Assembly (NCBI GenBank): GCA_027491255.1
Contig: JAIXWM010000129.1
Span: 1-64,000 of the forward strand
From: Rubrivivax sp.
Lineage (GTDB): Bacteria; Pseudomonadota; Gammaproteobacteria; Burkholderiales; Burkholderiaceae_C
DNA: 64,000 nt
Direction of reading: 5' to 3'
This document shows positions 1 through 64,000 of the stretch, piece by piece. Under the pieces are notes generated by a model. It did not search any database. It was not told the DNA's origin and saw only the letters and a program-made list of their open reading frames with translations. The translations under genes and the position numbers were made by a program. Position 1 is the stretch's first letter, and the number at the start of each line of letters is the position of its first letter.

Positions 1-135
1 CAGGCACGCTTCCGCACCGACGCGCTCGACGCCGCCGCCGGCAGCCCGCAGGCCCTGGCCACCTTCATCGCCCAGGACTTCGGCTCCTGGCGTCAGGTGG
101 TGGTGGCGCAGAACCTGCGCATCGACAGGCTTTGA
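1..135 (+). CDS. C-terminal end of a TctC/Bug-type solute-binding protein (partial)
   Basis: Only the last 44 codons are present; the gene enters from the left edge and stops at TGA 133-135. The readable tail (…SPQALATFIAQDFGSWRQVV…, ending RIDRL) has the form typical of Bug/TctC periplasmic receptors of tripartite tricarboxylate transporters, whose C-terminus carries a 'tPEeFaaFiraEiakWakvv' helix. That family binds small carboxylates in the periplasm and is hugely expanded in Burkholderiales. The substrate cannot be told from this fragment. No transporter membrane subunits follow it, which is normal for orphan Bug genes. Confidence 0.65.
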   Translation, partial: QARFRTDALDAAAGSPQALATFIAQDFGSWRQVVVAQNLRIDRL

Positions 136-380
136 CCACGGTCTGACCGCGCAATCCGCTGTCCCGAGCCAGCGATTCCGCGGCATCGTGCGGTTTCGCG
201 CGGGCCGAGGCTGCGGTGCGCGGCCTCGGCGAGTCGGCGACACGCAACCCATTCGGTCGACCGGCATGGAAGTACCGCTTCACCCGAAACCGCGGGCGCG
301 CGGTCTTGGCGCAGGGCACCGCCGGTGCCGCCTTCTTGCCGCAGCGCGCGCCTTCCAGGCCCTGCGGCGCGTCAGCCGCT
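136..380. other. non-coding stretch, nothing recognised
   Basis: About 245 bases between the TctC-type gene end and the IS remnant. The open frames that cross it read as Arg/Ala/Pro-rich composition shadows. No hairpin followed by a T run, and no promoter-like hexamer pair, was convincing. Confidence 0.5.
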
Positions 381-694
381 CTACCGTGCTGCCCCCCGGG
401 AATGCCTTGCCTGACCGAAACAGGCGCCGGCCAGCTTCAGGATCTCGGCGGCCTTGCGCAGTTCGCGCTCGAGTTCCTTGATGCACTGCTGCTCGGCGAC
501 CCTCGGATCGGTCCGCACACCGATGTCGTGACCGTCCAGATGCTCACGCCTGCGCAGCGTCTCGGCCGCGCGGCCAAACTTGTCGGCGATCGACTCGATG
601 GCCAGACGCTGCGACGGCTGCCGGTCCTGCGCCTCGAAGGCCATCCGCACCGCGCGCTCGACACCTCAGAGGGCAACCACGGCGACCTCCTCAT
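381..694 (-). pseudogene. IS3-family transposase OrfA remnant (frameshifted)
   Basis: Read on the minus strand, this encodes a decayed OrfA of an IS3-family element. From 694 the frame gives MRRSPWLPSEV. After a one-base loss near 664-668 the reading continues as ERAVRMAFEAQ, AIESIADKFG, AETLRR and IKELERELRKAAEILKLA. These match the family pattern SPEVrERAVRMV … AIESIA.KiG … tLr.W … IKaLErEvreLr.ANEILklAsaFFAqAE. The helix-turn-helix and leucine-zipper parts are recognisable but damaged. No OrfB (DDE transposase) and no terminal inverted repeats were found, so this is a dead fragment. It marks a past insertion or rearrangement at the edge of the catabolic region. Confidence 0.75.
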
Positions 695-787
695 GTCGGC
701 TCCATTCCCCAGCGCAGGAGCCTTCTCAAAAGCCAGGGCAGTTCATTGCACCGGGCATTGAAACCCGCGCCCCCCGCCGCGACCGGG

Positions 788-1996
788 TCAGCCGCGGTAG
801 CGCCGCAACTCGAGCTTGGCAAGCTGCTCGCGGTGCACCTCGTCGGGCCCGTCGGCCAGGCGCAGCACCCGGCTCATGGCCCAGGCGCTGGCCAGCCCGA
901 AATCGTTGCTCGTGCCGCCGCCGCCGTGGGCCTGGATGGCCCAGTCGATCACCTTGCAGGCCATCTGCGGGACGGCCACCTTGATCATCGCGATCTCGGC
1001 GCGCGCGACCTTGTTGCCGACGGTGTCCATGCGCCACGCCGCCTGCAGCGTCAGCAGCCGCGACTGCTCGATCAGGATGCGCGACTCGGCGATGCGCTCG
1101 TGCGTCACCCCCTGGTCGGCCACCGCCTTGCCAAAGGCGTGCCGGGCCAGGGTACGGCGGCACATGCGCTCGAGCGCGCGCTCGGCCGAGCCGATCAGCC
1201 GCATGCAGTGGTGGATGCGTCCCGGGCCCAGGCGGCCCTGGGCGATCTCGAAACCGCGCCCCTCGCCGAGCAGCATGTTCGAGGCCGGCACGCGCACGTT
1301 CTCGAACACCACCTCGGAGGCGCGGTCGGGCACGCCGTAGAAGCCGAACACCGGCAGCGGGCGCAGCACGCGCACCCCGGGGCTGTCCATCGGCACCAGG
1401 ATCATCGACTGCTGCCGGTGCCGGTCAGGGTGGGTGGGGTCGGACTTGCCCATGAAGATGGCGATCCGGCAGCGCGGGTGCGTGGCATTGGTGGTGTACC
1501 ACTTGTGGCCGTTGATGACGTAGTGGTCGCCGTCGCGCACGATCGAGCTCTCGATGTTGGTGGCGTCGCTGGACGCCACCGCGGGCTCGGTCATCGCGAA
1601 ACAGGAGCGGATCTCGCCGTCCAGCAGCGGGCGCAGCCACTGCGCCTGCTGCTCGGGCGTGCCGTAGCGGGCCAGGACCTCCATGTTGCCGGTGTCGGGC
1701 GCCGCGCAGTTGAAGACCTCGGGGGCGAGCAGCGATCGACCCATGATCTCGCACAGCGGCGCGTAGTCGAGATTGCTCAGTCCGGCACCGTGCTGCGAAT
1801 CGGGCAGGAACAGGTTCCACAGCCCGGCGGCGCGGGCCAGCGGCTTGAGCTCCTCGACCACCGGCAGCACCGACCAGGGGCCCAGCTGCTCGGCCTGCGC
1901 GAAGTAGCGCGCCTCGTTGGGGTAGATGTGGGTCTGCATGAACTCGCCGATGCGGTCCTGCAGTTCGCGCACGCGGGCGCTGGGTTCGAAAGGCAT
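788..1996 (-). CDS. acyl-CoA dehydrogenase (FadE/ACAD10-11 type)
   Basis: 402 aa, full length for the family. It oxidises an acyl-CoA to the trans-2-enoyl-CoA, passing electrons from FAD to ETF. Visible features are the N-terminal helical domain, the beta-domain motif [17 protein letters not shown] (about residues 133-149), the [10 protein letters not shown] segment and a C-terminal helical domain with the [12 protein letters not shown] loop. The long N-terminus and the TEPxVASSD motif resemble bacterial homologues of ACAD10/ACAD11. The next gene upstream encodes the aminoglycoside-phosphotransferase-like domain that is fused to such dehydrogenases in animals, which supports this. It is the last gene of a leftward operon, 43 bp after that phosphotransferase. 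The exact acyl chain is not determinable. Confidence 0.9.
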
Positions 1997-2039
1997 GCGC
2001 GGCTCTCCTGGGATCGATGGTCGTTGGACAGGGGCGAGG

Positions 2040-3083
2040 TCAGGCCAGCGCTCGCGCGCGCTGCCAGGCGGCTGCGGCGATGCGGCCGGCCAGCGCCCCG
2101 GTGCGGGCGGCCTGGGGGTCGCTGGCGCTGCCGTCGATCGCGCGCCGGGCGATGCCCTGCAGGATCGCCGCGAGCCGGAACAGGCTGTAGATGACGCAGA
2201 CTTGCCAGCCGGGCGGCGGCTCGGGCGCCAGGCCTCGCGCCTGCAGGTAGGCGGCCAGGTGCTGGCCGGCCGACGGGATGCCCAGGGCCTGCAGGTCCTG
2301 CCCGGCCATGCCGCGGAACTCCTCGGCCGTGAGTTCCCAGCCGAGGATGTGGTACGCCATGTCGGCCAGCGGGTCGCCGAGCGTCGACAGTTCCCAGTCG
2401 ATCAGGGCCACGACCCGGGGCTCGGTCGGGTGCACGATCATGTTGTCGACGCGCAGGTCGCCGTGCACCAGCGCGGGCGGCGCGGCCGGCGGCAGGTGGC
2501 GCGGCAGCCAGTCGATCAGCGCCTCCATCGCCTCGATGCGGTGCGTCTCGGCGGCGCGGTACTGGCGCGTCCACAGGGCCACCTGGCGCTCGACGAAGTG
2601 CCCCGCACGCCCGTAGCCCGCCAGGCCCAGGGCCTGCGGGTCGAGGCTGTGCAGGCGCGCGATCATGCGCGCGATGTCCCGGTACAGCGCCGCGCGCTCC
2701 GCCGGGTCGAGCCCCGGGAGCGCCGGGTCGAGGAAGACGCGCCCCTCGACGAAATCCATCACGTAGAAAGGCGTGCCGATGACCGACGTGTCCTCGCACA
2801 GGGCGTGCACCGCCGGTACCGGCAGGCCGGTGCCGGCCAGCGCTGCAAGCACCCGGTGCTCGCGCTCGACGGCGTGGGCCGACGGCAGCACCGGACCCTC
2901 GGGTTTCTTGCGCAGCAGCCAGCGCCTGGCTCCGGCCTGCAGGCGATAGCTCGGGTTGGACTGCCCGCCCCGGCAACGCTCCACCACGAAGGGTCCGTCC
3001 CACGGCCCGAGCCGGGCCGACAGCCAGTCGCGCAGGGCCTGCGCATGCGAGACGGTCCAGGCTTCGGCAGGCGCCGCCTTCAT
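2040..3083 (-). CDS. phosphotransferase family protein (APH fold, ACAD10/11-type)
   Basis: 347 aa. The protein has an aminoglycoside-phosphotransferase/choline-kinase fold: an N-lobe beginning [15 protein letters not shown], a Brenner-type catalytic motif [12 protein letters not shown] and a metal-binding [13 protein letters not shown]. In animal ACAD10/ACAD11 this domain is fused to an acyl-CoA dehydrogenase, where published work on 4-hydroxy acids links it to phosphorylating hydroxyacyl-CoA. Here the two are separate adjacent genes. The natural inference is a kinase acting on a hydroxylated acyl-CoA intermediate, not an antibiotic-resistance enzyme. ATG 3083 overlaps the dctM stop in an ATGA, so translation is probably coupled. 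Confidence 0.85.
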
Positions 3084-4339
3084 CGCACCAGGGCCAGCGA
3101 CAGCGCCGGCCAGGCGCTCACCAGCGCCAGCCCGACCAGCATCACGCCGATGAAGGGCAGCGCTGCGCGACAGACCTCGGAGAAGCTCGCCCTGAAGGCC
3201 GCCATCGCGACGAACAGGTTCAGGCCCACCGGCGGCGTGATGTAGCCGATCTCGAGGTTGACGGTCACGATGATGCCGAAGTGCACCGGGTCGACGCCGT
3301 AGACGCGCGCGATCGGCATCAGCAGCGGCCCGAGGATCACGATCGCCGAGCCCACGTCCATCACCGCGCCGGCCAGCAGCAGCAGCCCGTTGACGGCGAT
3401 CAGGAACGAGGTCCGGTCGTCGATCCAGGTCTGCACCCAGGCCACCAGCGCCTGCGGGATGCGTTCGTAGTCGAGCACCACGCTCAGGCTCGTGGCAAAG
3501 GCCACCAGCGGCAGCAGCATGCCCAGCATCACGACGGTCTCGCCGACGATGCGGTAGAAGTCCTTCGCGTCGAGCTCCCGGTGCACCAGGGTCTCGACGA
3601 GCAGCGCATAGACGAGCGCCGCCGCAGCCGCCTCGGTCGGTGTGAAGTAGCCCGAATAGATGCCGCCGAGCAGCAGCACCGGCAGCGCCAGCGCGAGCAG
3701 GCCCTCGCGCAGCGCCTCGACGATCTCGCGCGGGTCCCAGCGGGAGCGCGGGAAACGGCGCGCATGCCAGACGGCCGCCAGCGCCAGCAGCGCCGCCAGC
3801 AGCAGGCCGGGCAGAACGCCCGCGATGAACAGCTGCGTGATCGAGGTCTCGGTCATGATCCCGAACAGGATCATCGGGATCGACGGCGGGATGATGATGC
3901 CCAGCGTGCCGCTGGCGCAGATCAGGCCGATCGCAAACGACCTGGAGTAGCCGGCGGCCTGCAGCGCCGGAAACATCACCGCGCCCACGGCCAGCATCGT
4001 GACGATGCTCGAGCCCGAGATCGCCGCGAAGACGGTGCAGCTGAGCACCGTGGCCACGGCCAGCCCGCCGGGCACCGGCGCGGTGAGCGCCGTCATGATG
4101 CGCACGAGGCGCCGCGCGATGCTGCCGCGCGTCATCACCGCGCCGGCCAGCAGGAACATCGGGATCGCGATCAGCACCTCCTTGTCGAGCGCCGACCAGA
4201 CGTCCTGCATCACGTAGGTCACCTGGCTGTCGGCCAGCGCGACGTGGACGAAGACCGTGCCCGCGGCCAGGATCAGCAGCAGCGGCTGGCGCAGCAGCGC
4301 CAGCGCGAGCAGCACCGCAAGACCGAGCAGGATGCTCAC
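3080..4339 (-). CDS. dctM: TRAP transporter large permease, DctM type
   Basis: 419 aa, usual size for the 12-helix DctM subunit of tripartite ATP-independent periplasmic transporters. It is almost wholly hydrophobic and shows the family's internal-repeat signatures GIIIPPSIPMILFG and GYITPPVGLNLF. It forms the sodium-coupled transport pathway in the inner membrane with DctQ, fed by the periplasmic receptor DctP. The start is GTG at 4339, three bases after the dctQ stop. Its place in an operon with an acyl-CoA ligase and dehydrogenase implies import of an organic acid that is then CoA-activated. Confidence 0.92.
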   Translation of the reverse strand: MSILLGLAVLLALALLRQPLLLILAAGTVFVHVALADSQVTYVMQDVWSALDKEVLIAIPMFLLAGAVMTRGSIARRLVRIMTALTAPVPGGLAVATVLSCTVFAAISGSSIVTMLAVGAVMFPALQAAGYSRSFAIGLICASGTLGIIIPPSIPMILFGIMTETSITQLFIAGVLPGLLLAALLALAAVWHARRFPRSRWDPREIVEALREGLLALALPVLLLGGIYSGYFTPTEAAAAALVYALLVETLVHRELDAKDFYRIVGETVVMLGMLLPLVAFATSLSVVLDYERIPQALVAWVQTWIDDRTSFLIAVNGLLLLAGAVMDVGSAIVILGPLLMPIARVYGVDPVHFGIIVTVNLEIGYITPPVGLNLFVAMAAFRASFSEVCRAALPFIGVMLVGLALVSAWPALSLALVR

Positions 4340-4342
4340 CGG

Positions 4343-4882
4343 CTAACCCCCTTCTCCCGCCTCGGCCGGCCGCAGCGACGGCGCCCAGGCCCAGGCCAGG
4401 CAGCGCAGCGCGGCCGATGCGAAGGCGTAGACCATCACGGCCTGCAGCGGCCAGATCGGGATGTCGAGCGTGGGCGAGCGCTCACCCACGCCGCGCGTCT
4501 CGGCGGTGAAGACCGCGCTGTACCAGGCCAGCACGGACAGCAGCGCCGCCGACACCAGGCTGCCGGCGCGCTCGAGCGGGCCCGCCCACGAAGCGGGCAG
4601 CAGCGCGTCGGTGGCCTTGATGCGCAGGTGCGCACCCCGGCCCAGCGCCAGCACGAAGCCGAGCATGCCGGCGACGAAGGTCAGGTGCACGGCCGAGCGC
4701 TGGGCGCCGAACAGGCCCTGGCCGAACACCTCGCGCCCCAGCAGGTCGGCGATCAGGGCGCAGGCGGCACCGAGGATGGCTGCGCTGGCCAGCGCCTGCT
4801 CCGCGGCGAGCAGGCGCCGCAGCAGCGCCTCCAGGCCCCGCGGGGGCGGCGCCCCCGCCGGCGGGCCGCCATCAGCTGCCAC
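4343..4882 (-). CDS. dctQ: TRAP transporter small permease, DctQ type
   Basis: About 179 aa with four hydrophobic helices, typical of the DctQ subunit that docks the receptor and scaffolds DctM. The frame stays open upstream to 5020, but that would overlap dctP by 150 bases and add an unrelated basic stretch. I place the start at GTG 4882, which overlaps the dctP stop by 11 bases and gives a short Pro-rich N-terminus before the first helix (LASAAILGAACALIADLL). The start is inferred. The protein ends three bases before dctM. Confidence 0.82.
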   Translation of the reverse strand: MAADGGPPAGAPPPRGLEALLRRLLAAEQALASAAILGAACALIADLLGREVFGQGLFGAQRSAVHLTFVAGMLGFVLALGRGAHLRIKATDALLPASWAGPLERAGSLVSAALLSVLAWYSAVFTAETRGVGERSPTLDIPIWPLQAVMVYAFASAALRCLAWAWAPSLRPAEAGEGG

Positions 4883-5894
4883 GCCGGGCGGCCTGGATTT
4901 CGTTGAACAGCGCCACCGCCGTCGGGCCCATGGTCTGCACGTAGGCGGCATGGCCCGGCGCGACCATGTCGACCCAGGCCTTGCGCTGGGCATCGGTGAG
5001 GCGGTGGACCTTGCCGCCACCGGCCTCGAACTTCTCCATCAGCGGCCCTTCGGCGGCGCGGACCTCGGCACGCAGCGTCGCGTAGCCCGGGACCGCGGCG
5101 CGGATGCCCTGCTGCTGCTGCGCGCTGAGCCGGCCCCAGGCGGCCTTGTTGACGAAGACGGCGTTGAACAGGTGGGTGTGGCGCGTCAGCGTGACGTGGG
5201 GCGCGCTCTTCGCCGCCGGCGTCGTGATGTAGTAGACGAAGGGCAGGTCGGCGCCCTCGACCAGGCCCTGCTCGAGACCCGGGAACATCTCGCCCAGCGG
5301 CAACTGCACGCCGTTGGCCTGCAGCGCGCTCCAGAAGAAGCGCGACGAAGGCGCCGGCGAGACGCGGATCTTGCGGCCCTTCACATCGGCCGGGGTGAGC
5401 AGCGCCGACTTGCCGACGACGTCGTTGAAGCCGGTCTCGGTGAGACCGAGCAGCACCAGGCCCTTGGCGTCGAGGATGGGCGTCAGCAGGCGCATGCCGT
5501 GCCGGTCGAGCACGGTGTCACCCTCCTGCGGGCTGGACCACAGGTAGGGGGTGGCGAAGACGGCCAGCTCGGGAGCGATCGAGGCCAGGCCGAGGACCGA
5601 GATCACGCCGACCTGCAGGCGGCCGCGCACGACCTGCTGCACCGCCTCCTGCTCGTTGGCGAGGAACTGGAACTCGGCCTTGACGCCGCCGCCGCTGCCG
5701 CGCGTGATCGCATCGGCCACCCGCACGTGGTGGTCGCGCAGCAGCCCGGGCTGGGCTGCCGAGGTCAGGCGCCAGTCCTCGGAGGCCAGCGCCGCGGCCG
5801 GGGCCAGCAGACTGCCGGCGGCGGCCGAGGCGGCCCCTGCGAGGACGGTTCGGCGGCGCAGCGCCAGTTCTTTGCTTCGATCGGTCTGGTTCAT
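4872..5894 (-). CDS. dctP: TRAP transporter periplasmic receptor, DctP type
   Basis: 340 aa from ATG 5894, which is preceded by a strong GGAGGAGA ribosome site. The N-terminus LALRRRTVLAGAASAAAGSL is a Tat-like twin-arginine signal with cleavage near ALASED. The body shows DctP landmarks: the FATPYL segment, ADVKGRKIRVS (interdomain strand, family 'lkGlKiRvp'), the EMFPGLEQGLVEGAD segment (family 'ypALqqGvvDGqE') and a conserved helix near the C-terminus. The receptor captures the substrate, usually a monocarboxylate, through a conserved Arg and delivers it to DctQM. Neighbouring CoA-pathway genes suggest an aliphatic or terpenoid carboxylate. Confidence 0.9.
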   Translation of the reverse strand: MNQTDRSKELALRRRTVLAGAASAAAGSLLAPAAALASEDWRLTSAAQPGLLRDHHVRVADAITRGSGGGVKAEFQFLANEQEAVQQVVRGRLQVGVISVLGLASIAPELAVFATPYLWSSPQEGDTVLDRHGMRLLTPILDAKGLVLLGLTETGFNDVVGKSALLTPADVKGRKIRVSPAPSSRFFWSALQANGVQLPLGEMFPGLEQGLVEGADLPFVYYITTPAAKSAPHVTLTRHTHLFNAVFVNKAAWGRLSAQQQQGIRAAVPGYATLRAEVRAAEGPLMEKFEAGGGKVHRLTDAQRKAWVDMVAPGHAAYVQTMGPTAVALFNEIQAARRGS

Positions 5895-5959
5895 GGGGGT
5901 CTCCTCCGGGTGGACAGGTGCGGCCGGCCCGGGCCGCGGCAGGTGGTGGGCCGGGATGA

Positions 5960-7549
5960 TCAGTTCACGGCGCGGCTGCGTCCTTGCCAGTACGGCTCGC
6001 GCAGCAGGCGCTTGAGCAGCTTGCCGCTCGGGTTGCGCGGCAGTTCGTCGTGGAAATCGACGCTGCGCGGGCACTTGTAGCGCGCCAGGCGCTCGCGCAT
6101 GAAGGCGATCAGTTCGTCGGCGCTCGCCCGGGCCCCAGGCCGCAGCACCACGCAGGCCTTGACCGACTCGCCCCAGACCTCGTCGGGCACCCCGATGACG
6201 GCGCAGTCGGCCACGGCCGGGTGGGCCACGAGAACGTTCTCGACCTCGGCGGGGTAGATGTTCTCGCCGCCGGAGATGATCATGTCCTTGATGCGGTCAT
6301 GGATGTAGAGCAGGCCGTCGCGCAGGTAGCCCGCGTCGCCGGTGCGCATCCACCCCCCGTCGGGGCTGCGGCCCAGCGGATAGGCCTGCTGCGTGGCCGG
6401 CGCGTCGCGCCAGTAGCCCTTGAAGTTGCGCACCGACTCGACCCAGATCTCGCCGACCTCGCCCTCGGGCAGTTCACGCGTGCCCAGCGGCTCGACGATG
6501 CGAACACGCGCGCCCCCGGCCGCGCGGCCGGCCGAGCGCAGTGGCGCGGCGAGCGCCGGGTCGGCCAGCGCGCGCCGGTGGTCCTCGGGCATCAGGAAGC
6601 TGATCGGCCCCGACACCTCGGTCATGCCGTAGACCTGCAGGAAGTCGCAGCCGAACGCCTGCATCGACCGGCGCAGCAGGGTCTCGCTGATCGGCGAGCC
6701 GCCGTAGGCGACCAGGCGCAGCGAGCGGTAGTCGGCCTGCTCGCAGCCCGGTTGCTGCAGCATGAACAGCAGCATCGCGGGCACGAGGAAGGCATGGGTG
6801 ATGCCCTCGCCGGCCACGGCCTCGATGAACTCCGCGGGCTCGAAGGTGGAGAAGGCCACCGTCTGCCCGCCAGCCCACAGCGTGAGCAGCAGCATCGTCA
6901 TGCCGGCGACGTGGAAGGTGGGCAGCGGGTTGCCGTTGACGTCGCCCGGGCCGAAGCCCCAGTCGCCGGCCACCGTCAGGCAGGTCGACAGCAGGCCGCG
7001 GTGGGTCAGCACCACGCCCTTGGGACGCCCCGTCGTGCCCGAGGAATACAACTGCAGCGCGTCATCGTCGCCCTGCAGCGCCACCGGCTCCAACGATGCC
7101 GGCCAGGGCGCCATCCAGGACTCGAGCGCGGGCAGCCCGGCAGCGGCACGCTCGGTGCAGACCACCGCGCGCAGTCGCGGCAGGGCCGGCAGGTCGATCA
7201 GGGGCACGAAGGTCTCGTCGACGAGCAGGAACACGGCCTGCCCGTGATCGAGGATGTAGCGCAGTTCGTCGCGCGCCAGGCGCCAGTTCACCGGCAGGCA
7301 CACCGCGCCGAGCCGGCACGCCGCCAGGGTCAGCAGCAGGCACTCCACATGGTGCTGGCTGAGGCAGGCCACGCGGTCGCCGCGGCCCACGCCCAGCGCC
7401 TGCAAGGCCCGCGCCAGGCGCGCCGATGCGGCTTCGAGACCCGCGAAATCGAGCACGCGGGTGCCGTGCCGGATCGCGGCCTGCCGCGGGCGCTGCCGCG
7501 CCTGGCGCAGCAGGGTGTCCACGAGCGTGGTGTCGGCGACGCCGTCCAT
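5960..7549 (-). CDS. AMP-dependent acyl-CoA synthetase/ligase
   Basis: 529 aa ANL-superfamily enzyme activating a carboxylic acid to its CoA thioester via an acyl-adenylate. Motifs in order: the P-loop YSSGTTGRPKG (about residue 168), the A5 motif VYGMTEVSG, the A7 motif GWMRTGDAGYL, the hinge DRIKDMIISGGENIYPAEVE and the catalytic C-terminal lysine in NPSGKLLKR. The start is ATG 7549, sharing a base with the stop of the upstream reductase gene (TGATG). Upstream in-frame codons would run deep into that gene. It sits directly before the TRAP receptor gene, so it probably activates the imported acid. Substrate specificity cannot be read by eye. Confidence 0.92.
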   Translation of the reverse strand: MDGVADTTLVDTLLRQARQRPRQAAIRHGTRVLDFAGLEAASARLARALQALGVGRGDRVACLSQHHVECLLLTLAACRLGAVCLPVNWRLARDELRYILDHGQAVFLLVDETFVPLIDLPALPRLRAVVCTERAAAGLPALESWMAPWPASLEPVALQGDDDALQLYSSGTTGRPKGVVLTHRGLLSTCLTVAGDWGFGPGDVNGNPLPTFHVAGMTMLLLTLWAGGQTVAFSTFEPAEFIEAVAGEGITHAFLVPAMLLFMLQQPGCEQADYRSLRLVAYGGSPISETLLRRSMQAFGCDFLQVYGMTEVSGPISFLMPEDHRRALADPALAAPLRSAGRAAGGARVRIVEPLGTRELPEGEVGEIWVESVRNFKGYWRDAPATQQAYPLGRSPDGGWMRTGDAGYLRDGLLYIHDRIKDMIISGGENIYPAEVENVLVAHPAVADCAVIGVPDEVWGESVKACVVLRPGARASADELIAFMRERLARYKCPRSVDFHDELPRNPSGKLLKRLLREPYWQGRSRAVN

Positions 7550-9615
7550 CACGCCAGCTCCAGCGCGGCTTCGGTGCCTTCGCGGATGGCCCGCACGGCG
7601 TCGAGTTCGGTCGCCGCGCGCGCGCCGCCGACGGTCGTGACCGGGCAGCCGAGCGCCCGCAGCGGGCCCTCGAGATCGCTCACCGGCTCCTGACCGCCGC
7701 AGAACACCACCGTGTCGACCTCGAGGCAGCGCCGCACACCCTGCACCATCAGGTGCAGGCCGGCCTCGTCGACACCCTCGTAGGACACCCCGGACAGCAG
7801 CCTGACGCCGCGCCGGGCCAGCACGGCGCGGCGGATCCACCCCGTGGTCTTGCCCAGGCCGCGCCCCGGGGGCTCGGGCTTGCGCTGAAGCAGCCAGACC
7901 TCGCGCGGCGGGGTCTCGGGCCGGGGCGCCACCAGGCCGCCGCGGGTCTGGCCGTCGAGCTCGATGCCCCAGGTGGCCAGGAAGCGCGACCGCACCACGT
8001 CGCCGGAAGCCTCGCTGCCGGCGCCCTGCCCGGGGTCGGCGCCGTGCGCCGGATCGGTCAGCAGCTCGGCGACGTCGAAGCCGATGCCCCCGGCACCGAC
8101 GATCGCGACCCGCCGGCCGACGCGCTGCGGTTGCTCGATGGCCTCGACATAGCCGAGCACCCGGCCCGAGGGCGCCGCGCCCCAGCCATGGGGCCGCGGG
8201 CGCACGCCGGTGGCGAGCACCACGTGGTCATGGGCCCGCGCCAGCTCGGGCGCCGATGCGGACCGACCGAGCCGCAGTTCCACGCCCAGGCGCTGCAGGC
8301 GGCGCTCGAAGTAGCGCAGGGTCTGCGCGAACTCCTCCTTGCCCGGGATGCGCTGGGCGAGCCTGAACTGGCCGCCGATGCGGTCGGACGCCTCGTAGAG
8401 CGTCACCCGGTGGCCTTGCTCGGCGGCGGTGACCGCGCTGGCCAGCCCGGCGGGCCCGGCGCCCACCACCGCCACGCGGCGCGAGCGACGGGCGGCCTGC
8501 GACGGCCACTCGGTCTCGCGGCAGGCGCGCGGGTTGACCATGCAGGAGGTCAGGCGGCCCTGGAAGCTCTCGTCGATGCAGGCCTGGTTGCAGGCGATGC
8601 AGGTGTTGATCTCGTCGGCGCGGCCCTGGGCGGCCTTGGTCACGAAGGCGGCGTCGGCCAGCAGCGGGCGGGCCATCGACACCAGGTCGGCGTCGCCGCG
8701 GGCCAGCAGCGCCTCGGCCACGGCCGGGTCGTTGATGCGGTTGCTGGTGGCCAGCGGCAGGGCCACCACGCCGCGCAGGCGCCGGGCCACCGTGGCGAAG
8801 GCCGCGCGCGGCACCAGCGCCGCGATCGTCGGCACGCGGGACTCGTGCCAGCCGATGCCCGCGTTGATCAGGCTCGCGCCCGCAGCCTCCGCGGCGCGGG
8901 CCAGGGCCGCGATCTCCTCCCAGGTGCTGCCGTCCTCGACGAGGTCGAGCACCGACAGGCGGAACACCAGCAGCGGGCCGGGCCCCATCGCCGCCCGCAC
9001 CCGGGCGATGCACTCCACGGCGAAGCGCATCCGTCCGGCGGCGTCGCCACCCCAGCGGTCTTCGCGGCGGTTGGCCCGCAGGGTGAGGAACTGGTGGATC
9101 AGGTAGCCCTCGGAGGCCATCAGCTCGACACCGTCGTAGCCGGCCAGGCAGGCCAGCCGCGCGGCGCGGGCGTAGTCGCCGAGCGTCTGCTCGATGTCGT
9201 CCTCGGTCATCGCGCGCGGCGTGGCGGGCGAGACCGGGCTGCGCAGCGCCGACGGCGCGACGCCGCGCGCATGGTGCGCATAGCGCCCGCAGTGCAGCAG
9301 CTGCAGCACGATCGCGCCGCCCTCGGCATGCACCGCCGCGGGGATGACGCGGTGGCGCTGCGCCTCCTGCTCGCTGTCGAAGCTGCGCATGCCGTCCCAG
9401 TGCACACCCTGGTCGTTGGGCGACAGGCCCCCGGTCACGATCAGACCCACCCCGCCGCGGGCACGCTCGGCGTAGAAGGCGGCCAGCCGCGCATGACCAC
9501 CGGCAGCCTCCTCGAGCCCGGTATGCATCGAGCCCATGAGGACGCGGTTGCGCAGCCTGAGGCCGCCGATCGTGATCGGCGCCAGCAGGTGCGGGTAGAC
9601 CGGCGGCTCTGGCAT
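7549..9615 (-). CDS. OYE-type NADH:flavin oxidoreductase, 2,4-dienoyl-CoA reductase (FadH)-like
   Basis: About 688 aa with the FadH/trimethylamine-dehydrogenase architecture. It has an FMN TIM barrel (about 1-340, opening LLAPITIGGLRLRNRVLMG), a 4Fe-4S cysteine cluster (CIACNQAC plus a Cys about 11 residues later, near residue 340), and FAD/NAD(P) Rossmann domains with VAVVGAGPAGLASA (about 375) and a second VAIVGAGGIGFDVAE. Such enzymes reduce conjugated C=C bonds in dienoyl-CoAs or other enones. ATG 9615 fits the conserved N-terminus; an upstream in-frame start (9672) would add 19 residues. It is the first gene of the leftward operon and is divergent from the FadB-like gene across a 225-bp region holding an inverted repeat. 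Confidence 0.88.
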   Translation of the reverse strand: MPEPPVYPHLLAPITIGGLRLRNRVLMGSMHTGLEEAAGGHARLAAFYAERARGGVGLIVTGGLSPNDQGVHWDGMRSFDSEQEAQRHRVIPAAVHAEGGAIVLQLLHCGRYAHHARGVAPSALRSPVSPATPRAMTEDDIEQTLGDYARAARLACLAGYDGVELMASEGYLIHQFLTLRANRREDRWGGDAAGRMRFAVECIARVRAAMGPGPLLVFRLSVLDLVEDGSTWEEIAALARAAEAAGASLINAGIGWHESRVPTIAALVPRAAFATVARRLRGVVALPLATSNRINDPAVAEALLARGDADLVSMARPLLADAAFVTKAAQGRADEINTCIACNQACIDESFQGRLTSCMVNPRACRETEWPSQAARRSRRVAVVGAGPAGLASAVTAAEQGHRVTLYEASDRIGGQFRLAQRIPGKEEFAQTLRYFERRLQRLGVELRLGRSASAPELARAHDHVVLATGVRPRPHGWGAAPSGRVLGYVEAIEQPQRVGRRVAIVGAGGIGFDVAELLTDPAHGADPGQGAGSEASGDVVRSRFLATWGIELDGQTRGGLVAPRPETPPREVWLLQRKPEPPGRGLGKTTGWIRRAVLARRGVRLLSGVSYEGVDEAGLHLMVQGVRRCLEVDTVVFCGGQEPVSDLEGPLRALGCPVTTVGGARAATELDAVRAIREGTEAALELA

Positions 9616-9673
9616 CGTGGTCGCAACTTCACCGAGGAGATTGCCAAGCAGGTTACGCGGCGCCCCGGACACC

Positions 9674-9751
9674 GTCTTGTGCCGACTGGTTGCACGCGGT
9701 CACCCCGGCGCTGCCGGGCTGCGGCGGCACGGCGCGCAGTCGGCGCAAGAC
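9674..9751. promoter_or_regulatory. paired inverted operator-like sites in a divergent promoter region
   Basis: GTCTTGTGCCGACTG at 9674-9688 is matched on the other strand by the reverse complement of 9737-9751, GTCTTGCGCCGACTG: 14 of 15 bases identical, centres about 63 bp apart. They lie between the divergent OYE-type reductase and FadB-like genes. The same GTCTTGCGCC core recurs in the second divergent region of this cluster. A pathway regulator, probably the AraC-type protein encoded at 11971-12810, is the likely binder; this is inference from placement. Confidence 0.6.
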
Positions 9752-9840
9752 AGCACGGTCGGCCGGCCCTAGGCTGGCGCATCGCCTGTCGCGGCCGGGC
9801 CGTACGGGCGCCACGTCGACCCCTGCTAAAGCCTGCCGCC

Positions 9841-11967
9841 ATGCCTCCAGATCAGCTCACCGTCACCCTCGACGCCGATGGCGACATCGGCATCCTGACG
9901 ATCGACCACCCGCCGGTCAACGCCCTGTCGCCGACGGTGGTGCGCGACCTGGGCGCCTCCCTCGACGAGTTCGACCGGCGCGGCGCGTTGCGCGCCCTGG
10001 TGCTGCGCTGCACCGGTCGCACCTTCTGCGCCGGCGGCGACATCGCGGCCTTCGACGAGCCTGGCTTCAGCCCGGCGCCGCTGAACGCGCTGCTCGAACG
10101 CCTGGAGGCCGGCCACCGACCGGTGGTCGCGGCGCTGCACGGCACGGTGCTCGGCGGGGGGCTCGAGCTCGCGCTGGCCTGCCACGCCCGCGTCGCGGCT
10201 CGCGGCACGCGCCTGGGCCTGCCGGAAGTACGGCTGGGGCTGCTGCCCGGGTCGTTGGGCACCCAGCGCCTGCCGCGGCTGGTCGGCGTGCCGCGCGCAC
10301 TGCAGATGATCACCCGCGGCGAGCCGCTGGAGGCCGGCGAGGCGCTGGCCGCCGGCCTGGTGGACACGATCTCCGACGGGGACCCCGTGCCGGCGGCGCT
10401 GGACCGGGCCCGGGCCCTGGCCGAAGCCGGCGGCCCGCTGCGCCGCACGCGCCTGCTGCCGCTGGCCCTGGGCGACGAGGCCCGGCAGGCCCTGGCGCAG
10501 GCGTACGAGCAGGCCCGCGACCGGCCGCAGGAGCCGGCGCTGGAGGCCATCGCGCGCTGCGTCGAGGCGGCGGCCACGATGCCGTGGGAGCGAGGTGCCG
10601 AGCTCGAGCGCGAGAGCTTCGAGCACTGCCTGCGCTCGGCGCCTTCGCGCGCGCTGCGGCACCTGTTCTTCGCCGAGCGCCGCGTCGGCCGCCGGGCTGG
10701 CGGGCCGGAGTCGGCAGCGGCCCGCGCAGTGCGCCACGTCGGCGTGCTCGGCGCCGGCACGATGGGCCGGGGCATCGCGATGTGCTTCGCCGATGCCGGG
10801 CTGGACGTCACGCTGGTCGACACCGCCCCGGCCGCCCTGGAGCGCGCGCGGGCGGCGATCGGCCAGGTGTACGAAGCCGCCGTGGCGCGGGGCCGGCTCA
10901 CGCCCGATGCGGCGCTCGAGCGCCAGGGTCGCATCCGAACGGCCCGGGACGACACGGCGCTGGCGGGCTGCGACCTCGTGATCGAAGCGGTGTTCGAGGA
11001 CCTGGCGCTCAAGCGCGAGGTGGCCGCCCGGCTGGGGCGGGTCTGCCGGCCGGGCGCCATCCTGGCCACCAACACCTCGACCCTCGACGTGGACCGCATC
11101 GCCGAGGCCACGGGCCGGCCGGCCGACGTCGTCGGCATGCACTTCTTCAGCCCGGCGCACGTGATGCGCCTGCTCGAGGTGGTGCGCGGCGCCCGCACCG
11201 ACGCGGCGGTGCTGCGCACGGTGGTGCAGCTGGCGCGCGAGGTGGGGAAGGTGCCGGTGGTCTGCGGCGTGTGCTGGGGCTTCATCGGCAACCGCATGGC
11301 CGAGGTCTACATGCGCGAGACCGAGTTCCTGCTGGTCGAGGGCGCCACGCCCGGCCAGATCGACGCCGCGATCGAATCGCTGGGGATGGCGATGGGCCCC
11401 TGCCGGATGCTCGACATGGCCGGCGTGGACGTGGGCGCGCGCACGGTGATCGAGCGCGATCGTGACGGCGGCCTGCCCGCCGACCCGGCCTACCGCATCG
11501 TCTGCCGGGCGCTGTTCGAGCGCGGGCGCCACGGCCAGAAGACCGGCAGCGGCTACTACCGCTACGAAGGCCGCCGCGCGCTGCCCGACGAGGCGACGCT
11601 GGCGCTGTGCGCCGAACTGGCGCAGCGCCACGGCATCGCCAGGCGCCAGGCCATCGGCACGCGCGAGATCGTGGAGCGGCTGATGTTCAGTCTTGTCAAC
11701 GAGGGCGCGCGCCTGCTCGGAGAGGGCATCGCCGCCCGCGCCAGCGACATCGACGTCGTGTGGACCGCGGGCTTCGGCTTCCCGCGGCATCTGGGCGGGC
11801 CCATGCACTGGGCCGACGAGACCGGCCTGGAACAGGTGGTGCAGGGACTGAACCGCTGGGCGGCGGCGCGGGGCAACGCCCACGGCTACTGGAGCGTCAG
11901 CCCGCTGCTGCGGGCGCTAGCGCAGGGTGGCGGCCGGCTGGCGCGCTGGGAACCTCCCGGCGCCTGA
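9841..11967 (+). CDS. FadB-like bifunctional enoyl-CoA hydratase / 3-hydroxyacyl-CoA dehydrogenase
   Basis: 708 aa. The N-terminal crotonase domain (about 1-190) shows FCAGGDIAAF and the oxyanion-hole region TVLGGGLELALACH. Glu in LGLPEVRLGLLPG follows the family catalytic position. The NAD-binding half begins at about residue 300 with HVGVLGAGTMGRGIAM, followed by the ATNTSTLDVDRIAEAT and HFFSPAHVMRLLEVV motifs, then two C-terminal HAD domains. It hydrates a 2-enoyl-CoA and oxidises the resulting 3-hydroxyacyl-CoA. No partner thiolase lies next to it, unlike fadBA operons. It is transcribed divergently from the reductase–ligase–TRAP operon and convergently with the AraC-type gene. Confidence 0.92.
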   Translation: MPPDQLTVTLDADGDIGILTIDHPPVNALSPTVVRDLGASLDEFDRRGALRALVLRCTGRTFCAGGDIAAFDEPGFSPAPLNALLERLEAGHRPVVAALHGTVLGGGLELALACHARVAARGTRLGLPEVRLGLLPGSLGTQRLPRLVGVPRALQMITRGEPLEAGEALAAGLVDTISDGDPVPAALDRARALAEAGGPLRRTRLLPLALGDEARQALAQAYEQARDRPQEPALEAIARCVEAAATMPWERGAELERESFEHCLRSAPSRALRHLFFAERRVGRRAGGPESAAARAVRHVGVLGAGTMGRGIAMCFADAGLDVTLVDTAPAALERARAAIGQVYEAAVARGRLTPDAALERQGRIRTARDDTALAGCDLVIEAVFEDLALKREVAARLGRVCRPGAILATNTSTLDVDRIAEATGRPADVVGMHFFSPAHVMRLLEVVRGARTDAAVLRTVVQLAREVGKVPVVCGVCWGFIGNRMAEVYMRETEFLLVEGATPGQIDAAIESLGMAMGPCRMLDMAGVDVGARTVIERDRDGGLPADPAYRIVCRALFERGRHGQKTGSGYYRYEGRRALPDEATLALCAELAQRHGIARRQAIGTREIVERLMFSLVNEGARLLGEGIAARASDIDVVWTAGFGFPRHLGGPMHWADETGLEQVVQGLNRWAAARGNAHGYWSVSPLLRALAQGGGRLARWEPPGA

Positions 11968-11970
11968 GCC

Positions 11971-12810
11971 TCAGGCGCCAGCGGGCTGGGCCCGCAGGCC
12001 GGAGGCGATCAGGCGCAGCTTGCGCGAGCCGGCGAAGATGTCGCGCGGCTTGAGCCCGAAGTTCTGGCGGATCGAGTGGCTGAAGTGCGTCGAGTCGGGG
12101 TATCCGACGTCCAGCGCCACGTGCACCAGCGTGCTGTCGCTGCACACGTGGTGCAGCAGGCTGCGGGCCCGCTTCCAGGTGCGCAGGGCCCGGAACGAAG
12201 CCCCGGCCTCCTGCCGGAACAGGTGCAGGAAGCGCGAGACCGACAGATGCGCCCGGGCCGCGCAGTCCTCGGCGCTGAGGGCCGTGGCCGGGTCGTGCTT
12301 CATGCGCTCCAGCGCGGCGGCGATGCGCGGATCCACGCGGCGCGCGGGCAGGCCGACGCCGAAGACCAGCGGGTCGAAGTCGGCCGGCTGCAACTCGAGT
12401 TCACGGCCGAGCGCGACCATGCGCGCGTGGCTGCGCCGCACCTGCGCCGCAAAGGCCGGTGCGTCCACGGGCCCGGAGCGGGCGCGCAGGACATCGGGCA
12501 GGCCGTCCGGGTCGATCGTCTCGGGCTCGACGTACAGGGCCAGCACGTGGCGCGAGTCGCAGGCGGCCTGGTGCGGCACATAGGGCTGCACGACCGCCAC
12601 CTCGGCCGCCTGCCAGGGCCCGGTGCCGGTGCGGATGCGCAACGGGCCGTCGAGCGCCACGTACACCAGCAAGGCGCCCTTGGCGTGCATCGACGGCGCA
12701 CCGAGCAGGCCGGCGTAGAACAGCCGGTCGGGCGTGACCCACATCAGCCGCTCGCGGCTGCGGCCGGGGCGGTCGGGCTCGCGGAACGGGCCCGGTTCGG
12801 GCATGGGCAT
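11971..12810 (-). CDS. AraC-family transcriptional regulator
   Basis: 279 aa from ATG 12810. The frame is open upstream to 13119 but that would run into the hydratase gene. The N-terminal part is a cupin-like sensor of the kind that contains YVPHQA. The C-terminal pair of helix-turn-helix motifs spans about 175-270, including ARAHLSVSRFLHLFRQEAG and the second-helix signature VALDVGYPDSTHFSHSIRQNF. It is the last gene of the TIGR03084–carboxylase–hydratase run, 104 bp after the hydratase. It is the best candidate to bind the GTCTTGYGCC repeats in the two divergent promoter regions of this cluster, with a CoA-pathway substrate as possible effector. Confidence 0.88.
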   Translation of the reverse strand: MPMPEPGPFREPDRPGRSRERLMWVTPDRLFYAGLLGAPSMHAKGALLVYVALDGPLRIRTGTGPWQAAEVAVVQPYVPHQAACDSRHVLALYVEPETIDPDGLPDVLRARSGPVDAPAFAAQVRRSHARMVALGRELELQPADFDPLVFGVGLPARRVDPRIAAALERMKHDPATALSAEDCAARAHLSVSRFLHLFRQEAGASFRALRTWKRARSLLHHVCSDSTLVHVALDVGYPDSTHFSHSIRQNFGLKPRDIFAGSRKLRLIASGLRAQPAGA

Positions 12811-12914
12811 CGGGGAGTCTCCATCGCCGCCTGCGGCGAACCTCTTCAGATCGTGCCACAGCCCCCCGGTGCCGGCGGCCGGGCCCGGGATGACCCTGAC
12901 AGGAATTTCCCGGG

Positions 12915-13724
12915 TCAGCGCCCGGTCCAGCGCGGGGAGCGCTTCTCGTTGAAGGCGGCCAGCCCCTCGCGCGCGTCCTCGGTCATCGTCAGCAGCCCGA
13001 TCTGGGCCTCGGTGTAGGCGATCGCCTCGTCGAAGGACATCGACCCGATCGCGCGCATCGCGGCCTTGCCGCGGCGGATCGCGGTGGGCGACTTGTCGGC
13101 GATGCGGTCGACGAGCCACTGCACGCGCGCGTCGAGTTCACCGGCCGGCACGACATGGTTGACGAACCCCGCCGCCTGCGCCGCCTGCGCCGTGAAGGAT
13201 TCGCCGGTGAGTGCCCATTCGCGCACCAGGCGCGGCGGCACGAGCGTCTGCAGCAGACTCAGCACCTGCATGGGGAACAGGCCGATCCTGACCTCGGGCA
13301 GGCCGAAGACGGCATGGTCGGCCGCGACCGCGACATCGCACATCGCCGCCAGCCCCATGCCGCCCGCCAGGCAGGCGCCGTTGATGCGGGCGATCATCGG
13401 CAGCGTCGCGTCCTGGGCCTCGCGCAGCATCTCGGCGTAGTCGATGCGCGGACGCGAGAAGTCGAAGGCGAAGCCCTGGCCCGGGCGCAGGTCACCCCCG
13501 GCGCAGAAGGCCCGCTCGCCGGCCCCGGTCAGCACCACCACCCGCACGCCCGGGTGCGCGTGCGCGCGCCGAAGGCCCTCACGAATGCCGTCGACCACGC
13601 CGCCGTGGATGGCGTTGCGCTTGTCGGGCCGGTTGATCGTGATGCGGAAGACCGGGCCCGCGACCTCGTGCAGGACCTCGGCGGCACCGACGAAGGCCTG
13701 GGGGCCCGACCCGACGCCCTCCAT
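12915..13724 (-). CDS. enoyl-CoA hydratase/isomerase family protein
   Basis: About 269 aa crotonase-fold enzyme. Visible are ITINRPDKRNAIHG, the oxyanion-hole signature RAFCAGGDLRPG, INGACLAGGMGLAAMCDVAV, the LPEVRIGLFPMQ region with the usual catalytic Glu, and a C-terminal NEKRSPRWTG tail of the 'F.ekR.P.w' type. It would hydrate the unsaturated carboxylated CoA ester made by the neighbouring carboxylase, a step like AtuE/LiuC. The chosen ATG at 13724 lies 10 bases after the stop of the alpha subunit gene; a GTG at 13742, overlapping that gene, is an alternative. Confidence 0.87.
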   Translation of the reverse strand: MEGVGSGPQAFVGAAEVLHEVAGPVFRITINRPDKRNAIHGGVVDGIREGLRRAHAHPGVRVVVLTGAGERAFCAGGDLRPGQGFAFDFSRPRIDYAEMLREAQDATLPMIARINGACLAGGMGLAAMCDVAVAADHAVFGLPEVRIGLFPMQVLSLLQTLVPPRLVREWALTGESFTAQAAQAAGFVNHVVPAGELDARVQWLVDRIADKSPTAIRRGKAAMRAIGSMSFDEAIAYTEAQIGLLTMTEDAREGLAAFNEKRSPRWTGR

Positions 13725-13734
13725 CGCGGTCGGC

Positions 13735-15825
13735 TCATCCACGCGACGGCCCTTCGCCTGCAGCGGCCACCGGCGCGTCCGCGCCCACCTCCGCCAGCAC
13801 CCGGCCGGCGACGACCTGGTCACCCACGGCGACATGCACGCCCATGACCACGCCCGCGTGCGGCGCGGCGTGGCCGTGCTGCATCTTCATCGCCTCCAGC
13901 GTCAGCAGCACCTGCCCGGCCTGGACCCGCTCGCCGGGCCGCACGCCCACCGCGACGACACGGCCGGTGGTCAGCGCGCGCACCCGGCCGTCGCTGCCCC
14001 GGCCGGCCTGGCGCGCGGCGGCGGCGTGCGTCAGGTCCTCGACGGTGTGGGCATGGCCATCGATCGCGAGCCAGAGCACGCCACCGTCGCGCTCGAAGTC
14101 CAGGCGCAGCATCACGCCGTCGAGCGTGCAGCGGGCCGTGCCGGCGCGCAGCGCGCCGGTCTCGACATGGTGCAGCGCCCGGCCGGGCGGGCCGCCGGGG
14201 GCAGCGTCGATCTCGACATCGAAGCGGCCCCGCTCGCGCCGCGTCAGCGTCAGGGCCCGCACCTCGCCGTCGAGGGACAGCCGCATCGGCACCGGCAGGC
14301 CGTGGGCCAGCGGGTGGTCACCGGCCCAGGGGGTCTCGTCTTCCGCCTCGGCATGTTCCGGCGCGGGGCCGACCGATCGCTGCGTGGCGTGCAGCAGCCA
14401 GGCCGCGACCACGGCCGCCCGCGTTCGGGCCGCCTCGTCGCGGGCCAGCAGTTCGGGGCCGTGCGCGCCGACGAAGGCCGTGGTGGCGGCGCCGGCCGCG
14501 AAGACGGGGTGCTCCAGGCAGCGCGCCAGGAAAGCCTGGTTCGTGGTGACGCCGAGTGCGACGGTCTCGCGCAGGCCGCGCAGCAGGCGGCGACGGGCGT
14601 CTTCGCGCGTGGCGCCGTGGGCGACGAACTTGGCCACCATCGAGTCGTAGTGCGGCGGCACGGCGGCGCCGCTGTGCAGCGCGTGCTCCACGCGCAGCCC
14701 GGGCGGCGGCTGCCAGCGCCGCAGCAGCCCGCTGCGAGGCACGAAGCCGGCTGGCACGTCCTCGGCGCACAGCCGCACCTCGATGGCGTGGCCGGCAAAG
14801 CGGATCTGCGGCTGCGCCAGCGGCAGCGGCTCACCCGCGGCCACGCGCAGCTGCCATTCCACCAGGTCCAGCCCGGTCAGCGCTTCGGTGACCGGGTGCT
14901 CGACCTGCAGCCGCGTGTTCATCTCCATGAAGTGGAAGCCGCCCTGCGCGTCGAGCAGGAACTCGAGCGTGCCCGCGCCCTCGTAGCCGATGGCGCGGGC
15001 CGCCGCCACGGCGCAAGCGCCCATGCGCTCGCGCAGCGCCGCGTCCACCGCGGGCGACGGCGCCTCCTCGACGAGCTTCTGGTGGCGCCGCTGCACCGAG
15101 CAGTCGCGCTCGCCCAGGTGCACGACCTGGCCGTGGCGGTCGGCGAAGACCTGCACCTCGACGTGGCGCGCGCCGTCCAGCGCCCGTTCCAGGATCACCG
15201 TGGCATCGCCGAAGGCGCCCAGCGCCTCGGACTGCGCGCGCTGCAGCGCGGCGGCGAAGTCCTCGGCGCGCTCGACGCGGCGCATGCCGCGGCCGCCGCC
15301 GCCGGCGCTGGCCTTGATCATCAGGGGGAAGCCGATGCGCGCCGCCTCCTGCGCCAGGCGCTGCGGGGCCTGATCGGCCGGATCGTCGCTGTCGAAGCCG
15401 GGGATGCAGGGCACGCCTGCCGCGGCCATCAGGCGCTTGGCGCGGGCCTTGTCGCCCATCGCGCGGATGGCCTCGGCCGGCGGGCCGATGAACACCAGCC
15501 CGGCCTCGGCGCAGGCGGCGGCGAAGTCGGCGTTCTCGGCCAGGAAGCCGTAGCCCGGGTGCACCGCGTCGGCGCCGCTGGCGCGCGCGGCCCGGATCAG
15601 CGCGCCGATGTCCAGGTAGGACTGCGCCGGCGCCGCCGGCCCGATGGCCACGGCCTGGTCGGCGGCGCGCACGTGGGGCGCGCCGGCATCGGCCTCGGAG
15701 TAGACGGCCACGGTGCGGTAGCCCAGCGCATGCGCGCTGCGCATCACGCGCAACGCGATCTCGCCCCGGTTGGCGACCAGGATCTTCGTGTAGGGGGTGG
15801 CGCGGCTCATTGCGACGCTCGTCAT
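13735..15825 (-). CDS. acyl-CoA carboxylase alpha subunit (biotin carboxylase + BCCP)
   Basis: 696 aa. Biotin carboxylase begins KILVANRGEIALRVMRSA. The ATP-grasp glycine loop is KASAGGGGRGM, the carboxyphosphate region is VHLGERDCSVQRRHQK and FHFMEMNTRLQVEHPVTE follows. A linker leads to a C-terminal BCCP domain whose biotinyl lysine is in EAMKM (about Lys647). This is the layout of methylcrotonyl-CoA and geranyl-CoA carboxylase alpha subunits. The start ATG 15825 overlaps the beta-subunit stop in an ATGA. Company with an AtuA-like gene favours a geranyl/terpenoid-type acyl-CoA, but methylcrotonyl- or another branched enoyl-CoA is not excluded. Confidence 0.9.
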   Translation of the reverse strand: MTSVAMSRATPYTKILVANRGEIALRVMRSAHALGYRTVAVYSEADAGAPHVRAADQAVAIGPAAPAQSYLDIGALIRAARASGADAVHPGYGFLAENADFAAACAEAGLVFIGPPAEAIRAMGDKARAKRLMAAAGVPCIPGFDSDDPADQAPQRLAQEAARIGFPLMIKASAGGGGRGMRRVERAEDFAAALQRAQSEALGAFGDATVILERALDGARHVEVQVFADRHGQVVHLGERDCSVQRRHQKLVEEAPSPAVDAALRERMGACAVAAARAIGYEGAGTLEFLLDAQGGFHFMEMNTRLQVEHPVTEALTGLDLVEWQLRVAAGEPLPLAQPQIRFAGHAIEVRLCAEDVPAGFVPRSGLLRRWQPPPGLRVEHALHSGAAVPPHYDSMVAKFVAHGATREDARRRLLRGLRETVALGVTTNQAFLARCLEHPVFAAGAATTAFVGAHGPELLARDEAARTRAAVVAAWLLHATQRSVGPAPEHAEAEDETPWAGDHPLAHGLPVPMRLSLDGEVRALTLTRRERGRFDVEIDAAPGGPPGRALHHVETGALRAGTARCTLDGVMLRLDFERDGGVLWLAIDGHAHTVEDLTHAAAARQAGRGSDGRVRALTTGRVVAVGVRPGERVQAGQVLLTLEAMKMQHGHAAPHAGVVMGVHVAVGDQVVAGRVLAEVGADAPVAAAGEGPSRG

Positions 15826-17438
15826 GGCCGCGCGACCGAGAACTGCATGGCCTGCGGCTGCCGCGCCTGCGCTTCGCGGCACACCGCCAGCACCAGGGCC
15901 AGCACCGCGCGCGTGTCGCGCGGGTCGATCACGCCGTCATCCAGCAGCAGCGCGCTGGTGCGCAGCACGCTGGTCTGGCTCTCGAAGCGCTCGACGATGC
16001 GGCGCTCCATCGCGTCCAGGCGCGCGCTGTCGACCTCGCCCTTGCGCCGCATCGCCGCCTCGGTGACGGTGCGCATGGTCTGCGCCGCCTGCTCGGCGCC
16101 CATGACCGCGGTGCGCGCGTTGGGCCAGCTGAAGCAAAAGCGCGGCTGGAAGGCGCGGCCGCACATGCCGTAGTTGCCCGCGCCGAAGGAGGCGCCGCAT
16201 TGCACGGTGATCTGCGGCACGGTGGCGCTGGTGACGGCCTGGATCATCTTCGAGCCGTGCTTGATGATGCCGGCTTCCTCGTGCGCGCGACCCACCATAT
16301 AGCCGGTGGTGTTCTGCAGGTACAGCAGCGGCGTGCGCGACTGGCAGCAGGCCTGGATGAAGTGCGTGGCCTTGGACGCGCCGGCGCTGTCGATGGGCCC
16401 GTTGTTGGTGATGACACCCAGCGGCCAGCCCTCGAGGTGGACGTGCCCGCAGACCGTGGCGCTGCCGTAGTTGGCACCGAACTCGAGGAAGTCCGAGCCG
16501 TCGGCGATGCGGGCGACGATCTCGCGCATGTCCACCGGCTGCTTCGGGTCGGCCGGCATCAGGCCCAGCAGTTCCTCGGCATCCAGGCGCGGCGGCGCGT
16601 GCGGACGGGCGCCGGTGCCGGGCGGGCACGCCCAGTGGATGCGCGCGAGGATGTCGCGTGCCAGGCGCAGCGCGTCGCGGTCGTCCTCGGCCAGGTAGTC
16701 GCCCAGCCCCGACACCGAGGTGTGCATGACGGCACCGCCGAGTTCCTCCTCGGTGGCGATCTCGCCGGTGGCGGCCTTCAGCAGCGGCGGGCCGGCCAGG
16801 AAGGCGCGGGTGCGGTCGCGCACCATCACGATGTAGTCCGACAGCCCGGTCTGGTAGGCACCGCCGGCGGTGGACGAGCCGTGCGTGACCGTGACCACCG
16901 GCAGCCCGGCAGCCGACAGCCGCGCCAGGTTGCGGAAGCTGGCGCCGCCGCGCACGAAGTCCTCGACCCGGTAGGCCAGCAGGTTGGCGCCTGCGCTCTC
17001 GACCAGTTGCACGTAGGGCAGCCGGTTCTCGAGCGCGATCTCCTGCGCGCGCAGCACCTTGTCCAGCCCCATCGGCTGCAGCGCGCCGGCGTCGATGCCC
17101 GAGTCCGAGGCCAGCACCATGCAGCGCACGCCGCTGACCAGGCCGATGCCGGCGATCACACCGCCGCCGGGCACGCTGCGCTCGGGGTCTTCGGTGTCGA
17201 GCCCGTAGCCGGCGAGCGTGGCGAGCTCGAGGAAGGGCGCGCCGCGGTCCAGCAGCAGCGCCACCCGCTCGCGCGGCAGCAGCTGGCCGCGCTTCTCGAA
17301 ACGCTCGCGCGACGCGGCCGACTTGTCGCGCGTGCGCTGCTCCAGCACCCGCACCCGGGCGAGCTGCGCAAGCATGCTGTCGCGCCGGGTCGCGTAATCG
17401 GCACTGCCGGGGGACAGGGAGGATTCGAAAGCAGGCAT
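15822..17438 (-). CDS. acyl-CoA carboxylase beta subunit (carboxyltransferase), AtuC/LiuB-like
   Basis: 538 aa carboxyltransferase with two crotonase-like halves. It opens MPAFESSLSPGSADY and ends QFSVARP, much like geranyl- and methylcrotonyl-CoA carboxylase beta subunits of about 535-540 aa. Motifs include HGSSTAGGAYQTGLSDYIVMV in the N-half and ITNNGPIDSAGASKATHFIQ, NTTGYMVGRAHEEAGIIKHG and GASFGAGNYGMCGR in the C-half. With the biotin-carrying alpha subunit it carboxylates the gamma carbon of a beta-methyl enoyl-CoA. From memory of family sequences the ends look closer to AtuC than LiuB; a tree is needed to settle it. Confidence 0.9.
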   Translation of the reverse strand: MPAFESSLSPGSADYATRRDSMLAQLARVRVLEQRTRDKSAASRERFEKRGQLLPRERVALLLDRGAPFLELATLAGYGLDTEDPERSVPGGGVIAGIGLVSGVRCMVLASDSGIDAGALQPMGLDKVLRAQEIALENRLPYVQLVESAGANLLAYRVEDFVRGGASFRNLARLSAAGLPVVTVTHGSSTAGGAYQTGLSDYIVMVRDRTRAFLAGPPLLKAATGEIATEEELGGAVMHTSVSGLGDYLAEDDRDALRLARDILARIHWACPPGTGARPHAPPRLDAEELLGLMPADPKQPVDMREIVARIADGSDFLEFGANYGSATVCGHVHLEGWPLGVITNNGPIDSAGASKATHFIQACCQSRTPLLYLQNTTGYMVGRAHEEAGIIKHGSKMIQAVTSATVPQITVQCGASFGAGNYGMCGRAFQPRFCFSWPNARTAVMGAEQAAQTMRTVTEAAMRRKGEVDSARLDAMERRIVERFESQTSVLRTSALLLDDGVIDPRDTRAVLALVLAVCREAQARQPQAMQFSVARP

Positions 17439-17522
17439 CGCAGGTCGCGGGAAGGGACAGACTGGGCAGAGGGCCCGAACCGACGCGCAGCTTAGAGCGG
17501 CGGGTAGAGCGTCATCTTGTGT

Positions 17523-18440
17523 TCAGCCGCTGAGTGTGCCGCACCGGGGACGGACCCGGAACTTCTCCAGCAAGGCGGCCGGCTGGTAGGACAGCTTGGT
17601 CCTGCGGAAATTGGCCAGGCCGAGATCCTGCTCGAAGTTGAGCCATCGCGGCGGCCCGCCGGCGCCGGGCGCGCCGTGCCGGGCGTGGTGGCGGAACAGG
17701 ACCTGCACCCCGCCGACGAACGCCGCCCGCCCCTTGGCGAAGCGGACCACGTCCACGCCCGGCCGCAGGGTTTCGGTCAGGATGAAGGCCGCCGGCACCC
17801 CGTCGGCGCGCAGCACCCAGCCGGCCAGGCCGAGTTCGGCCGCTGCCGCCAGCGCCTCGCGGCAGGGCAGGTCGTCGGCCTGGCCCGGTGAGCGACCCTT
17901 GTCGAGCAGCCAGCCATCGAGCACGTGCTCGGCCTCGGCCTGCAGCGGCACGCCATAGGGCGCGATGCTGACGGCGTGCGCGGCCTCGAGCCGGGCGACG
18001 AGCTGCCGCTTCTTGCGCAGGCCAGCGCCACGGTACTCGGCGAAGCTGCCGGCTTCGTACAGGTAGTCGGCGTCGTCGCGCACGGCCTCGCGGCTGCCAT
18101 CCTGCGGCGGCAGCTGCACCACCTGCGAAGCCGACAAGGGGTAGAAGGCGGCACAGTCCCCCAGCAGCGCGCGCCAGTCCGAGACCGGCACCTCGTGCAG
18201 CGGGAACAGCGGGAACACGTGGCGCAGTCCGTCGTAGGCACGCCCCTCGAGCAGCGGCCACCGGCCGTCGACGAAGCGCCAGTCGTGCGCGCGCCGGAAC
18301 AGCCACAGGTTGGAGAACGACCAGTCGGCCAGCGCCTGCTCCCCGCTGCCTTCGGCCAGGCGCCCCAGCAGCAGCTCGATGCGGGGCCGCATCGACAGCG
18401 CCAGCGGGGCGCCACGGGTCGGGGCCGCGCCGCTCGTCAC
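17523..18440 (-). CDS. DUF2156 / phosphatidylglycerol-lysyltransferase-domain protein
   Basis: About 305 aa. It resembles DUF2156 proteins, the GNAT-like catalytic fold also found at the C-terminus of MprF. Recognisable are the basic helix GLRKKRQLVARLEAAH and the end signature NFEQDLGLANFRRTKLSYQP followed by a KF.V segment, as in 'iNrEqDlGi.GLRkaKlSy.P'. No transmembrane domain is present, so it is a soluble version rather than full MprF. The start GTG 18440 overlaps the upstream gene's stop as GTGA; a longer frame to 18650 would lie inside that gene. Its role beside acyl-CoA enzymes is unknown; it may acylate a small molecule or lipid. Confidence 0.72.
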   Translation of the reverse strand: MTSGAAPTRGAPLALSMRPRIELLLGRLAEGSGEQALADWSFSNLWLFRRAHDWRFVDGRWPLLEGRAYDGLRHVFPLFPLHEVPVSDWRALLGDCAAFYPLSASQVVQLPPQDGSREAVRDDADYLYEAGSFAEYRGAGLRKKRQLVARLEAAHAVSIAPYGVPLQAEAEHVLDGWLLDKGRSPGQADDLPCREALAAAAELGLAGWVLRADGVPAAFILTETLRPGVDVVRFAKGRAAFVGGVQVLFRHHARHGAPGAGGPPRWLNFEQDLGLANFRRTKLSYQPAALLEKFRVRPRCGTLSG

Positions 18441-19243
18441 GGGTCGAAGCGGACCAGACGCACGCCGGGCGCGGGCCCGTCGGCCGGCGGACCGGCGAAG
18501 CACTGGGCGAGCACCATCCAGCGCGCCGCCGCGTCGCCCTGGATCTGCAGGCCGGTGTCGGCGACGTGGCGCCGCTGGGTCACGACCAGGCAGAAGTCCT
18601 CGGCGACCCCCGACACCAGGCCGGCCTGCCCGGGCTCTCCCCAGGACCACAGCTCACCGTCGGGGCCGCGCAGTTCGACCCGTGGCGCCGGCCCGGGCAG
18701 CGGCAACCCCCGGTTCACGAAGCACCACGCGAAGGTCGTCACACCCAGGTGCGCGATGTGCCGCAGGCGCAGGCTCGGCGGCCGCCGCCGGCGCAGCAGG
18801 TCCCACACGTCCTGGCCGTGGGCCCAGGTCTCCATCAGGCGCGCCGTCACGAAGGAGCGCGCGCTCATCGTCGGCCCGTACCAGGGCAGGCGCGCCCGGG
18901 GGTCCAGCGCAGCCAGTGCCTGCACCAGCTCCTCGTATCCCGTCTGCCAGCGCTGGCGCAGCGCCGCCCCGGGCAGGGGCCCGAAATGGTCCCGCGCGAC
19001 GGCACTGATCTGGCCGCCGCGCTCCATCAGCGCGTTCAGCGCGCGCGCCGACGCGACGAAGGCCTCGGGATCGCGCGCCGCCTGCAGGGCCGCCTCGTCG
19101 AAGTAGCACAGGTGCGCGATCTCGTCCCAGGCCGACCAGCCGTGGAAGGGGCCGGGCTGGCGCCACTGCGCTTCGTCCAGGGTGGCGCAGAGCGTGTCGA
19201 GTTCCCGGTACTCGTCCAGAAGGTCTCGGCATCCCTGGTCCAT
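18437..19243 (-). CDS. TIGR03084 family protein (DinB/maleylpyruvate-isomerase-N-like fold)
   Basis: 268 aa from ATG 19243, preceded by GAGGAGG. The N-terminal four-helix part has WSAWDEIAHLCYFDEAAL and later METWAHGQDVWDLL. The His residues in HL and AHGQD match the metal-site positions of the mycothiol-dependent maleylpyruvate isomerase/DinB superfamily. The overall length and the HLGVTTFAWCFVNRG segment fit TIGR03084, a family of unknown function best known from Actinobacteria, where it also occurs beside acyl-CoA genes. It is the first gene of the carboxylase operon and diverges from the AtuA-like gene. Function is not established; a thiol- or CoA-linked isomerase role is speculation. Confidence 0.75.
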   Translation of the reverse strand: MDQGCRDLLDEYRELDTLCATLDEAQWRQPGPFHGWSAWDEIAHLCYFDEAALQAARDPEAFVASARALNALMERGGQISAVARDHFGPLPGAALRQRWQTGYEELVQALAALDPRARLPWYGPTMSARSFVTARLMETWAHGQDVWDLLRRRRPPSLRLRHIAHLGVTTFAWCFVNRGLPLPGPAPRVELRGPDGELWSWGEPGQAGLVSGVAEDFCLVVTQRRHVADTGLQIQGDAAARWMVLAQCFAGPPADGPAPGVRLVRFDP

Positions 19244-19293
19244 CCTCCTCGCTCCTCGTGGTTTGTCGCGGCACCCCGTCGGTCCGGGCCCGA

Positions 19294-19370
19294 TCTTGCA
19301 CCATGCCGGCGGTGCCGTCTTGCGCCCAGGCGCGACGCCCGCCGGCGAGGCGAAGCCGCTCGGCACAAGC
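19294..19370. promoter_or_regulatory. repeated CTTGYGCC operator-like sites in the second divergent promoter region
   Basis: GTCTTGCGCC at 19317-19326 and, on the opposite strand, GCTTGTGCCG (reverse complement of 19361-19370) form a spaced inverted pair about 43 bp apart. A weaker TCTTGCACC lies at 19294-19302. They sit between the divergent TIGR03084 and AtuA-like genes. The core matches the 9674/9737 sites, so both promoter regions are probably controlled by the same regulator. Confidence 0.5.
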
Positions 19371-19426
19371 CGGCGCCGCCGCGGCGTGTCACGATGCGGG
19401 CTGAGCGGTGAGGGAGGGGATCCGGG

Positions 19427-21229
19427 ATGAACGCGACGAGCAGGGACCGCACGGTGCGCATCGGCGGCGCGAGCGGCTTCTGGGGCGACAGCCGGCTGGG
19501 GGCGCAGCAGCTGGTGCGGCGCGCGACGATCGACTACCTGGTGTTCGACTACCTGGCCGAGACCACGATGGCGATCCTGGCCGGCGCGCGGGCGAAGCGG
19601 CCCGAGATGGGCTGGGCCACCGACTTCGTCGAGGTGGCGATGCACAGCGTGCTGCCGGAGGTGATGCGGCGCGGCATCAAGGTCGTGGCCAACGCCGGCG
19701 GCGTGAACCCGCAGGGCTGCGCCCAGGCGCTGCGCCGCCTGGCCGACGGTCTCGGCCTGGCGCCGAGGATCGCGGTCGTGCTGGGCGACGACGTGAGCGC
19801 GCAGCTGCCGGCGCTGCGCGCGGCCGGCGTGCGCGACCTGGCCGGCGGCGCCCCGATCCCCGAGCGGATGCTGAGCGCCAATGCCTACCTCGGCGCGCTG
19901 CCGGTGGCGCGCGCGCTGGCCGCCGGAGCCGACATCGTGATCACCGGGCGCTGCGTCGACAGCGCGGTCACGCTCGGGCCGCTGATCCACGAGTTCGGCT
20001 GGGGGCCGGACGATCTGGACCTGCTGGCCGCCGGCAGCCTGGCAGGCCACCTGATCGAGTGCGGCTGCCAGGCCACCGGCGGGCTGCACACCGACTGGGA
20101 GGACGTGCCCGACTGGGCCGACATCGGCTACCCCGTCGTCGAGTGCCACGCCGACGGGCGCTTCGCGCTCACCAAGCCCGAGGGCACAGGCGGCCGGGTG
20201 CTGCGCGCCGCGGTGGCCGAGCAGCTGCTCTACGAGATCGGCGACCCGGGCGCCTACGAGCTGCCCGACGTGTGCTGCGACTTCCGCGACGTGACGATCG
20301 AACAGGCCGGCGCAGACCGGGTCGAGGTGCGCGGCGCGCGCGGTCGGGCTCCGTCTTCGCGCTACAAGGTGTCGGCCACGGCGATGGCGGGCTGGCGCTG
20401 CGCCGGCTCGATGGTGATCGTCGGCATCGACGCCGCGGCCAAGGCGCGGCGCACCGGGCAGGCGATCGTCGAACGCACCCGCCGCATCCTGCGCGAGGAG
20501 GGGCTGCCCGACTTCAGCGCCATCGCGGTGGAACTGCTGGGAGCCGAGACGCTGTACGGCCCGCACGCGCGCGCCGACGCCGCGCGCGAGGTCATGGTGC
20601 GCGTGGTGGCCGACCACGCGCTGAAGCCGGCGCTCGAGCTCTTCGCACGCGAGATCGCACCGGCCGGCACCTCCTGGGCGCCCGGCACCACCAGCCCGGG
20701 CGGCGGTCGGCCCGCGCCTTCGCCGCTGATCCGGCAGTTCGCCTTCCTCGTCGACAAGTCCGGGGTCCCGGCGCGTGTGGAGTTCGACGACTGCCCGGCC
20801 TTCGAGGTGCCCGTGCCCGCCGGCACCGGCGACGCCTCACCGGCGTTGCCCACCCCTGCGCCCGCCCCCTGGCGCGACGACGGCGGGCCGCTGATCGAAG
20901 TGCCCCTGGTGCGGCTGGCCTGGGCACGCAGCGGCGACAAGGGCGACACGGCCAACATCGGCGTGGTGGCGCGCCAGCCCGAGTGGCTGCCGCTGATCTG
21001 GGACCGGGTGACACCCGAGGCCGTGGCGGCGCACCTGGCGCACCTGGTGCGCGGGCCGGTCGAGCGCTTCCACCTGCCCGGCATCGGCGCCGTGAACTTC
21101 GTGCTGCACCAGGCCCTGGACGGCGGTGGACCCGCGTCGCGGCGCATGGACCCGCTGGGCAAGGGATTGGCGCAGATCCTGCTGGACCTGCCGGTGCGCG
21201 TGCCGGCGGGCTTGTCCGGTCTCAGCTGA
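19427..21229 (+). CDS. AtuA-like protein (DUF1446) with fused C-terminal domain
   Basis: 600 aa. The N-terminal ~450 residues belong to the DUF1446/AtuA family: opening VRIGGASGFWGDSRLGAQQL, with LVFDYLAETTMAILAGAR, VVANAGGVNPQGCAQAL and GRCVDSAVTLGPLIHEFGW. A second domain (about 490-600) contains LAWARSGDKGDTANIGV, the signature of the small AtuA-like C-terminal domain that is sometimes a separate gene. AtuA is required for growth of Pseudomonas on citronellol-type acyclic terpenes but its biochemical reaction is not established. The start at 19427 follows AGGGAGGGGA. Its presence is the main argument that the cluster handles a terpenoid or similarly branched acid. Confidence 0.88.
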   Translation: MNATSRDRTVRIGGASGFWGDSRLGAQQLVRRATIDYLVFDYLAETTMAILAGARAKRPEMGWATDFVEVAMHSVLPEVMRRGIKVVANAGGVNPQGCAQALRRLADGLGLAPRIAVVLGDDVSAQLPALRAAGVRDLAGGAPIPERMLSANAYLGALPVARALAAGADIVITGRCVDSAVTLGPLIHEFGWGPDDLDLLAAGSLAGHLIECGCQATGGLHTDWEDVPDWADIGYPVVECHADGRFALTKPEGTGGRVLRAAVAEQLLYEIGDPGAYELPDVCCDFRDVTIEQAGADRVEVRGARGRAPSSRYKVSATAMAGWRCAGSMVIVGIDAAAKARRTGQAIVERTRRILREEGLPDFSAIAVELLGAETLYGPHARADAAREVMVRVVADHALKPALELFAREIAPAGTSWAPGTTSPGGGRPAPSPLIRQFAFLVDKSGVPARVEFDDCPAFEVPVPAGTGDASPALPTPAPAPWRDDGGPLIEVPLVRLAWARSGDKGDTANIGVVARQPEWLPLIWDRVTPEAVAAHLAHLVRGPVERFHLPGIGAVNFVLHQALDGGGPASRRMDPLGKGLAQILLDLPVRVPAGLSGLS

Positions 21230-21240
21230 GGCGGCTGAGC

Positions 21241-21653
21241 GGCCTGACGATTGCCGGCTCGGCGAGCCGCCAGACGGCCTCGGCGGCGGCCCTCTGGGTG
21301 CAGTGCATCGAGGCCGCCATCGCCCAGGGCATGGGGCTGTTGGCCGAGCCGAGGCCGCAGCGCTGGTCCGCCGGGGCCGTGTGCCAGCACCGGCCCGAGG
21401 TCGTCGAGCACGTGCGCTGGCCGATCCTCGGCCACCCCGGTGGCCGGCCAGGTGGGCTGCAGCCAGGCGACACCCTCCATCGATCTGACGGGCCGACTGC
21501 GCGAGATCGCTCGCCCGGTGCTGATGATCTGCAGCGCCGAGGACCCCGGCACGCCGCTGGCGGCCCTGGACGCCGCGCGCCTTTGCAAGCCAGATGGATC
21601 AGCCCGACGACTGCTCGGCAACGCTGGAGCAGTTCCTGAAGGCGCACAGCTGA
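21241..21653 (+). pseudogene. alpha/beta-hydrolase (3-oxoadipate enol-lactonase-like) C-terminal relic
   Basis: Pieces of one alpha/beta hydrolase can be read across three frames. Frame 1 from about 21241 gives an AEPRPQRWSAGAVCQHRPEV-like cap region (family 'aim.RWF.p.f..rhP..v'). Frame 2 from about 21445 gives IDLTGRLREIARPVLMICSA and EDPGTPLAALDAA (family 'DLt.rL..I..PtLvi.G..D..TPp'). Frame 3 at 21594-21653 gives MDQPDDCSATLEQFLKAHS and a stop (family 'e.P..f...l..FL'). The nucleophile half is missing, and the catalytic-His segment falls in a deletion. It follows the AtuA-like gene by 11 bases, so it may once have belonged to the operon. Confidence 0.65.
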
Positions 21654-21680
21654 ACGGCGGGGGCCCGCGGCGCTGCGTGC

Positions 21681-22874
21681 TCAGGACACCGCGCCCGCCC
21701 CGTAGCGCCCCTTCAGCAGCCGCCCGGCGCCGAAGCGCTCGAGCGCGTAGGGCGCCAGCGGCACGTCGGTGGGCAGGCCCAGCGCCGCCTGCGCGAGCAC
21801 GCGGCCGACGGCCGGCGAGAGCTTGAAGCCGTGGCCCGAGAAGCCGTGGCCGACGACGAGCCCGGGCACGCCGGGCACCGGGCCGAGCACCGGGTTCCAG
21901 TCGGGCGTGACGTCGTAGACCCCGGTCCACGACGACGCGAGGCCGGCTTCGGCAAACGACGGGAAGCGCTCGGCCACCTGCGCGCCGATCTCGGCCACCA
22001 GGTCCATGCTCACCTCGCCCTGGCGGTCGTCGGGCGTGGCCAGGGTCTCGCCGGGCAGGCCCTCGCTGACCAGCATCTGCCCGCCGCCGTAGCTGCGCGC
22101 GTACAGCAGCCCGGGGGAGGCCAGGTCCTTGAAGACCGGCATGGCCGGGGTGTAGGCCTGCGGGCCCTGCAGCGCCAGCACGCGGTGGCGCTCGGCCGCG
22201 ATCGGCTGCGCGATGCCGGTCCAGGCTTCGAGCTCGCGCGCCCAGATGTTCTGTGTGCTGACGACGACGCCGGCGGCGATGAAGCCCTGCGAGGTCTCGA
22301 CCCCGACGACGCGCGCGCCTGCGCGCCGCAGCGCGAGCGCATCGACCCCTTCGATGACGCGCACGCCGCGGCGGCGCGCGGCGCGGGCGAAGGAGCTGGC
22401 CACCAGGTAGGCGTCGGCGTAGCCGGCCTCGGGCTCGTGGCCGATCAGCGCCGCGTCGTCGAAGCGCGCGATCGGCAGCAGCGCCGCGGCCTCGGCCGGC
22501 GTCAGCGTGCGAACATCAATGCCCATCGCCGCCTGTTGCGCGAGCGCATCGCGCAGGGCCTGCAGCTTCGTCCCTTCGGGCGCGGCGATCAGGTAGCCGC
22601 AGCGCACCAGCCCGGCCGAGGCCTCGGCCTCGCCCAGGTAATCGGCAAAGCGCTTGAAGACCGCCCAGGAGCGGCGCGCGAGTTCCACGTTCTCGGGCAC
22701 CGAGTAGTGCGTGCGCAGGATGCCGCTGGATTGCGCCGTGGTGCCGGCGCCGACCTGCCGGCGCTCGAGCAGCAGCACGCGCCCGGCGCCGAGCGCCGCC
22801 AGATGCCAGGCCACCGAGCAGCCGACCACGCCGCCGCCGATGACCACCACGTCACAACCGTCCATGGCCGCCAT
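21681..22874 (-). CDS. FAD-dependent amine/amino-acid oxidoreductase (DAO family)
   Basis: 397 aa (394 if ATG 22865 is used; neither start has a clear ribosome site). It opens with the Rossmann FAD motif CDVVVIGGGVVGCSVAWHLA and LLERRQVGAGTTAQSSG, and ends with WTGVYDVTPDWNPVLGPVPG and GHGFSGHGFKLSPAVGR. The last is a hallmark of sarcosine-oxidase-beta/glycine-oxidase-like members of the DAO family, which oxidise secondary amines or D-amino acids. Substrate is unknown. It is divergent from the TAXI-TRAP operon with a 123-bp gap, so the transported compound could be its substrate. Confidence 0.87.
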   Translation of the reverse strand: MAAMDGCDVVVIGGGVVGCSVAWHLAALGAGRVLLLERRQVGAGTTAQSSGILRTHYSVPENVELARRSWAVFKRFADYLGEAEASAGLVRCGYLIAAPEGTKLQALRDALAQQAAMGIDVRTLTPAEAAALLPIARFDDAALIGHEPEAGYADAYLVASSFARAARRRGVRVIEGVDALALRRAGARVVGVETSQGFIAAGVVVSTQNIWARELEAWTGIAQPIAAERHRVLALQGPQAYTPAMPVFKDLASPGLLYARSYGGGQMLVSEGLPGETLATPDDRQGEVSMDLVAEIGAQVAERFPSFAEAGLASSWTGVYDVTPDWNPVLGPVPGVPGLVVGHGFSGHGFKLSPAVGRVLAQAALGLPTDVPLAPYALERFGAGRLLKGRYGAGAVS

Positions 22875-22997
22875 TGTGGCCGGCCGCCACCGCAACAGAC
22901 CGGGCCAGGCCGCCCGGCCCGGGGAAGTCTCGATGTCCGCGGGCGCGGAAAACGCCTATCCTCGCGCCCTTTCCAACCCGCTCCAAGGAGACCCGAC

Positions 22998-23966
22998 ATG
23001 CCCCTGTCCTGGAAGCACGCCGTCGCCGGCATCGCCCTGGTGGCCGCCGCCACATCCGCCGTCGCGCAGCAGCGCGTGTTCTTCGGCATCGCCACCGGCG
23101 GCACCGGCGGCACCTACTACCCGCTGGGCGGCATGCTCGCGCAGCTGATCTCGAACAAGGCCACCATCGACGGGCGCAAGTTCGCCGCCACGGCCGAGGC
23201 CGCGGGCGCCTCGGTGGGCAACGCCCGGCTGCTGGGCACCAAGGAGATCGAATCGGCCTTCGTCGCCGCCGACATCCTGGACCAGGCCTACAACGGCAAG
23301 GCACAGTTCGCCAACGCGCCGATCAGGAACCTGCGCGCGCTGGGCGCGCTGTACCCCGAGACGGTGCAGCTGGTCGTGCGTGCGAACTCCGGCATCAACA
23401 GCGTCAAGGACCTGAAGGGCAAGAGCATCTCCTCGGGTGCGCCGGGCTCGGGCCAGTACCAGCTCGTCACCGACCTGCTGCGCGTCAACGGCCTGAGCCG
23501 CAGCGACGTCAAGGAGGACAGCTCCTCGTTCACGCAGGCGATGGACAAGATCAAGGACGGAAACCTCGACGCCACGCTGATCACCGCCGGCACGCCGGTG
23601 GCGGCGATCACCGACGCGGCGCAGAGCCACCCGATCCGCATCCTGCCGCTGGCCGGGGCCGAGGTCGCCGCGCTGCTGAAGGAGCAGCCCTACTACACGC
23701 AGGTGAACCTGCCGGCCAACACCTACCGCGGCCAGACCGCGGTCGTGCCCACGATCGCCGTGATGGCGGTGTGGGCCGCGCACGACGGCGTGCCCGACAA
23801 CGTGGCCTACGAGGTGACGAAGGCGCTGTACGAGAACACCGCCATCATGGGCCAGGTGCACGTGCAGGGCCGCAACATCACGCTGCAGACGGCCGCCGCC
23901 GTGGGCAGCGTGCCGATGCACCCGGGCGCGCTGCGCTACTTCCGGGAGAAAGGCATCGTCAAGTGA
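22998..23966 (+). CDS. TAXI-family TRAP transporter solute receptor
   Basis: 322 aa with a Sec signal peptide (HAVAGIALVAAATSAVAQQ, cleavage near residue 23). The TAXI signature ATGGTGGTYYPLGG starts the mature protein. NSVKDLKGKSISSGAPGSG and DATLITAGTPVAAI are also typical of the family. TAXI receptors bind small carboxylates such as glutamate or 2-oxoglutarate and work with a fused DctQM permease. Start ATG 22998 follows CAAGGAG. It overlaps the DUF1850 gene by one base (TGATG), and the permease gene comes next. Confidence 0.93.
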   Translation: MPLSWKHAVAGIALVAAATSAVAQQRVFFGIATGGTGGTYYPLGGMLAQLISNKATIDGRKFAATAEAAGASVGNARLLGTKEIESAFVAADILDQAYNGKAQFANAPIRNLRALGALYPETVQLVVRANSGINSVKDLKGKSISSGAPGSGQYQLVTDLLRVNGLSRSDVKEDSSSFTQAMDKIKDGNLDATLITAGTPVAAITDAAQSHPIRILPLAGAEVAALLKEQPYYTQVNLPANTYRGQTAVVPTIAVMAVWAAHDGVPDNVAYEVTKALYENTAIMGQVHVQGRNITLQTAAAVGSVPMHPGALRYFREKGIVK

Positions 23967-24466
23967 TGCCCCGCCTCGCGGCGGCGGGTGCGGCGCTGCT
24001 GGCGCTGGCCCCGGCCGCCGCGGGGGCGGCCGGCACGCCGACGCCGGGCGAGAGCCCGCCCGGCTGCGTGCTGCGCCTGCTGGAACACCGCAGCGGGCGC
24101 GAGCTGATGCGCCTGCCGCCGCCGGAGCACGGGCCGCTGGGCGCGCCCGAGCTGCGCCTGGCCTTCGAACACTCGGTGCTCGGCACCACGGTCGTCGACC
24201 GCTACCGCTTCACGCCGCAGCCGCTGCTGGTGGAGGAGGAGTTCGAAGGCGAGGGCTACGGTCTGCCGGCTGCCGCCGGGCCTGGCGAGCAGCTGGAGCG
24301 CATCGGCACGCGGCAGCGCCTGCGGCTGCAGCGCCCGGTCGATCCGCTGGTGGTGCGTGCGCTGCCCGCGCAGCGCATGCGCCTGCTGCTGCCCTCGGGC
24401 GAGCTGCCGCTGGCCGCGCTGGGCGCGCCGGCGGTGGAGATCCGGGCCGAGGGCTGCACCCCCTGA
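23966..24466 (+). CDS. DUF1850 domain-containing protein of a TAXI-TRAP operon
   Basis: 166 aa. It has a hydrophobic Ala-rich N-terminus (probable signal peptide ending near GAAGTP). The DUF1850 signature is FEHSVLGTTVVDRYRFTPQP, a variant of 'tHSV..tPv.e.yr'. DUF1850 genes usually lie between the TAXI receptor and the fused permease, as here, and probably encode an accessory periplasmic component whose role is unknown. The start codon overlaps the receptor stop; 19 bases separate it from the permease gene. Confidence 0.82.
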   Translation: MPRLAAAGAALLALAPAAAGAAGTPTPGESPPGCVLRLLEHRSGRELMRLPPPEHGPLGAPELRLAFEHSVLGTTVVDRYRFTPQPLLVEEEFEGEGYGLPAAAGPGEQLERIGTRQRLRLQRPVDPLVVRALPAQRMRLLLPSGELPLAALGAPAVEIRAEGCTP

Positions 24467-24485
24467 ACCTTTGTCGCTTCCTGCC

Positions 24486-26717
24486 ATGACCGCCAAGCCG
24501 AGTTCCCCGACCACCCCGCCCGCCCCCAGCGACCAGGAGCAGATCGATCGCCTGATCGAGCAGTTCGATCCGGAGTCGAACTTCCGCCGCCTGGCCGGCC
24601 TGTCGGCCGGCTTCGTCACCATCGTGGCGGTGGCGCTGTCGGGCTGGCACTACTACACCGCCGGCTTCGGGCTGCACAACGAAGTGGCGCACCGCGCCAT
24701 CCACCTGTGCGTGGTGCTGGGGCTGTGCTTCCTGGTCTTCCCGCGGCAGAAGCGCCTCCAAGGGCCCTGGGAGTGGATCGTCTCGGCCGGGCTGGCGGCC
24801 TTCTATTTGCTGCTGGGCTGGGGGCTGATGCAGTCGTCGGCCGGCGCCGAGGTGCCGCTGGCCGGCAAGCTCGCCTTCGGCGCGGTGATGCTGTCGATCG
24901 CGGCGCTGTCGCTGCCGCTGGCGGCCTACGACGGCAGCCACCGCCACATCCCGTGGCGCGACTGGGTCTTCGCCGCGCTCGCCTCGGGCTTCTCGCTGTA
25001 CCTGGTGGTGTTCTTCGACGGCATCTTCATCCAGCGCCCGGGCCAGCACACGCCGCTGGACCTGATGATGGGCGTGATCGCGATCGCGATGGTGCTCGAG
25101 GCCGCGCGCCGCACGATGGGCATCTTCCTGCCGCTGCTGGCCGTGGCCACGGTGCTGTACGGCATCTTCGGCCCCTACCTGCCGGGCGACCTGGCGCACC
25201 GCGGCTACAGCGTGCCCCGCGTCGTGGCCCACCTGTACAAGGGCACCGAAGGCATCTACGGCATCCCGGTGGGCGTGGTGGCGACCTTCGTCTTCCACTT
25301 CGTGCTGTTCGGCATCATGGCCCAGCTCACCGGGCTGGGGCAGCTGTTCGTCAGCCTCGCCACCATCGCCGCCGGGCGCTTCTCGGGCGGGCCGGCCAAG
25401 GTGAGCGTGGTCTCGTCGGGCCTGTTCGGCATGATCTCGGGCTCGGCGATCGCCAACACCGTGACCACCGGGGTGATGACGATCCCGCTGATGAAGAAGG
25501 TGGGCTTCAGCCCGCGCTTCGCCGGTGCGGTGGAGGCCAGCGCCTCCTGCGGCGGCCAGGTGACGCCGCCGATCATGGGCGCGGCAGCCTTCATCATGGC
25601 CGAGACGCTGGGCATCCCCTACAGCCAGCTGATCCTGGTGGCCATCGTGCCGGCGGCGCTGCACTACTTCGCGATCCTGTGGATGGTGCACCTGGAGGCG
25701 CGGCGGCTCAAGCTCGCGGGCATGGACCCGGCGGAGATCCCCACGCTCGGGCTGGTGCTGAAGAGCTCCTGGCACCTGTTCATCCCGCTGGTGGTGATGG
25801 TGGCGCTGCTGCTGATGCAGTACACGCCCTTCCTGGCCGCGTTCTGGGGCATCACGCTGACGATCGCCTGCTCGTGGATCCCGCGCCTGCTCGGGCCGCT
25901 GGGGCGCCACATGACCGGGCTGCCGGTGACGCCGCGCGCGCTGGTGCAGGGCTTCGAGATGGGGGCGAAGTCGGCGCTGGGCATCGGCGCGGCCTGCGCC
26001 TGCGTGGGCTTCGTGCTCGGCATCACCACGCTGACCGGCATGGGCTTCAAGTTCTCGGCCTTCGTGCTCGACCTGTCGGGCGTGGCGGCGCAGTGGGTCG
26101 ACGGTCTGGACGTCTTCGGCTGGTTCGAGCTGAAGTCCATCACCATCCTGTTCGGCCTGCTGTTCACCGCGCTGGCCTGCATCATCATGGGCTCGGGCGT
26201 GCCGACCACGCCCACCTACATCATCCTGGCCTCGATCGTCGCACCGGCGCTGGCGCAGCTGGGCGTACCGCAGCTCGCCACGCACTTCTTCGTCTTCTAC
26301 TACGGCGTGCTGGCCGACGTGACGCCGCCGGTGGCGCTGGCGGCCTTCGCCGCCGCCGGCATTGCGCGCAGCGAGCCCATGCGCACCGGCATGACCGCCT
26401 TCCGGCTGTCGATGGGCAAGGCGCTCGTGCCGTTCGCCTTCGTCTACGCGCCGGTGCTGCTGCTGCTTGACTTTGACCCCCTGCGCTTCGCGGTCGCGCT
26501 GACCGGCGCAGTGATCGCGATCCTGGGTCTGGGCGCAGCCTACACCGGCTACTGCCGGCGGCCCATCGGCGCGGTGGCCTTCGTGCTGCTGAACCTGCTG
26601 TCGCTGAGCCTGGTCTTCGGCGACCCGCTCGTCACGCTGGTCGGCGGCGCAGCGGTGCTTGGCATCCTGGCCTGGCACGCGCGGCCGCAGAAGGCCGCAT
26701 CCGCCGCCGACACCTGA
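24486..26717 (+). CDS. TRAP transporter fused 4TM/12TM permease (TAXI type)
   Basis: 743 aa. The N-terminal DctQ-like helices (about 40-200) are joined to a DctM-like module. Landmarks include GLFGMISGSAIANTVTTGVM, AVEASASCGGQVTPPIMGAA, GSGVPTTPTYIILASIVAPA and YGVLADVTPPVALAAFAAAG. These are the fused-permease versions of the two DctM repeats. It imports the TAXI-receptor ligand using an ion gradient. It is the third gene of the receptor–DUF1850–permease triad. Downstream lies only a decayed glgC fragment, so the operon probably ends here. Confidence 0.94.
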   Translation: MTAKPSSPTTPPAPSDQEQIDRLIEQFDPESNFRRLAGLSAGFVTIVAVALSGWHYYTAGFGLHNEVAHRAIHLCVVLGLCFLVFPRQKRLQGPWEWIVSAGLAAFYLLLGWGLMQSSAGAEVPLAGKLAFGAVMLSIAALSLPLAAYDGSHRHIPWRDWVFAALASGFSLYLVVFFDGIFIQRPGQHTPLDLMMGVIAIAMVLEAARRTMGIFLPLLAVATVLYGIFGPYLPGDLAHRGYSVPRVVAHLYKGTEGIYGIPVGVVATFVFHFVLFGIMAQLTGLGQLFVSLATIAAGRFSGGPAKVSVVSSGLFGMISGSAIANTVTTGVMTIPLMKKVGFSPRFAGAVEASASCGGQVTPPIMGAAAFIMAETLGIPYSQLILVAIVPAALHYFAILWMVHLEARRLKLAGMDPAEIPTLGLVLKSSWHLFIPLVVMVALLLMQYTPFLAAFWGITLTIACSWIPRLLGPLGRHMTGLPVTPRALVQGFEMGAKSALGIGAACACVGFVLGITTLTGMGFKFSAFVLDLSGVAAQWVDGLDVFGWFELKSITILFGLLFTALACIIMGSGVPTTPTYIILASIVAPALAQLGVPQLATHFFVFYYGVLADVTPPVALAAFAAAGIARSEPMRTGMTAFRLSMGKALVPFAFVYAPVLLLLDFDPLRFAVALTGAVIAILGLGAAYTGYCRRPIGAVAFVLLNLLSLSLVFGDPLVTLVGGAAVLGILAWHARPQKAASAADT

Positions 26718-26730
26718 AAGCGCGCCGGCT

Positions 26731-27006
26731 TCAGGGCGCTGCCGGGCACCCTGCCAGCATCTCTGCCGTGGCCAGCGTGACGCCGCGCTCGGCGCCGGCC
26801 TCGAACCCGTCGGGCAGGCAGCAGCACTTGTCGAGGAGGACGCACTCCAGGCTCGCGCCGCGGCCCACGTTCACGTCGGGCAGCACCCGCGAGGCCTTGA
26901 TGGGGCTGCACTCATCGACGCGAACCTTGCAGGACGGCGCAGAGCGCCGCGCTGCCGCGCGGCTGACGCTGCAGCCCCCGGCTACCGGTGCGTCGACGGC
27001 GTCGCC
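26731..27006 (-). pseudogene. glgC (glucose-1-phosphate adenylyltransferase) C-terminal relic
   Basis: On the minus strand, codons from 27006 downward read GDAVDAPVAGGCSVSRAA, KASRVLPDVNVGRGASLE, CVLLDKCCCLPDGF and GVTLATAEMLAG, then stop at 26731. This matches the beta-helix C-terminus of bacterial GlgC ('GeAvDSlVsGGCivSga.vrrSllf..vrVnsfs…vLPdV.VGR.arlr.vviDrgc.lPeGl…GvtLVTreML'). The 'GEDA..DArRFyr' stretch is missing between DGFEAG and GVTL, and the frame upstream of 27006 is not GlgC-like. The pyrophosphorylase domain is absent, so this is a dead remnant of glycogen synthesis. Confidence 0.72.
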
Positions 27007-27625
27007 GCGGTGGCCTCCCTCCTTGCCGAGGCCGAGCGCGTGCTTGGCGTTCAGGGATCCGTCGGATTCGGAGCACCGATGCCAAAGATCGCCCCCATCG
27101 AGGACCGGTGTTGCCGGCTTCGCAGGCGCAGGTCCATAGGCCCCGTTTCGGCTCGCGAAGACGGTGGAAGATGGACTGCCAAGGTCGATTTGCGGCTCAC
27201 GACTTCCAAGTACGGCAGGCCCTGAACCGAAGCAGAGCCGCTCGGCCGCCGTGCCGCAACGGCCCACGCACGCGCTGGCCAAGTCGTCCTTGATGGCGCG
27301 TGGTCGCGCGGTCTCGGCGCTGGCCTGGGCATGGGTGATGAAGCTGGTCTCCTGCGGCTGCACCAGGCTGTCGGGCGGCGTCCGCTCGGTGCGGTGGCGC
27401 CCCTGGTGGAGCGCGGGGCGTTGGCCTGATCTGCGTGGCGACGTCGACCGGTTCGAACGGCCCGCACCCGCATGGAGGCGCTGAACAAGGCCGTCGGTCG
27501 CACAGGCACGCCGCAGGTCCCGGTCAGCTTCGTCGCGCAGCACTCCCCATCATGGCGCCGGGCCGTTGCGGCACAGGACCTGAAGAACGGCCGGCTGCAA
27601 GGTGCTCGGGGGCAGGCCCCGGACC
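27007..27625. other. stretch without a recognisable gene
   Basis: About 620 bases between the glgC relic and the secreted-protein gene. Several frames stay open on both strands but none gives a family I recognise. Their composition (Arg/Pro/Ser-rich, no clear start site) looks like shadow reading. It may hold more decayed coding DNA continuous with the glgC relic. No terminator-like hairpin was convincing. Confidence 0.5.
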
Positions 27626-28993
27626 TCAGCGTGCCGCCTTCACTTCCTCGAAACGGCCGACGCTGCGCTCGTAGACCAGGGCGCCCGTGGCGGTCTCGAC
27701 GATGCGCAGCGTGAGCGGCTGGCGCTCGTCGACGTTCTGGGCCTCGATGGCGAAGCGGTCGCGCAGCAGGATCACCAGGCCCTGTGGCGTCTCGGTGCCG
27801 ACCTGCGCCAGCTCGCCGGCGGCGTAGCTGCGGGCCACTCCGCCGTTGTTCAGCACGAGCTGGGAGCGCAGCGTGCGGCCGCTCAAACAGGTGGCGGTGG
27901 GCACTGCGACGGGGCTGCCGCAGCTCAGCGTGGCGGTGTAGGGGTACTGGCGCGCCAGATCCTGGCGCCGGCGACGGTCTTCGCCGGCCTCGATTTCGGC
28001 CACCAGGGGCGCCAGGGCCTGCGCGCGCCGGGCCTGGTCGGCCTGCTGCTCGCGCGCTTCCTGCGCGAGCGCGGCGTGGCCCAGTTCGGCCAAGGGCTGC
28101 AGGCCACCGAAGCCCGCCATCCGCGCCTGCACCAGGGGCAGCGCCTCGCGCTGCACCAGCAGCACGTCGGTGGTGGCCGCCAGAGCGCCGCCCGCCGCAC
28201 AGTCGACCCAGCGGCCGATCACCGGCCGCCCGCCCACCTGCGCCGACAACTGCCGCTGCACCAGTGCCAGCGCGGCGTCCTGCACCTCGGCGCCACCGAA
28301 GGCTTCGGCGTGACGCGGCAGCACCAGCACGCAGGCGTCGAAGCCTGACCAGCGCAGCGTCTCGCCGCTGACCAGGCGCTTGCGGCCATCGACCGTCGTC
28401 ACGTACTCGAGCACCGGGCTCGAGATCCGGTGGTAGACCAGCAGGTCGTCGCGCGCGTCGGCCAAGCGGCGCGGCGCGGCGGGGGCTGCGGGCACGGCCG
28501 GCGCAGCCACCGGCGCCACGGCGGGCTGCATCGGCGGCACCACCGGCGGCGGCACAGGGTTGGCCACGGGCACCGCAGCGGGGGTCGGCGCAGGCGCCGG
28601 AGCAGGTGTCGCCGCCGCCGCCGGGGCAGCCGCGGGTACGGCCGCCACCCGCACGGTGACCGATTCGTCGAAGCCGCAGGGCGTCGCCGACCGCAGGCCG
28701 CGGACGTACAGCACGCCCGAGGCACGCACGGTGAAGCTGCCGTCGGCCTGGAAGGTGTGGTCCAGCTCGCGCCGCTCGCCGGGCTCGAGGCGGAACCTCT
28801 CCTCACGCCCGTCGCCCAGGTTCAGCTCGGCGCCGCAGGCCGAGCCACCCGTGTTCTGCACCGTCACCTTGTAGGCGCGCGCGGCAGCCGACCGGTCGAC
28901 CTTCAGCGTCTGCGCCCCGGCGGCGCCGAAGGCCAGGCACAGGGCCGCGCACAGGGCGAGACGGGAAGGCCGAAGACGGATGTTGGCGTGCAT
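27626..28993 (-). CDS. secreted protein of unknown function, Pro/Ala linker
   Basis: 455 aa from ATG 28993, which follows GAGGAGA. The signal peptide (LALCAALCLAFGAAGAQT) is cleaved near residue 27. Next comes a beta-rich, PKD-like domain (about 30-115: VTVQNTGGSACGAELNLGDG … HTFQADGSFTVRASG). A low-complexity Pro/Ala/Val linker follows (about 120-180), then a mixed domain of about 275 residues ending in a YxxA/T-rich region with paired cysteines (LSCGSP, ATCLSG). The C-terminal part contains a charged, probably coiled helix (EAREQQADQARRAQA). I do not recognise the family. A monocistronic periplasmic or surface-attached role is likely; the next gene (mrp) lies 182 bases away on the same strand. 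Confidence 0.75.
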   Translation of the reverse strand: MHANIRLRPSRLALCAALCLAFGAAGAQTLKVDRSAAARAYKVTVQNTGGSACGAELNLGDGREERFRLEPGERRELDHTFQADGSFTVRASGVLYVRGLRSATPCGFDESVTVRVAAVPAAAPAAAATPAPAPAPTPAAVPVANPVPPPVVPPMQPAVAPVAAPAVPAAPAAPRRLADARDDLLVYHRISSPVLEYVTTVDGRKRLVSGETLRWSGFDACVLVLPRHAEAFGGAEVQDAALALVQRQLSAQVGGRPVIGRWVDCAAGGALAATTDVLLVQREALPLVQARMAGFGGLQPLAELGHAALAQEAREQQADQARRAQALAPLVAEIEAGEDRRRRQDLARQYPYTATLSCGSPVAVPTATCLSGRTLRSQLVLNNGGVARSYAAGELAQVGTETPQGLVILLRDRFAIEAQNVDERQPLTLRIVETATGALVYERSVGRFEEVKAAR

Positions 28994-29175
28994 GCGAAGG
29001 TCTCCTCGGATTTGCGGTCTGGAACTGGATGACCGACGTAGTATTACGTAACGGACGGCGCGCCTGCAGGCGCCAACGCAAACCGCAGCGGCATACGTGC
29101 GGACCGCATCCGCACGCAGCGAGCCCACGGGCAAGTCCGGTCCGACGAGCCCGGCCGGCGCCAACCCTCAGGCGC

Positions 29176-30267
29176 TCAGGTTCCCTTCGACACCGTGATC
29201 GTCGGGAACTTCGCGCTGAAATCCTTGGCCTTCTGAGCGATCTTCACCGCCACCGAGCGCGCCACCTGGCGGTACAGCGCGGCGATCTCGCCGTCGGGCT
29301 CGGCCACCACCGTCGGCCGGCCCGCGTCCGCCTGCTCGCGGATCGAGAGGTTCAGCGGCAACGAGCCCAGGTGATCGACCTGGAACTGCTCGGCCAGGCG
29401 GCGCCCCCCGTCGGCGCCGAAGATGTGCTCCACGTGCCCGCACTTCGGGCAGCAGTACACCGCCATGTTCTCGACCACGCCGAGGATGGGCACGCCCACC
29501 TTCTCGAACATCGTCACCGCCTTCTTCGCGTCGATCAGCGCGATGTCCTGCGGCGTCGTCACGATGACCGCGCCCGTGAGCGGCACGCGTTGCGACAGCG
29601 TCAGGGCGATGTCGCCGGTGCCGGGCGGCATGTCCACGAGCAGGTAGTCCAGCTCACCCCAGTTCGTCTGCCGCAGCAGTTGGTCCAGCGCCTGCGTGGC
29701 CATCGGGCCGCGCCAGATCATGGCCTGGCTCTCGTCGATCAGGAAGCCGATGGACATCACCTCCAGGCCGTGGTTGCGCATCGGCATCATCGTCTTGCCG
29801 TCCTCGGACTGCGGGCGGCCGGTGATGCCCGTCATCATCGGCTGGCTCGGGCCGTAGATGTCGGCGTCCAGGATGCCCACGCTCGCGCCCTCGGCCGCGA
29901 GCGCCAGCGCCAGGTTCACGGTGGTCGTGCTCTTGCCCACGCCGCCCTTGCCCGACGCCACCGCGATCACGTTCTTCACCCGCGGCAGCAGCGGCACGCC
30001 GCGCTGCACACCGTGGGCGGTGATCTTCCAGCCCAGGTCGACGCTGACGTTGCCAACGCCGGGCACGCTGCGCGCCGCGTCCACCAACGCCTTGCGCAGC
30101 GCCGGCAACTGGCTTTTCGCCGGGTAGCCCAGTTGGACGGCAAAGGAGACATCGGCCCCGTCGACGCGCAGGTCGCGCAACTGCTTGGTCGTGACGAAGT
30201 CGCGCCCCGTGTTCGGGTCGACGACGGCCTGCAGGGCCTGCAGGAGGGCAGATTCGGTGGGGCTCAT
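29176..30267 (-). CDS. mrp: iron-sulfur cluster carrier ATPase Mrp/ApbC
   Basis: 363 aa. The N-terminal DUF59/MIP18-like domain (about 1-90) is followed by a deviant Walker A in VIAVASGKGGVGKSTTTVNL, LDADIYGPSQPMM, the Walker B-like LLVDMPPGTGDIALTL and a C-terminal CxxC in YCCPKCGHVEHIF. ApbC/Mrp dimers carry and deliver Fe-S clusters in the cytoplasm. ATG 30267 gives the standard N-terminus ALLQALQAVVDPNTG. It is divergent from metG, an arrangement common in Beta- and Gammaproteobacteria. Confidence 0.95.
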   Translation of the reverse strand: MSPTESALLQALQAVVDPNTGRDFVTTKQLRDLRVDGADVSFAVQLGYPAKSQLPALRKALVDAARSVPGVGNVSVDLGWKITAHGVQRGVPLLPRVKNVIAVASGKGGVGKSTTTVNLALALAAEGASVGILDADIYGPSQPMMTGITGRPQSEDGKTMMPMRNHGLEVMSIGFLIDESQAMIWRGPMATQALDQLLRQTNWGELDYLLVDMPPGTGDIALTLSQRVPLTGAVIVTTPQDIALIDAKKAVTMFEKVGVPILGVVENMAVYCCPKCGHVEHIFGADGGRRLAEQFQVDHLGSLPLNLSIREQADAGRPTVVAEPDGEIAALYRQVARSVAVKIAQKAKDFSAKFPTITVSKGT

Positions 30268-30538
30268 CGGCGGTGGGGCCACAGGGGCCCGAAGGAGGGT
30301 GACCAGGATGGCGGGCGGAACAGCTGCCCCGCAGGGGCGGCCGGCAGCAAGGACAGGCCTTCGGGGCGACACCGCCAGGCGGGCCGACCGGCCCGGCGAC
30401 GCGTGTCACTGACACCGCGGACCCTTCCACCCGAAACGCAAGGCGCGAGTCTATCGGCCACCACCGCACCTTGCGCAGGGCCAGGTCAAGGGCCCGGGTG
30501 AGACGGGCGCCCTGCGCAGGGGGCGGAAAGCGCCCTCC

Positions 30539-30544
30539 TAGAAT
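30539..30544 (+). promoter_or_regulatory. possible -10 element of metG
   Basis: TAGAAT six bases before the metG start ATG, in the 'cTAGAATn…ATG' context often seen in high-GC Betaproteobacteria. If used, the transcript would have almost no leader. No good -35 hexamer is visible, so confidence is low. Confidence 0.3.
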
Positions 30545-30550
30545 TGCGGC

Positions 30551-32593
30551 ATGACCCGCCAGCTCTTCGTCACGACCGCGCTGCCCTACGCCAACGGGCC
30601 CTTCCACGTCGGCCACATCATGGAATACATCCAGGCCGACATCTGGGTGCGCTTCCAGCGCATGCGCGGCCACGAGGTGAAGTTCGTCTGCGCCGACGAC
30701 ACCCACGGCGCGCCGATCATGATCGCGGCCGAGAAGGCCGGCCAGACCCCGCAGGCCTTCGTCGCCGCCATCGCCGCCGGCCGCAAGGCCTACCTCGAGG
30801 GCTTCCACATCGCCTTCGACCACTGGCACTCGACCGACGCGCCCGAGAACCACGAGCTCGCGCAGTCCATCTACCTCGCGCTGCGCGAGCAGGGCCTGAT
30901 CGCCGAGCGCACGATCGAGCAGTTCTTCGACCCCGCCAAGGGCATGTTCCTGCCCGACCGCTTCATCAAGGGCGAGTGCCCGAAGTGCGGCGCGAAGGAC
31001 CAGTACGGCGACAACTGCGAGGCCTGCGGCGCCGTCTACAGCCCCACCGAGCTGAAGAACCCGTACTCGGCGCTGTCGGGCGCCACGCCGGTGCTGAAGA
31101 CGAGCTCGCACTTCTTCTTCCGCCTGTCCGACGCGCGCTGCGTCGAGTTCCTGAAGGACTGGACGCAGACGCCGGGGCGGCTGCAGCCCGAGGTGCTGAA
31201 CAAGATCTCCGAGTGGTTCGGCACCGACGAGGCCGGCGCGCCCAAGCTCGCCGACTGGGACATCAGCCGCGACGCGCCCTACTTCGGCATCCGCATCCCC
31301 GGCACGCAGGACAAGTACTTCTACGTCTGGCTCGACGCTCCGATCGGCTACCTCGCGGCGCTGAAGGGGCTGATGGGCCCGGCCTTCGACGCCTACGTGG
31401 CCGATCCCGCGGTCGAGCAGGTGCACTTCATCGGCAAGGACATCGTCACCTTCCACACGCTGTTCTGGCCGGCGACGCTGCATTTCTCGGGCCGCAAGAC
31501 GCCCAACCACATCTTCGTGCACGGCTTCATCACGGTCAGCGGCGAGAAGATGAGCAAGAGCCGCGGCACCGGCATCTCGCCGCTGCGCTACCTGGAACTC
31601 GGGCTGAACGCGCAGTGGCTGCGCTACTACATCGCCGCCAAGCTGAACGCGCGCGTCGAGGACATCGACTTCAACCCCGAGGACTTCGTCGCCCGCGTCA
31701 ACGCCGACCTGGTCGGCAAGTACGTCAACATCGCCAGCCGCGCCGCCGGCTTCCTGGCCAAGCGCTTCGGCGGTGCGCTGTCGGCCGACCTGGGTGTGGA
31801 GGGCCGGATGCTGCTGGATGCGCTGCGCGCGCACGCCGGCACCGTGGCCCAGCTTTACGAGGAGCGCGAATTCGGCAAGGCGCTGCGCGAAGTCATGGCG
31901 CTGGCCGACCGCGTCAACGAATATGTCGACCAGCACAAGCCCTGGGAGATCGCCAGGCAGCCGGGGCAGGATGCGGCGCTGCACGACGTCTGCTCGGTCT
32001 GCATCGAGGCCTTCCGCCTGTTGACCATCTACCTGAAACCGGTGCTGCCGGCGCTGGCCGCCGAGGTCGAGGCCTTCCTGCAGGTGGGGCCGATGCAGTG
32101 GGCCGACGCGCAGCGCGCGCTCGGCCGGCACACCATCGCGCCCTACCGCCACCTGATGCAGCGCGCCGAGGCCGCGCAGGTGGACAAGCTCTTCGAGCCG
32201 CCCGCCCCGGCCGAGCCGCCGAAGGCCCTGCCCGGCGGCGAGGACATCGCCGCCGAGATCGGCATCGCCGACTTTGCCAAGGTGGACCTGCGCATCGCCC
32301 GCATCGTCGACGCCGCGCTGGTCGAGGGCAGCGACAAGCTGCTGCGCCTGACGCTGGACGCCGGCGAAGGCCGGCTGCGCAACGTGTTCTCGGGCATCCG
32401 CAGCGCCTACGCGCCAGAAGACCTGAAGGGCCGGCTGACGGTGCTGGTGGCCAATCTGGCGCCGCGCAAGATGAAGTTCGGCGTCTCCGAGGGCATGGTG
32501 CTGGCCGCCAGCCACGCCGACGAGAAAGCCCACCCGGGCATCTTCCTGCTCGACCCGGCACCCGGCGCACAGCCGGGGATGCGGGTGCGCTGA
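30551..32593 (+). CDS. metG: methionyl-tRNA synthetase
   Basis: 680 aa, full MetG1-type with all modules. The class I HIGH-like motif is [15 protein letters not shown]. The zinc knuckle has four cysteines (CPKCG … CEACG, about 144-162). KMSKS is at 333-337, followed by the anticodon-binding helical domain. The C-terminal tRNA-binding (OB) domain reads [20 protein letters not shown]. It charges tRNA-Met for initiation and elongation. Single-copy housekeeping gene, divergent from mrp. Confidence 0.98.
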
Positions 32594-32738
32594 CAGGCCG
32601 GGCCGGGCTGGGAGGCCTCGCGATGAGCCCGCCCGGACCGTCCCGCCGCCGCCGCTTCATCGCGCAGCGGCACCACTGCGGCCCTCCGGGCTTGCGTCGT
32701 CACACCCCGATGACACGCATGCCCGAGGAGTCCGCGCC

Positions 32739-34439
32739 ATGTCCCTGCCCCTGCACCCCTTCCGCCCCCGGCTGCTGAGCAGCCTGCAAGGCTACGACCG
32801 CTCCCGCCTGGCCGCTGACGTCGGCGCCGGCATCACCGTGGGCATCGTCGCGCTGCCGCTGGCGATGGCCTTTGCGATCGCCTCCGGCGTCAAGCCCGAG
32901 GCCGGCCTGTTCACCGCCATCATCGCGGGCTTCCTGATCTCGGCGCTCGGCGGCTCGCACGTGCAGATCGGCGGGCCGGCCGGCGCCTTCATCGTCATCG
33001 TCTACGGCATCGTCGAGCGCTACGGGCTGGCCAACCTGCTGATCTCGACCTGCCTGGCCGGCGTGCTGCTGTTCCTGATGGGCTGGCTGCGGCTGGGCGC
33101 GCTGGTGCGCTACATCCCGGTGTCCATCGTCATCGGCTTCACGAACGGCATCGCCGTGCTGATCGCGCTGTCGCAGGTCAAGGACCTGCTGGGCCTGCAG
33201 ATCGACAAGCTGCCGGCAGACTTCTTCACCCAGATCGGCGTGCTGGCGCGCCACCTCGACAGCTTCAACCCGGTGGCGCTGGCGCTCGGGCTGGCCTGCA
33301 CCGCCGTCGTCGTGCTCTGGCCCAAGGCCTACGCGATGGACCGTGCGCCCGCCACCGCCTGGGCCCGGGCACGGCGGATCGCCGCGCACCTGCCGGGCAC
33401 CATCATCGCGCTGGCCGGGGCCACACTCGCGACCGTGGCCTTGCAGCTGCCGGTGGAGACCATCGGCTCGCGCTTCGGCGGGATCCCGCAGCAGCTGCCG
33501 GCCTTCGCCCTGCCCGAATTCAGCTGGGGAACGGCCAAGCAACTGCTGATCCCGACGATCACGATCGCGCTCCTCGGCGCGATCGAGTCGCTGCTGTGCG
33601 CGCGTGTGGCCGACAACCTGACCGAGCTGCCGCGCCATGACCCCAACCAGGAGCTGATGGCCCAGGGCGTGGCCAACGTCGTGACGCCGCTGTTCGGGGG
33701 CATCCCGGCCACCGGCACCATTGCGCGCACCGTCACCAATGTGCGCGCCGGCGGCACCAGCCCGATGTCGGGCATCGTGCACGCGCTCACGCTGCTGGCC
33801 ATCGTGCTGGTGGCCGCGCCGCTGGCGGTGCACGTGCCGCTGGCCGCGCTGGCCGGCATCCTGCTGTTCGTGGCGTGGAACATGGGCGAGTGGCGCGAAT
33901 TCGCCCACGCCCGGCGCTACCACCTGCCCTACCGCGCCATCCTGTTCGGCACCTTCGCCCTGACGGTGGTCTTCGACCTGACGGTGGCTGTCGAAGCCGG
34001 CCTGGTGCTGGCCTGCCTGGCCTTCATCTGGCGCATGGGCACGCAGTTCCGCGTGGCCGAGCGGGCCGGCGGCGGCGCCGCGCCCTTGACGGGCGTGCAG
34101 GTCTTCGACCTGCACGGGGCCTTGTTCTTCGGCGCCGTGGGCCAGGTCGAGGACCTGCCCGGGCGCATCCTGCCGGGCACGCGCTGCGTCGTGCTCGGCA
34201 TGGACCGGCTGCTGCTGATGGACAGCTCGGGGCTGGAGGCGCTGCGCCAGCTGCACCGCGCGCTGCAGCGCCAGGGAGTCGGGCTGCGCCTGGCCGAAGT
34301 CGCCGAGCAGCCGCTGTCGCTGCTGCGGCGCTCCGGCTTCGAGCAGGCGCTGGGTGTCGACAGCGTCATGCCGACCGTGGCGCAGGCCGTCGCAGCGGCA
34401 GGACTGGCGCCGGGACAGGCGGCCAACCCGCCGGCCTAG
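32739..34439 (+). CDS. SulP-family anion transporter with STAS domain
   Basis: 566 aa. A sulfate-permease membrane domain (about 20-420) opens with DVGAGITVGIVALPLAMAFA and contains GSHVQIGGPAGAFIVIV and GGIPATGTIARTVTNVRAGG. A cytoplasmic STAS domain follows (about 440-550) with LLLMDSSGLEALRQLH. SulP proteins move sulfate, bicarbonate, or C4-dicarboxylates with Na+ or H+; the substrate is not decided by these motifs. ATG 32739 follows CGAGGAG. The TAG stop overlaps a TAGAAT promoter-like hexamer for the next genes. Confidence 0.93.
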   Translation: MSLPLHPFRPRLLSSLQGYDRSRLAADVGAGITVGIVALPLAMAFAIASGVKPEAGLFTAIIAGFLISALGGSHVQIGGPAGAFIVIVYGIVERYGLANLLISTCLAGVLLFLMGWLRLGALVRYIPVSIVIGFTNGIAVLIALSQVKDLLGLQIDKLPADFFTQIGVLARHLDSFNPVALALGLACTAVVVLWPKAYAMDRAPATAWARARRIAAHLPGTIIALAGATLATVALQLPVETIGSRFGGIPQQLPAFALPEFSWGTAKQLLIPTITIALLGAIESLLCARVADNLTELPRHDPNQELMAQGVANVVTPLFGGIPATGTIARTVTNVRAGGTSPMSGIVHALTLLAIVLVAAPLAVHVPLAALAGILLFVAWNMGEWREFAHARRYHLPYRAILFGTFALTVVFDLTVAVEAGLVLACLAFIWRMGTQFRVAERAGGGAAPLTGVQVFDLHGALFFGAVGQVEDLPGRILPGTRCVVLGMDRLLLMDSSGLEALRQLHRALQRQGVGLRLAEVAEQPLSLLRRSGFEQALGVDSVMPTVAQAVAAAGLAPGQAANPPA

Positions 34440-34442
34440 AAT
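34437..34442 (+). promoter_or_regulatory. possible -10 element for the DUF3460–scpA genes
   Basis: TAGAAT begins at the sulP stop codon, 36 bases before the DUF3460 ATG. No strong -35 is seen (GGGACA lies about 19 bases upstream). Suggested only from hexamer similarity and position. Confidence 0.3.
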
Positions 34443-34478
34443 CTACGGCTGTTCCTTCGCATTTCTCGCACCGCCGCC

Positions 34479-34679
34479 ATGCCGCTGTTCTGGAAGCCCT
34501 ACAAGTCCGACGTCACCCAGTTCATCGAGCAGCTGAAGCAGGCCAAGCCGACGCTCGAGGACGAGCAGAAGCGCGGCCGCGCCCTGCTGTGGGACCGCCC
34601 CATCGACCGCGAGGCGCAGGCGGACTGGCGCGCCGCGCGCGTGCCGCAGCAGCCCTACGTCTACCAGACGAAGGGCTGA
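34479..34679 (+). CDS. DUF3460 family small protein
   Basis: 66 aa, MPLFWKPYKSDVTQFIEQL…QQPYVYQTKG. Length and both ends match DUF3460, a small soluble betaproteobacterial family of unknown function usually encoded just before scpA, as here. The central segment is charged and helical (EDEQKRGRALLWDRP). Twenty bases separate its stop from the proposed scpA start, so the two are probably one transcript. Confidence 0.88.
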   Translation: MPLFWKPYKSDVTQFIEQLKQAKPTLEDEQKRGRALLWDRPIDREAQADWRAARVPQQPYVYQTKG

Positions 34680-34698
34680 CCGGCCTGAAAGGCAGCGC

Positions 34699-35538
34699 CT
34701 GGCCCGATCGCACTCCGCCGCGGACGCTGACGCGGCGCCATCGCCCGAGGTCGTCGACCAGATCGCGCTCGCTCGCCTGTACGGCGAGCCGCTGTTCCAG
34801 CTTCCGCAGGACCTGTACATCCCGCCCGATGCGCTCGAGGTCTTCCTCGAAGCCTTCGAAGGGCCGCTGGATCTGCTGCTCTACCTGATCCGCAAGCAGA
34901 ACTTCAACATCCTCGACATCCCGCTGGCCGACGTCACGCGCCAGTATCTGACCTACGTCGAGCAGATCCGACGCCGCAACCTCGAGCTCGCCGCCGAATA
35001 CCTGCTGATGGCGGCGATGCTGATCGAGATCAAGTCGCGCATGCTGCTGCCGCCGCGCAAGACCGAGGACGGCCGCGAGCCCGAGGATCCGCGCGCCGAA
35101 CTGGTGCGGCGTCTGCTCGAGTACGAGCAGATCAAGCTGGCCGCGGCCCGGCTGGACGAACTGCCGGTGATCGGGCGCGACTTCCTGCGCGCCCAGGTCA
35201 CGGTGGAGCAGACGATGGAGCCGCGGCTGCCCGATGTGCACGTGGCCGACCTGCGCGCCGCCTGGGCCGACATCCTTCAGCGCGCGCGCCTGAACCAGCA
35301 TCACCGCATCACGCGCGAGCAGCTTTCCGTGCGCGAGACGATGAGCCAGGTGCTGCGGCGCCTGCAGGGGCGGCGCTTCGTCGAGTTCCACGAGCTCTTC
35401 GACCCTGGCCGTGGCCCGGCGGTGATGGTGGTGACCTTCGTCGCGCTGCTGGAGCTCAGCCGCGAGCGCCTGCTCGAGGTGACGCAGGCCGAGGCCTTCG
35501 CGCCGATCTACGTACGATTGGCGTACACACCGAGCTGA
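34699..35538 (+). CDS. scpA: segregation and condensation protein A (kleisin), apparent CTG start
   Basis: About 279 aa. The kleisin N-terminus EVFLEAFEGPLDLLLYLIRK is followed by DIPLADVTRQYLTYVEQ and the helix AAEYLLMAAMLIEIKSRMLL; the C-terminal winged helix ends in the VRL segment. ScpA bridges SMC heads with ScpB for chromosome condensation. In frame, no ATG, GTG or TTG exists upstream of 35008, which is already inside the SMC-binding helix region. Conserved residues continue back to about 34750. The best start is CTG 34699, six bases after GAAAGG. A sequencing frameshift is the alternative. Follows DUF3460 closely; scpB is not adjacent. Confidence 0.88.
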   Translation: MARSHSAADADAAPSPEVVDQIALARLYGEPLFQLPQDLYIPPDALEVFLEAFEGPLDLLLYLIRKQNFNILDIPLADVTRQYLTYVEQIRRRNLELAAEYLLMAAMLIEIKSRMLLPPRKTEDGREPEDPRAELVRRLLEYEQIKLAAARLDELPVIGRDFLRAQVTVEQTMEPRLPDVHVADLRAAWADILQRARLNQHHRITREQLSVRETMSQVLRRLQGRRFVEFHELFDPGRGPAVMVVTFVALLELSRERLLEVTQAEAFAPIYVRLAYTPS

Positions 35539-35645
35539 CAGCCTGAAGCCGCGCCCCAGGCGGCGCCGGGTACTGGCACACTCCGTGCATTGCGCCAAAC
35601 TTCCGGCTATCGTGCCGGAACCGAGACGCGTTGGGAGACCCTGGC

Positions 35646-36677
35646 ATGTCCTTCCAGTGGCCAAACCTCTTGTGGACACTTGCCCTGTTGCCGCTGCTGG
35701 TGGGGCTGTACCTGTGGCTGCTGCGCCGCCGCCGACGTTCGACCGTGCGCCTGGCCAGCATCGCGGTGGCCAAGGCCGCGCTCGGCGCGGGTCCCGGCTG
35801 GCGCCGCCACGTGCCGCCGGCACTGATGCTGGCCTCGCTGGCGGCACTGCTGCTGGCCGCGGCGCGGCCGGTGGCCAAGGTGACGCTGCCCCTGACCGAG
35901 CGCACGATCGTGCTGGCGATGGACGTCTCGGGCAGCATGCGCGCCACCGACGTGCAGCCCAGCCGCATCGTCGCCTCGCAGGAGGCCGCCAAGGCCTTCG
36001 TCAACGCGCTGCCGCGCGACGTCAAGGTCGGCATCGTCTCCTTCGCCGGCACCGCCGCGGTCGTGCAGGCGCCCACGACCAGCCGCGATGACGTGATCGC
36101 CGCGATCGACCGCTTCCAGCTCCAGCGCGGCACCGCCACCGGCAGCGGCATCGTGCTGTCACTGGCCACGCTCTTCCCCGACGACGGCATCGAGATCGCG
36201 CAGATCACCGGCCAGCGCCCGATGCCCCGCCCTCTGGGCGACGAGAAGCCGAAGAAGGAATTCAAGCCGGTGGAGCCGGGCTCCTACAACTCCGCGGCCG
36301 TGATCATGCTCACCGATGGTCAGCGCACCACCGGGCCCGATCCGCTGGACGCCGCCAAGATGGCGGCCGAGCGCGGCGTGCGTGTCTACACCGTCGGGGT
36401 GGGCACGACCTCGGGCGAGACGATCGGCTTCGAAGGCTGGAGCATGCGCGTGCGCCTGGACGAGGAGGCGCTCAAGCAGGTGGCGCTGCTGACCCGCGGC
36501 GAGTACTTCTACGCCGGCTCGGCGCAGGACCTGATCAGGGTCTACGAGTCGCTGTCGAGCAAGCTCGTGGTCGAGCGCAAGGAAACCGAGGTGACGGCGC
36601 TGCTGGCCTTGCTGGGCGCCCTTCTCGTCGCGCTGGGCGCCGGCCTGAGCGTGTTCTGGTTCGGGCGCGTGGCATGA
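35646..36677 (+). CDS. VWA-domain membrane protein (BatA/YfbK-like)
   Basis: 343 aa. Two N-terminal membrane segments (about 9-26 and 57-75) precede a von Willebrand A domain with an intact MIDAS: DVSGS at 93-97, the later Thr and VIMLTDGQ aspartate. A C-terminal helix (about 318-338) then anchors it. This is the BatA layout, normally encoded beside a MoxR AAA+ ATPase and a DUF58 protein; neither is in this window. It probably presents a metal-dependent binding face in the periplasm or cytoplasm, partner unknown. ATG 35646 follows TTGGGAG; a TTG at 35631 is less likely. Confidence 0.87.
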   Translation: MSFQWPNLLWTLALLPLLVGLYLWLLRRRRRSTVRLASIAVAKAALGAGPGWRRHVPPALMLASLAALLLAAARPVAKVTLPLTERTIVLAMDVSGSMRATDVQPSRIVASQEAAKAFVNALPRDVKVGIVSFAGTAAVVQAPTTSRDDVIAAIDRFQLQRGTATGSGIVLSLATLFPDDGIEIAQITGQRPMPRPLGDEKPKKEFKPVEPGSYNSAAVIMLTDGQRTTGPDPLDAAKMAAERGVRVYTVGVGTTSGETIGFEGWSMRVRLDEEALKQVALLTRGEYFYAGSAQDLIRVYESLSSKLVVERKETEVTALLALLGALLVALGAGLSVFWFGRVA

Positions 36678-36736
36678 GCGGCCGACGCGCGGCCGGCGCG
36701 CGCAGCCGGTCGGCCAGCGCCTGAACGGCCTGTCCG

Positions 36737-36753
36737 CGCGCCCGAAAGGCGCG
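36737..36753. terminator. weak hairpin between convergent genes
   Basis: CGCGCC (36737-36742) and GGCGCG (36748-36753) form a 6-bp GC stem with a five-base loop, between the converging VWA and recJ genes. There is no T run, so it is at best a weak or bidirectional terminator. Confidence 0.25.
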
Positions 36754-36885
36754 TCAAGACACCCCGGGATCGCCGCCCGAACCGTTGCCCTCGGCAGGTT
36801 CGTGGCGAGGATGCACAACGACAAGCCGGGGTGCCTTGGCGTGCAAGGCGGGCGAGGCAGGCACGGGGCAACGCCCCTCAGGCGC

Positions 36886-38616
36886 TCAGCTCTCCTGCGC
36901 TGCCTCCACCATCATCTGCACGCGCTGACGTCCGTTCCATTCGTCGCGCGCGAGCCGGAAGGCCAGGCGCACCTGCCCGGGCAGCGGCACGGTGCGCTGG
37001 AACCACACCGCATCGCGCACCTGGCCGGCATGGCGCAGGCGCAGCTTCAGGTGGCGCTCCTTCAGCAGGGTCTGCTGCAGCACCTCGACCTCGTCGCAGA
37101 ACAGCGGCGCCTCGAAACCCGAGCCCCAGACCTGGGCGTCGAGCAGGGCCACGGTCTCGGGGTTGAACCACTGCACGTCCAGCGGACCGTCGGTGCGCAG
37201 CGTGCGCTGCAGCGTCGCCGCGTCCAGCCATTCGCGCGCCACCTGCTGCAGCGCGGCGTCGAAGTCGGCCAGGCCCTCGGGCTCGAGCGTCGCGCCGGCG
37301 GCCATCGCGTGGCCGCCGAAGCGGCGCAGCACGCCGGGGGTGCGCTTGCTCACCAGATCCAGCGCGTCGCGCAGGTGGAAGCCCGGGATCGAGCGGCCGC
37401 TGCCCTTCAGGCTGCCGTCCTGGGCGCGCGCGAAGACGAAGGCCGGCCGGTGCAGGCGGTCCTTCATGCGGCCGGCGACGATGCCCACCACGCCCTCGTG
37501 GAAGCCCTCGTCGAACAGCGTCAGCGCCGCCGGTGGCGCCTGCAGTTGCGCGAGCAGGCGCTCGACGGCGGCCTCGGCCTGCTCGCGCATGCCGGCCTCG
37601 ACCTCGCGCCGCTCGCGGTTGATCGCATCGAGCTGGGCCGCCAGCGCGGCGGCGCGCTCGGCGTCATCGGTCACCAGGCACTCGATGCCCAGCGTCATGT
37701 CCGACAGTCGCCCGGCGGCGTTGATGCGCGGCCCGAGCCGGAAGCCGAAGTCCTGCGCCGTCGCCTGCGCGGGGTCGGCGCCAGCCACCGCGAACAGCGC
37801 CGCCACCCCGGGCTGCATGCGTGACTGGCGGATGCGGCGCAGCCCCTGCGCGACCAGGCGCCGGTTGTTCGCGTCCAGCCGGACAACGTCAGCCACGGTG
37901 CCGAGCGCCACCAGGTCGAGCAGCGCGTCGATGCGCGGCTGGCTCGCGGCGTCGAAGCGACCGCGCGCGCGCAGTTCGGCGCGCAGCGCGAGCAGCACGT
38001 AGAACATCACGCCCACCCCAGCCAGCGCCTTGCTCGGGAATTCGTCGCCGGGCTGGTTCGGGTTGACGATGACGCTGGCAGGCGGCAGCACCACCTCGTC
38101 GGCCTGCAGCGCCGGCAGGTGGTGGTCGGTCACGAGCACGTCCAGCCCGCGCGCGCGGGCATGGGCCACGCCTTCCAGGCTGGCGATGCCGTTGTCGACC
38201 GTGACCAGCAGGTCCGGGCGCTGCGCCAGCGCCAGGTCGACGATGGCCGGCGTCAGCCCGTAGCCGTGCACCGCGCGGTCGGGCACCACGTAACCCAGGC
38301 GCCCGGGCTGGGCCCCGAGCAGGCGCAGCCCGCGCAAGGCCACCGCGCAGGCGGTCGCGCCATCACAGTCGTAGTCGGCGACGACGACGATGCGCCGACC
38401 CTGCTCGATGGCGTCGGCCAGCAGCCGCGCCGCCGCATCGGCGCCACGCAGCGCCGTCGGCGGCAGCAGCCGCGCCAGGCCGTCGTCCACCTCCTCGGCC
38501 GAGCGCACGCCGCGGGCCGCCAGCAGCTGCGCCAGCAGCGGGTGCACGCCCGCCTGCACGAGCGCGTGGGCGGTGCGGGGTGGGACGTCACGGGACTCGA
38601 GGCGGACGGCGGTCAT
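36886..38616 (-). CDS. recJ: single-stranded-DNA-specific 5'-3' exonuclease RecJ
   Basis: 576 aa. The DHH phosphoesterase motifs are IVVVADYDCDGATACAVALR (motif I), VTVDNGIAS and VTDHHLP (DHH, motif III). NAAGRLSDMTLGIECL follows, then a DHHA1 domain with FDEGFHEGVVGIVAGR, KGSGRSIPGFHLRDALD and RFGGHAMAAGATL. RecJ degrades ssDNA in recombination and mismatch/base-excision repair. The chosen ATG 38616 matches the usual N-terminus; a GTG at 38682, overlapping the stop of the upstream gene, would add 22 Pro-rich residues. Confidence 0.95.
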   Translation of the reverse strand: MTAVRLESRDVPPRTAHALVQAGVHPLLAQLLAARGVRSAEEVDDGLARLLPPTALRGADAAARLLADAIEQGRRIVVVADYDCDGATACAVALRGLRLLGAQPGRLGYVVPDRAVHGYGLTPAIVDLALAQRPDLLVTVDNGIASLEGVAHARARGLDVLVTDHHLPALQADEVVLPPASVIVNPNQPGDEFPSKALAGVGVMFYVLLALRAELRARGRFDAASQPRIDALLDLVALGTVADVVRLDANNRRLVAQGLRRIRQSRMQPGVAALFAVAGADPAQATAQDFGFRLGPRINAAGRLSDMTLGIECLVTDDAERAAALAAQLDAINRERREVEAGMREQAEAAVERLLAQLQAPPAALTLFDEGFHEGVVGIVAGRMKDRLHRPAFVFARAQDGSLKGSGRSIPGFHLRDALDLVSKRTPGVLRRFGGHAMAAGATLEPEGLADFDAALQQVAREWLDAATLQRTLRTDGPLDVQWFNPETVALLDAQVWGSGFEAPLFCDEVEVLQQTLLKERHLKLRLRHAGQVRDAVWFQRTVPLPGQVRLAFRLARDEWNGRQRVQMMVEAAQES

Positions 38617-38678
38617 GGGGCGGTGGGGCGACGGGGTCGGTGAGGGGGCAGGCGCGAGGTCTTCAGGCGGCGTGTCCG

Positions 38679-39797
38679 TCACAAGGCCTGCAACAGTGCC
38701 AGCGGGTCGGCAGGGCGCGCGACGGCACGCAGGCGCTGCCACCAGGCGGGCCGGCCGGGCCGCAAGGTCAGCGCGCGACGCTCGCCGCACAGCGTCAGCT
38801 CGACGGCGGCGCCCGCCCGCGCGCGCTCCAGGCAATGCGCGAACAGCCCGTCGTCCAGGCGGCCGAAGGCGCGGCTCCAGGCGTGCCAGTCCTCGGCCAG
38901 CGCCGGGCCGCGCAGGCTGTCGTCGATGGTGACGCTGCGTTGCGCGCGGGCGCCAGGCGCTGACTCGACGGGGTCGCCGGCGGCGCGTGGGACATCCACG
39001 CGCGCCACCGCCGCATCCACCGACGCCGGCAGGCGCCCGCAGCCGTCCAGCCAGAACGAGTTGACCGGCAGTTCGCCGCGGGCCTCGCGCGCCTCGTTGA
39101 CCGGGTGTCGGTGCAGCAGCATCTGGACCTCGTTCTGCAGCCGCCGGACCAGGCGCAACCCGGCCCCGGCGCCGAGCCAGAGGTCGACGTTGCGCCCGAC
39201 GACGCGGTCCAGCGAGGCGCAGGCCAAGCCGTCCAGGACCGGGTGGGCGAGCAGCCAGCAGCCCGGCGCGAAGGCGCGCAGCTCGATGCCGTCGGACCCC
39301 GCCCCCGAAGTGCCAGCGTCGGCGCCAGCGTCGGCGCCGTCGGCCACGAACAGCGGCCGCACGGCCGCCAGCAGCGCGTGCGAGGTCTGCGCGTCCAGGT
39401 GCAGCGCGGCCGGGTCGAGCATGCTGATCTGCTCGGTGCCGAGCTGCCAGTGCGCCAGCGTCAGGCGGCCCCAGGCGCGGCCGTGCTGCGGCCAGCCGGC
39501 GGCGCGGGCCAGCAGCGCCGCCATCGGCACCCGGCCGTCGCCCGCCTGCAGGCCCAGCGCCGCGGCCAGCGCACGCTCGTGCGGCGGGCTCAGTGTCAGC
39601 TCGGGGGCCGGGTCGGGGTCGCCGTCGCCCGAAGACGCGGCCAGCGGCAGACCGGACAACGCCGGGCAGGCGGCCAGCAGCGCCTGCAACCGGGGCAGGC
39701 GCAGCTCGCGCAGCGCGGCCTGCCCGGCCTCGGACAGCACGCCCGCAAACGGCACGATCACCACGTCGGCACCCGTCGTCAACAAGGAAACTTGCAT
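38679..39797 (-). CDS. conserved protein upstream of recJ (often annotated phosphoglycerate mutase/RpfE-like)
   Basis: 372 aa. It begins VSLLTTGADVVIVPFAGVLS and contains LTLAHWQLGTEQISMLDP and EARGELPVNSFWLDGCGRLP, in which 'ElpvNSfWldG.G' is the most conserved part. In Burkholderiales this gene is regularly paired with recJ and annotated as a phosphoglycerate-mutase-like or RpfE-type regulatory protein. I see no proven catalytic signature for either, so function is open. It diverges from lolC over 44 bp, and its stop overlaps a possible GTG start of recJ. Confidence 0.6.
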   Translation of the reverse strand: MQVSLLTTGADVVIVPFAGVLSEAGQAALRELRLPRLQALLAACPALSGLPLAASSGDGDPDPAPELTLSPPHERALAAALGLQAGDGRVPMAALLARAAGWPQHGRAWGRLTLAHWQLGTEQISMLDPAALHLDAQTSHALLAAVRPLFVADGADAGADAGTSGAGSDGIELRAFAPGCWLLAHPVLDGLACASLDRVVGRNVDLWLGAGAGLRLVRRLQNEVQMLLHRHPVNEAREARGELPVNSFWLDGCGRLPASVDAAVARVDVPRAAGDPVESAPGARAQRSVTIDDSLRGPALAEDWHAWSRAFGRLDDGLFAHCLERARAGAAVELTLCGERRALTLRPGRPAWWQRLRAVARPADPLALLQAL

Positions 39798-39841
39798 CGG
39801 CCCTGATTATCCGGGCGACCCCTCGGGTAGAGTCCCGCGCC

Positions 39842-41150
39842 ATGCCCGACACCCCGCCCCCCGGCCCGGCCGCCCCGCTCAGCAGCGCCCCGAGCCGCCG
39901 CTGGGCCCTGCCCTACGAGTGGCAGATCGGCTGGCGCTACACCCGCGCCGGCCGCGGCGGGCGCCGCAACGGCTTCATCTCCTTCATCTCGGCCGTGTCC
40001 ATGCTGGGCATCGCTCTCGGCGTGGCAGCGCTGATCATCGTGCTGTCGGTGATGAACGGCTTCCAGAAGGAAGTGCGCGACCGCATGCTCGGCGTGATCC
40101 CGCACATCGAGCTGCAGTCGGCCGATGGCGCGGCGCTGGCCGACTGGCGCGCCGTGGCGGCCGCGGCGCGCGCCCACCCCGAGGTCGCGGGCGCGGCGCC
40201 CTTCATCTCGGCACAGGTGCTGGTGGCGCGCGGCGAGACGATGCGCGGGGCCGTCGTGCGCGGCATCTCGCCGCCCGAGGAGGCCACGGTCACGGCACTC
40301 GGCGCCAAGCTGCGTGACGGGGTGCTGTCCGCCTTGCGCCCCGGCGCCTGGAACATCGTGCTCGGCAGCGAGATGGCGCGCGCGCTCGGCGTGCGCGCCG
40401 GCGACCAGGTGACGCTGGTGGCGCCCGGCGGGCAGGTCACGCCGGCGGGCGTGGTGCCCAGGCTGAGGCAGTTCACCGTGGCCGGCACCTTCGAGGCCGG
40501 GCACTACGAGTACGACAGTGGTCTGGCGCTGGTGCACCTGGACGATGCGGCACGGCTGTTCCGGCTGGAGGGGCCGAGCGGCGTGCAGTTGCGCGTGGCC
40601 GACCCGCAGCACGCGCGCGCCGTCGCCGGCGAGCTGCTGGACCGCCTGCCGGCCGGCCTGCTGGTGCGCGACTGGACACGCACCAACCGCCAGTGGTGGG
40701 ACGCGGTGCAGATCGAGAAGCGCATGATGGCCATCATCCTCACGCTGATCGTCGCGGTGGCGGCCTTCAACCTGGTCAGCACGCTGGTGATGACGGTCAC
40801 CGACAAGGCCGCCGACATCGCCATCCTGCGCACCCTGGGCGCCAGCCCGGGCTCGGTGATGACGATCTTCATCGTCCAGGGTGCGCTGTCGGGCATCGTC
40901 GGCACCGCCAGTGGCGTCGGGCTCGGGCTGGCGGTGGCCTTCAACATCGACGTCATCGTGCCGGCGATCGAGCGCGCGCTCGGCGTGGCCTTCCTGCCGG
41001 GCAGCATCTACCTGATCAGCCGCATGCCCAGCGAGCCGATGGCGGCCGACATCGTGCCGATCGCGCTGATCTCGCTCGGGCTGGCCTTCGTCGCCACGCT
41101 CTATCCGAGCTGGCGGGCCAGCCGCATCCGGCCGGCCGAGGCCTTGCGCC

Positions 41151-41158
<8 letters not shown>
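39842..41158 (+). CDS. lolC: lipoprotein-releasing ABC transporter permease (LolC/LolF)
   Basis: 438 aa. It has one N-terminal helix after [20 protein letters not shown], a large periplasmic domain (about 60-280) and three C-terminal FtsX-type helices with [20 protein letters not shown] and [17 protein letters not shown]. With LolD it extracts mature lipoproteins from the inner membrane for LolA. Only one permease gene is present, so it likely works as a homodimer of the LolF type rather than LolC plus LolE. Its end overlaps lolD by eight bases. Confidence 0.94.
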
Positions 41159-41831
<673 letters not shown>

Positions 41832-41978
41832 ACCTTGACCCGCCGAGCGCGGGCGCGGGCGGTGCAGGCTCGGTGGCGGACCGAGAGCCCGTCAGGAAAC
41901 CGGCCGATGACGCGTCACACCCGGGCGGCGCCGTCCGCGCGCCGACCGCCCCCGCCGGTGTTCCCGCTGGCCGGCGGC

Positions 41979-42830
41979 TCAGGACCCTTCGTCGAGCTCG
42001 CGCCGGATCGCGTGAACACCGGCCTGGCGCTGGCGGGCGCGCTCGCCCAGCCGTTCGGCCACATGCTGCACCAGCAGGTGCAGCATGCTGGCGCCGGCCA
42101 TGGCCGAGTAGGCGTGCTCGGCCGAGGCGCCGATGACCGGCAGCACCACCTGCGCCGAGCGCCGTGCCCAGGCGACATTGCGGATGTCGACCACGGCCAC
42201 GATCGGCATGCGCGTGGCCGCCGCGTGCGTCAGCAGGGCGTCCAGCAGCGGCACCCGGGGCTGGGTCTGCACCACCAGCAGGCAGTCGCGCGCCGCCGTC
42301 AGGGCGAGCGCCTCGGCCCACAGCCCGCCGGGGGCCTCGAGCATGAAGACCTCGGGCCGCACCCGCGCCAGCTGCGGCCGCACGAAGCGCGCCAGGCCTT
42401 CGTCGAGCCCCAGGCCGAGCAGCCACAGGCGCGGTGAGCCGGCCACCAGCGCCGCCGCCTCGCGCAGCGTGTCGCCACGCAGGGTCTCGAAAGTGCGCGT
42501 CAGGCTGTCGACCTCGGCGTGCAGATGCTGCGACAGCGAGGGTGCGCCGCGCGCCGGCGGCGGCAGCGTGTCGACCTCGCGCTGGAAAGGCGGTGCGAGG
42601 TTGCGCTCCTGGCGCGCCTGCAGCTTGACCTCGTTGAAGTCCGCATAGCCCAGGCTGCGGAACAGGCGCGCAGCCGTCGCCTTGGACACCCCGGCCATGG
42701 CCGCCATCTCCGAGGCCGAGTAGGCCAGCAGGTCATCGGCGCGGTCGACCAGCAGCGTGGCCAGCCGGCGCTCGCTGGGCGAGAGCTTCTCGAAATGCTC
42801 CTGGATCGCGAGGGTCAGACGGGTCGACAT
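41979..42830 (-). CDS. MurR/RpiR-family transcriptional regulator
   Basis: 283 aa. The N-terminal RpiR helix-turn-helix domain (about 1-77) contains LSPSERRLATLLVDRADDLL, SASEMAAMAGVSKATAARLF and RSLGYADFNEVKLQAR. The C-terminal SIS domain (about 125-265) normally binds a phosphorylated sugar or similar ligand. It diverges from the cycloligase-like/ABC cluster across 211 bp that holds a TGAAA-N6-TTTCA inverted repeat, the usual sort of site for this family. It is therefore the likely local regulator. Confidence 0.9.
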   Translation of the reverse strand: MSTRLTLAIQEHFEKLSPSERRLATLLVDRADDLLAYSASEMAAMAGVSKATAARLFRSLGYADFNEVKLQARQERNLAPPFQREVDTLPPPARGAPSLSQHLHAEVDSLTRTFETLRGDTLREAAALVAGSPRLWLLGLGLDEGLARFVRPQLARVRPEVFMLEAPGGLWAEALALTAARDCLLVVQTQPRVPLLDALLTHAAATRMPIVAVVDIRNVAWARRSAQVVLPVIGASAEHAYSAMAGASMLHLLVQHVAERLGERARQRQAGVHAIRRELDEGS

Positions 42831-42906
42831 CGTGCGTCAGTATCCGGGATCGCAGCGCAGCAGGCCCCGCCGGCGACTTCTCGGGAAAAACCTCGCAGCG
42901 CGACAC

Positions 42907-42946
42907 TGAAACCAAAATTTCATTGAATATACTGTCTGAAACAGAC
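42907..42946. promoter_or_regulatory. AT-rich promoter with two inverted repeats, probable RpiR operator
   Basis: In otherwise GC-rich DNA this region is AT-rich. TGAAA (42907-42911) and TTTCA (42918-42922) form an inverted repeat with a 6-base spacer. TATACT at 42928-42933 is a good -10 hexamer. GTCTGAAACAGAC at 42934-42946 is a perfect 13-base palindrome just after it. The layout suggests a rightward promoter for the cycloligase-like/ABC operon flanked by two operator sites for the divergent RpiR-type regulator. Binding is inferred. Confidence 0.55.
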
Positions 42947-43041
42947 GTGCCGAACCACCAAGGTCCGTGGTCATCCACCACCCAGCCTGCGCCCCCATCG
43001 GCACACCCCGAAACCCCGTCGCCTCGCCGCCCGCCGTCCCG

Positions 43042-43842
43042 ATGCTCCCCAGCGATGCTCCTGCAGACCCCGCCGGCGCCGGTGCGGCGCGGCGCCGCCA
43101 CGAGGTCTGGGACGACCTGCGCGCGGTCGCGCTGCCGGATTCGCGCTTCCACCTGCGCTTTGCCGCCTTCATCCCCGACTTCGAGGGGTCGGCGCAGGCC
43201 GCTGGACGGCTGCTGCCGCGCCTGGGCCTGACGGCGCCCGGGGCCTGCAGCCGGGCGCCGCACGTGATGGTCACGCCCGACAACAGCCTGACGGGGCTGC
43301 GCGAGCAGTTGATCGCGGCCGGCTTCAGCCTCGTCGTGCCGACCTTCAATCTCGCCCGCGGTTTTCGTCACTTCGCACCGAACTCGGTGCCGCCGGGCCA
43401 GGCGCGCTTTGCCTCCTGGCTCGATGGCATCGAGCACTTCGGCGCGCCGGCCCCGCTGGCGGCGCTGGCGGCACTGGGCCGCTTCGATGCCGTGGTCACC
43501 GGCTCGTCGGCGGTGGCGCTGTCGGGCGTGCGCTTCGGCCGCGGTCACGGCTACTTCGACCTGGAATGGCGGATGTTCGCCGAACTCGGCCTCGTCGACG
43601 AGCACACGCCGGTGGCCACGGTCGTGCACGACCTGCAGGTGCTGGAGCGCCCGCTGATGGCCAGCCCTGACGACGTGCCCGTCGACCTGATCGCCACCCC
43701 GACCCGGCTGCTGACCGTGAGCCGACCCCACCCGCGCCCTCGGCGCGTCGACTGGGCGCTGGTCGACGACACGCAGGCCGCTGCCATCCCGCCACTGGAC
43801 GAACTGCGCCGCAGCCTCGGGCTGGCGCCGGCCGCGGCTTGA
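43042..43842 (+). CDS. 5-formyltetrahydrofolate cycloligase-like protein (COG0212 paralogue), copy 1
   Basis: 266 aa from ATG 43042. It resembles the cycloligase paralogue class whose motif is 'R(I/F)GKGeGfaDlEy' rather than the true enzyme's 'GxGGGYYDR': here GVRFGRGHGYFDLEW at residues 162-176. HVMVTPDNSLTGLREQL, a VVTGSSAVALSG strand and a VVHDLQVLERP segment follow the same family. Published comparative genomics tied such paralogues to thiamin metabolism. A second 266-aa copy with the motif at the same residue lies four genes on. True folate cycloligase activity is doubtful. Confidence 0.8.
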   Translation: MLPSDAPADPAGAGAARRRHEVWDDLRAVALPDSRFHLRFAAFIPDFEGSAQAAGRLLPRLGLTAPGACSRAPHVMVTPDNSLTGLREQLIAAGFSLVVPTFNLARGFRHFAPNSVPPGQARFASWLDGIEHFGAPAPLAALAALGRFDAVVTGSSAVALSGVRFGRGHGYFDLEWRMFAELGLVDEHTPVATVVHDLQVLERPLMASPDDVPVDLIATPTRLLTVSRPHPRPRRVDWALVDDTQAAAIPPLDELRRSLGLAPAAA

Positions 43843-43944
43843 ACACGACCGCCCCGGCAAGCCCCTGATCCGCAGCGACTGGCGCCCCCGATCCCGCACC
43901 CTCCTCTTCCCCCCTGTCCCCACCCCTGCCCTGGAGTTCGCACC

Positions 43945-44913
43945 ATGACGCTTTCCCGCCGCCACCTTCTTCACGCCGGCGCCGCTGCCGGCCTGGCCGC
44001 CAGCCCGCTGCTCGGCCGCGCCCAGAACCTGCGCCCGATGACGCTGCAGGCCGCCTGGATCAACGACGCCGAGTTCATGGGCTACTACGTGGCCATGGAG
44101 AAGGGCTGGTACCGCGCCGAGGGCCTGGACCTGAAGTACCTGCCCGGCGGCCCGGACGTCATCCCCGAAGCCTCGGTGCTCTCCAAGAAGGCCGACGTCG
44201 CGCTGTCGACGGTGGAGACCGTGATCAACGCCATCACGACGCAACGCGCACCGCTGGTGATCATCGGCGCGCAGTACCAGAAGAACCCGATCGGCATCGT
44301 CAGCCTGGCGAGCAAGCCTATCCGCACCCCGGCCGACCTGGTGGGCAAGACCGTGGCCGTGCCGCCGGTCAACCGCCTGACGGTGGAGGCCATGCTCAAG
44401 CTCAACGGCATCGACAAGAGCAAGGTCCGCATCGTTCCCTATGCCTACGATCCGACGCCGCTGATCAAGGGCGAGATCGACGCCTCGCTGGACTTCACGA
44501 CCAACGTGCCCTACACGATCAAGACCAAGGGCCAGGACGCGGTGAGCTTCCTGCTGGCCGACTTCAAGCTGCCGCTGTACAACGACGTCGTCGTCGTCAC
44601 CCGCGACACGCTGACGCGCCGCCGCGCCGACCTCGTGGCCTTCCTGCGCGCCAGCCGCAAGGGTTGGGACGAGAACTTCAAGGACCCGGCAGCCTACCCG
44701 CCCAAGTACATGAGCACCTGGTTCAAGGGCACGGGCCGCTCGCTGGACAACGAGGTCTTCTTCAACCGCGCGCAGGCGCCGCTGATCCAGAACCCCAGGG
44801 GCGTGTTCGCGATGACCGCAGAGTCCATCCAGGGCAACATCGACGCCCTCAACGAGGTCGGCGTCAAGGCCTCGAAGGAGCACTTCGACACCTCGCTGCT
44901 GGCCGAGATCTGA
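43945..44913 (+). CDS. ABC transporter substrate-binding protein, NMT1/THI5 (ThiY) type
   Basis: 322 aa. A twin-arginine-like signal (LSRRHLLHAGAAAGLAAS) ends near GRAQN. The NMT1-like body shows WINDAEFMGYYVAMEKGWYR, LDLKYLPGGPDVIPEASV, TPADLVGKTVAVPPVNRLTV and a GEIDASLDFTTNVPYTIK hinge. The family binds HMP-type pyrimidines, but also nitrate, taurine and aromatic ligands; Trp/Tyr-rich 'GYYVAmekGwY' favours the pyrimidine/ThiY branch. ATG 43945 follows CTGGAG. ATPase and permease genes follow. Confidence 0.87.
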   Translation: MTLSRRHLLHAGAAAGLAASPLLGRAQNLRPMTLQAAWINDAEFMGYYVAMEKGWYRAEGLDLKYLPGGPDVIPEASVLSKKADVALSTVETVINAITTQRAPLVIIGAQYQKNPIGIVSLASKPIRTPADLVGKTVAVPPVNRLTVEAMLKLNGIDKSKVRIVPYAYDPTPLIKGEIDASLDFTTNVPYTIKTKGQDAVSFLLADFKLPLYNDVVVVTRDTLTRRRADLVAFLRASRKGWDENFKDPAAYPPKYMSTWFKGTGRSLDNEVFFNRAQAPLIQNPRGVFAMTAESIQGNIDALNEVGVKASKEHFDTSLLAEI

Positions 44914-44947
44914 GCTTGGCCCCCCCTGTGCCTGCAGCCGTCGGCGC

Positions 44948-45754
44948 GTGCCGGCGCCGCCGCCCGTGAGCGCGCGCGGGATCCGCATCGAGGCGGTCGA
45001 GCGCCGCTTCGAGCGCCCCGGGCAGGCGCCCGTGCTGGCGCTGGACCAGGTCAGCCTGGACCTGCCCGCAGGCTCCTTCACGGCGCTGATAGGGCCCTCG
45101 GGTTGCGGCAAGTCGACGCTGCTGCGGCTGGTCGCGGGGCTGGACGAACCTGACGGCGGCACGCTGCAGGTGGGCGGCGCCGCGCCGCGCGTGCTGCAGC
45201 GCCAGGGCCGGCTCGGCATCGCCTTCCAGGACGCCTCGCTGCTGCCCTGGCGCTCGGTGGTCGACAACGTGCGGCTGCCGCTGGACATCACCGGCCAGCG
45301 CGACGCGGCTGCGCGCGAGCGCATCGCCGACCTGGTGGCGCTGGTCGGACTGCAAGGTTTCGAGCAGGCCTTGCCGGCGCAACTGTCGGGCGGCATGCGG
45401 CAGCGCGTCGCGATCGCGCGCGCCCTGGTCACCGAACCCGACGTGCTGCTGCTGGACGAGCCCTTCGGAGCCCTCGACCAGATCCTGCGCCGGACGATGA
45501 ACGTGGAGTTGCAGCGCATCTGGCTGCGCCGCGCGACGACGACGGTGCTGGTGACGCACGGCATCGACGAGGCGGTGTTCCTGGCCGACCGCGTGGTCGT
45601 GATGCAGGGCCAGCCCGGACGCATCGCCGCCGTGATCGACGTGCCCTTCGAGCGTCCGCGACCGCTGGCGCTGTTCGGCGACCCGGCCTTTCGCGCGCTG
45701 GAAGACCAGGTGGCCGGCGTGCTCTACGGCCACGGCCCCGGAGCCGCGGCGTGA
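44948..45754 (+). CDS. ABC transporter ATPase (NMT1/nitrate-taurine type)
   Basis: About 268 aa. Walker A is LIGPSGCGKSTLLRLVAGL, the Q-loop LGIAFQDASLLPWRSVVDNV has the 'LPWrsV.dNV' form of the SsuB/TauB/ThiZ subfamily, the signature is LSGGMRQR, Walker B is VLLLDEPFGALD and the H-loop is VLVTHGIDEAVFLADR. It energises the adjacent permease. Start is GTG 44948 or GTG 44966; no clear ribosome site separates them. Its TGA overlaps the permease GTG start. Confidence 0.92.
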   Translation: MPAPPPVSARGIRIEAVERRFERPGQAPVLALDQVSLDLPAGSFTALIGPSGCGKSTLLRLVAGLDEPDGGTLQVGGAAPRVLQRQGRLGIAFQDASLLPWRSVVDNVRLPLDITGQRDAAARERIADLVALVGLQGFEQALPAQLSGGMRQRVAIARALVTEPDVLLLDEPFGALDQILRRTMNVELQRIWLRRATTTVLVTHGIDEAVFLADRVVVMQGQPGRIAAVIDVPFERPRPLALFGDPAFRALEDQVAGVLYGHGPGAAA

Positions 45755-47361
45755 CGGCCGCCGTGGGCGCGGCCCGCCGCGGCACCGTCTTCGGCCTGCT
45801 GCTGCTCTTGCTGGGCTGGGAGGCCGCCGGCCGCGGCGGCTGGGTGGCCGGCGGCGCGTTGCCCGCGCCGAGCCAGATCGCGCTGCAGGCCTGGGCGGAC
45901 CGGGCCGACTACCCCGCCCATGTGCTGGGCACGCTGCGCACCGCAGCCGCCGGCTTCGCGCTCGGCAGCCTGCTCGGGCTGGCGCTGGGCCTGGCCTATG
46001 TGCGTTGGCCGCGCCTGCAGCGGGTGATGGCCGGCGTGGACGTCACCGTGTTTGCGATGCCGGCCATCGCGCTCGTGCCCATCCTGATCATCGCGCTGCC
46101 CGGCGACGCCCCGCGCGTGGTGCTGTCGGCGCTGTCGGTGTACTACCCGGTCATGGTCGCCGTGGTGCTGGGCCTGCGCCAGACCGACCCCCGCTTGCTC
46201 GACCTGGTGCAGGTCTACGGCGGCGACGCGTTCGCGGCGCTGCGCTGGGTGCGGCTGCGCGGTGGTCTGCCCACCCTCCTGTCGGGCCTGCGCGTGGCTG
46301 CGCCTGCCGCCGTGCTGGGCTCGCTGCTGGCCGAGTTCGGCAGCGGCGCCAGCGCCGGCCTGGGGACCTACCTGATCGGCTCGCTCGGCCGTGCCGACCC
46401 GGCACGGCTGTGGGGCATCGGCCTGGCCGCCACGACACTGAGCGCGCTGGCCTACCTGGCCGTGGGCCTGCTGGCGGGGCGCTTTGCCGGGCACACCGTG
46501 TCGGCATCGACGCCCGTAGGCCAGGCGGCCGACGCTGGCGGCGGCACCCGCGAGGGCGGCGCGCCCCTGGCATGGACCCATCGGACCGGGCGGGCCGCGC
46601 TGGTCCCCCTGATCGCCTTCTTCCTGCCCTTCCTGCTGTGGGAGGCCGGCACCTGGGCGCTGCGCCTGACCGAGGTGTCCGAGGTCGTCTACCGCGACCC
46701 GCTGGGCGTGCTGGAGCACCTGCTGTGGCACGAGACGGCGGCCGAGCACCGCGCCGACCTCGGCAGCGCGCTGGCGCAGACGCTGCCCTTCGCACTCGGC
46801 GGGATGGCCCTCGGGCTGGCGTTCGCCTTTGCGCTGGCCATCGTCTCGCTGCTGTGGCCGCCGCTGGGCGCCACGCTGCTGCCGCTGTCCCTGGTGACGC
46901 AGTCGATGCCGCTGGTGGCGCTGACGCCGCTGGTGGTGCTGGTCTTCGGGCGCGACGCCGGCGGCATCCTGGCCATCACCGTCTCGGTGACCTTCTTCCC
47001 GGCCTTCGTGACCATCGCGCAGGGCCTGGCGCTGGTGCCGCCCGGGCTGCGCGACCTCGTCAGCGCCTGGGGTGGCGACCGCGGCGTGTGGCTGCGCCGC
47101 GTGGCCGTGCCGTGGGCCGCGCCCTACCTGTGCGCTGCGCTGCGCCTGGCCGCGCCGCGCGCGCTGCTGGGCGTGATGATCGCCGAGTGGCTGGCCACCG
47201 GCACCGGCCTGGGCAACCTGCTGAACGAGGCCCGCGGCAGGATGGACTACGGCACGATCTGGAGCGTGGCCGTCGTCTCCGTGGCCGTGGCCGTGGCGCT
47301 GCACGCGGCCGCGGCCGCCCTCGAGCGCCGGGTGCTGCGGCGCTTCGCCTTCGCCCCCTGA
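45751..47361 (+). CDS. ABC transporter permease, two tandem membrane modules fused
   Basis: 536 aa, twice the size of a normal SsuC/ThiX-type permease. Module 1 (about 1-235) and module 2 (about 280-536) each hold about six helices. Each has an EAA-type loop followed by a glycine-rich segment: YGGDAFAALRWVRLRGGLPT then LLAEFGSGASAGLGTYL, and WGGDRGVWLRRVAVPWAAPY then MIAEWLATGTGLGNLL. A polar linker (about 245-280) joins them. One polypeptide thus supplies the whole membrane channel, normally a homodimer. The GTG start overlaps the ATPase stop (GTGA). Confidence 0.92.
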   Translation: MTAAVGAARRGTVFGLLLLLLGWEAAGRGGWVAGGALPAPSQIALQAWADRADYPAHVLGTLRTAAAGFALGSLLGLALGLAYVRWPRLQRVMAGVDVTVFAMPAIALVPILIIALPGDAPRVVLSALSVYYPVMVAVVLGLRQTDPRLLDLVQVYGGDAFAALRWVRLRGGLPTLLSGLRVAAPAAVLGSLLAEFGSGASAGLGTYLIGSLGRADPARLWGIGLAATTLSALAYLAVGLLAGRFAGHTVSASTPVGQAADAGGGTREGGAPLAWTHRTGRAALVPLIAFFLPFLLWEAGTWALRLTEVSEVVYRDPLGVLEHLLWHETAAEHRADLGSALAQTLPFALGGMALGLAFAFALAIVSLLWPPLGATLLPLSLVTQSMPLVALTPLVVLVFGRDAGGILAITVSVTFFPAFVTIAQGLALVPPGLRDLVSAWGGDRGVWLRRVAVPWAAPYLCAALRLAAPRALLGVMIAEWLATGTGLGNLLNEARGRMDYGTIWSVAVVSVAVAVALHAAAAALERRVLRRFAFAP

Positions 47362-47392
47362 ACCGATGCCCTCGACGCATCTGGAGAACCCG

Positions 47393-48193
47393 ATGAACGC
47401 CCCCCTGCCCACGGCCACGGCTCAGGCCGCTGCCGCACCCGCCGACCACAAGGGTTCGGTTCGCGAACGCGTGTTCCAGGACCTGCGCCGCGTCGCGCTG
47501 CCGGACAGCCGCTTCCATTTCGACTTCGGCGAGTTCATCGCCGACTTCGAAGGCAGCGAGGCCGCGGCGCGGCGCCTGATGGCGCACCCCGCCTGGCAAG
47601 GCTCGCAGGTCGTCTTCATCACCCCCGACAACTGCCTGGAGTGGCTGCGCTGGCAGGCGCTGCTGCAGGGCAGACGCGTGCTCATCACCACCTACTCGAT
47701 CAAGCGCGGCTTCTGGCTGCTGGACCCGGCCGAGATCCCGGCCGACCGCCTGCTGTACGCCGCGACGCTGGACGGCATGGAGCGCCATGCGCGGCCGCTG
47801 ACGCTGGCGCAGATCCGCGCACAGTTGCCACGCCTGGACTGCATGATCACCGGCACCGGCGCGATCAACGAGGAAGGCGTGCGCTTCGGCAAGGGCCATG
47901 GCTTCTTCGACGCCGAGTGGGGCATGCTCTACCGCATCGGCGTGATCGACACCACCACGCCGGCCATCGCCCTCGTCCACGACTGCCAGGTGCTGCGCGA
48001 GACGCTGCACCCCGAGGTCTTCGACACCGTCGCCGACCTGATCTTCACCCCCACCCGCACGATCGAGGTGCACCACCCGCACAAGCCCACCTGCGGCATC
48101 GTCTGGGACCTGCTGGACCCGGTGATGTACGACACCATCCCGCCGCTGCAGGAACTGCGCGCGATGGAGCCGCAACTGCCGCCCCGCGCCTGA
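47393..48193 (+). CDS. 5-formyltetrahydrofolate cycloligase-like protein (COG0212 paralogue), copy 2
   Basis: 266 aa from ATG 47393, which follows CTGGAG; an ATG at 47366 lacks a ribosome site. Same family and length as the copy at 43042-43842. LPDSRFHFDFGEFIADFEGS aligns with LPDSRFHLRFAAFIPDFEGS of copy 1, and the motif GVRFGKGHGFFDAEW is again at residues 162-176. TPDNCLEWLRWQAL, VHDCQVL and FTPTRTIEVHHPHKPTCGI are better preserved than in copy 1. The two may form a heteromer or act in sequence. It links the importer to the deaminase gene that follows. Confidence 0.85.
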   Translation: MNAPLPTATAQAAAAPADHKGSVRERVFQDLRRVALPDSRFHFDFGEFIADFEGSEAAARRLMAHPAWQGSQVVFITPDNCLEWLRWQALLQGRRVLITTYSIKRGFWLLDPAEIPADRLLYAATLDGMERHARPLTLAQIRAQLPRLDCMITGTGAINEEGVRFGKGHGFFDAEWGMLYRIGVIDTTTPAIALVHDCQVLRETLHPEVFDTVADLIFTPTRTIEVHHPHKPTCGIVWDLLDPVMYDTIPPLQELRAMEPQLPPRA

Positions 48194-48251
48194 GCGGCCG
48201 AGCGTCTTTCCCCCGATCCCCGCTTTTCCTGGCTTGCCCGCCTTGCCCGCC

Positions 48252-49322
48252 ATGACCACGATGCCGCCCCCACCCGCCGCGCTGCAGCGGCTGCCGCGCG
48301 AACGCCTGCCGGACCTGCTGGCGCGCATGCCGAAGGCCGAGCTGCACCTGCACATCGAGGGTTCGCTCGAGCCCGAGCTCATCTTCGCGCTGGCGCAGCG
48401 CAACGGCGTGTCGCTGCCTTATGCGTCGGTGCAGGCGCTGCGCGCGGCCTACGCCTTCACCGACCTGCAGAGCTTTCTCGACATCTACTACGCGGGCGCC
48501 TCGGTGCTGCTGCACGAGGCCGACTTCTGCGACATGGCGATGGCCTACTTCCGTCGCGCAGCCGCCGACGGCGTGGTCCACGCCGAGCTGTTCTTCGACC
48601 CGCAGACCCACACCGCGCGCGGCGTGTCGATGGGCGCAGTGATCGAGGGTCTGGCACGCGCGCAGGCGCAGGCGCAGCGCGAACTCGGCATCTCGAGCGC
48701 CCTGATCCTGTGCTTCCTGCGCCACCTCAGCGAGGAAGACGCCTTCGCGACGCTGCAGGCGGCCCTGCCCTGGCGGGCGCAATTCATCGGCGTCGGGCTC
48801 GACTCCAGCGAACGCGGGCACCCGCCGGAGAAGTTCTCACGCGTGTTCGCGCGCTGTCGCGAACTCGGCCTGCGCATCGTGGCGCACGCCGGCGAGGAAG
48901 GCCCGCCCGCCTACATCCGCACCGCGCTCGACGACCTGCGCGTGCAGCGCATCGACCACGGCGTGCGCTGCGTCGACGACCCGGCGCTGGTGACCGAGCT
49001 GGTGCGCCGGCGCGTGCCGCTGACGGTGTGCCCGCTGTCCAACGTCAAACTGTGCGTCTACCGGCGCATGGAAGATCACGTCCTGCCGCAGTTGCTGAGC
49101 GCCGGCCTGTGCGTGACCGTCAACTCCGACGATCCGGCCTATTTCGGCGGCTATGTGCTGGACAACTACCGCGCCCTGTTCGCGGCGCACCCCACGCTCG
49201 GCCCGCGTGAAGCCTGGCAACTGGCGGCCAACAGCTTCGAGGCGAGCTTCGTCGACGCAGCGGCCCGTGACCGTGGCCTGGCAGCCCTGGCGGCCGTGGT
49301 CGAAAGCCTGGCTTCGGACTGA
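48252..49322 (+). CDS. adenosine/adenine deaminase family protein (adenine-deaminase type)
   Basis: 356 aa metal-dependent deaminase. The motifs are KAELHLHIEGSLEPEL (metal His32 and His34), VVHAELFFDPQTH, IVAHAGEEGPP (catalytic Glu), QRIDHGVRCVDD, CPLSNVKLCVY and TVNSDDPAYFGGY (metal Asp). 'HIEGSLEPEL' and the 'SNvKLcVy' form are those of adenine deaminases (Aah1-like; a Pseudomonas homologue has been shown to act on adenine) rather than adenosine deaminases with 'HLDGalrp'. Adenine to hypoxanthine is the default prediction. In this cluster a related aminopyrimidine is also possible. Confidence 0.88.
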   Translation: MTTMPPPPAALQRLPRERLPDLLARMPKAELHLHIEGSLEPELIFALAQRNGVSLPYASVQALRAAYAFTDLQSFLDIYYAGASVLLHEADFCDMAMAYFRRAAADGVVHAELFFDPQTHTARGVSMGAVIEGLARAQAQAQRELGISSALILCFLRHLSEEDAFATLQAALPWRAQFIGVGLDSSERGHPPEKFSRVFARCRELGLRIVAHAGEEGPPAYIRTALDDLRVQRIDHGVRCVDDPALVTELVRRRVPLTVCPLSNVKLCVYRRMEDHVLPQLLSAGLCVTVNSDDPAYFGGYVLDNYRALFAAHPTLGPREAWQLAANSFEASFVDAAARDRGLAALAAVVESLASD

Positions 49323-49415
49323 CCCGCAGGCCGGGCACACGCAGGGCAGGACGCCGGCAACCGGCGCCGCCTGGCCTGTTGCAGACCACTGGTTTCCCCG
49401 GAGGAGAGACCTGGG

Positions 49416-49431
49416 ATGTAATCGTTACCAT
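49416..49431 (+). promoter_or_regulatory. LacI-type operator upstream of the sugar ABC operon
   Basis: ATGTAATCGTTACCAT, about 72 bases before the binding-protein start. It differs at one of 16 positions from the site at 55953-55968 and shares ATGTAATCGTT with the inverted site ending at 55926, both next to the lacI-family gene. This marks it as a likely operator of that repressor. Confidence 0.7.
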
Positions 49432-49463
49432 CGTCCGTGTCGGCGATGCCGATCCCGGTTTTC

Positions 49464-49487
49464 GTATTCCCCCCCCCACTTGAATAC
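49464..49487. repeat. inverted repeat in the leader of the sugar ABC operon
   Basis: GTATTC (49464-49469) and GAATAC (49482-49487) are perfect inverted arms around a C-rich 12-base spacer, just before the GAGGAG ribosome site of the binding-protein gene. It could be a leader hairpin or a second regulator's site. Confidence 0.35.
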
Positions 49488-49502
49488 ATGCGAGGAGATG
49501 TC

Positions 49503-50738
49503 ATGAAGCGTCACGTGATCGCTGCGGCTGCGGCCGGCCTGCTGGCCACCGGCGGGGCCTGGGCCCAGTCGGTGGAGGTGCTGCACTGGTGGACGTCCGG
49601 CGGCGAGGCGGCCGCACTCGGCGTGCTGAAGAAGGACCTGGAGAAGCAGGGCGTGGCCTGGAAGGACATGCCCGTGGCCGGCGGCGGCGGCGAGGCGGCG
49701 ATGACCTCGCTGCGCGCGCGTGTGACGGCCAAGAACCCGCCCACCGCGGTGCAGATGCTGGGCTTCGACATCCAGGACTGGGCCAAGCAGGGCGCGCTGG
49801 GCGACCTGAACGCGCTGGCCGCCAAGGAAGGCTGGGACAAGACCGTGCCCGCCGCTCTGCAGGCCTTCTCCAAGCACAACGGCAAGTGGATCGCCGCGCC
49901 GGTGAACGTGCACTCCACCAACTGGGTGTGGGCCAACCGCGAGGTGCTGGCCAAGGCCGGCGTGAACGCCGCGCCCGCAAACTGGGACGCCTTCGTCGAC
50001 GCGCTGGATAAGGTGCAGAAGGCCGGCTTCGTCGCGCTGGCCCACGGCGGCCAGGCCTGGCAGGAGGCCACGATCTTCGACGGTGTGGTGCTCGCCACCG
50101 GCGGCGTGGACTTCTACAGGAAGGCGCTGGTCAACAAGGACAAGGCATCCCTCGGTTCGGACACGATGAAGCGCGCCTTCGACCGCATGGCGCAGTTGCG
50201 CAAGTACGTCGACAAGGACTTCTCCAACCGCGACTGGAACCTCGCCTCGGCGATGGTGATCCAGGGCAAGGCCGGCTTCCAGATCATGGGTGACTGGGCC
50301 AAGGGCGAGTTCATCAACGCCAAGAAGGCCCCCGGCAAGGACTTCCTGTGCTTCCGCGTGCCGGGCACGCAGGGCATGGTGTCGTTCAACTCCGACCAGT
50401 TCGCGATGTTCAACGTCGGCGCCGCCGCCCAGGACGCCCAGATCAAGCTCGCCTCGGCGATCATGAACCCGTCGTTCCAGAGCGCCTTCAACGTCGTCAA
50501 GGGGTCGGTGCCGGCCCGCACCGACGTGCCCGACCGCGCCTTCGACGACTGCGGCAAGAAGGGCATGAAGGACCTGGCCGAAGCCAACACCAAGGGCACG
50601 CTGGTGGGCTCGATGGCGCACGGCCATGCGGTGCCGGCGTCGGTGAAGAACGCCTTCTACGACGTCATCACCCAGCACTTCAACGGCAAGATGGACAGCG
50701 CCGCGGCCGTCAAGGCCATGGTGCAGGCGGCCGAGTGA
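49503..50738 (+). CDS. sugar ABC transporter substrate-binding protein (GtsA-like)
   Basis: 411 aa, signal peptide cleaved near GAWAQS. The mature start [19 protein letters not shown], then [16 protein letters not shown], match the glucose/mannose-binding GtsA subgroup of COG1653. YGFD-type sugar contacts include [32 protein letters not shown] and [12 protein letters not shown]. It delivers a mono- or disaccharide to the permeases encoded next. ATG 49503 follows GAGGAGA. It is preceded by a LacI-type operator and followed by a strong hairpin, so it is probably made in excess over the membrane subunits. Confidence 0.92.
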
Positions 50739-50775
50739 GGCCGCGCTGATCCGGCACAACCGTTGACCGACCGGA

Positions 50776-50797
50776 AAGGGGGCCGCGCGGCCCCCTT
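50776..50797 (+). terminator. strong hairpin between binding-protein and permease genes (partial terminator/RNA stabiliser)
   Basis: A perfect 22-base palindrome (arms 50776-50786 and 50787-50797) folds into a 9-bp, mostly GC stem with a four-base GCGC loop. It lies 13 bases before the permease start. There is no T run. Such structures after the binding-protein gene of ABC operons commonly protect the upstream mRNA and lower expression of the downstream genes. Confidence 0.6.
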
Positions 50798-50809
50798 CCT
50801 TTGCACCCC

Positions 50810-51682
50810 ATGCGCCACCGCTGGCTCCCGACCCTGGTGCTGAGCCCCAGCCTGCTGCTGGTGGGGGCCTGCGTCTACGGCTTCATCGCCTTCACGGTGG
50901 TGCTGTCGTTCACCTCGTCGACGATCCTGCCGCAGTTGCAGTGGAGCGAGCGCAACAACTACGAGCGGCTCTTCGGCCTGTCCACCTTTGCGCTGTCGGC
51001 ACGCAACCTCGGCCTCTTCGCGGCGCTCTACGTCGGCCTGTGCCTGGCGCTCGGGATGCTGCTGGCCATCCTGATCGACCAGAAGATCCGGGCCGAGAAC
51101 GTCTTCCGCTCGATCTTCCTGTACCCGATGGCGCTGTCCTTCATCGTCACCGGCACGGCCTGGAAGTGGCTGCTCGACCCCGGCATCGGCCTGGAGCGCA
51201 CGGTGCGTCTGATGGGCTGGGAGAGCTTCACCTTCGACTGGATCAAGAACGGCGAGATGGCGATCTACACCGTCGTCATCGCCGCCGTCTGGCAGACCAC
51301 GGGCTTCGTGATGGCGCTGTTCCTGGCCGGCCTGCGCGGCATCGACCAGGAGGTGCTGAACGCCGCGCGCGTGGATGGCGCCAGGAGCTGGCGCATCTAC
51401 TGGCGCATCATCATCCCGCAGCTCGGGCCGAGCTTCATCTCGTCCTTCGTGATCCTGGCGCACATGGCGATCAAGAGCTACGACCTCGTGATCGCGCTGA
51501 CCGGCGGCGGCCCCGGACGAGACACCTGGCTGCCCTCGGTCTTCATGTACCAGTTCACCTTCACCCGCAACGAGATGGCGGTGGGCGCGGCCAGCGCGGT
51601 GGTGATGCTGGTGGCGGTGGCCATCGTCGTCGTGCCCTATGTGCGCAGCGAGATCCGCCAGGCCCGCAGGGGCGCGCCGTGA
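50810..51682 (+). CDS. sugar ABC transporter permease (GtsB/MalF type)
   Basis: 290 aa, six helices. The EAA loop NAARVDGARSWRIYWRIIIP (about 185-204) contacts the ATPase. The N-terminus LPTLVLSPSLLLVGACVYGF and LTGGGPGRDTWLPSVFMYQ are typical of MalF-type CUT1 permeases without the large periplasmic loop. ATG 50810 is preferred over TTG 50801. The end overlaps the next permease start (GTGA). Confidence 0.93.
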   Translation: MRHRWLPTLVLSPSLLLVGACVYGFIAFTVVLSFTSSTILPQLQWSERNNYERLFGLSTFALSARNLGLFAALYVGLCLALGMLLAILIDQKIRAENVFRSIFLYPMALSFIVTGTAWKWLLDPGIGLERTVRLMGWESFTFDWIKNGEMAIYTVVIAAVWQTTGFVMALFLAGLRGIDQEVLNAARVDGARSWRIYWRIIIPQLGPSFISSFVILAHMAIKSYDLVIALTGGGPGRDTWLPSVFMYQFTFTRNEMAVGAASAVVMLVAVAIVVVPYVRSEIRQARRGAP

Positions 51683-52536
51683 AGAACGGGCTGCGACCCG
51701 AGCGCGTGCTGCTGTACGCGGTGCTGGGCTTCGTCGCGCTGGTCTTCCTGGCGCCCATCTACGTGATGGTCGTCAACTCGGTCAAGCCGCTGGACGAGAT
51801 CCGTGCCGGCAACCTGGTTGCGCTGCCACTCGAGCCCACCTTCGAGCCCTGGCTGCAGGCCTGGAGCCGGGCGCAGATCGGCGTGCAGGCCACGGGGCTG
51901 GCGCCCTACTTCATGAATTCCTTCCTGATGGTGGTGCCGGCGGTCGTGCTGTCCACCGCCATCGGCGCCCTCAACGGCTACGTGCTGACGCAGTTCAAGG
52001 TGCGCGGCGCCACGCTGATCTTCGGGCTGCTGCTGTTCTCGGTCTTCATCCCCTTCCAGATCGTCCTGATCCCGATGGCGCGGCTGCTCGGCGAACTCGG
52101 CCTGGCGGGTACGGTCAGCGGCCTGGTCTTCGTGCACACGGTCTACGGCATCGGCTTCGGCACGCTGTTCTTCCGCAACTTCTACGCCGCCTTCCCGCCC
52201 GAGCTGGTGAAGTCGGCGCGCATGGACGGCGCGGGCTTCTTCGTGCTGTTCTGGCGCCTGATGCTGCCCAACAGCCTGCCCATCATCGTCGTCAACGTGA
52301 TCTGGCAGTTCACCAACATCTGGAACGACTTCCTGTTCGGCGCCTCGTTCAGCGACTACTCGTCGTTCCCGCTGACGGTGGCGCTGAACAACCTGGTCAG
52401 CAGCTCCACGGGCGTCAAGGAATACAACGTGCACTTCGCCGGGGCCTTCATCGCGGCGCTGCCCACGCTGCTGGTCTACGTGCTGTCGGGCAAGTACTTC
52501 GTGCGCGGCCTGATGGCCGGCTCGGTCAAGGGTTGA
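51679..52536 (+). CDS. sugar ABC transporter permease (GtsC/MalG type)
   Basis: 285 aa MalG-type subunit. It has FLAPIYVMVVNSVKPLDEIR near the N-terminus, the EAA loop VKSARMDGAGFFVLFWRLML, and FTNIWNDFLFGASFSDYSSF, which is well conserved in CUT1 permeases. The start is GTG 51679, overlapping the upstream stop. It pairs with the MalF-type permease and the MsmK-type ATPase encoded on either side. Confidence 0.93.
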   Translation: MKNGLRPERVLLYAVLGFVALVFLAPIYVMVVNSVKPLDEIRAGNLVALPLEPTFEPWLQAWSRAQIGVQATGLAPYFMNSFLMVVPAVVLSTAIGALNGYVLTQFKVRGATLIFGLLLFSVFIPFQIVLIPMARLLGELGLAGTVSGLVFVHTVYGIGFGTLFFRNFYAAFPPELVKSARMDGAGFFVLFWRLMLPNSLPIIVVNVIWQFTNIWNDFLFGASFSDYSSFPLTVALNNLVSSSTGVKEYNVHFAGAFIAALPTLLVYVLSGKYFVRGLMAGSVKG

Positions 52537-52552
52537 AGGGCCCGGCACTCCC

Positions 52553-53602
<1,050 letters not shown>

Positions 53603-53614
53603 GCGCCCGCCGGC

Positions 53615-54856
53615 TCAATACCCCATCTGTCGCCGCCCCAGCGACGTCAGGTCCTGCGGCGCGAAGCGCCCCTCGAAGTCGACCTCGTAGTCCTCGGGCG
53701 CGAAATCGGGGTTGGAGCGGCCGGCCTCGAAGGCGGGGCGCTGCAGCGCCAGGAAGGCGCGGTTCTTCGCGCAGTCGGGCGCGGCGCCGATGTACATCAC
53801 GTTGCTGTAGCCGCTGCCGGTGTGGCGGTCCTCGACGCCATGCAGCACGTCGGGGTGCCACCAGACGGTGTCGCCCGGCTCGACGCGCGGGATCGGCACG
53901 TAGGCGCCCAGCAGCATCGCGTGGTGGGCCTTCGACACCGCCATCGCCCGGCCGGCGCGCGCGCCGCACAGGTCATCGTCGGCCACGTCGTCCTGGAGCG
54001 CGCGCAGCAGCATCCAGCCCATCGCATTGGCCACCGGCACCAGGTTCAGCGTGCCGTCCCCAGGCCCCTGCGGCGTCAGCGCCGTCCAGCCCTGGAAGGT
54101 GCGGAACATGCGGCACACCGCGGGCGACGGGATCTCCTCGGTCGAAGTGCGCCAGGCGGCCGAGAAGGGGTCGTAGCGCACCAGGTCGCCGCCGAAGACA
54201 TGGCGGTAGACGCGGCGGTAGCCCGGGTCGATCCAGCGCTCGATCGAGCCGCCGTCGCAGTGCGGCGACAGCCCGAGCGAGGCATCGCCGGGTTCGCGCT
54301 GGCGCACGCGGTCGGCGTAGGTGGTCTCGTGGTCAGGGTCGAACACCGGCGTGCCGTCCTGGTCGACGTCCCACAGCCGGTTCAGCCAGCGCCGCGTGCG
54401 CGCCAGTTCCTCCGACTGGCGCGCCTGCATCTGCGGGCGCGACCAGTAGATGCCGTAGATCTGCGGCCGCGAGCTCGCCAGGGCGCTGAAGTACTGGTCG
54501 ATGCCGCGCTTGGACTCCGACTTCTCGAGGTAGCGGTTGTGCTCGAGGTAGACCGCCAGTTCGTCGTTCCAGCGCTGCACCCGCGCCGGTTCGAAGACGC
54601 CGCGGATGACGACGCAGCCGCGCTGGCGCACGCGCGCCACGGTGGCGGCGTCGATGTGGTCCAGGTCGGCGTAGCGCAGTTCGGGCACGGGCTGCACGCC
54701 GCGCGCCACCTCGGATTCGATCGCCTCCACCTGGGCCCGGACAGCGTCGCCCAGCGCAGCGAAACGCCGGGCCAGGTCGGGGATGGCCGCCTTCAGCTCG
54801 CGCTTGGAGGCAACGATGCGGTCAAGGAACGGGGCGTTCGGGTCCGGAGCGGTCAT
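53615..54856 (-). CDS. DUF1479 family protein (YbiU-like, probable Fe(II)/2-oxoglutarate oxygenase fold)
   Basis: 413 aa, close to E. coli YbiU length. Features are GCVVIRGVFEPARVQRWNDE (phytanoyl-dioxygenase-like N-part), LSPHCDGGSIERWIDPGYRR with an HxD metal pair, and VWWHPDVLHGVEDRHTGSGY with the second candidate metal His. Family members have no established substrate. Its start lies inside the end of the LacI-type gene (35-base overlap), so it is co-transcribed with the regulator. It may modify a sugar-related compound from the adjacent importer. Confidence 0.85.
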   Translation of the reverse strand: MTAPDPNAPFLDRIVASKRELKAAIPDLARRFAALGDAVRAQVEAIESEVARGVQPVPELRYADLDHIDAATVARVRQRGCVVIRGVFEPARVQRWNDELAVYLEHNRYLEKSESKRGIDQYFSALASSRPQIYGIYWSRPQMQARQSEELARTRRWLNRLWDVDQDGTPVFDPDHETTYADRVRQREPGDASLGLSPHCDGGSIERWIDPGYRRVYRHVFGGDLVRYDPFSAAWRTSTEEIPSPAVCRMFRTFQGWTALTPQGPGDGTLNLVPVANAMGWMLLRALQDDVADDDLCGARAGRAMAVSKAHHAMLLGAYVPIPRVEPGDTVWWHPDVLHGVEDRHTGSGYSNVMYIGAAPDCAKNRAFLALQRPAFEAGRSNPDFAPEDYEVDFEGRFAPQDLTSLGRRQMGY

Positions 54857-55850
54857 GGAGGGCCTCGAGGGCAGGCGGGGAGAACAGGACATGCTGCGGC
54901 GCTGCGCCAGGCGCCTGCCGCAGTTGCGCGAGCAGCTGCCGGCCCAGCGTCAGGCCGGCGAGGTGCAGGTCTTCGAAGCAGACGATCAGCGGCTGGCGGA
55001 TGTAGTGCGGCAGGTCGCTGCTGTACTTCAGCACCACGTCGACGTCGCGGCCGGGCTGGCGCTGCGTGTCGGCCAGCGCGCCCAGCAGCGACAGCGCCGG
55101 TGCCTCGAGCGACAGCACGATGCCGTCGAAGCGCACCGCCTCGGCGCACGCCCACTGATAAATGGCCTCGGGGCCGTCGTCCAGCGACACCGACAGCACG
55201 CGCTCGCCGTGGACGCCGTGCGCGGCGCAGGCGCGCTCGAAGCCGTCACCCAGGTGGTCACGGAACTCGCTGCCGGGCTGCGGCAGCAGGATGGCCAGGC
55301 GCCGGCGGCCGCGCGCTGCCAGCGCCTGCACGCCCAGCGCGGCAAACTGCTCGTTGGCGAAGTCGACCCAGGCATGCGGCTGCGAGAGCCGCGTGCGGCC
55401 GTGGGTGACGAAGGGGAAGTCCTGCTCGAGCAGGTAGCGCACGCGCGGGTCGTCGGGCGTGGTGTGCGACATCAGCAGGCCATCGGCCAGCCCGCGCTCG
55501 ACGACGTAGCGCACGCCCGACAGGGGATCGACGCTCGGGCGGTCGGGCAGCACGATCAGGTGGTAATCGGTGCCCTGGGTGGCGTCGCTGATGCCCAGCA
55601 TCAGGTGCTTGAAGCCGGGCTGGCTGGCATCGTAGCGGTCCATCATGAAGGCCAGCACCTGGGTCTTGCCGGTCTTCAGGCGCAGCGCGGCGCGGTCGCG
55701 CACGTAGTGCAGCTCGCGCGCGACGCTGAGCACGCGCTCGCGCGTGGCCGGCAACACGCTGGCCGAGCCCGACAGCGCCCGCGACACCGTGGCCAGCGAC
55801 AGGCCCGTGACCTGGGCAAGCGTGCGGACGGTGGGCTTTTCGGCGGACAT
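54822..55850 (-). CDS. LacI-family transcriptional regulator
   Basis: 342 aa from ATG 55850. The DNA-binding domain reads TVRTLAQVTGLSLATVSRAL and the hinge VLSVARELHYVRDRAALRLK. The periplasmic-binding-like sensor domain follows (GLADGLLMSHTTPDD, AWVDFANEQFAALGVQALAARG), as in repressors that respond to sugars. Two ATGTAATCGTT-type sites lie in its own promoter region and one upstream of the gtsA-like operon, so it probably represses itself, the dehydrogenase and the importer. It is cotranscribed with the DUF1479 gene. Confidence 0.93.
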   Translation of the reverse strand: MSAEKPTVRTLAQVTGLSLATVSRALSGSASVLPATRERVLSVARELHYVRDRAALRLKTGKTQVLAFMMDRYDASQPGFKHLMLGISDATQGTDYHLIVLPDRPSVDPLSGVRYVVERGLADGLLMSHTTPDDPRVRYLLEQDFPFVTHGRTRLSQPHAWVDFANEQFAALGVQALAARGRRRLAILLPQPGSEFRDHLGDGFERACAAHGVHGERVLSVSLDDGPEAIYQWACAEAVRFDGIVLSLEAPALSLLGALADTQRQPGRDVDVVLKYSSDLPHYIRQPLIVCFEDLHLAGLTLGRQLLAQLRQAPGAAPQHVLFSPPALEALHDRSGPERPVP

Positions 55851-55910
55851 GGGGGCTGGTGCAGCGCAGGCGTCGCGGCTGCAGACTCGGAAATCCTGGA
55901 ACGCTGGATT

Positions 55911-55926
55911 TTGGAAACGATTACAT
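55911..55926 (-). promoter_or_regulatory. LacI-type operator (reverse copy) in lacI/dehydrogenase divergent region
   Basis: Read on the minus strand this is ATGTAATCGTTTCCAA. It shares 11 contiguous bases, ATGTAATCGTT, with the sites at 49416 and 55953. It lies about 61 bases upstream of the lacI-type start, well placed for autoregulation. Confidence 0.65.
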
Positions 55927-55952
55927 CGACTGTCAAGACCTCGGTCCACAAT

Positions 55953-55968
55953 ATGTAATCGTTATCAT
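55953..55968 (+). promoter_or_regulatory. LacI-type operator (forward copy) upstream of the Gfo/Idh/MocA gene
   Basis: ATGTAATCGTTATCAT, 42 bases before the dehydrogenase start and about 42 bases centre to centre from the reverse copy at 55911-55926, suiting cooperative or looped repressor binding. It differs from the gtsA-upstream site by a single base. Confidence 0.7.
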
Positions 55969-56009
55969 CCAGGTCTCGTCCACCCGGGCGGCGACCGAGG
56001 AGAGCACCG

Positions 56010-56999
56010 ATGCGTTGGGGATTGATAGGCGCGAGCAACATCGCGGGCGAATGGATGGTGGGCGCGCTGCGCGCGGTCGGCGACGAGCCGGTGGCCGTGG
56101 TCTCGGGCAGCCTCGACCGCGCGCGCGCCTTCGCGCAGCAGCACGGCCTGGCGCACGCATTCGCACGCGAGGACGCGCTGGACGCGCTGGGCCTGGACGC
56201 GGTCTACGTCTCGTCGACCAACGAGCGCCACGAGGCCTCGGTGCTGCACGCGGCCGCGCAGGGCTGGCACGTGCTGTGCGAAAAGCCGCTCGCCACCACG
56301 CTGGGCGCGGCGCAGCGCATGGTGCGCGCCTGCGCGCAGGCGGGCGTGGTGATGGGCACCAACCACCACCTGCGGCACAACGCCGCGCACCGGCGCATGC
56401 GCGAACTGCTGGCCCAGGGACGGCTGGGCCGGCTGGTGGCCGCGCGGGTGCACCACGCCGTCTACCTGCGCCCCGTGCTGCAGGGCTGGCGCATCGACAA
56501 CCCGGCTGCCGGTGGCGGCGTGGTGCTCGACATCGCGGTGCACAACGCCGATTCGCTGGGCTTCGTGCTGGGCGAGTACCCGGTGCAGGTGCAGGCCCAG
56601 GTCTCCAGCACCGGCATGGCGCGCGGCCTGGAAGACCATGCGATGTCGCTGTGGCGCTACGCCAGCGGCCTGACGGCCTTCACCCACCAGGCCTTCACGA
56701 CGCCGCATGCGCGCACCGGCATCGAGATCCACGGCACCGAGGGCACGCTGGAGGGCGACGGCATCCTGAACCAGCGCGCCGACGGTTCGCTGCTGCTGCG
56801 CAGCGCTGCCGGCGTCGAGCCGCAGGCGCTGGACCGCGCCAACCTCTACGAGCGCTGCCTGCAGCAGTTCCACGCCGCGGTGCGCGGCGAGCCCAACACA
56901 TTGGCCGACGGGCTGGCGGGCCAGCGCTCGCTGGCGGTCGCGCTGGCCGTGCTGGAAAGCGCGCGGCGCGGCGCCCCGGTCGACGTCGACTACGGCTGA
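56010..56999 (+). CDS. Gfo/Idh/MocA-family oxidoreductase
   Basis: 329 aa. The NAD(P)-binding Rossmann start is WGLIGASNIAGEWMVGALRA. Next come the VYVSSTNERHEASVLHAA region and the family signature VLCEKPLATTLGAAQRMV. A C-terminal alpha/beta substrate domain carries AAGGGVVLDIAVHNADSLGF, in which D…H is the usual catalytic area. It probably oxidises a sugar, inositol or sugar derivative brought in by the LacI-controlled importer. ATG 56010 follows GAGGAGA. Its 3' end overlaps the opposite-strand M81 gene tail-to-tail by 10 bases. Confidence 0.93.
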   Translation: MRWGLIGASNIAGEWMVGALRAVGDEPVAVVSGSLDRARAFAQQHGLAHAFAREDALDALGLDAVYVSSTNERHEASVLHAAAQGWHVLCEKPLATTLGAAQRMVRACAQAGVVMGTNHHLRHNAAHRRMRELLAQGRLGRLVAARVHHAVYLRPVLQGWRIDNPAAGGGVVLDIAVHNADSLGFVLGEYPVQVQAQVSSTGMARGLEDHAMSLWRYASGLTAFTHQAFTTPHARTGIEIHGTEGTLEGDGILNQRADGSLLLRSAAGVEPQALDRANLYERCLQQFHAAVRGEPNTLADGLAGQRSLAVALAVLESARRGAPVDVDYG

Positions 57000-58522
57000 G
57001 GACCCGCGGGCCCGGCCGCCCTGCCCCGCCACACCGGCCCCATCGGCCGCAGGCGGATGCCGGGGCGCAGCTTCGTCCATGCGAACTCGACCGGGTCCAC
57101 CAGCGCCGGGCCCGGCGCCTTGACGACGTGAACCGCGCGCGCCAGCGGCTCGAAATCGGCGCGAAAGTGCACCGAGCTCTTCAGCGCCAGGATGGTCTGG
57201 GCCACGGGCTCGATGCCGACATGGCGGAACAGCGCCTGGTCGGCGGCCTGGAACTTCAGTGTCGAGACCACGACGCGCACGCCCGTGGCCTCGTGGCGCA
57301 GGCAGGCCATGGGCCCGAGCTCGAGCGCCAGGCCCAGGAACATCGGCCCGGTGCAGGTGAGGCGCCCGTCGCCCAGGCGCTCGACGACGAAGCGGCCCTC
57401 GAAAGGCCGGTGCCCCGGCAGGCCCGACAGCGCGCCGAGCGAAAAGGCGGCCGCTGCGCCCGGGCCGAGCGCATGCGCCCGCGCCGCGGCCGCCGGGTCC
57501 ACCAGCAGGCCGAGCACCGCGCCTCGCGCGCCCTGGCGCACCAGCGCCTCCAGCAAGCCGGTGGTGTCGCTGTTGCCGCCGACGCCCGGGTTGTCCTGGG
57601 TGTCCGCCAGCACCACCGGGGCCCCCGGCGCGCCGTCGCGCAGCGCACGCCGCACCGCCTCGTCGGGCCCGAGCAGCTCGGCGGCGAAGCGCGGCTCGGC
57701 CTGCTCGATCGCGCGCGCCATCGCGCCGAGCGCGGACTCGGTGCCCGCGGCCTCGTCGCCATAGCCCACCAGCGCCATGCCGCACTCGGCGATGTCGGCC
57801 ATCGGGAAGCCGGGCGCGAAATCGAGCGCCACGCCGCTGCGGGCCTGCAGCGCCGCGAGGTCGGCGTACAGCCCGCGCAGCGGCTCGATCAGCGTGCACT
57901 GCTGCGGCAGCGTGGTCAGGAAGTCGAAGGCGCGCATGCCCTTGTGCAGACGCCGACCGCTGGCGAGCATGCGCAGCAGCAACTGCGCCGCGCGCGCGCC
58001 GGTCTCGGCCATGTCCACGTGCGGGTAGGTGCGGAAGATCGTCAGCGCGTCGGCCTGCGCCACCATGCGCCGCGTCACGTTGGCGTGCAAGTCCAGGCTC
58101 GCGACCACCGGCACGCGCTCGCCCACGACGGCGCGCACGCGGGCGAGCAGCTCGCCCTCGCCGTCGTCCAGGTGCTCGGCCACCATCGCGCCGTGCAGAT
58201 CGAGCACGACGCCGTCCACCGGGCCGGCGGCGCGCAGCGTGTCGATCAGGCGGCCGGCGATGCGCTCGTAGGCGTCCTGGGTCACGTGGGCCGAGGGCGA
58301 GGCCGAGGCCCACACCAGCGGCACCGGCGCGCAGCCAGCCGCGCGCAGGGTGTCGAGCGACCCCTGCATCGGCACGTTGGCCCCGGCCAGCGCGTGCAGC
58401 AAGGCCTCGCCCTCCAGCGGGCTGGGCTCGGCACTCTCCTCGGCAAAGGCGGCGTAGCCGGCCTTGGTCGGCGCGAAGGTGTTGGTCTCGTGGCGGAAAC
58501 CGCCCACCGCGATGCGCTTCAT
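56990..58522 (-). CDS. M81 family metallopeptidase (MlrC-like)
   Basis: 510 aa. It begins IAVGGFRHETNTFAPTKAGY, the standard M81 N-terminus. Two metal-site DxH motifs are visible, VVLDLHGAMVAEHLDDGEGE and VASLDLHANVTRRMVA. LADTQDNPGVGGNSDTTGL precedes the C-terminal MlrC domain. MlrC cleaves linear microcystin/Adda-type peptides, but most M81 members are uncharacterised and often sit, as here, at the end of a dipeptide-type ABC operon. It likely processes the imported peptide-like ligand. ATG 58522 follows CGGAG. Confidence 0.9.
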   Translation of the reverse strand: MKRIAVGGFRHETNTFAPTKAGYAAFAEESAEPSPLEGEALLHALAGANVPMQGSLDTLRAAGCAPVPLVWASASPSAHVTQDAYERIAGRLIDTLRAAGPVDGVVLDLHGAMVAEHLDDGEGELLARVRAVVGERVPVVASLDLHANVTRRMVAQADALTIFRTYPHVDMAETGARAAQLLLRMLASGRRLHKGMRAFDFLTTLPQQCTLIEPLRGLYADLAALQARSGVALDFAPGFPMADIAECGMALVGYGDEAAGTESALGAMARAIEQAEPRFAAELLGPDEAVRRALRDGAPGAPVVLADTQDNPGVGGNSDTTGLLEALVRQGARGAVLGLLVDPAAAARAHALGPGAAAAFSLGALSGLPGHRPFEGRFVVERLGDGRLTCTGPMFLGLALELGPMACLRHEATGVRVVVSTLKFQAADQALFRHVGIEPVAQTILALKSSVHFRADFEPLARAVHVVKAPGPALVDPVEFAWTKLRPGIRLRPMGPVWRGRAAGPAGPQP

Positions 58523-58554
58523 GTCGGGCTCCGGTCTGACCGAGGGACGGGGAA

Positions 58555-59391
58555 TCAGGCTGGCGCGCCGCTGGCGGCCGTCTTCCACTCACCGCCGCCG
58601 TCGACGCGCACCTCCGGCATCGCCGCCAGCAGCGTGCGCGCGTAGTCGGTCTGCGGCGCGTCGAAGATCTGCCGGCACGGCCCCTGCTCGACGATGCGGC
58701 CGTGGCGGATCAGCGCCACGCGGTCGCAGACGTAGCGGATCACCGCGAGGTCGTGGCTGATGAAGAGGTAGGTCAGCCCCAGACGGCGCTGCAGATCCTC
58801 GAGCAGGTTCAGCACCTGCGCCTGCACCGACACGTCCAGTGCCGAGGTCGGCTCGTCCAGCAGCAGCAGCGCCGGCTGGGTGACGAGCGCGCGCGCGATG
58901 CCGATGCGCTGGCGCTGCCCGCCCGAGAACTCGTGCGGATGGCGGTACAGGTGCTGCGGACCCAGGCCGACTAGACCCAGCAACTCGACCGCGCGCTCGG
59001 TGCGAGACCGGGCGTCCAGCCCCAGCGTGCGCCGGTGCACGACCAGCGGCTCGGTGACGATGTCGTGCACCGACATGCGCGGGTTCAGCGAGGCCTGCGG
59101 ATCCTGGAAAACGATCTGGATGCGCGCACGCAGCCGGCGCAGCGCCGCCGGACTCAGGCGCGCGAGGTCCTCGCCCTCGAAACGGATGCGCCCCGCACTC
59201 GGTGTCTCGAGCTGAAGGATGCAGCGCGTCAGCGTGGTCTTGCCCGAGCCCGACTCGCCCACCAGCCCGAAGCACTCGCCGCGCTGGACCGTGAAGCCCA
59301 CGTCCTGCAGCGCCTGCACCGGCGTGCCGCGCGCGAACCAGCCCCGCCGCGAGCCGGGGTAGACCTTGCTGACCTGTTCGAGCTCGAGCAT
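58555..59391 (-). CDS. peptide ABC transporter ATPase (DppF/OppF type)
   Basis: 278 aa. Walker A is LVGESGSGKTTLTRCIL, Q-loop QIVFQDPQASLNPRMSV, signature FSGGQRQRIGIARAL, Walker B LLLLDEPTSALDVSVQ and H-loop LFISHDLAVIRYV. These are typical of OppF/DppF. It lacks the long Cys-containing C-terminal extension usual for the family, ending soon after TLLAAMPEV. It lies three bases after dppD and 32 bases before the M81 gene. Confidence 0.92.
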   Translation of the reverse strand: MLELEQVSKVYPGSRRGWFARGTPVQALQDVGFTVQRGECFGLVGESGSGKTTLTRCILQLETPSAGRIRFEGEDLARLSPAALRRLRARIQIVFQDPQASLNPRMSVHDIVTEPLVVHRRTLGLDARSRTERAVELLGLVGLGPQHLYRHPHEFSGGQRQRIGIARALVTQPALLLLDEPTSALDVSVQAQVLNLLEDLQRRLGLTYLFISHDLAVIRYVCDRVALIRHGRIVEQGPCRQIFDAPQTDYARTLLAAMPEVRVDGGGEWKTAASGAPA

Positions 59392-59394
59392 GGC

Positions 59395-60474
59395 TCAGCC
59401 GGAAGTGTGGGGGTGGAAGCAGGCCACCTCGTGCGCGGCGGCCGCGGCCTGCGCCGCGGCGACGTGCACGAGCCCCGGTGCCGCGCTCGCGCAGGCGCCC
59501 GAGGCCCGCACGCAGCGCGGCGCGTAGCGGCAGCCCGGTGGCGGGCGCACCAGATCGGGCACGGTGCCGGGGATGCCCTCCAGGCCGCCGCGCGGCGTGT
59601 CGCGCGTGGGGATGGATTTCAACAGCGCGCGCGTGTAGGGGTGGCGAGGCGCCGCGAGCACGTCGCGCACCGGACCACGCTCGACGATGGTGCCGGCATA
59701 CATCACCGCGACGTGGCTGCAGGTCTGGGCCACGACACCCAGGTTGTGGGTGATCAGCAGCACCGCCATCCGGTACTCGGCCACCATCTCCTTCAGCAGG
59801 GACAGGATCTGCGCCTGCACGGAGACGTCGAGCGCCGTCGTCGGCTCGTCGGCGATCAGCAGGTCGGGCCGTCCGATCAGCGCCATCGCGATCAGCACGC
59901 GCTGGCGCATGCCGCCTGAGAACTGGTGCGGGTGGTCGTCCAGACGCTCGCGCGCATTCGGGATGCGCACGCGCTCGAGCATCTGCGCGGCCAGCTCGCG
60001 CGCGGCGGCGCGCTGCTGCGCGCGCGAGGCGCCGGGTGTCAGGCCCAGGATCTGCGGGCTGCGCGCGCCGGCGGCCAGCGCCACATCGACGAGCTGATCG
60101 CCAATGCGGAACAAGGGGTTCAGGTTGGTCGTCGGGTCCTGGAAGATCATGCCGATGCGCCGGCCGCGCAAGGGGCGCACCCGCTCCTCGTCCAGTCCCA
60201 GCAGGTCCTGCCCATCGAAGACGATGCGTCCCTGGCTGTAGCGCCCGGGCGGCGTGGCCACCAGGCGCGACACGGACAGCCCGGTCAGCGACTTGCCGCA
60301 GCCCGTCTCCCCGACCAGGCCCCAGACCTCGCCGCGCCCCACGCTCAGATCGACACCGGCCAGCACATGCGCCTCGCCCTCGAAGCTGCGCATCCACAGG
60401 TGCAGTTGCTCGATGTGCAGCAACGGCGCGCCCGCGGAGGAAGGCGGCAGGGGCGTTGAAGTGGCGGCGGACAT
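59395..60474 (-). CDS. peptide ABC transporter ATPase (DppD/OppD type)
   Basis: 359 aa. Walker A is LVGETGCGKSLTGLSV (Ser-Leu replaces the common Ser-Thr/Thr-Thr after the Lys), Q-loop GMIFQDPTTNLNPLFRI, signature FSGGMRQRVLIAMAL, Walker B LLIADEPTTALDVSVQ and H-loop LLITHNLGVVAQ. The oligopeptide C-terminal extension with cysteines (CRYAPRCVRASGACASA) is present. It pairs with the DppF-type ATPase to drive uptake. Confidence 0.93.
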   Translation of the reverse strand: MSAATSTPLPPSSAGAPLLHIEQLHLWMRSFEGEAHVLAGVDLSVGRGEVWGLVGETGCGKSLTGLSVSRLVATPPGRYSQGRIVFDGQDLLGLDEERVRPLRGRRIGMIFQDPTTNLNPLFRIGDQLVDVALAAGARSPQILGLTPGASRAQQRAAARELAAQMLERVRIPNARERLDDHPHQFSGGMRQRVLIAMALIGRPDLLIADEPTTALDVSVQAQILSLLKEMVAEYRMAVLLITHNLGVVAQTCSHVAVMYAGTIVERGPVRDVLAAPRHPYTRALLKSIPTRDTPRGGLEGIPGTVPDLVRPPPGCRYAPRCVRASGACASAAPGLVHVAAAQAAAAAHEVACFHPHTSG

Positions 60475-60486
60475 GGACGGCGGAAA

Positions 60487-61392
60487 TCAGCGGCGCGAGC
60501 GCGGGTCGAAGACGTCGCGCAGTCCGTCGCCGAGCAGGTTGAAGCCGAAGACCGCGAGCAGGATCGCGGAGCCCGGGAAGATCGCAGTCCACCAGTAGTC
60601 GGGCATGTAGCCACGCGCCACCGACAGCAGCGAGCCCCACTCCGGCGTCGGCGGCCGCACGCCGATGCCGATGAAGCCGAGCGAAGCCACGGTGAGGATG
60701 GCAAAGCCCATGTCGAGCGACATCTTCACGATCACCGGCGTCATCACATTGGGCAGGATGTGGCGGAAGACGATGCGCCCGGGCCCGGCACCCACGGCGC
60801 GGGCAGCCGTCACGTACAGGTCCTGCTTGCGCGCCAGCACCTCGCCGCGCACGAGCCGCGCATAGCCCGGCCACCACGACAGGGCGATGGCGAACACCAT
60901 GTTGACGATGCCCGGGCCGAGCGCCGCGGCCACCGCCATCGCCAGGATCAGGCCCGGCACGGTGAGCTTCAGGTCGCTCAGCCGCATCAGCAGCTCGTCG
61001 GTCCAGCCGCCGGCATAGCCGGCCACCGCGCCCACCACCGTGCCTGCCAGCGCGCCCAGCAGCACCACCGCGAGCCCGGCCAGGATGGACACGCGCGCGC
61101 CACCGAGCACGAGCGAGAACACGTCCTGGCCCATCTCGTTGGTGCCGAACCAGTGGCGCGCCGATGGCGGCGCGAAGCGCGCCCCGGTGCTGATGCCGCC
61201 GGCGATGTGCTCCGGGTACGGCGCGATCCACGGCCCGAACACCGCCAGCGCCAGCAGCAGCAGCACGATGGCCAGGCCCGCCAGCGACATGCGGCTCTGG
61301 CGGAAGCGGTAGACGCCGCGGCGCCAGGCCTCGCGCCGCGCGCTCGGCGGCTGCAGCCGGCCGGGGGCGGTGGAGCCGTCCGGCGCCGTCAT
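60487..61392 (-). CDS. peptide ABC transporter permease (DppC type)
   Basis: 301 aa. It has an N-terminal OppC-type cytoplasmic segment and helix (SLAGLAIVLLLLALAVFGPW), then HWFGTNEMGQDVFSLVLGGA, the DppC hallmark. The EAA loop is VTAARAVGAGPGRIVFRHIL. It forms the membrane channel with DppB. ATG 61392 overlaps the dppB stop as ATGA. Confidence 0.93.
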   Translation of the reverse strand: MTAPDGSTAPGRLQPPSARREAWRRGVYRFRQSRMSLAGLAIVLLLLALAVFGPWIAPYPEHIAGGISTGARFAPPSARHWFGTNEMGQDVFSLVLGGARVSILAGLAVVLLGALAGTVVGAVAGYAGGWTDELLMRLSDLKLTVPGLILAMAVAAALGPGIVNMVFAIALSWWPGYARLVRGEVLARKQDLYVTAARAVGAGPGRIVFRHILPNVMTPVIVKMSLDMGFAILTVASLGFIGIGVRPPTPEWGSLLSVARGYMPDYWWTAIFPGSAILLAVFGFNLLGDGLRDVFDPRSRR

Positions 61393-62396
61393 CCCTGCCT
61401 CACCTTCGGGTCGACCCAGCCGTACAGCAGGTCGACGACGAGATTGGCCGCGACGAAGAGCGTGCCGATGACCAGCGTGACGCCGATCACGGGCATGAAG
61501 TCCTGCGTCACGACCGACTTGGTGGCGTACAGCCCGAGGCCCGGCCAGTCGAACACCGTCTCCACCAGCACCGTGCCGCCGAGCAGCCAGCCGAAGTACA
61601 GCCCGGTGACGGTGAGCGTGGCCGAGATCGCGTTGCGCGCCACGTACTTCAGCACGATCAGGCGCTGCGGCAGGCCGAGCGCGCGCTCGGTCAGCACATA
61701 GTCCTGCTGCAGCACCTCGATGGTGGAGGCGCGCATCATGCGCATCAGCGTGGCCATCGGCGACAGCGACATCGCCAGCGCCGGCATCACCAGGTGACGG
61801 CAGGCGGTGGCGAAGGCCTCGAAGTCGCCGGCCAGCAGCGCGTCCACCGTCAGGAAGCCGGTGACGAGCGCCGGCGGGTCCAGGGTGATCGGGTAGCGCC
61901 CGCCCAGCGGCAGCCAGCCCAGCGCCATCGCGAAGGCCAGCTGCAGCAGCAGGCCGAGGAAGAACCGCGGCATCGAGATCGCGCCGAGCGCGAGCGTGCG
62001 CGAGACGACGTCGGGCCAGGCGTCGCGCCGCACGCCGGCCCACAGGCCCAGCGGGATGCCCACGGCCATGGCCAGCGCCATCGCCGCGAACACCAGCTCC
62101 AGCGTGGCCGGCAGGTAGGCCGCCAGGTCCTCGACCACCGGGCGCCGCGTGTACAGCGACATCCCGAAGTCGCCGCGCAGCAGGTTGCCCAGGTAGTCGA
62201 AGTACTGCGTCAGCAGCGGCCGGTCGAGCCCGAACTCCTTCGCGTAGGCGGCGATCTCGGCCGCGCTGGCATTGGGTCCGGCGGCCAGGGCCACCGGGTC
62301 ACCGGGCAGCAGGCGCGCGATGGCAAACACCAGCGCCGTCAGCCCGAACAGCACGGGCACGGTCAGCAGCAGGCGGCGCAGCAGGAAACGCAGCAT
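61389..62396 (-). CDS. peptide ABC transporter permease (DppB type)
   Basis: 335 aa. It begins RFLLRRLLLTVPVLFGLTAL and has the LLPGDPVALAAG segment usual for DppB. The EAA loop YVLTERALGLPQRLIVLKYV and the C-terminal helices with GGTVLVETVFDWPGLGLY follow. It sits 73 bases after the binding-protein gene. Confidence 0.94.
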   Translation of the reverse strand: MLRFLLRRLLLTVPVLFGLTALVFAIARLLPGDPVALAAGPNASAAEIAAYAKEFGLDRPLLTQYFDYLGNLLRGDFGMSLYTRRPVVEDLAAYLPATLELVFAAMALAMAVGIPLGLWAGVRRDAWPDVVSRTLALGAISMPRFFLGLLLQLAFAMALGWLPLGGRYPITLDPPALVTGFLTVDALLAGDFEAFATACRHLVMPALAMSLSPMATLMRMMRASTIEVLQQDYVLTERALGLPQRLIVLKYVARNAISATLTVTGLYFGWLLGGTVLVETVFDWPGLGLYATKSVVTQDFMPVIGVTLVIGTLFVAANLVVDLLYGWVDPKVRQG

Positions 62397-62469
62397 CGGC
62401 AGGGGTGTTCAGGCGCGTGCGGCGCCGCAGGCGGGGCCGACGCCCCTGCCTGCGCGCCGGCGACCCGGA

Positions 62470-64000
62470 TCAGATCGACAGGCCGAAGCACTCGACGGCG
62501 TTGGAGGCCACCGGCACGAAGGCGAAGCCCTTGACCGCGCTGGCCAGCGCGAGCTTGCGCTTCTCGAGCACACCGAAGATGTCGGGTGCGTCGGCCACCA
62601 CCTTCTGCTGCATCTCGCGGTAGATCGCAATGCGCCTGGCCTCGTCGGATTCGGCGCGCCCGCGCTCGATCAGCGCGTCGACGTCCGGGTTCTTGTAGAC
62701 CGCGTTCTGCCAGTTGCCGTTGCGCGACGAGTGGTAGGCGGCGAAGGCAATATTGTCCGGGTCGCCGTAGTTCGCCGTCTGATAGACCGGGAACAGGTCG
62801 GGGAAGGTCTCGGGCGCGCGGCAGGCGGCCACCATGTCGGGCCAGATCATCGGCTTGATGTTCAGGCCGATGTTCAGCTGCTTCAGGCTGTCCAGCATCA
62901 CCAGGGCGAAGCGGCGCTGCTGCTCCAGGCCCGAGACGTGCACCATCGTCAGCGTGATGCCGCCATTGGGCGACTTCGACTTCGCCAGATGCTCCCGGGC
63001 CTTGGCCAGGTCCGTGCGGTAGACCGACAGCTGCGGGTTGTGACCGAGGATGCCGTTGGGCAGCGGGCCGACCATCAGGTCGGCGTAGCCGGCGGCGTCC
63101 AGGATGCCCTGGTAGTTGGTGGCGTAGGACACCGCCCTGCGCAGCTCCACGTCGGCCAGCGGGCCGTGCATGGTGTTGAGCTTGATCGAGAAGGTGCGGT
63201 ACTCGGGCTCGATCACGCGCACGACGCCCGGCTTGTCCTTCAGCGCGTCCATGTCCTCGCTCGTCAGGTCGACAGCGATGTGGACCTCACCACGCTGCAG
63301 CGCCATGCGCTGCGCCGAGGTCTCGCGCGTGATGCGCCAGATCACGCCCGTCAGGTTGCCGCCGCCGGTACGCCAGCCGCCGGCCACGCGCTCGAGCTCG
63401 TACAGGTTGCCGGCCTCGGCCCGGCGCACCCGGAAGGGGCCCGAGGCGGCGATGTTGGTGCGCAGCCAGGTCTGCCCATCGTCGCTGCCGAGGTTGGCCT
63501 CGACGTCGGCCTTGGAGACCACCCAGATCCAGGGCAGCACCTGCAGGAAGGCGGCGAAAGGCCGCAGCAGGGCGAAACGCACCGTGCCGGCGTCGACCGC
63601 GGTCACGCTCTCCGGGCCGACCACGCCCTGGATCATCCAGGCGTTGCCCTTGTTCAGCCGCACCGCGCGCTTGAACGAGTAGACGACGTCGTCGGCGGTC
63701 ACCGGCTTGCCGTTGTGGAAGCGCGCTGCGCCGTTGAGCTTGAAGGTGTAGGTGCGGCCGTCGGGTGACACGGTCCACGAGGTCGCCAGCGACGGCACCG
63801 CCCGCGGCGGGTTCTGCTCCACCCGCACGAGCGAGTCATAGACGTTGCGCAGCAGGAAGCTGGCCGAGTAGCCGGTGGCGATGTGCGGATCGAAATTGGG
63901 AATGTCCTGGTTCGAGGCGATCACCAGCACGCGCCGACCTCCCTGCTGGGCAAAGGCGGCCTGGGGCAGCACCAGGCTGGCGAGGCTGGCACCGGCGGCG
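62470..64000 (-). CDS. peptide ABC transporter substrate-binding protein (DppA/OppA type), 5' end beyond window
   Basis: At least 510 codons; the N-terminus lies past the right edge. The visible start is the end of a signal peptide (ASLASLVLPQAAFAQQGG). SBP_bac_5 landmarks include DIPNFDPHIATGYSASFLLR, the PSLATSWTVSPDGRTYTFKL motif, ARFHNGKPVTADDVVYSFKR and DLFPVYQTANYGDPDNIAFA. Such receptors bind peptides, but also nickel, opines or other small amides. It is the first recognised gene of the leftward dpp–M81 operon, whose promoter is outside the window. Confidence 0.93.
   Translation of the reverse strand, partial: AAGASLASLVLPQAAFAQQGGRRVLVIASNQDIPNFDPHIATGYSASFLLRNVYDSLVRVEQNPPRAVPSLATSWTVSPDGRTYTFKLNGAARFHNGKPVTADDVVYSFKRAVRLNKGNAWMIQGVVGPESVTAVDAGTVRFALLRPFAAFLQVLPWIWVVSKADVEANLGSDDGQTWLRTNIAASGPFRVRRAEAGNLYELERVAGGWRTGGGNLTGVIWRITRETSAQRMALQRGEVHIAVDLTSEDMDALKDKPGVVRVIEPEYRTFSIKLNTMHGPLADVELRRAVSYATNYQGILDAAGYADLMVGPLPNGILGHNPQLSVYRTDLAKAREHLAKSKSPNGGITLTMVHVSGLEQQRRFALVMLDSLKQLNIGLNIKPMIWPDMVAACRAPETFPDLFPVYQTANYGDPDNIAFAAYHSSRNGNWQNAVYKNPDVDALIERGRAESDEARRIAIYREMQQKVVADAPDIFGVLEKRKLALASAVKGFAFVPVASNAVECFGLSI

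Follow-up and report, generated by a model that had tools for sequence, protein, structure and literature searches.

A cassette of seven genes in the window (the whole stretch of 64,000 nucleotides of Rubrivivax sp. DNA analysed here) combines an RpiR-type regulator, one importer and two diverged COG0212-type proteins. We read it tentatively, with a probability of about 0.38, as a self-contained and locally regulated system for the uptake and salvage of a formamido (N-formyl) 4-aminopyrimidine-type compound by 5-FCL-like ATP chemistry. The gene positions given by a first-pass annotation of this DNA hold, as does its description of a run of six genes diverging from the regulator (Table 1). All seven proteins have Pfam matches over the cut-off (HTH_6 with SIS, 5-FTHF_cyc-lig twice, NMT1, ABC_tran, BPD_transp_1 and A_deaminase): the COG0212-type proteins, here CLA and CLB, flank a substrate-binding protein (the receptor), an ATPase and a permease, and a deaminase closes the run. 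The permease is a single 536-aa protein with two BPD_transp_1 stretches. Neither a tRNA nor an Rfam match at the gathering score was found in the window, which bears out the earlier observation that no THI-box riboswitch is present here.

Table 1. The cassette and its operator-like motif (positions within the window).
Feature	Position	Strand	Basis
RpiR/MurR-type regulator (HTH_6 + SIS)	41979..42830	-	Pfam; divergent partner in 55/65 loci
Operator-like palindrome TGAAAC-N4-ATTTCA, regulator/CLA gap	42907..42922	+	Exact in 45/52 gaps of relatives
CLA, first COG0212-type (5-FTHF_cyc-lig) protein, 266 aa	43042..43842	+	Pfam; CLA clade in tree
NMT1/THI5-like substrate-binding protein (receptor)	43945..44913	+	Pfam; conservation; fold
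ABC transporter ATPase	44948..45754	+	Pfam
Fused permease, two BPD_transp_1 stretches	45751..47361	+	Pfam
CLB, second COG0212-type protein, 266 aa	47393..48193	+	Pfam; CLB clade; predicted 5-FCL fold
Adenine-deaminase-type enzyme (PF00962), accessory	48234..49322	+	Pfam; adjoins CLB in 15/65 loci

Under this reading the receptor would capture a formamido-aminopyrimidine, and the ATPase and fused permease would import it. CLA and CLB may use ATP as 5-FCL does, with phosphorylation of the formyl oxygen and closure of the ring by the neighbouring nitrogen. The leading candidate ligand is a ring-opened purine (formamidopyrimidine), closure of which would yield adenine or guanine, and in cassettes that end in the deaminase adenine could be converted to hypoxanthine. 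The specific proposal that the twins are ATP-dependent formamidopyrimidine cycloligases, re-closing imported ring-opened purines to adenine or guanine, is one that we regard as unlikely; if true, damaged bases would be salvaged by this route and the COG0212 family would have an explanation, its thiamin-linked members acting on FAMP (formamidomethyl-pyrimidine), which is very similar, or on ring-opened thiamin. We know of no formamidopyrimidine importer; adenine, to our knowledge, is usable in principle by any carrier.

Across several orders of proteobacteria, 55 of 65 loci show the six core genes (all but the deaminase) in the same arrangement, so this gene order is not a matter of chance. Six of the other ten loci reach contig ends (L019, L020, L022, L062, L066 and L068), two are without RpiR and CLA upstream (L005 and L008) and two have CLB alone; these solo CLB genes, from Kaistia (L061) and a gammaproteobacterial MAG (L032), have no context in common. 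The first-pass annotation had staked its proposal on gene order being kept among relatives, and it is kept; within the Burkholderiales, to which it also looked, the cassette is rare and occurs in a single genome of 250. Genes beside the scanned loci vary and are mostly unrelated, for which reason they were dropped as a guide to the pathway and the six genes look self-contained; a constant order amid varying neighbours favours the proposed salvage cassette. These loci extend at most 8 kb on either side and come from carriers that are related to one another. The carrier scan relied on CLB-derived peptide patterns and so under-samples distant carriers; in a separate scoring run no more than six candidates were taken from each genome. 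No description of the gene set was found in the literature searched; the key paper of Pribat et al. 2011, said to associate COG0212 paralogues of 5-FCL with thiamin, lies outside that search.

The palindrome TGAAAC-N4-ATTTCA is exact in 45 of the 52 RpiR–CLA gaps of relatives, where 0.005 are expected per shuffling round. Its only exact place in the window lies in the same gap, and allowing one mismatch gives three matches in the whole window against 0.08 expected. Across 15 carrier genomes the operator search returned 37 matches as compared with 24 for a reversed control pattern, palindromes being counted twice, and about 15 of the places fall outside cassettes; the search yielded no additional member of the regulon. 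The RpiR protein is likely the local regulator of the cassette; it would bind the TGAAAC palindrome and so switch the set on or off.

Translated from the ATG codons at 43042 and 47393, within open frames that begin at 42967 (CLA) and 47366 (CLB), the twins are each 266 aa long and carry GVRFG at residue 162. The first-pass annotation had pointed to both coincidences and both are confirmed, but equal length means little, because many relatives are about 245–256 aa and the N-termini are variable. CLA and CLB share 43% identity, and the glycine-rich loop is preserved in both (GRGHGYFD and GKGHGFFD). They may form a heterodimer, as natural fusions with two domains (P0138 and P0169) suggest. In a tree with archaeal, fungal and BMP-linked relatives only, seven true-FCL rows fall on one side (support 100/100) and 59 COG0212-type rows on the other, with the CLB clade supported at 100/99. 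Judged by sequence, CLA and CLB each make up an old clade at a long distance from true 5-FCL, and grouping with the folate enzyme, which would have counted against the earlier proposal, is not seen. Both have the PF01812 domain, and the predicted structure of CLB keeps the 5-FCL fold. The twins thus resemble MTHFS (5-formyltetrahydrofolate cyclo-ligase) in glycine-rich loop and, as predicted for CLB, in fold, but they are longer, form a separate clade and score 24.1 and 22.9 bits on the bacterial 5-FCL model TIGR02727, far under its cut-off of 84.9. All 18 carrier genomes searched encode a further, better-scoring PF01812 protein (79–155 bits); seven of these were placed in the tree and all are true 5-FCLs, so the folate role seems to be filled already. 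Retention of the loop by both twins and of the predicted fold by CLB, in genomes where that role seems filled, argues for salvage of a formamido compound. As far as we know, members of COG0212 are found in every domain of life and are routinely named 5-FCL, with no reaction assigned to them. A rare, tightly conserved set in scattered bacteria offers a concrete way to the function of these enzymes: with two of them tied to one receptor, importer and regulator, the search narrows, since the ligand of the receptor is the likely substrate of the enzymes.

The receptor begins with what by eye is an RR-type signal and has the conserved motifs W-x-N-D-A-E-F and G-G-P-D-V-I-P-E. In a Foldseek search with its predicted structure, thiamin- and FAMP-bound receptors rank first, 3ix1 and 4nmy being the most similar, which favours a formamido-aminopyrimidine as ligand; the best 50 matches include no purine-bound NMT1-type receptor, which is no argument against one. 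The make-up of the transporter is that of ThiXYZ, in which ThiY is the FAMP/HMP receptor: an NMT1-type receptor, an ATPase and an SsuC-like permease. It differs in its fused permease, in having an RpiR protein instead of a TPP riboswitch and in its pocket motif. Identity between the receptor and a ThiY from a riboswitch operon is only 23%, and the receptor is without the N-x-x-H pattern of that ThiY.

The same fold ranking suits a thiamin-related salvage, possible though rather doubtful, in which the receptor would import a thiamin breakdown product (e.g. FAMP) or damaged thiamin, the twins would convert it to HMP or thiamin, and hosts that cannot make the pyrimidine would profit most. Of the 56 carriers 18 have ThiC, as against 318 of 398 Pseudomonadota (Fisher p = 1.6e-12, with related genomes counted as independent; the 398 include three carriers, whose omission changes little). 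Of the 38 ThiC-less carriers 21 are labelled MAG; among carriers not so labelled ThiC is present in 16/33, versus 270/338 (p = 2.7e-4). The window's own genome is without ThiC and has ThiD, ThiG, ThiE and an SSF symporter led by a TPP riboswitch. All five Salinicola loci have a thi gene on the side of CLB: thiC with a TPP riboswitch adjoins CLB in three, a fourth has thiC at a distance of about 6 kb, and in S. aestuarinus, where ThiC was not found, the neighbour of CLB is a TPP-riboswitch tenA. A BMP-linked COG0212 relative in Roseicitreum sits beside a TPP-riboswitch thi operon. The portions of the literature available to us describe COG0212 as thiamin-linked (PMC3223725, PMC4120688, PMC5041015) and treat the identity of the FAMP/AmMP transporter as still open (PMC10470507); the first two of these, together with the Salinicola thiC and tenA genes, favour a thiamin compound and speak against our preferred ligand.

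Other findings point away from thiamin. A strong ThiE is missing from 21 of the 38 ThiC-less carriers (no match in 13, matches of 20–73 bits in eight that may be a paralogue also present in strong-ThiE carriers; 18 of the 21 are labelled MAG), so HMP is probably unusable to them, which weakens a simple HMP-importer reading. TPP riboswitches occur in 20 of these 21 and in 19 lead to ThiB-type thiamin receptors (seven assigned by NCBIfam, the other twelve by BLAST to those seven), so these carriers already import thiamin. A thiamin pyrimidine being no help to carriers without ThiE, we count this for a purine-type ligand. ThiG told less: its matches exceed the cut-off in 10 of the 19 genomes or records, and one of these matches is a 23-bit partial. 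Within at most 8 kb on either side, the 60 loci outside Salinicola gave no match to ThiC, ThiD, ThiE, ThiG, ThiO or TenA, and no TPP riboswitch was found on the window's cassette or the 11 relatives' cassettes scanned. The Rfam scan of 17 other loci, those 11 included, returned only TPP and tRNA matches, and the TPP matches precede thiC, tenA or thi-locus genes. Compared with thiamin-associated COG0212 paralogues, as far as the available parts of the sources describe them, the twins likewise carry PF01812 outside the true 5-FCLs, adjoin transporters and in Salinicola have thi genes near them, as does the BMP-linked type in Roseicitreum; here, however, two diverged members flank a single importer and are accompanied by RpiR and its operator.

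Purine clues come from the deaminase and from transporter relatives. The first-pass annotation's adenine-deaminase-like enzyme finds support at the sequence level: it scores 541.8 bits on NF006850 (cut-off 419), which together with PF00962 places it in this family close to characterised members, and its best structure chains are 3ou8 (E 1.2e-112), which we take to be adenine deaminase PA0148 although its depositors name it adenosine deaminase, and 3rys (E 7.9e-110). Its true start may lie further in than 48234. Among plasmid records, the closest relative of the transporter that lacks COG0212 comes from Rhizobium sp. ACO-34A (receptor 48%, ATPase 61% and fused permease 45% identical, N-D-x-E-F motif shared) and has two deaminases beside it, one of cytidine/guanine type and one of PF00962. 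In Nonomuraea, a relative at 35% identity has as neighbours PucR, an amidohydrolase and a deaminase that shares 58% identity with that of the window. With the deaminase directly after CLB in 15 of 65 loci, these neighbourhoods favour salvage of a ring-opened purine. Against it, PF00962 is absent from two of the 18 carrier genomes searched (G631 and G634) and represented in a third (G635) by a 28-bit match only, and receptors at 32–36% identity with a fused-length permease sit in lipid-type clusters, so the receptor branch is not confined to bases. The first-pass annotation had suggested import and remodelling of an amino-pyrimidine, purine or pterin-like compound, and this stands in part: thiamin and purine clues both appear, but the candidate substrate is unproven.

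The deaminases and the purine regulator beside related receptors, and the Rut pyrimidine genes that adjoin a relative at 32% identity, would also suit an ordinary importer of purine or pyrimidine bases for deamination, with the COG0212 pair in another ATP-dependent step or a regulatory job, and NMT1/THI5-like genes can serve purine oxidation according to the part of PMC7373994 available to us. This is improbable, however: the twins belong to the constant core in 55 of 65 loci and are absent from a base-degradation relative (L152), so they should matter for the chemistry. The transporters of that source, as far as described there, share an NMT1-type receptor near adenosine or guanine deaminases, whereas here the COG0212 twins and RpiR are extra and no xanthine (NMT1-motif) riboswitch was found in the window or the 17 other loci scanned. 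That the cassette imports nitrate, a sulfonate or an aromatic compound and carries its other genes as unrelated cargo we hold to be very improbable, even though the best-scoring models are the nitrate ntrCD model for the ATPase and SaoP and SsuC for the permease, all under the cut-offs, and some receptor relatives at about 32% identity adjoin P450 or CoA-transferase genes.

Both COG0212-type (5-FTHF_cyc-lig, PF01812) proteins of the cassette, the first (CLA) and the second (CLB), are 266 aa long from ATG starts and carry GVRFG at residue 162, in agreement with the first-pass annotation, which had read the cassette as a possible salvage system. Along the plus strand, from CLA to the deaminase, the successive gaps are 102 bases, 34 bases, an overlap of 4 bases, 4 or 31 bases (depending on the CLB start chosen) and 40 bases; this close spacing of the six genes suggests a single transcript.

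Coordinates of features in the window and in related loci
Feature	Position	Strand
Cassette	window 41979-49322	
RpiR regulator	one end of the cassette	minus
CLA, receptor, ATPase, fused permease, CLB, deaminase, in that order	within 41979-49322	plus
TGAAACNNNNRTTYCA palindrome, RpiR-CLA gap	window 42907-42922	
Sugar-type receptor and two permeases, another ABC importer (by eye), 3' of deaminase	window 49437-52536	
L112, thiamin genes, contig C77 of the window's genome (G000)	3583-9344	
L152, importer locus, Rhizobium sp. ACO-34A	3191-12320	
L021, GNAT acetyltransferase gene immediately 3' of CLB	8801-9301	
L061, Kaistia hirudinis, glutamine synthetase and diverged glutamine-synthetase-like gene, then lone CLB	4618-8735	
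L070, haloarchaeal plasmid, SSF symporter, then COG0212 gene	7362-9741	

Relatives of CLB, sought in one genome per species, yielded 65 loci. The twin paralogues do occur together with the ABC set: 55 loci hold the complete syntenic core of RpiR, CLA, NMT1-type receptor, ATPase, fused permease and CLB. In six more the contig breaks off within the cassette; RpiR and CLA are missing from L005 and L008, and CLB stands alone in L032 and L061. Genes flanking the core differ between loci; an ORF homologous to the GNAT gene of L021 also lies directly 3' of CLB in L020 and L022, and no deaminase adjoins these three cassettes. By record title the carriers include Burkholderiales, Salinicola, Rhizobium and relatives, Devosia, Brucella (e.g. 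B. tritici and B. pseudintermedia), Cohaesibacter, Pelagibacterium and Rhodobacteraceae. A CLB relative was found in one of 250 Burkholderiales genomes, the window's own, and in 7 of 72,556 plasmid records, and 3 of 398 Pseudomonadota have a COG0212-type protein. Being rare, widely scattered and constant in content, the cassette appears to have spread horizontally. The cassette genes of L005, from a MAG labelled Rhodospirillales, are 83-89% identical to the window's, and its contig is probably misbinned; broken frames in the cassette genes of the L063 and L064 assemblies are perhaps sequencing errors.

In the tree, true 5-formyltetrahydrofolate cyclo-ligases (5-FCLs) stand apart from COG0212-type proteins (100/100), so neither twin groups with the folate enzyme. 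A simpler cassette (RpiR, single COG0212, receptor, ATPase, fused permease) occurs in Roseinatronobacter (L069) and in two whole genomes (L082, L084); its COG0212 protein groups with CLA (99/98), and CLB forms a separate clade (100/99). Fungal proteins up to 60% identical to CLB are sisters of that clade, among them P0205 (Gnomoniopsis, 60%) and P0207 (Mollisia, 51%). Two metagenomic proteins, P0138 (505 aa) and P0169 (493 aa), are fusions of two COG0212 domains, the first closer to CLA and the second to CLB by BLAST, with tree placement of the halves not firm; such natural fusions suggest that CLA and CLB act together. Rhodobacterales also have a second COG0212 type, which accompanies a BMP (PnrA-like) nucleoside-type ABC importer at L069, L072, L073 and L083. 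The L070 symporter is 32% identical to a riboswitch-led SSF symporter of the window's genome.

A link to thiamin is possible. A first search, which excluded a plasmid record as its 19th entry, detected ThiC in 5 of 18 carrier genomes. A second covered 40 genomes and detected it in 13 of the 38 that remain once two genomes with a solo CLB are set aside; of those two, one has ThiC and the other lacks it. This makes 18/56 carriers versus 318/398 Pseudomonadota (Fisher p = 1.6e-12), or 16/33 carriers not labelled MAG versus 270/338 good-quality genomes (p = 2.7e-4). It is mostly present in Rhizobium carriers and absent from the Brucella, Devosia and Cohaesibacter carriers and Comamonadaceae MAGs searched. 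Salinicola has thiC or tenA on the CLB side: riboswitch-led thiC adjoins CLB in three loci and thiC lies ~6 kb away in a fourth, while S. aestuarinus has tenA with its own riboswitch. Nor was ThiC found in the window's genome assembly (98% complete), where genes for ThiD, ThiG and ThiE and a ThiO-like gene lie close to the SSF symporter, which has a TPP riboswitch 5' of it (L112); the host is predicted to be a thiamin-pyrimidine auxotroph.

However, the supply of pyrimidine is not enough to account for the cassette. Strong ThiE (at least 136 bits) is present in 17 of 38 ThiC-less carriers and missing from 21 (18 MAGs, G550, G475 and Pelagibacterium montanilacus), to which the thiamin pyrimidine HMP would therefore probably be of no help; in 19 of the 20 riboswitch-bearing genomes among these, a TPP riboswitch precedes a ThiB-type receptor. 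The absence of a THI-box reported earlier holds: neither a TPP riboswitch nor any further Rfam element lies in the 64-kb window. Near relatives, TPP matches lie 5' of thiC, tenA, ThiB-type, YkoF or thi-locus genes and once of a TonB receptor; none leads the cassette itself.

Other neighbors may point to bases. The window deaminase is adenine-deaminase-like by profile and structure-chain matches, and a deaminase lies directly 3' of CLB in 15 of the 65 loci, all of betaproteobacterial type (one, L005, labelled Rhodospirillales); S. salarius has a deaminase gene ~4 kb beyond RpiR. The window's genome encodes four PF00962 proteins, five other carriers (G625, G626, G638, G639, G640) only the cassette neighbor, and two none. 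L152 combines the same receptor/ATPase/fused-permease type, without COG0212, with base deaminases, an isochorismatase-type hydrolase and an FMN oxidoreductase.

What the purine and thiamin lines would share is a 4-aminopyrimidine bearing a formamido group: formamidopyrimidines derive from purines, and formamidomethyl-pyrimidine (FAMP) from thiamin. An N-formyl group of just this kind is what 5-FCL acts on. Given this common chemistry, we propose that the cassette takes up a formamido-aminopyrimidine, which would then be handled with ATP. The deaminase links and the general usefulness of adenine place a ring-opened purine slightly ahead as the substrate.

We inspected the RpiR-CLA gap of 49 complete loci (out of 55) and of three single-type loci, 52 relatives in all. 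TGAAACNNNNRTTYCA or its complement is exact in 45, and the other seven have near forms by eye. Other sites are few across 15 carrier genomes, so RpiR looks like a local regulator. Perfect TGAAAC-N4-GTTTCA palindromes outside the cassette occur at L090 (G632), L103 (G631) and L107 (G626).
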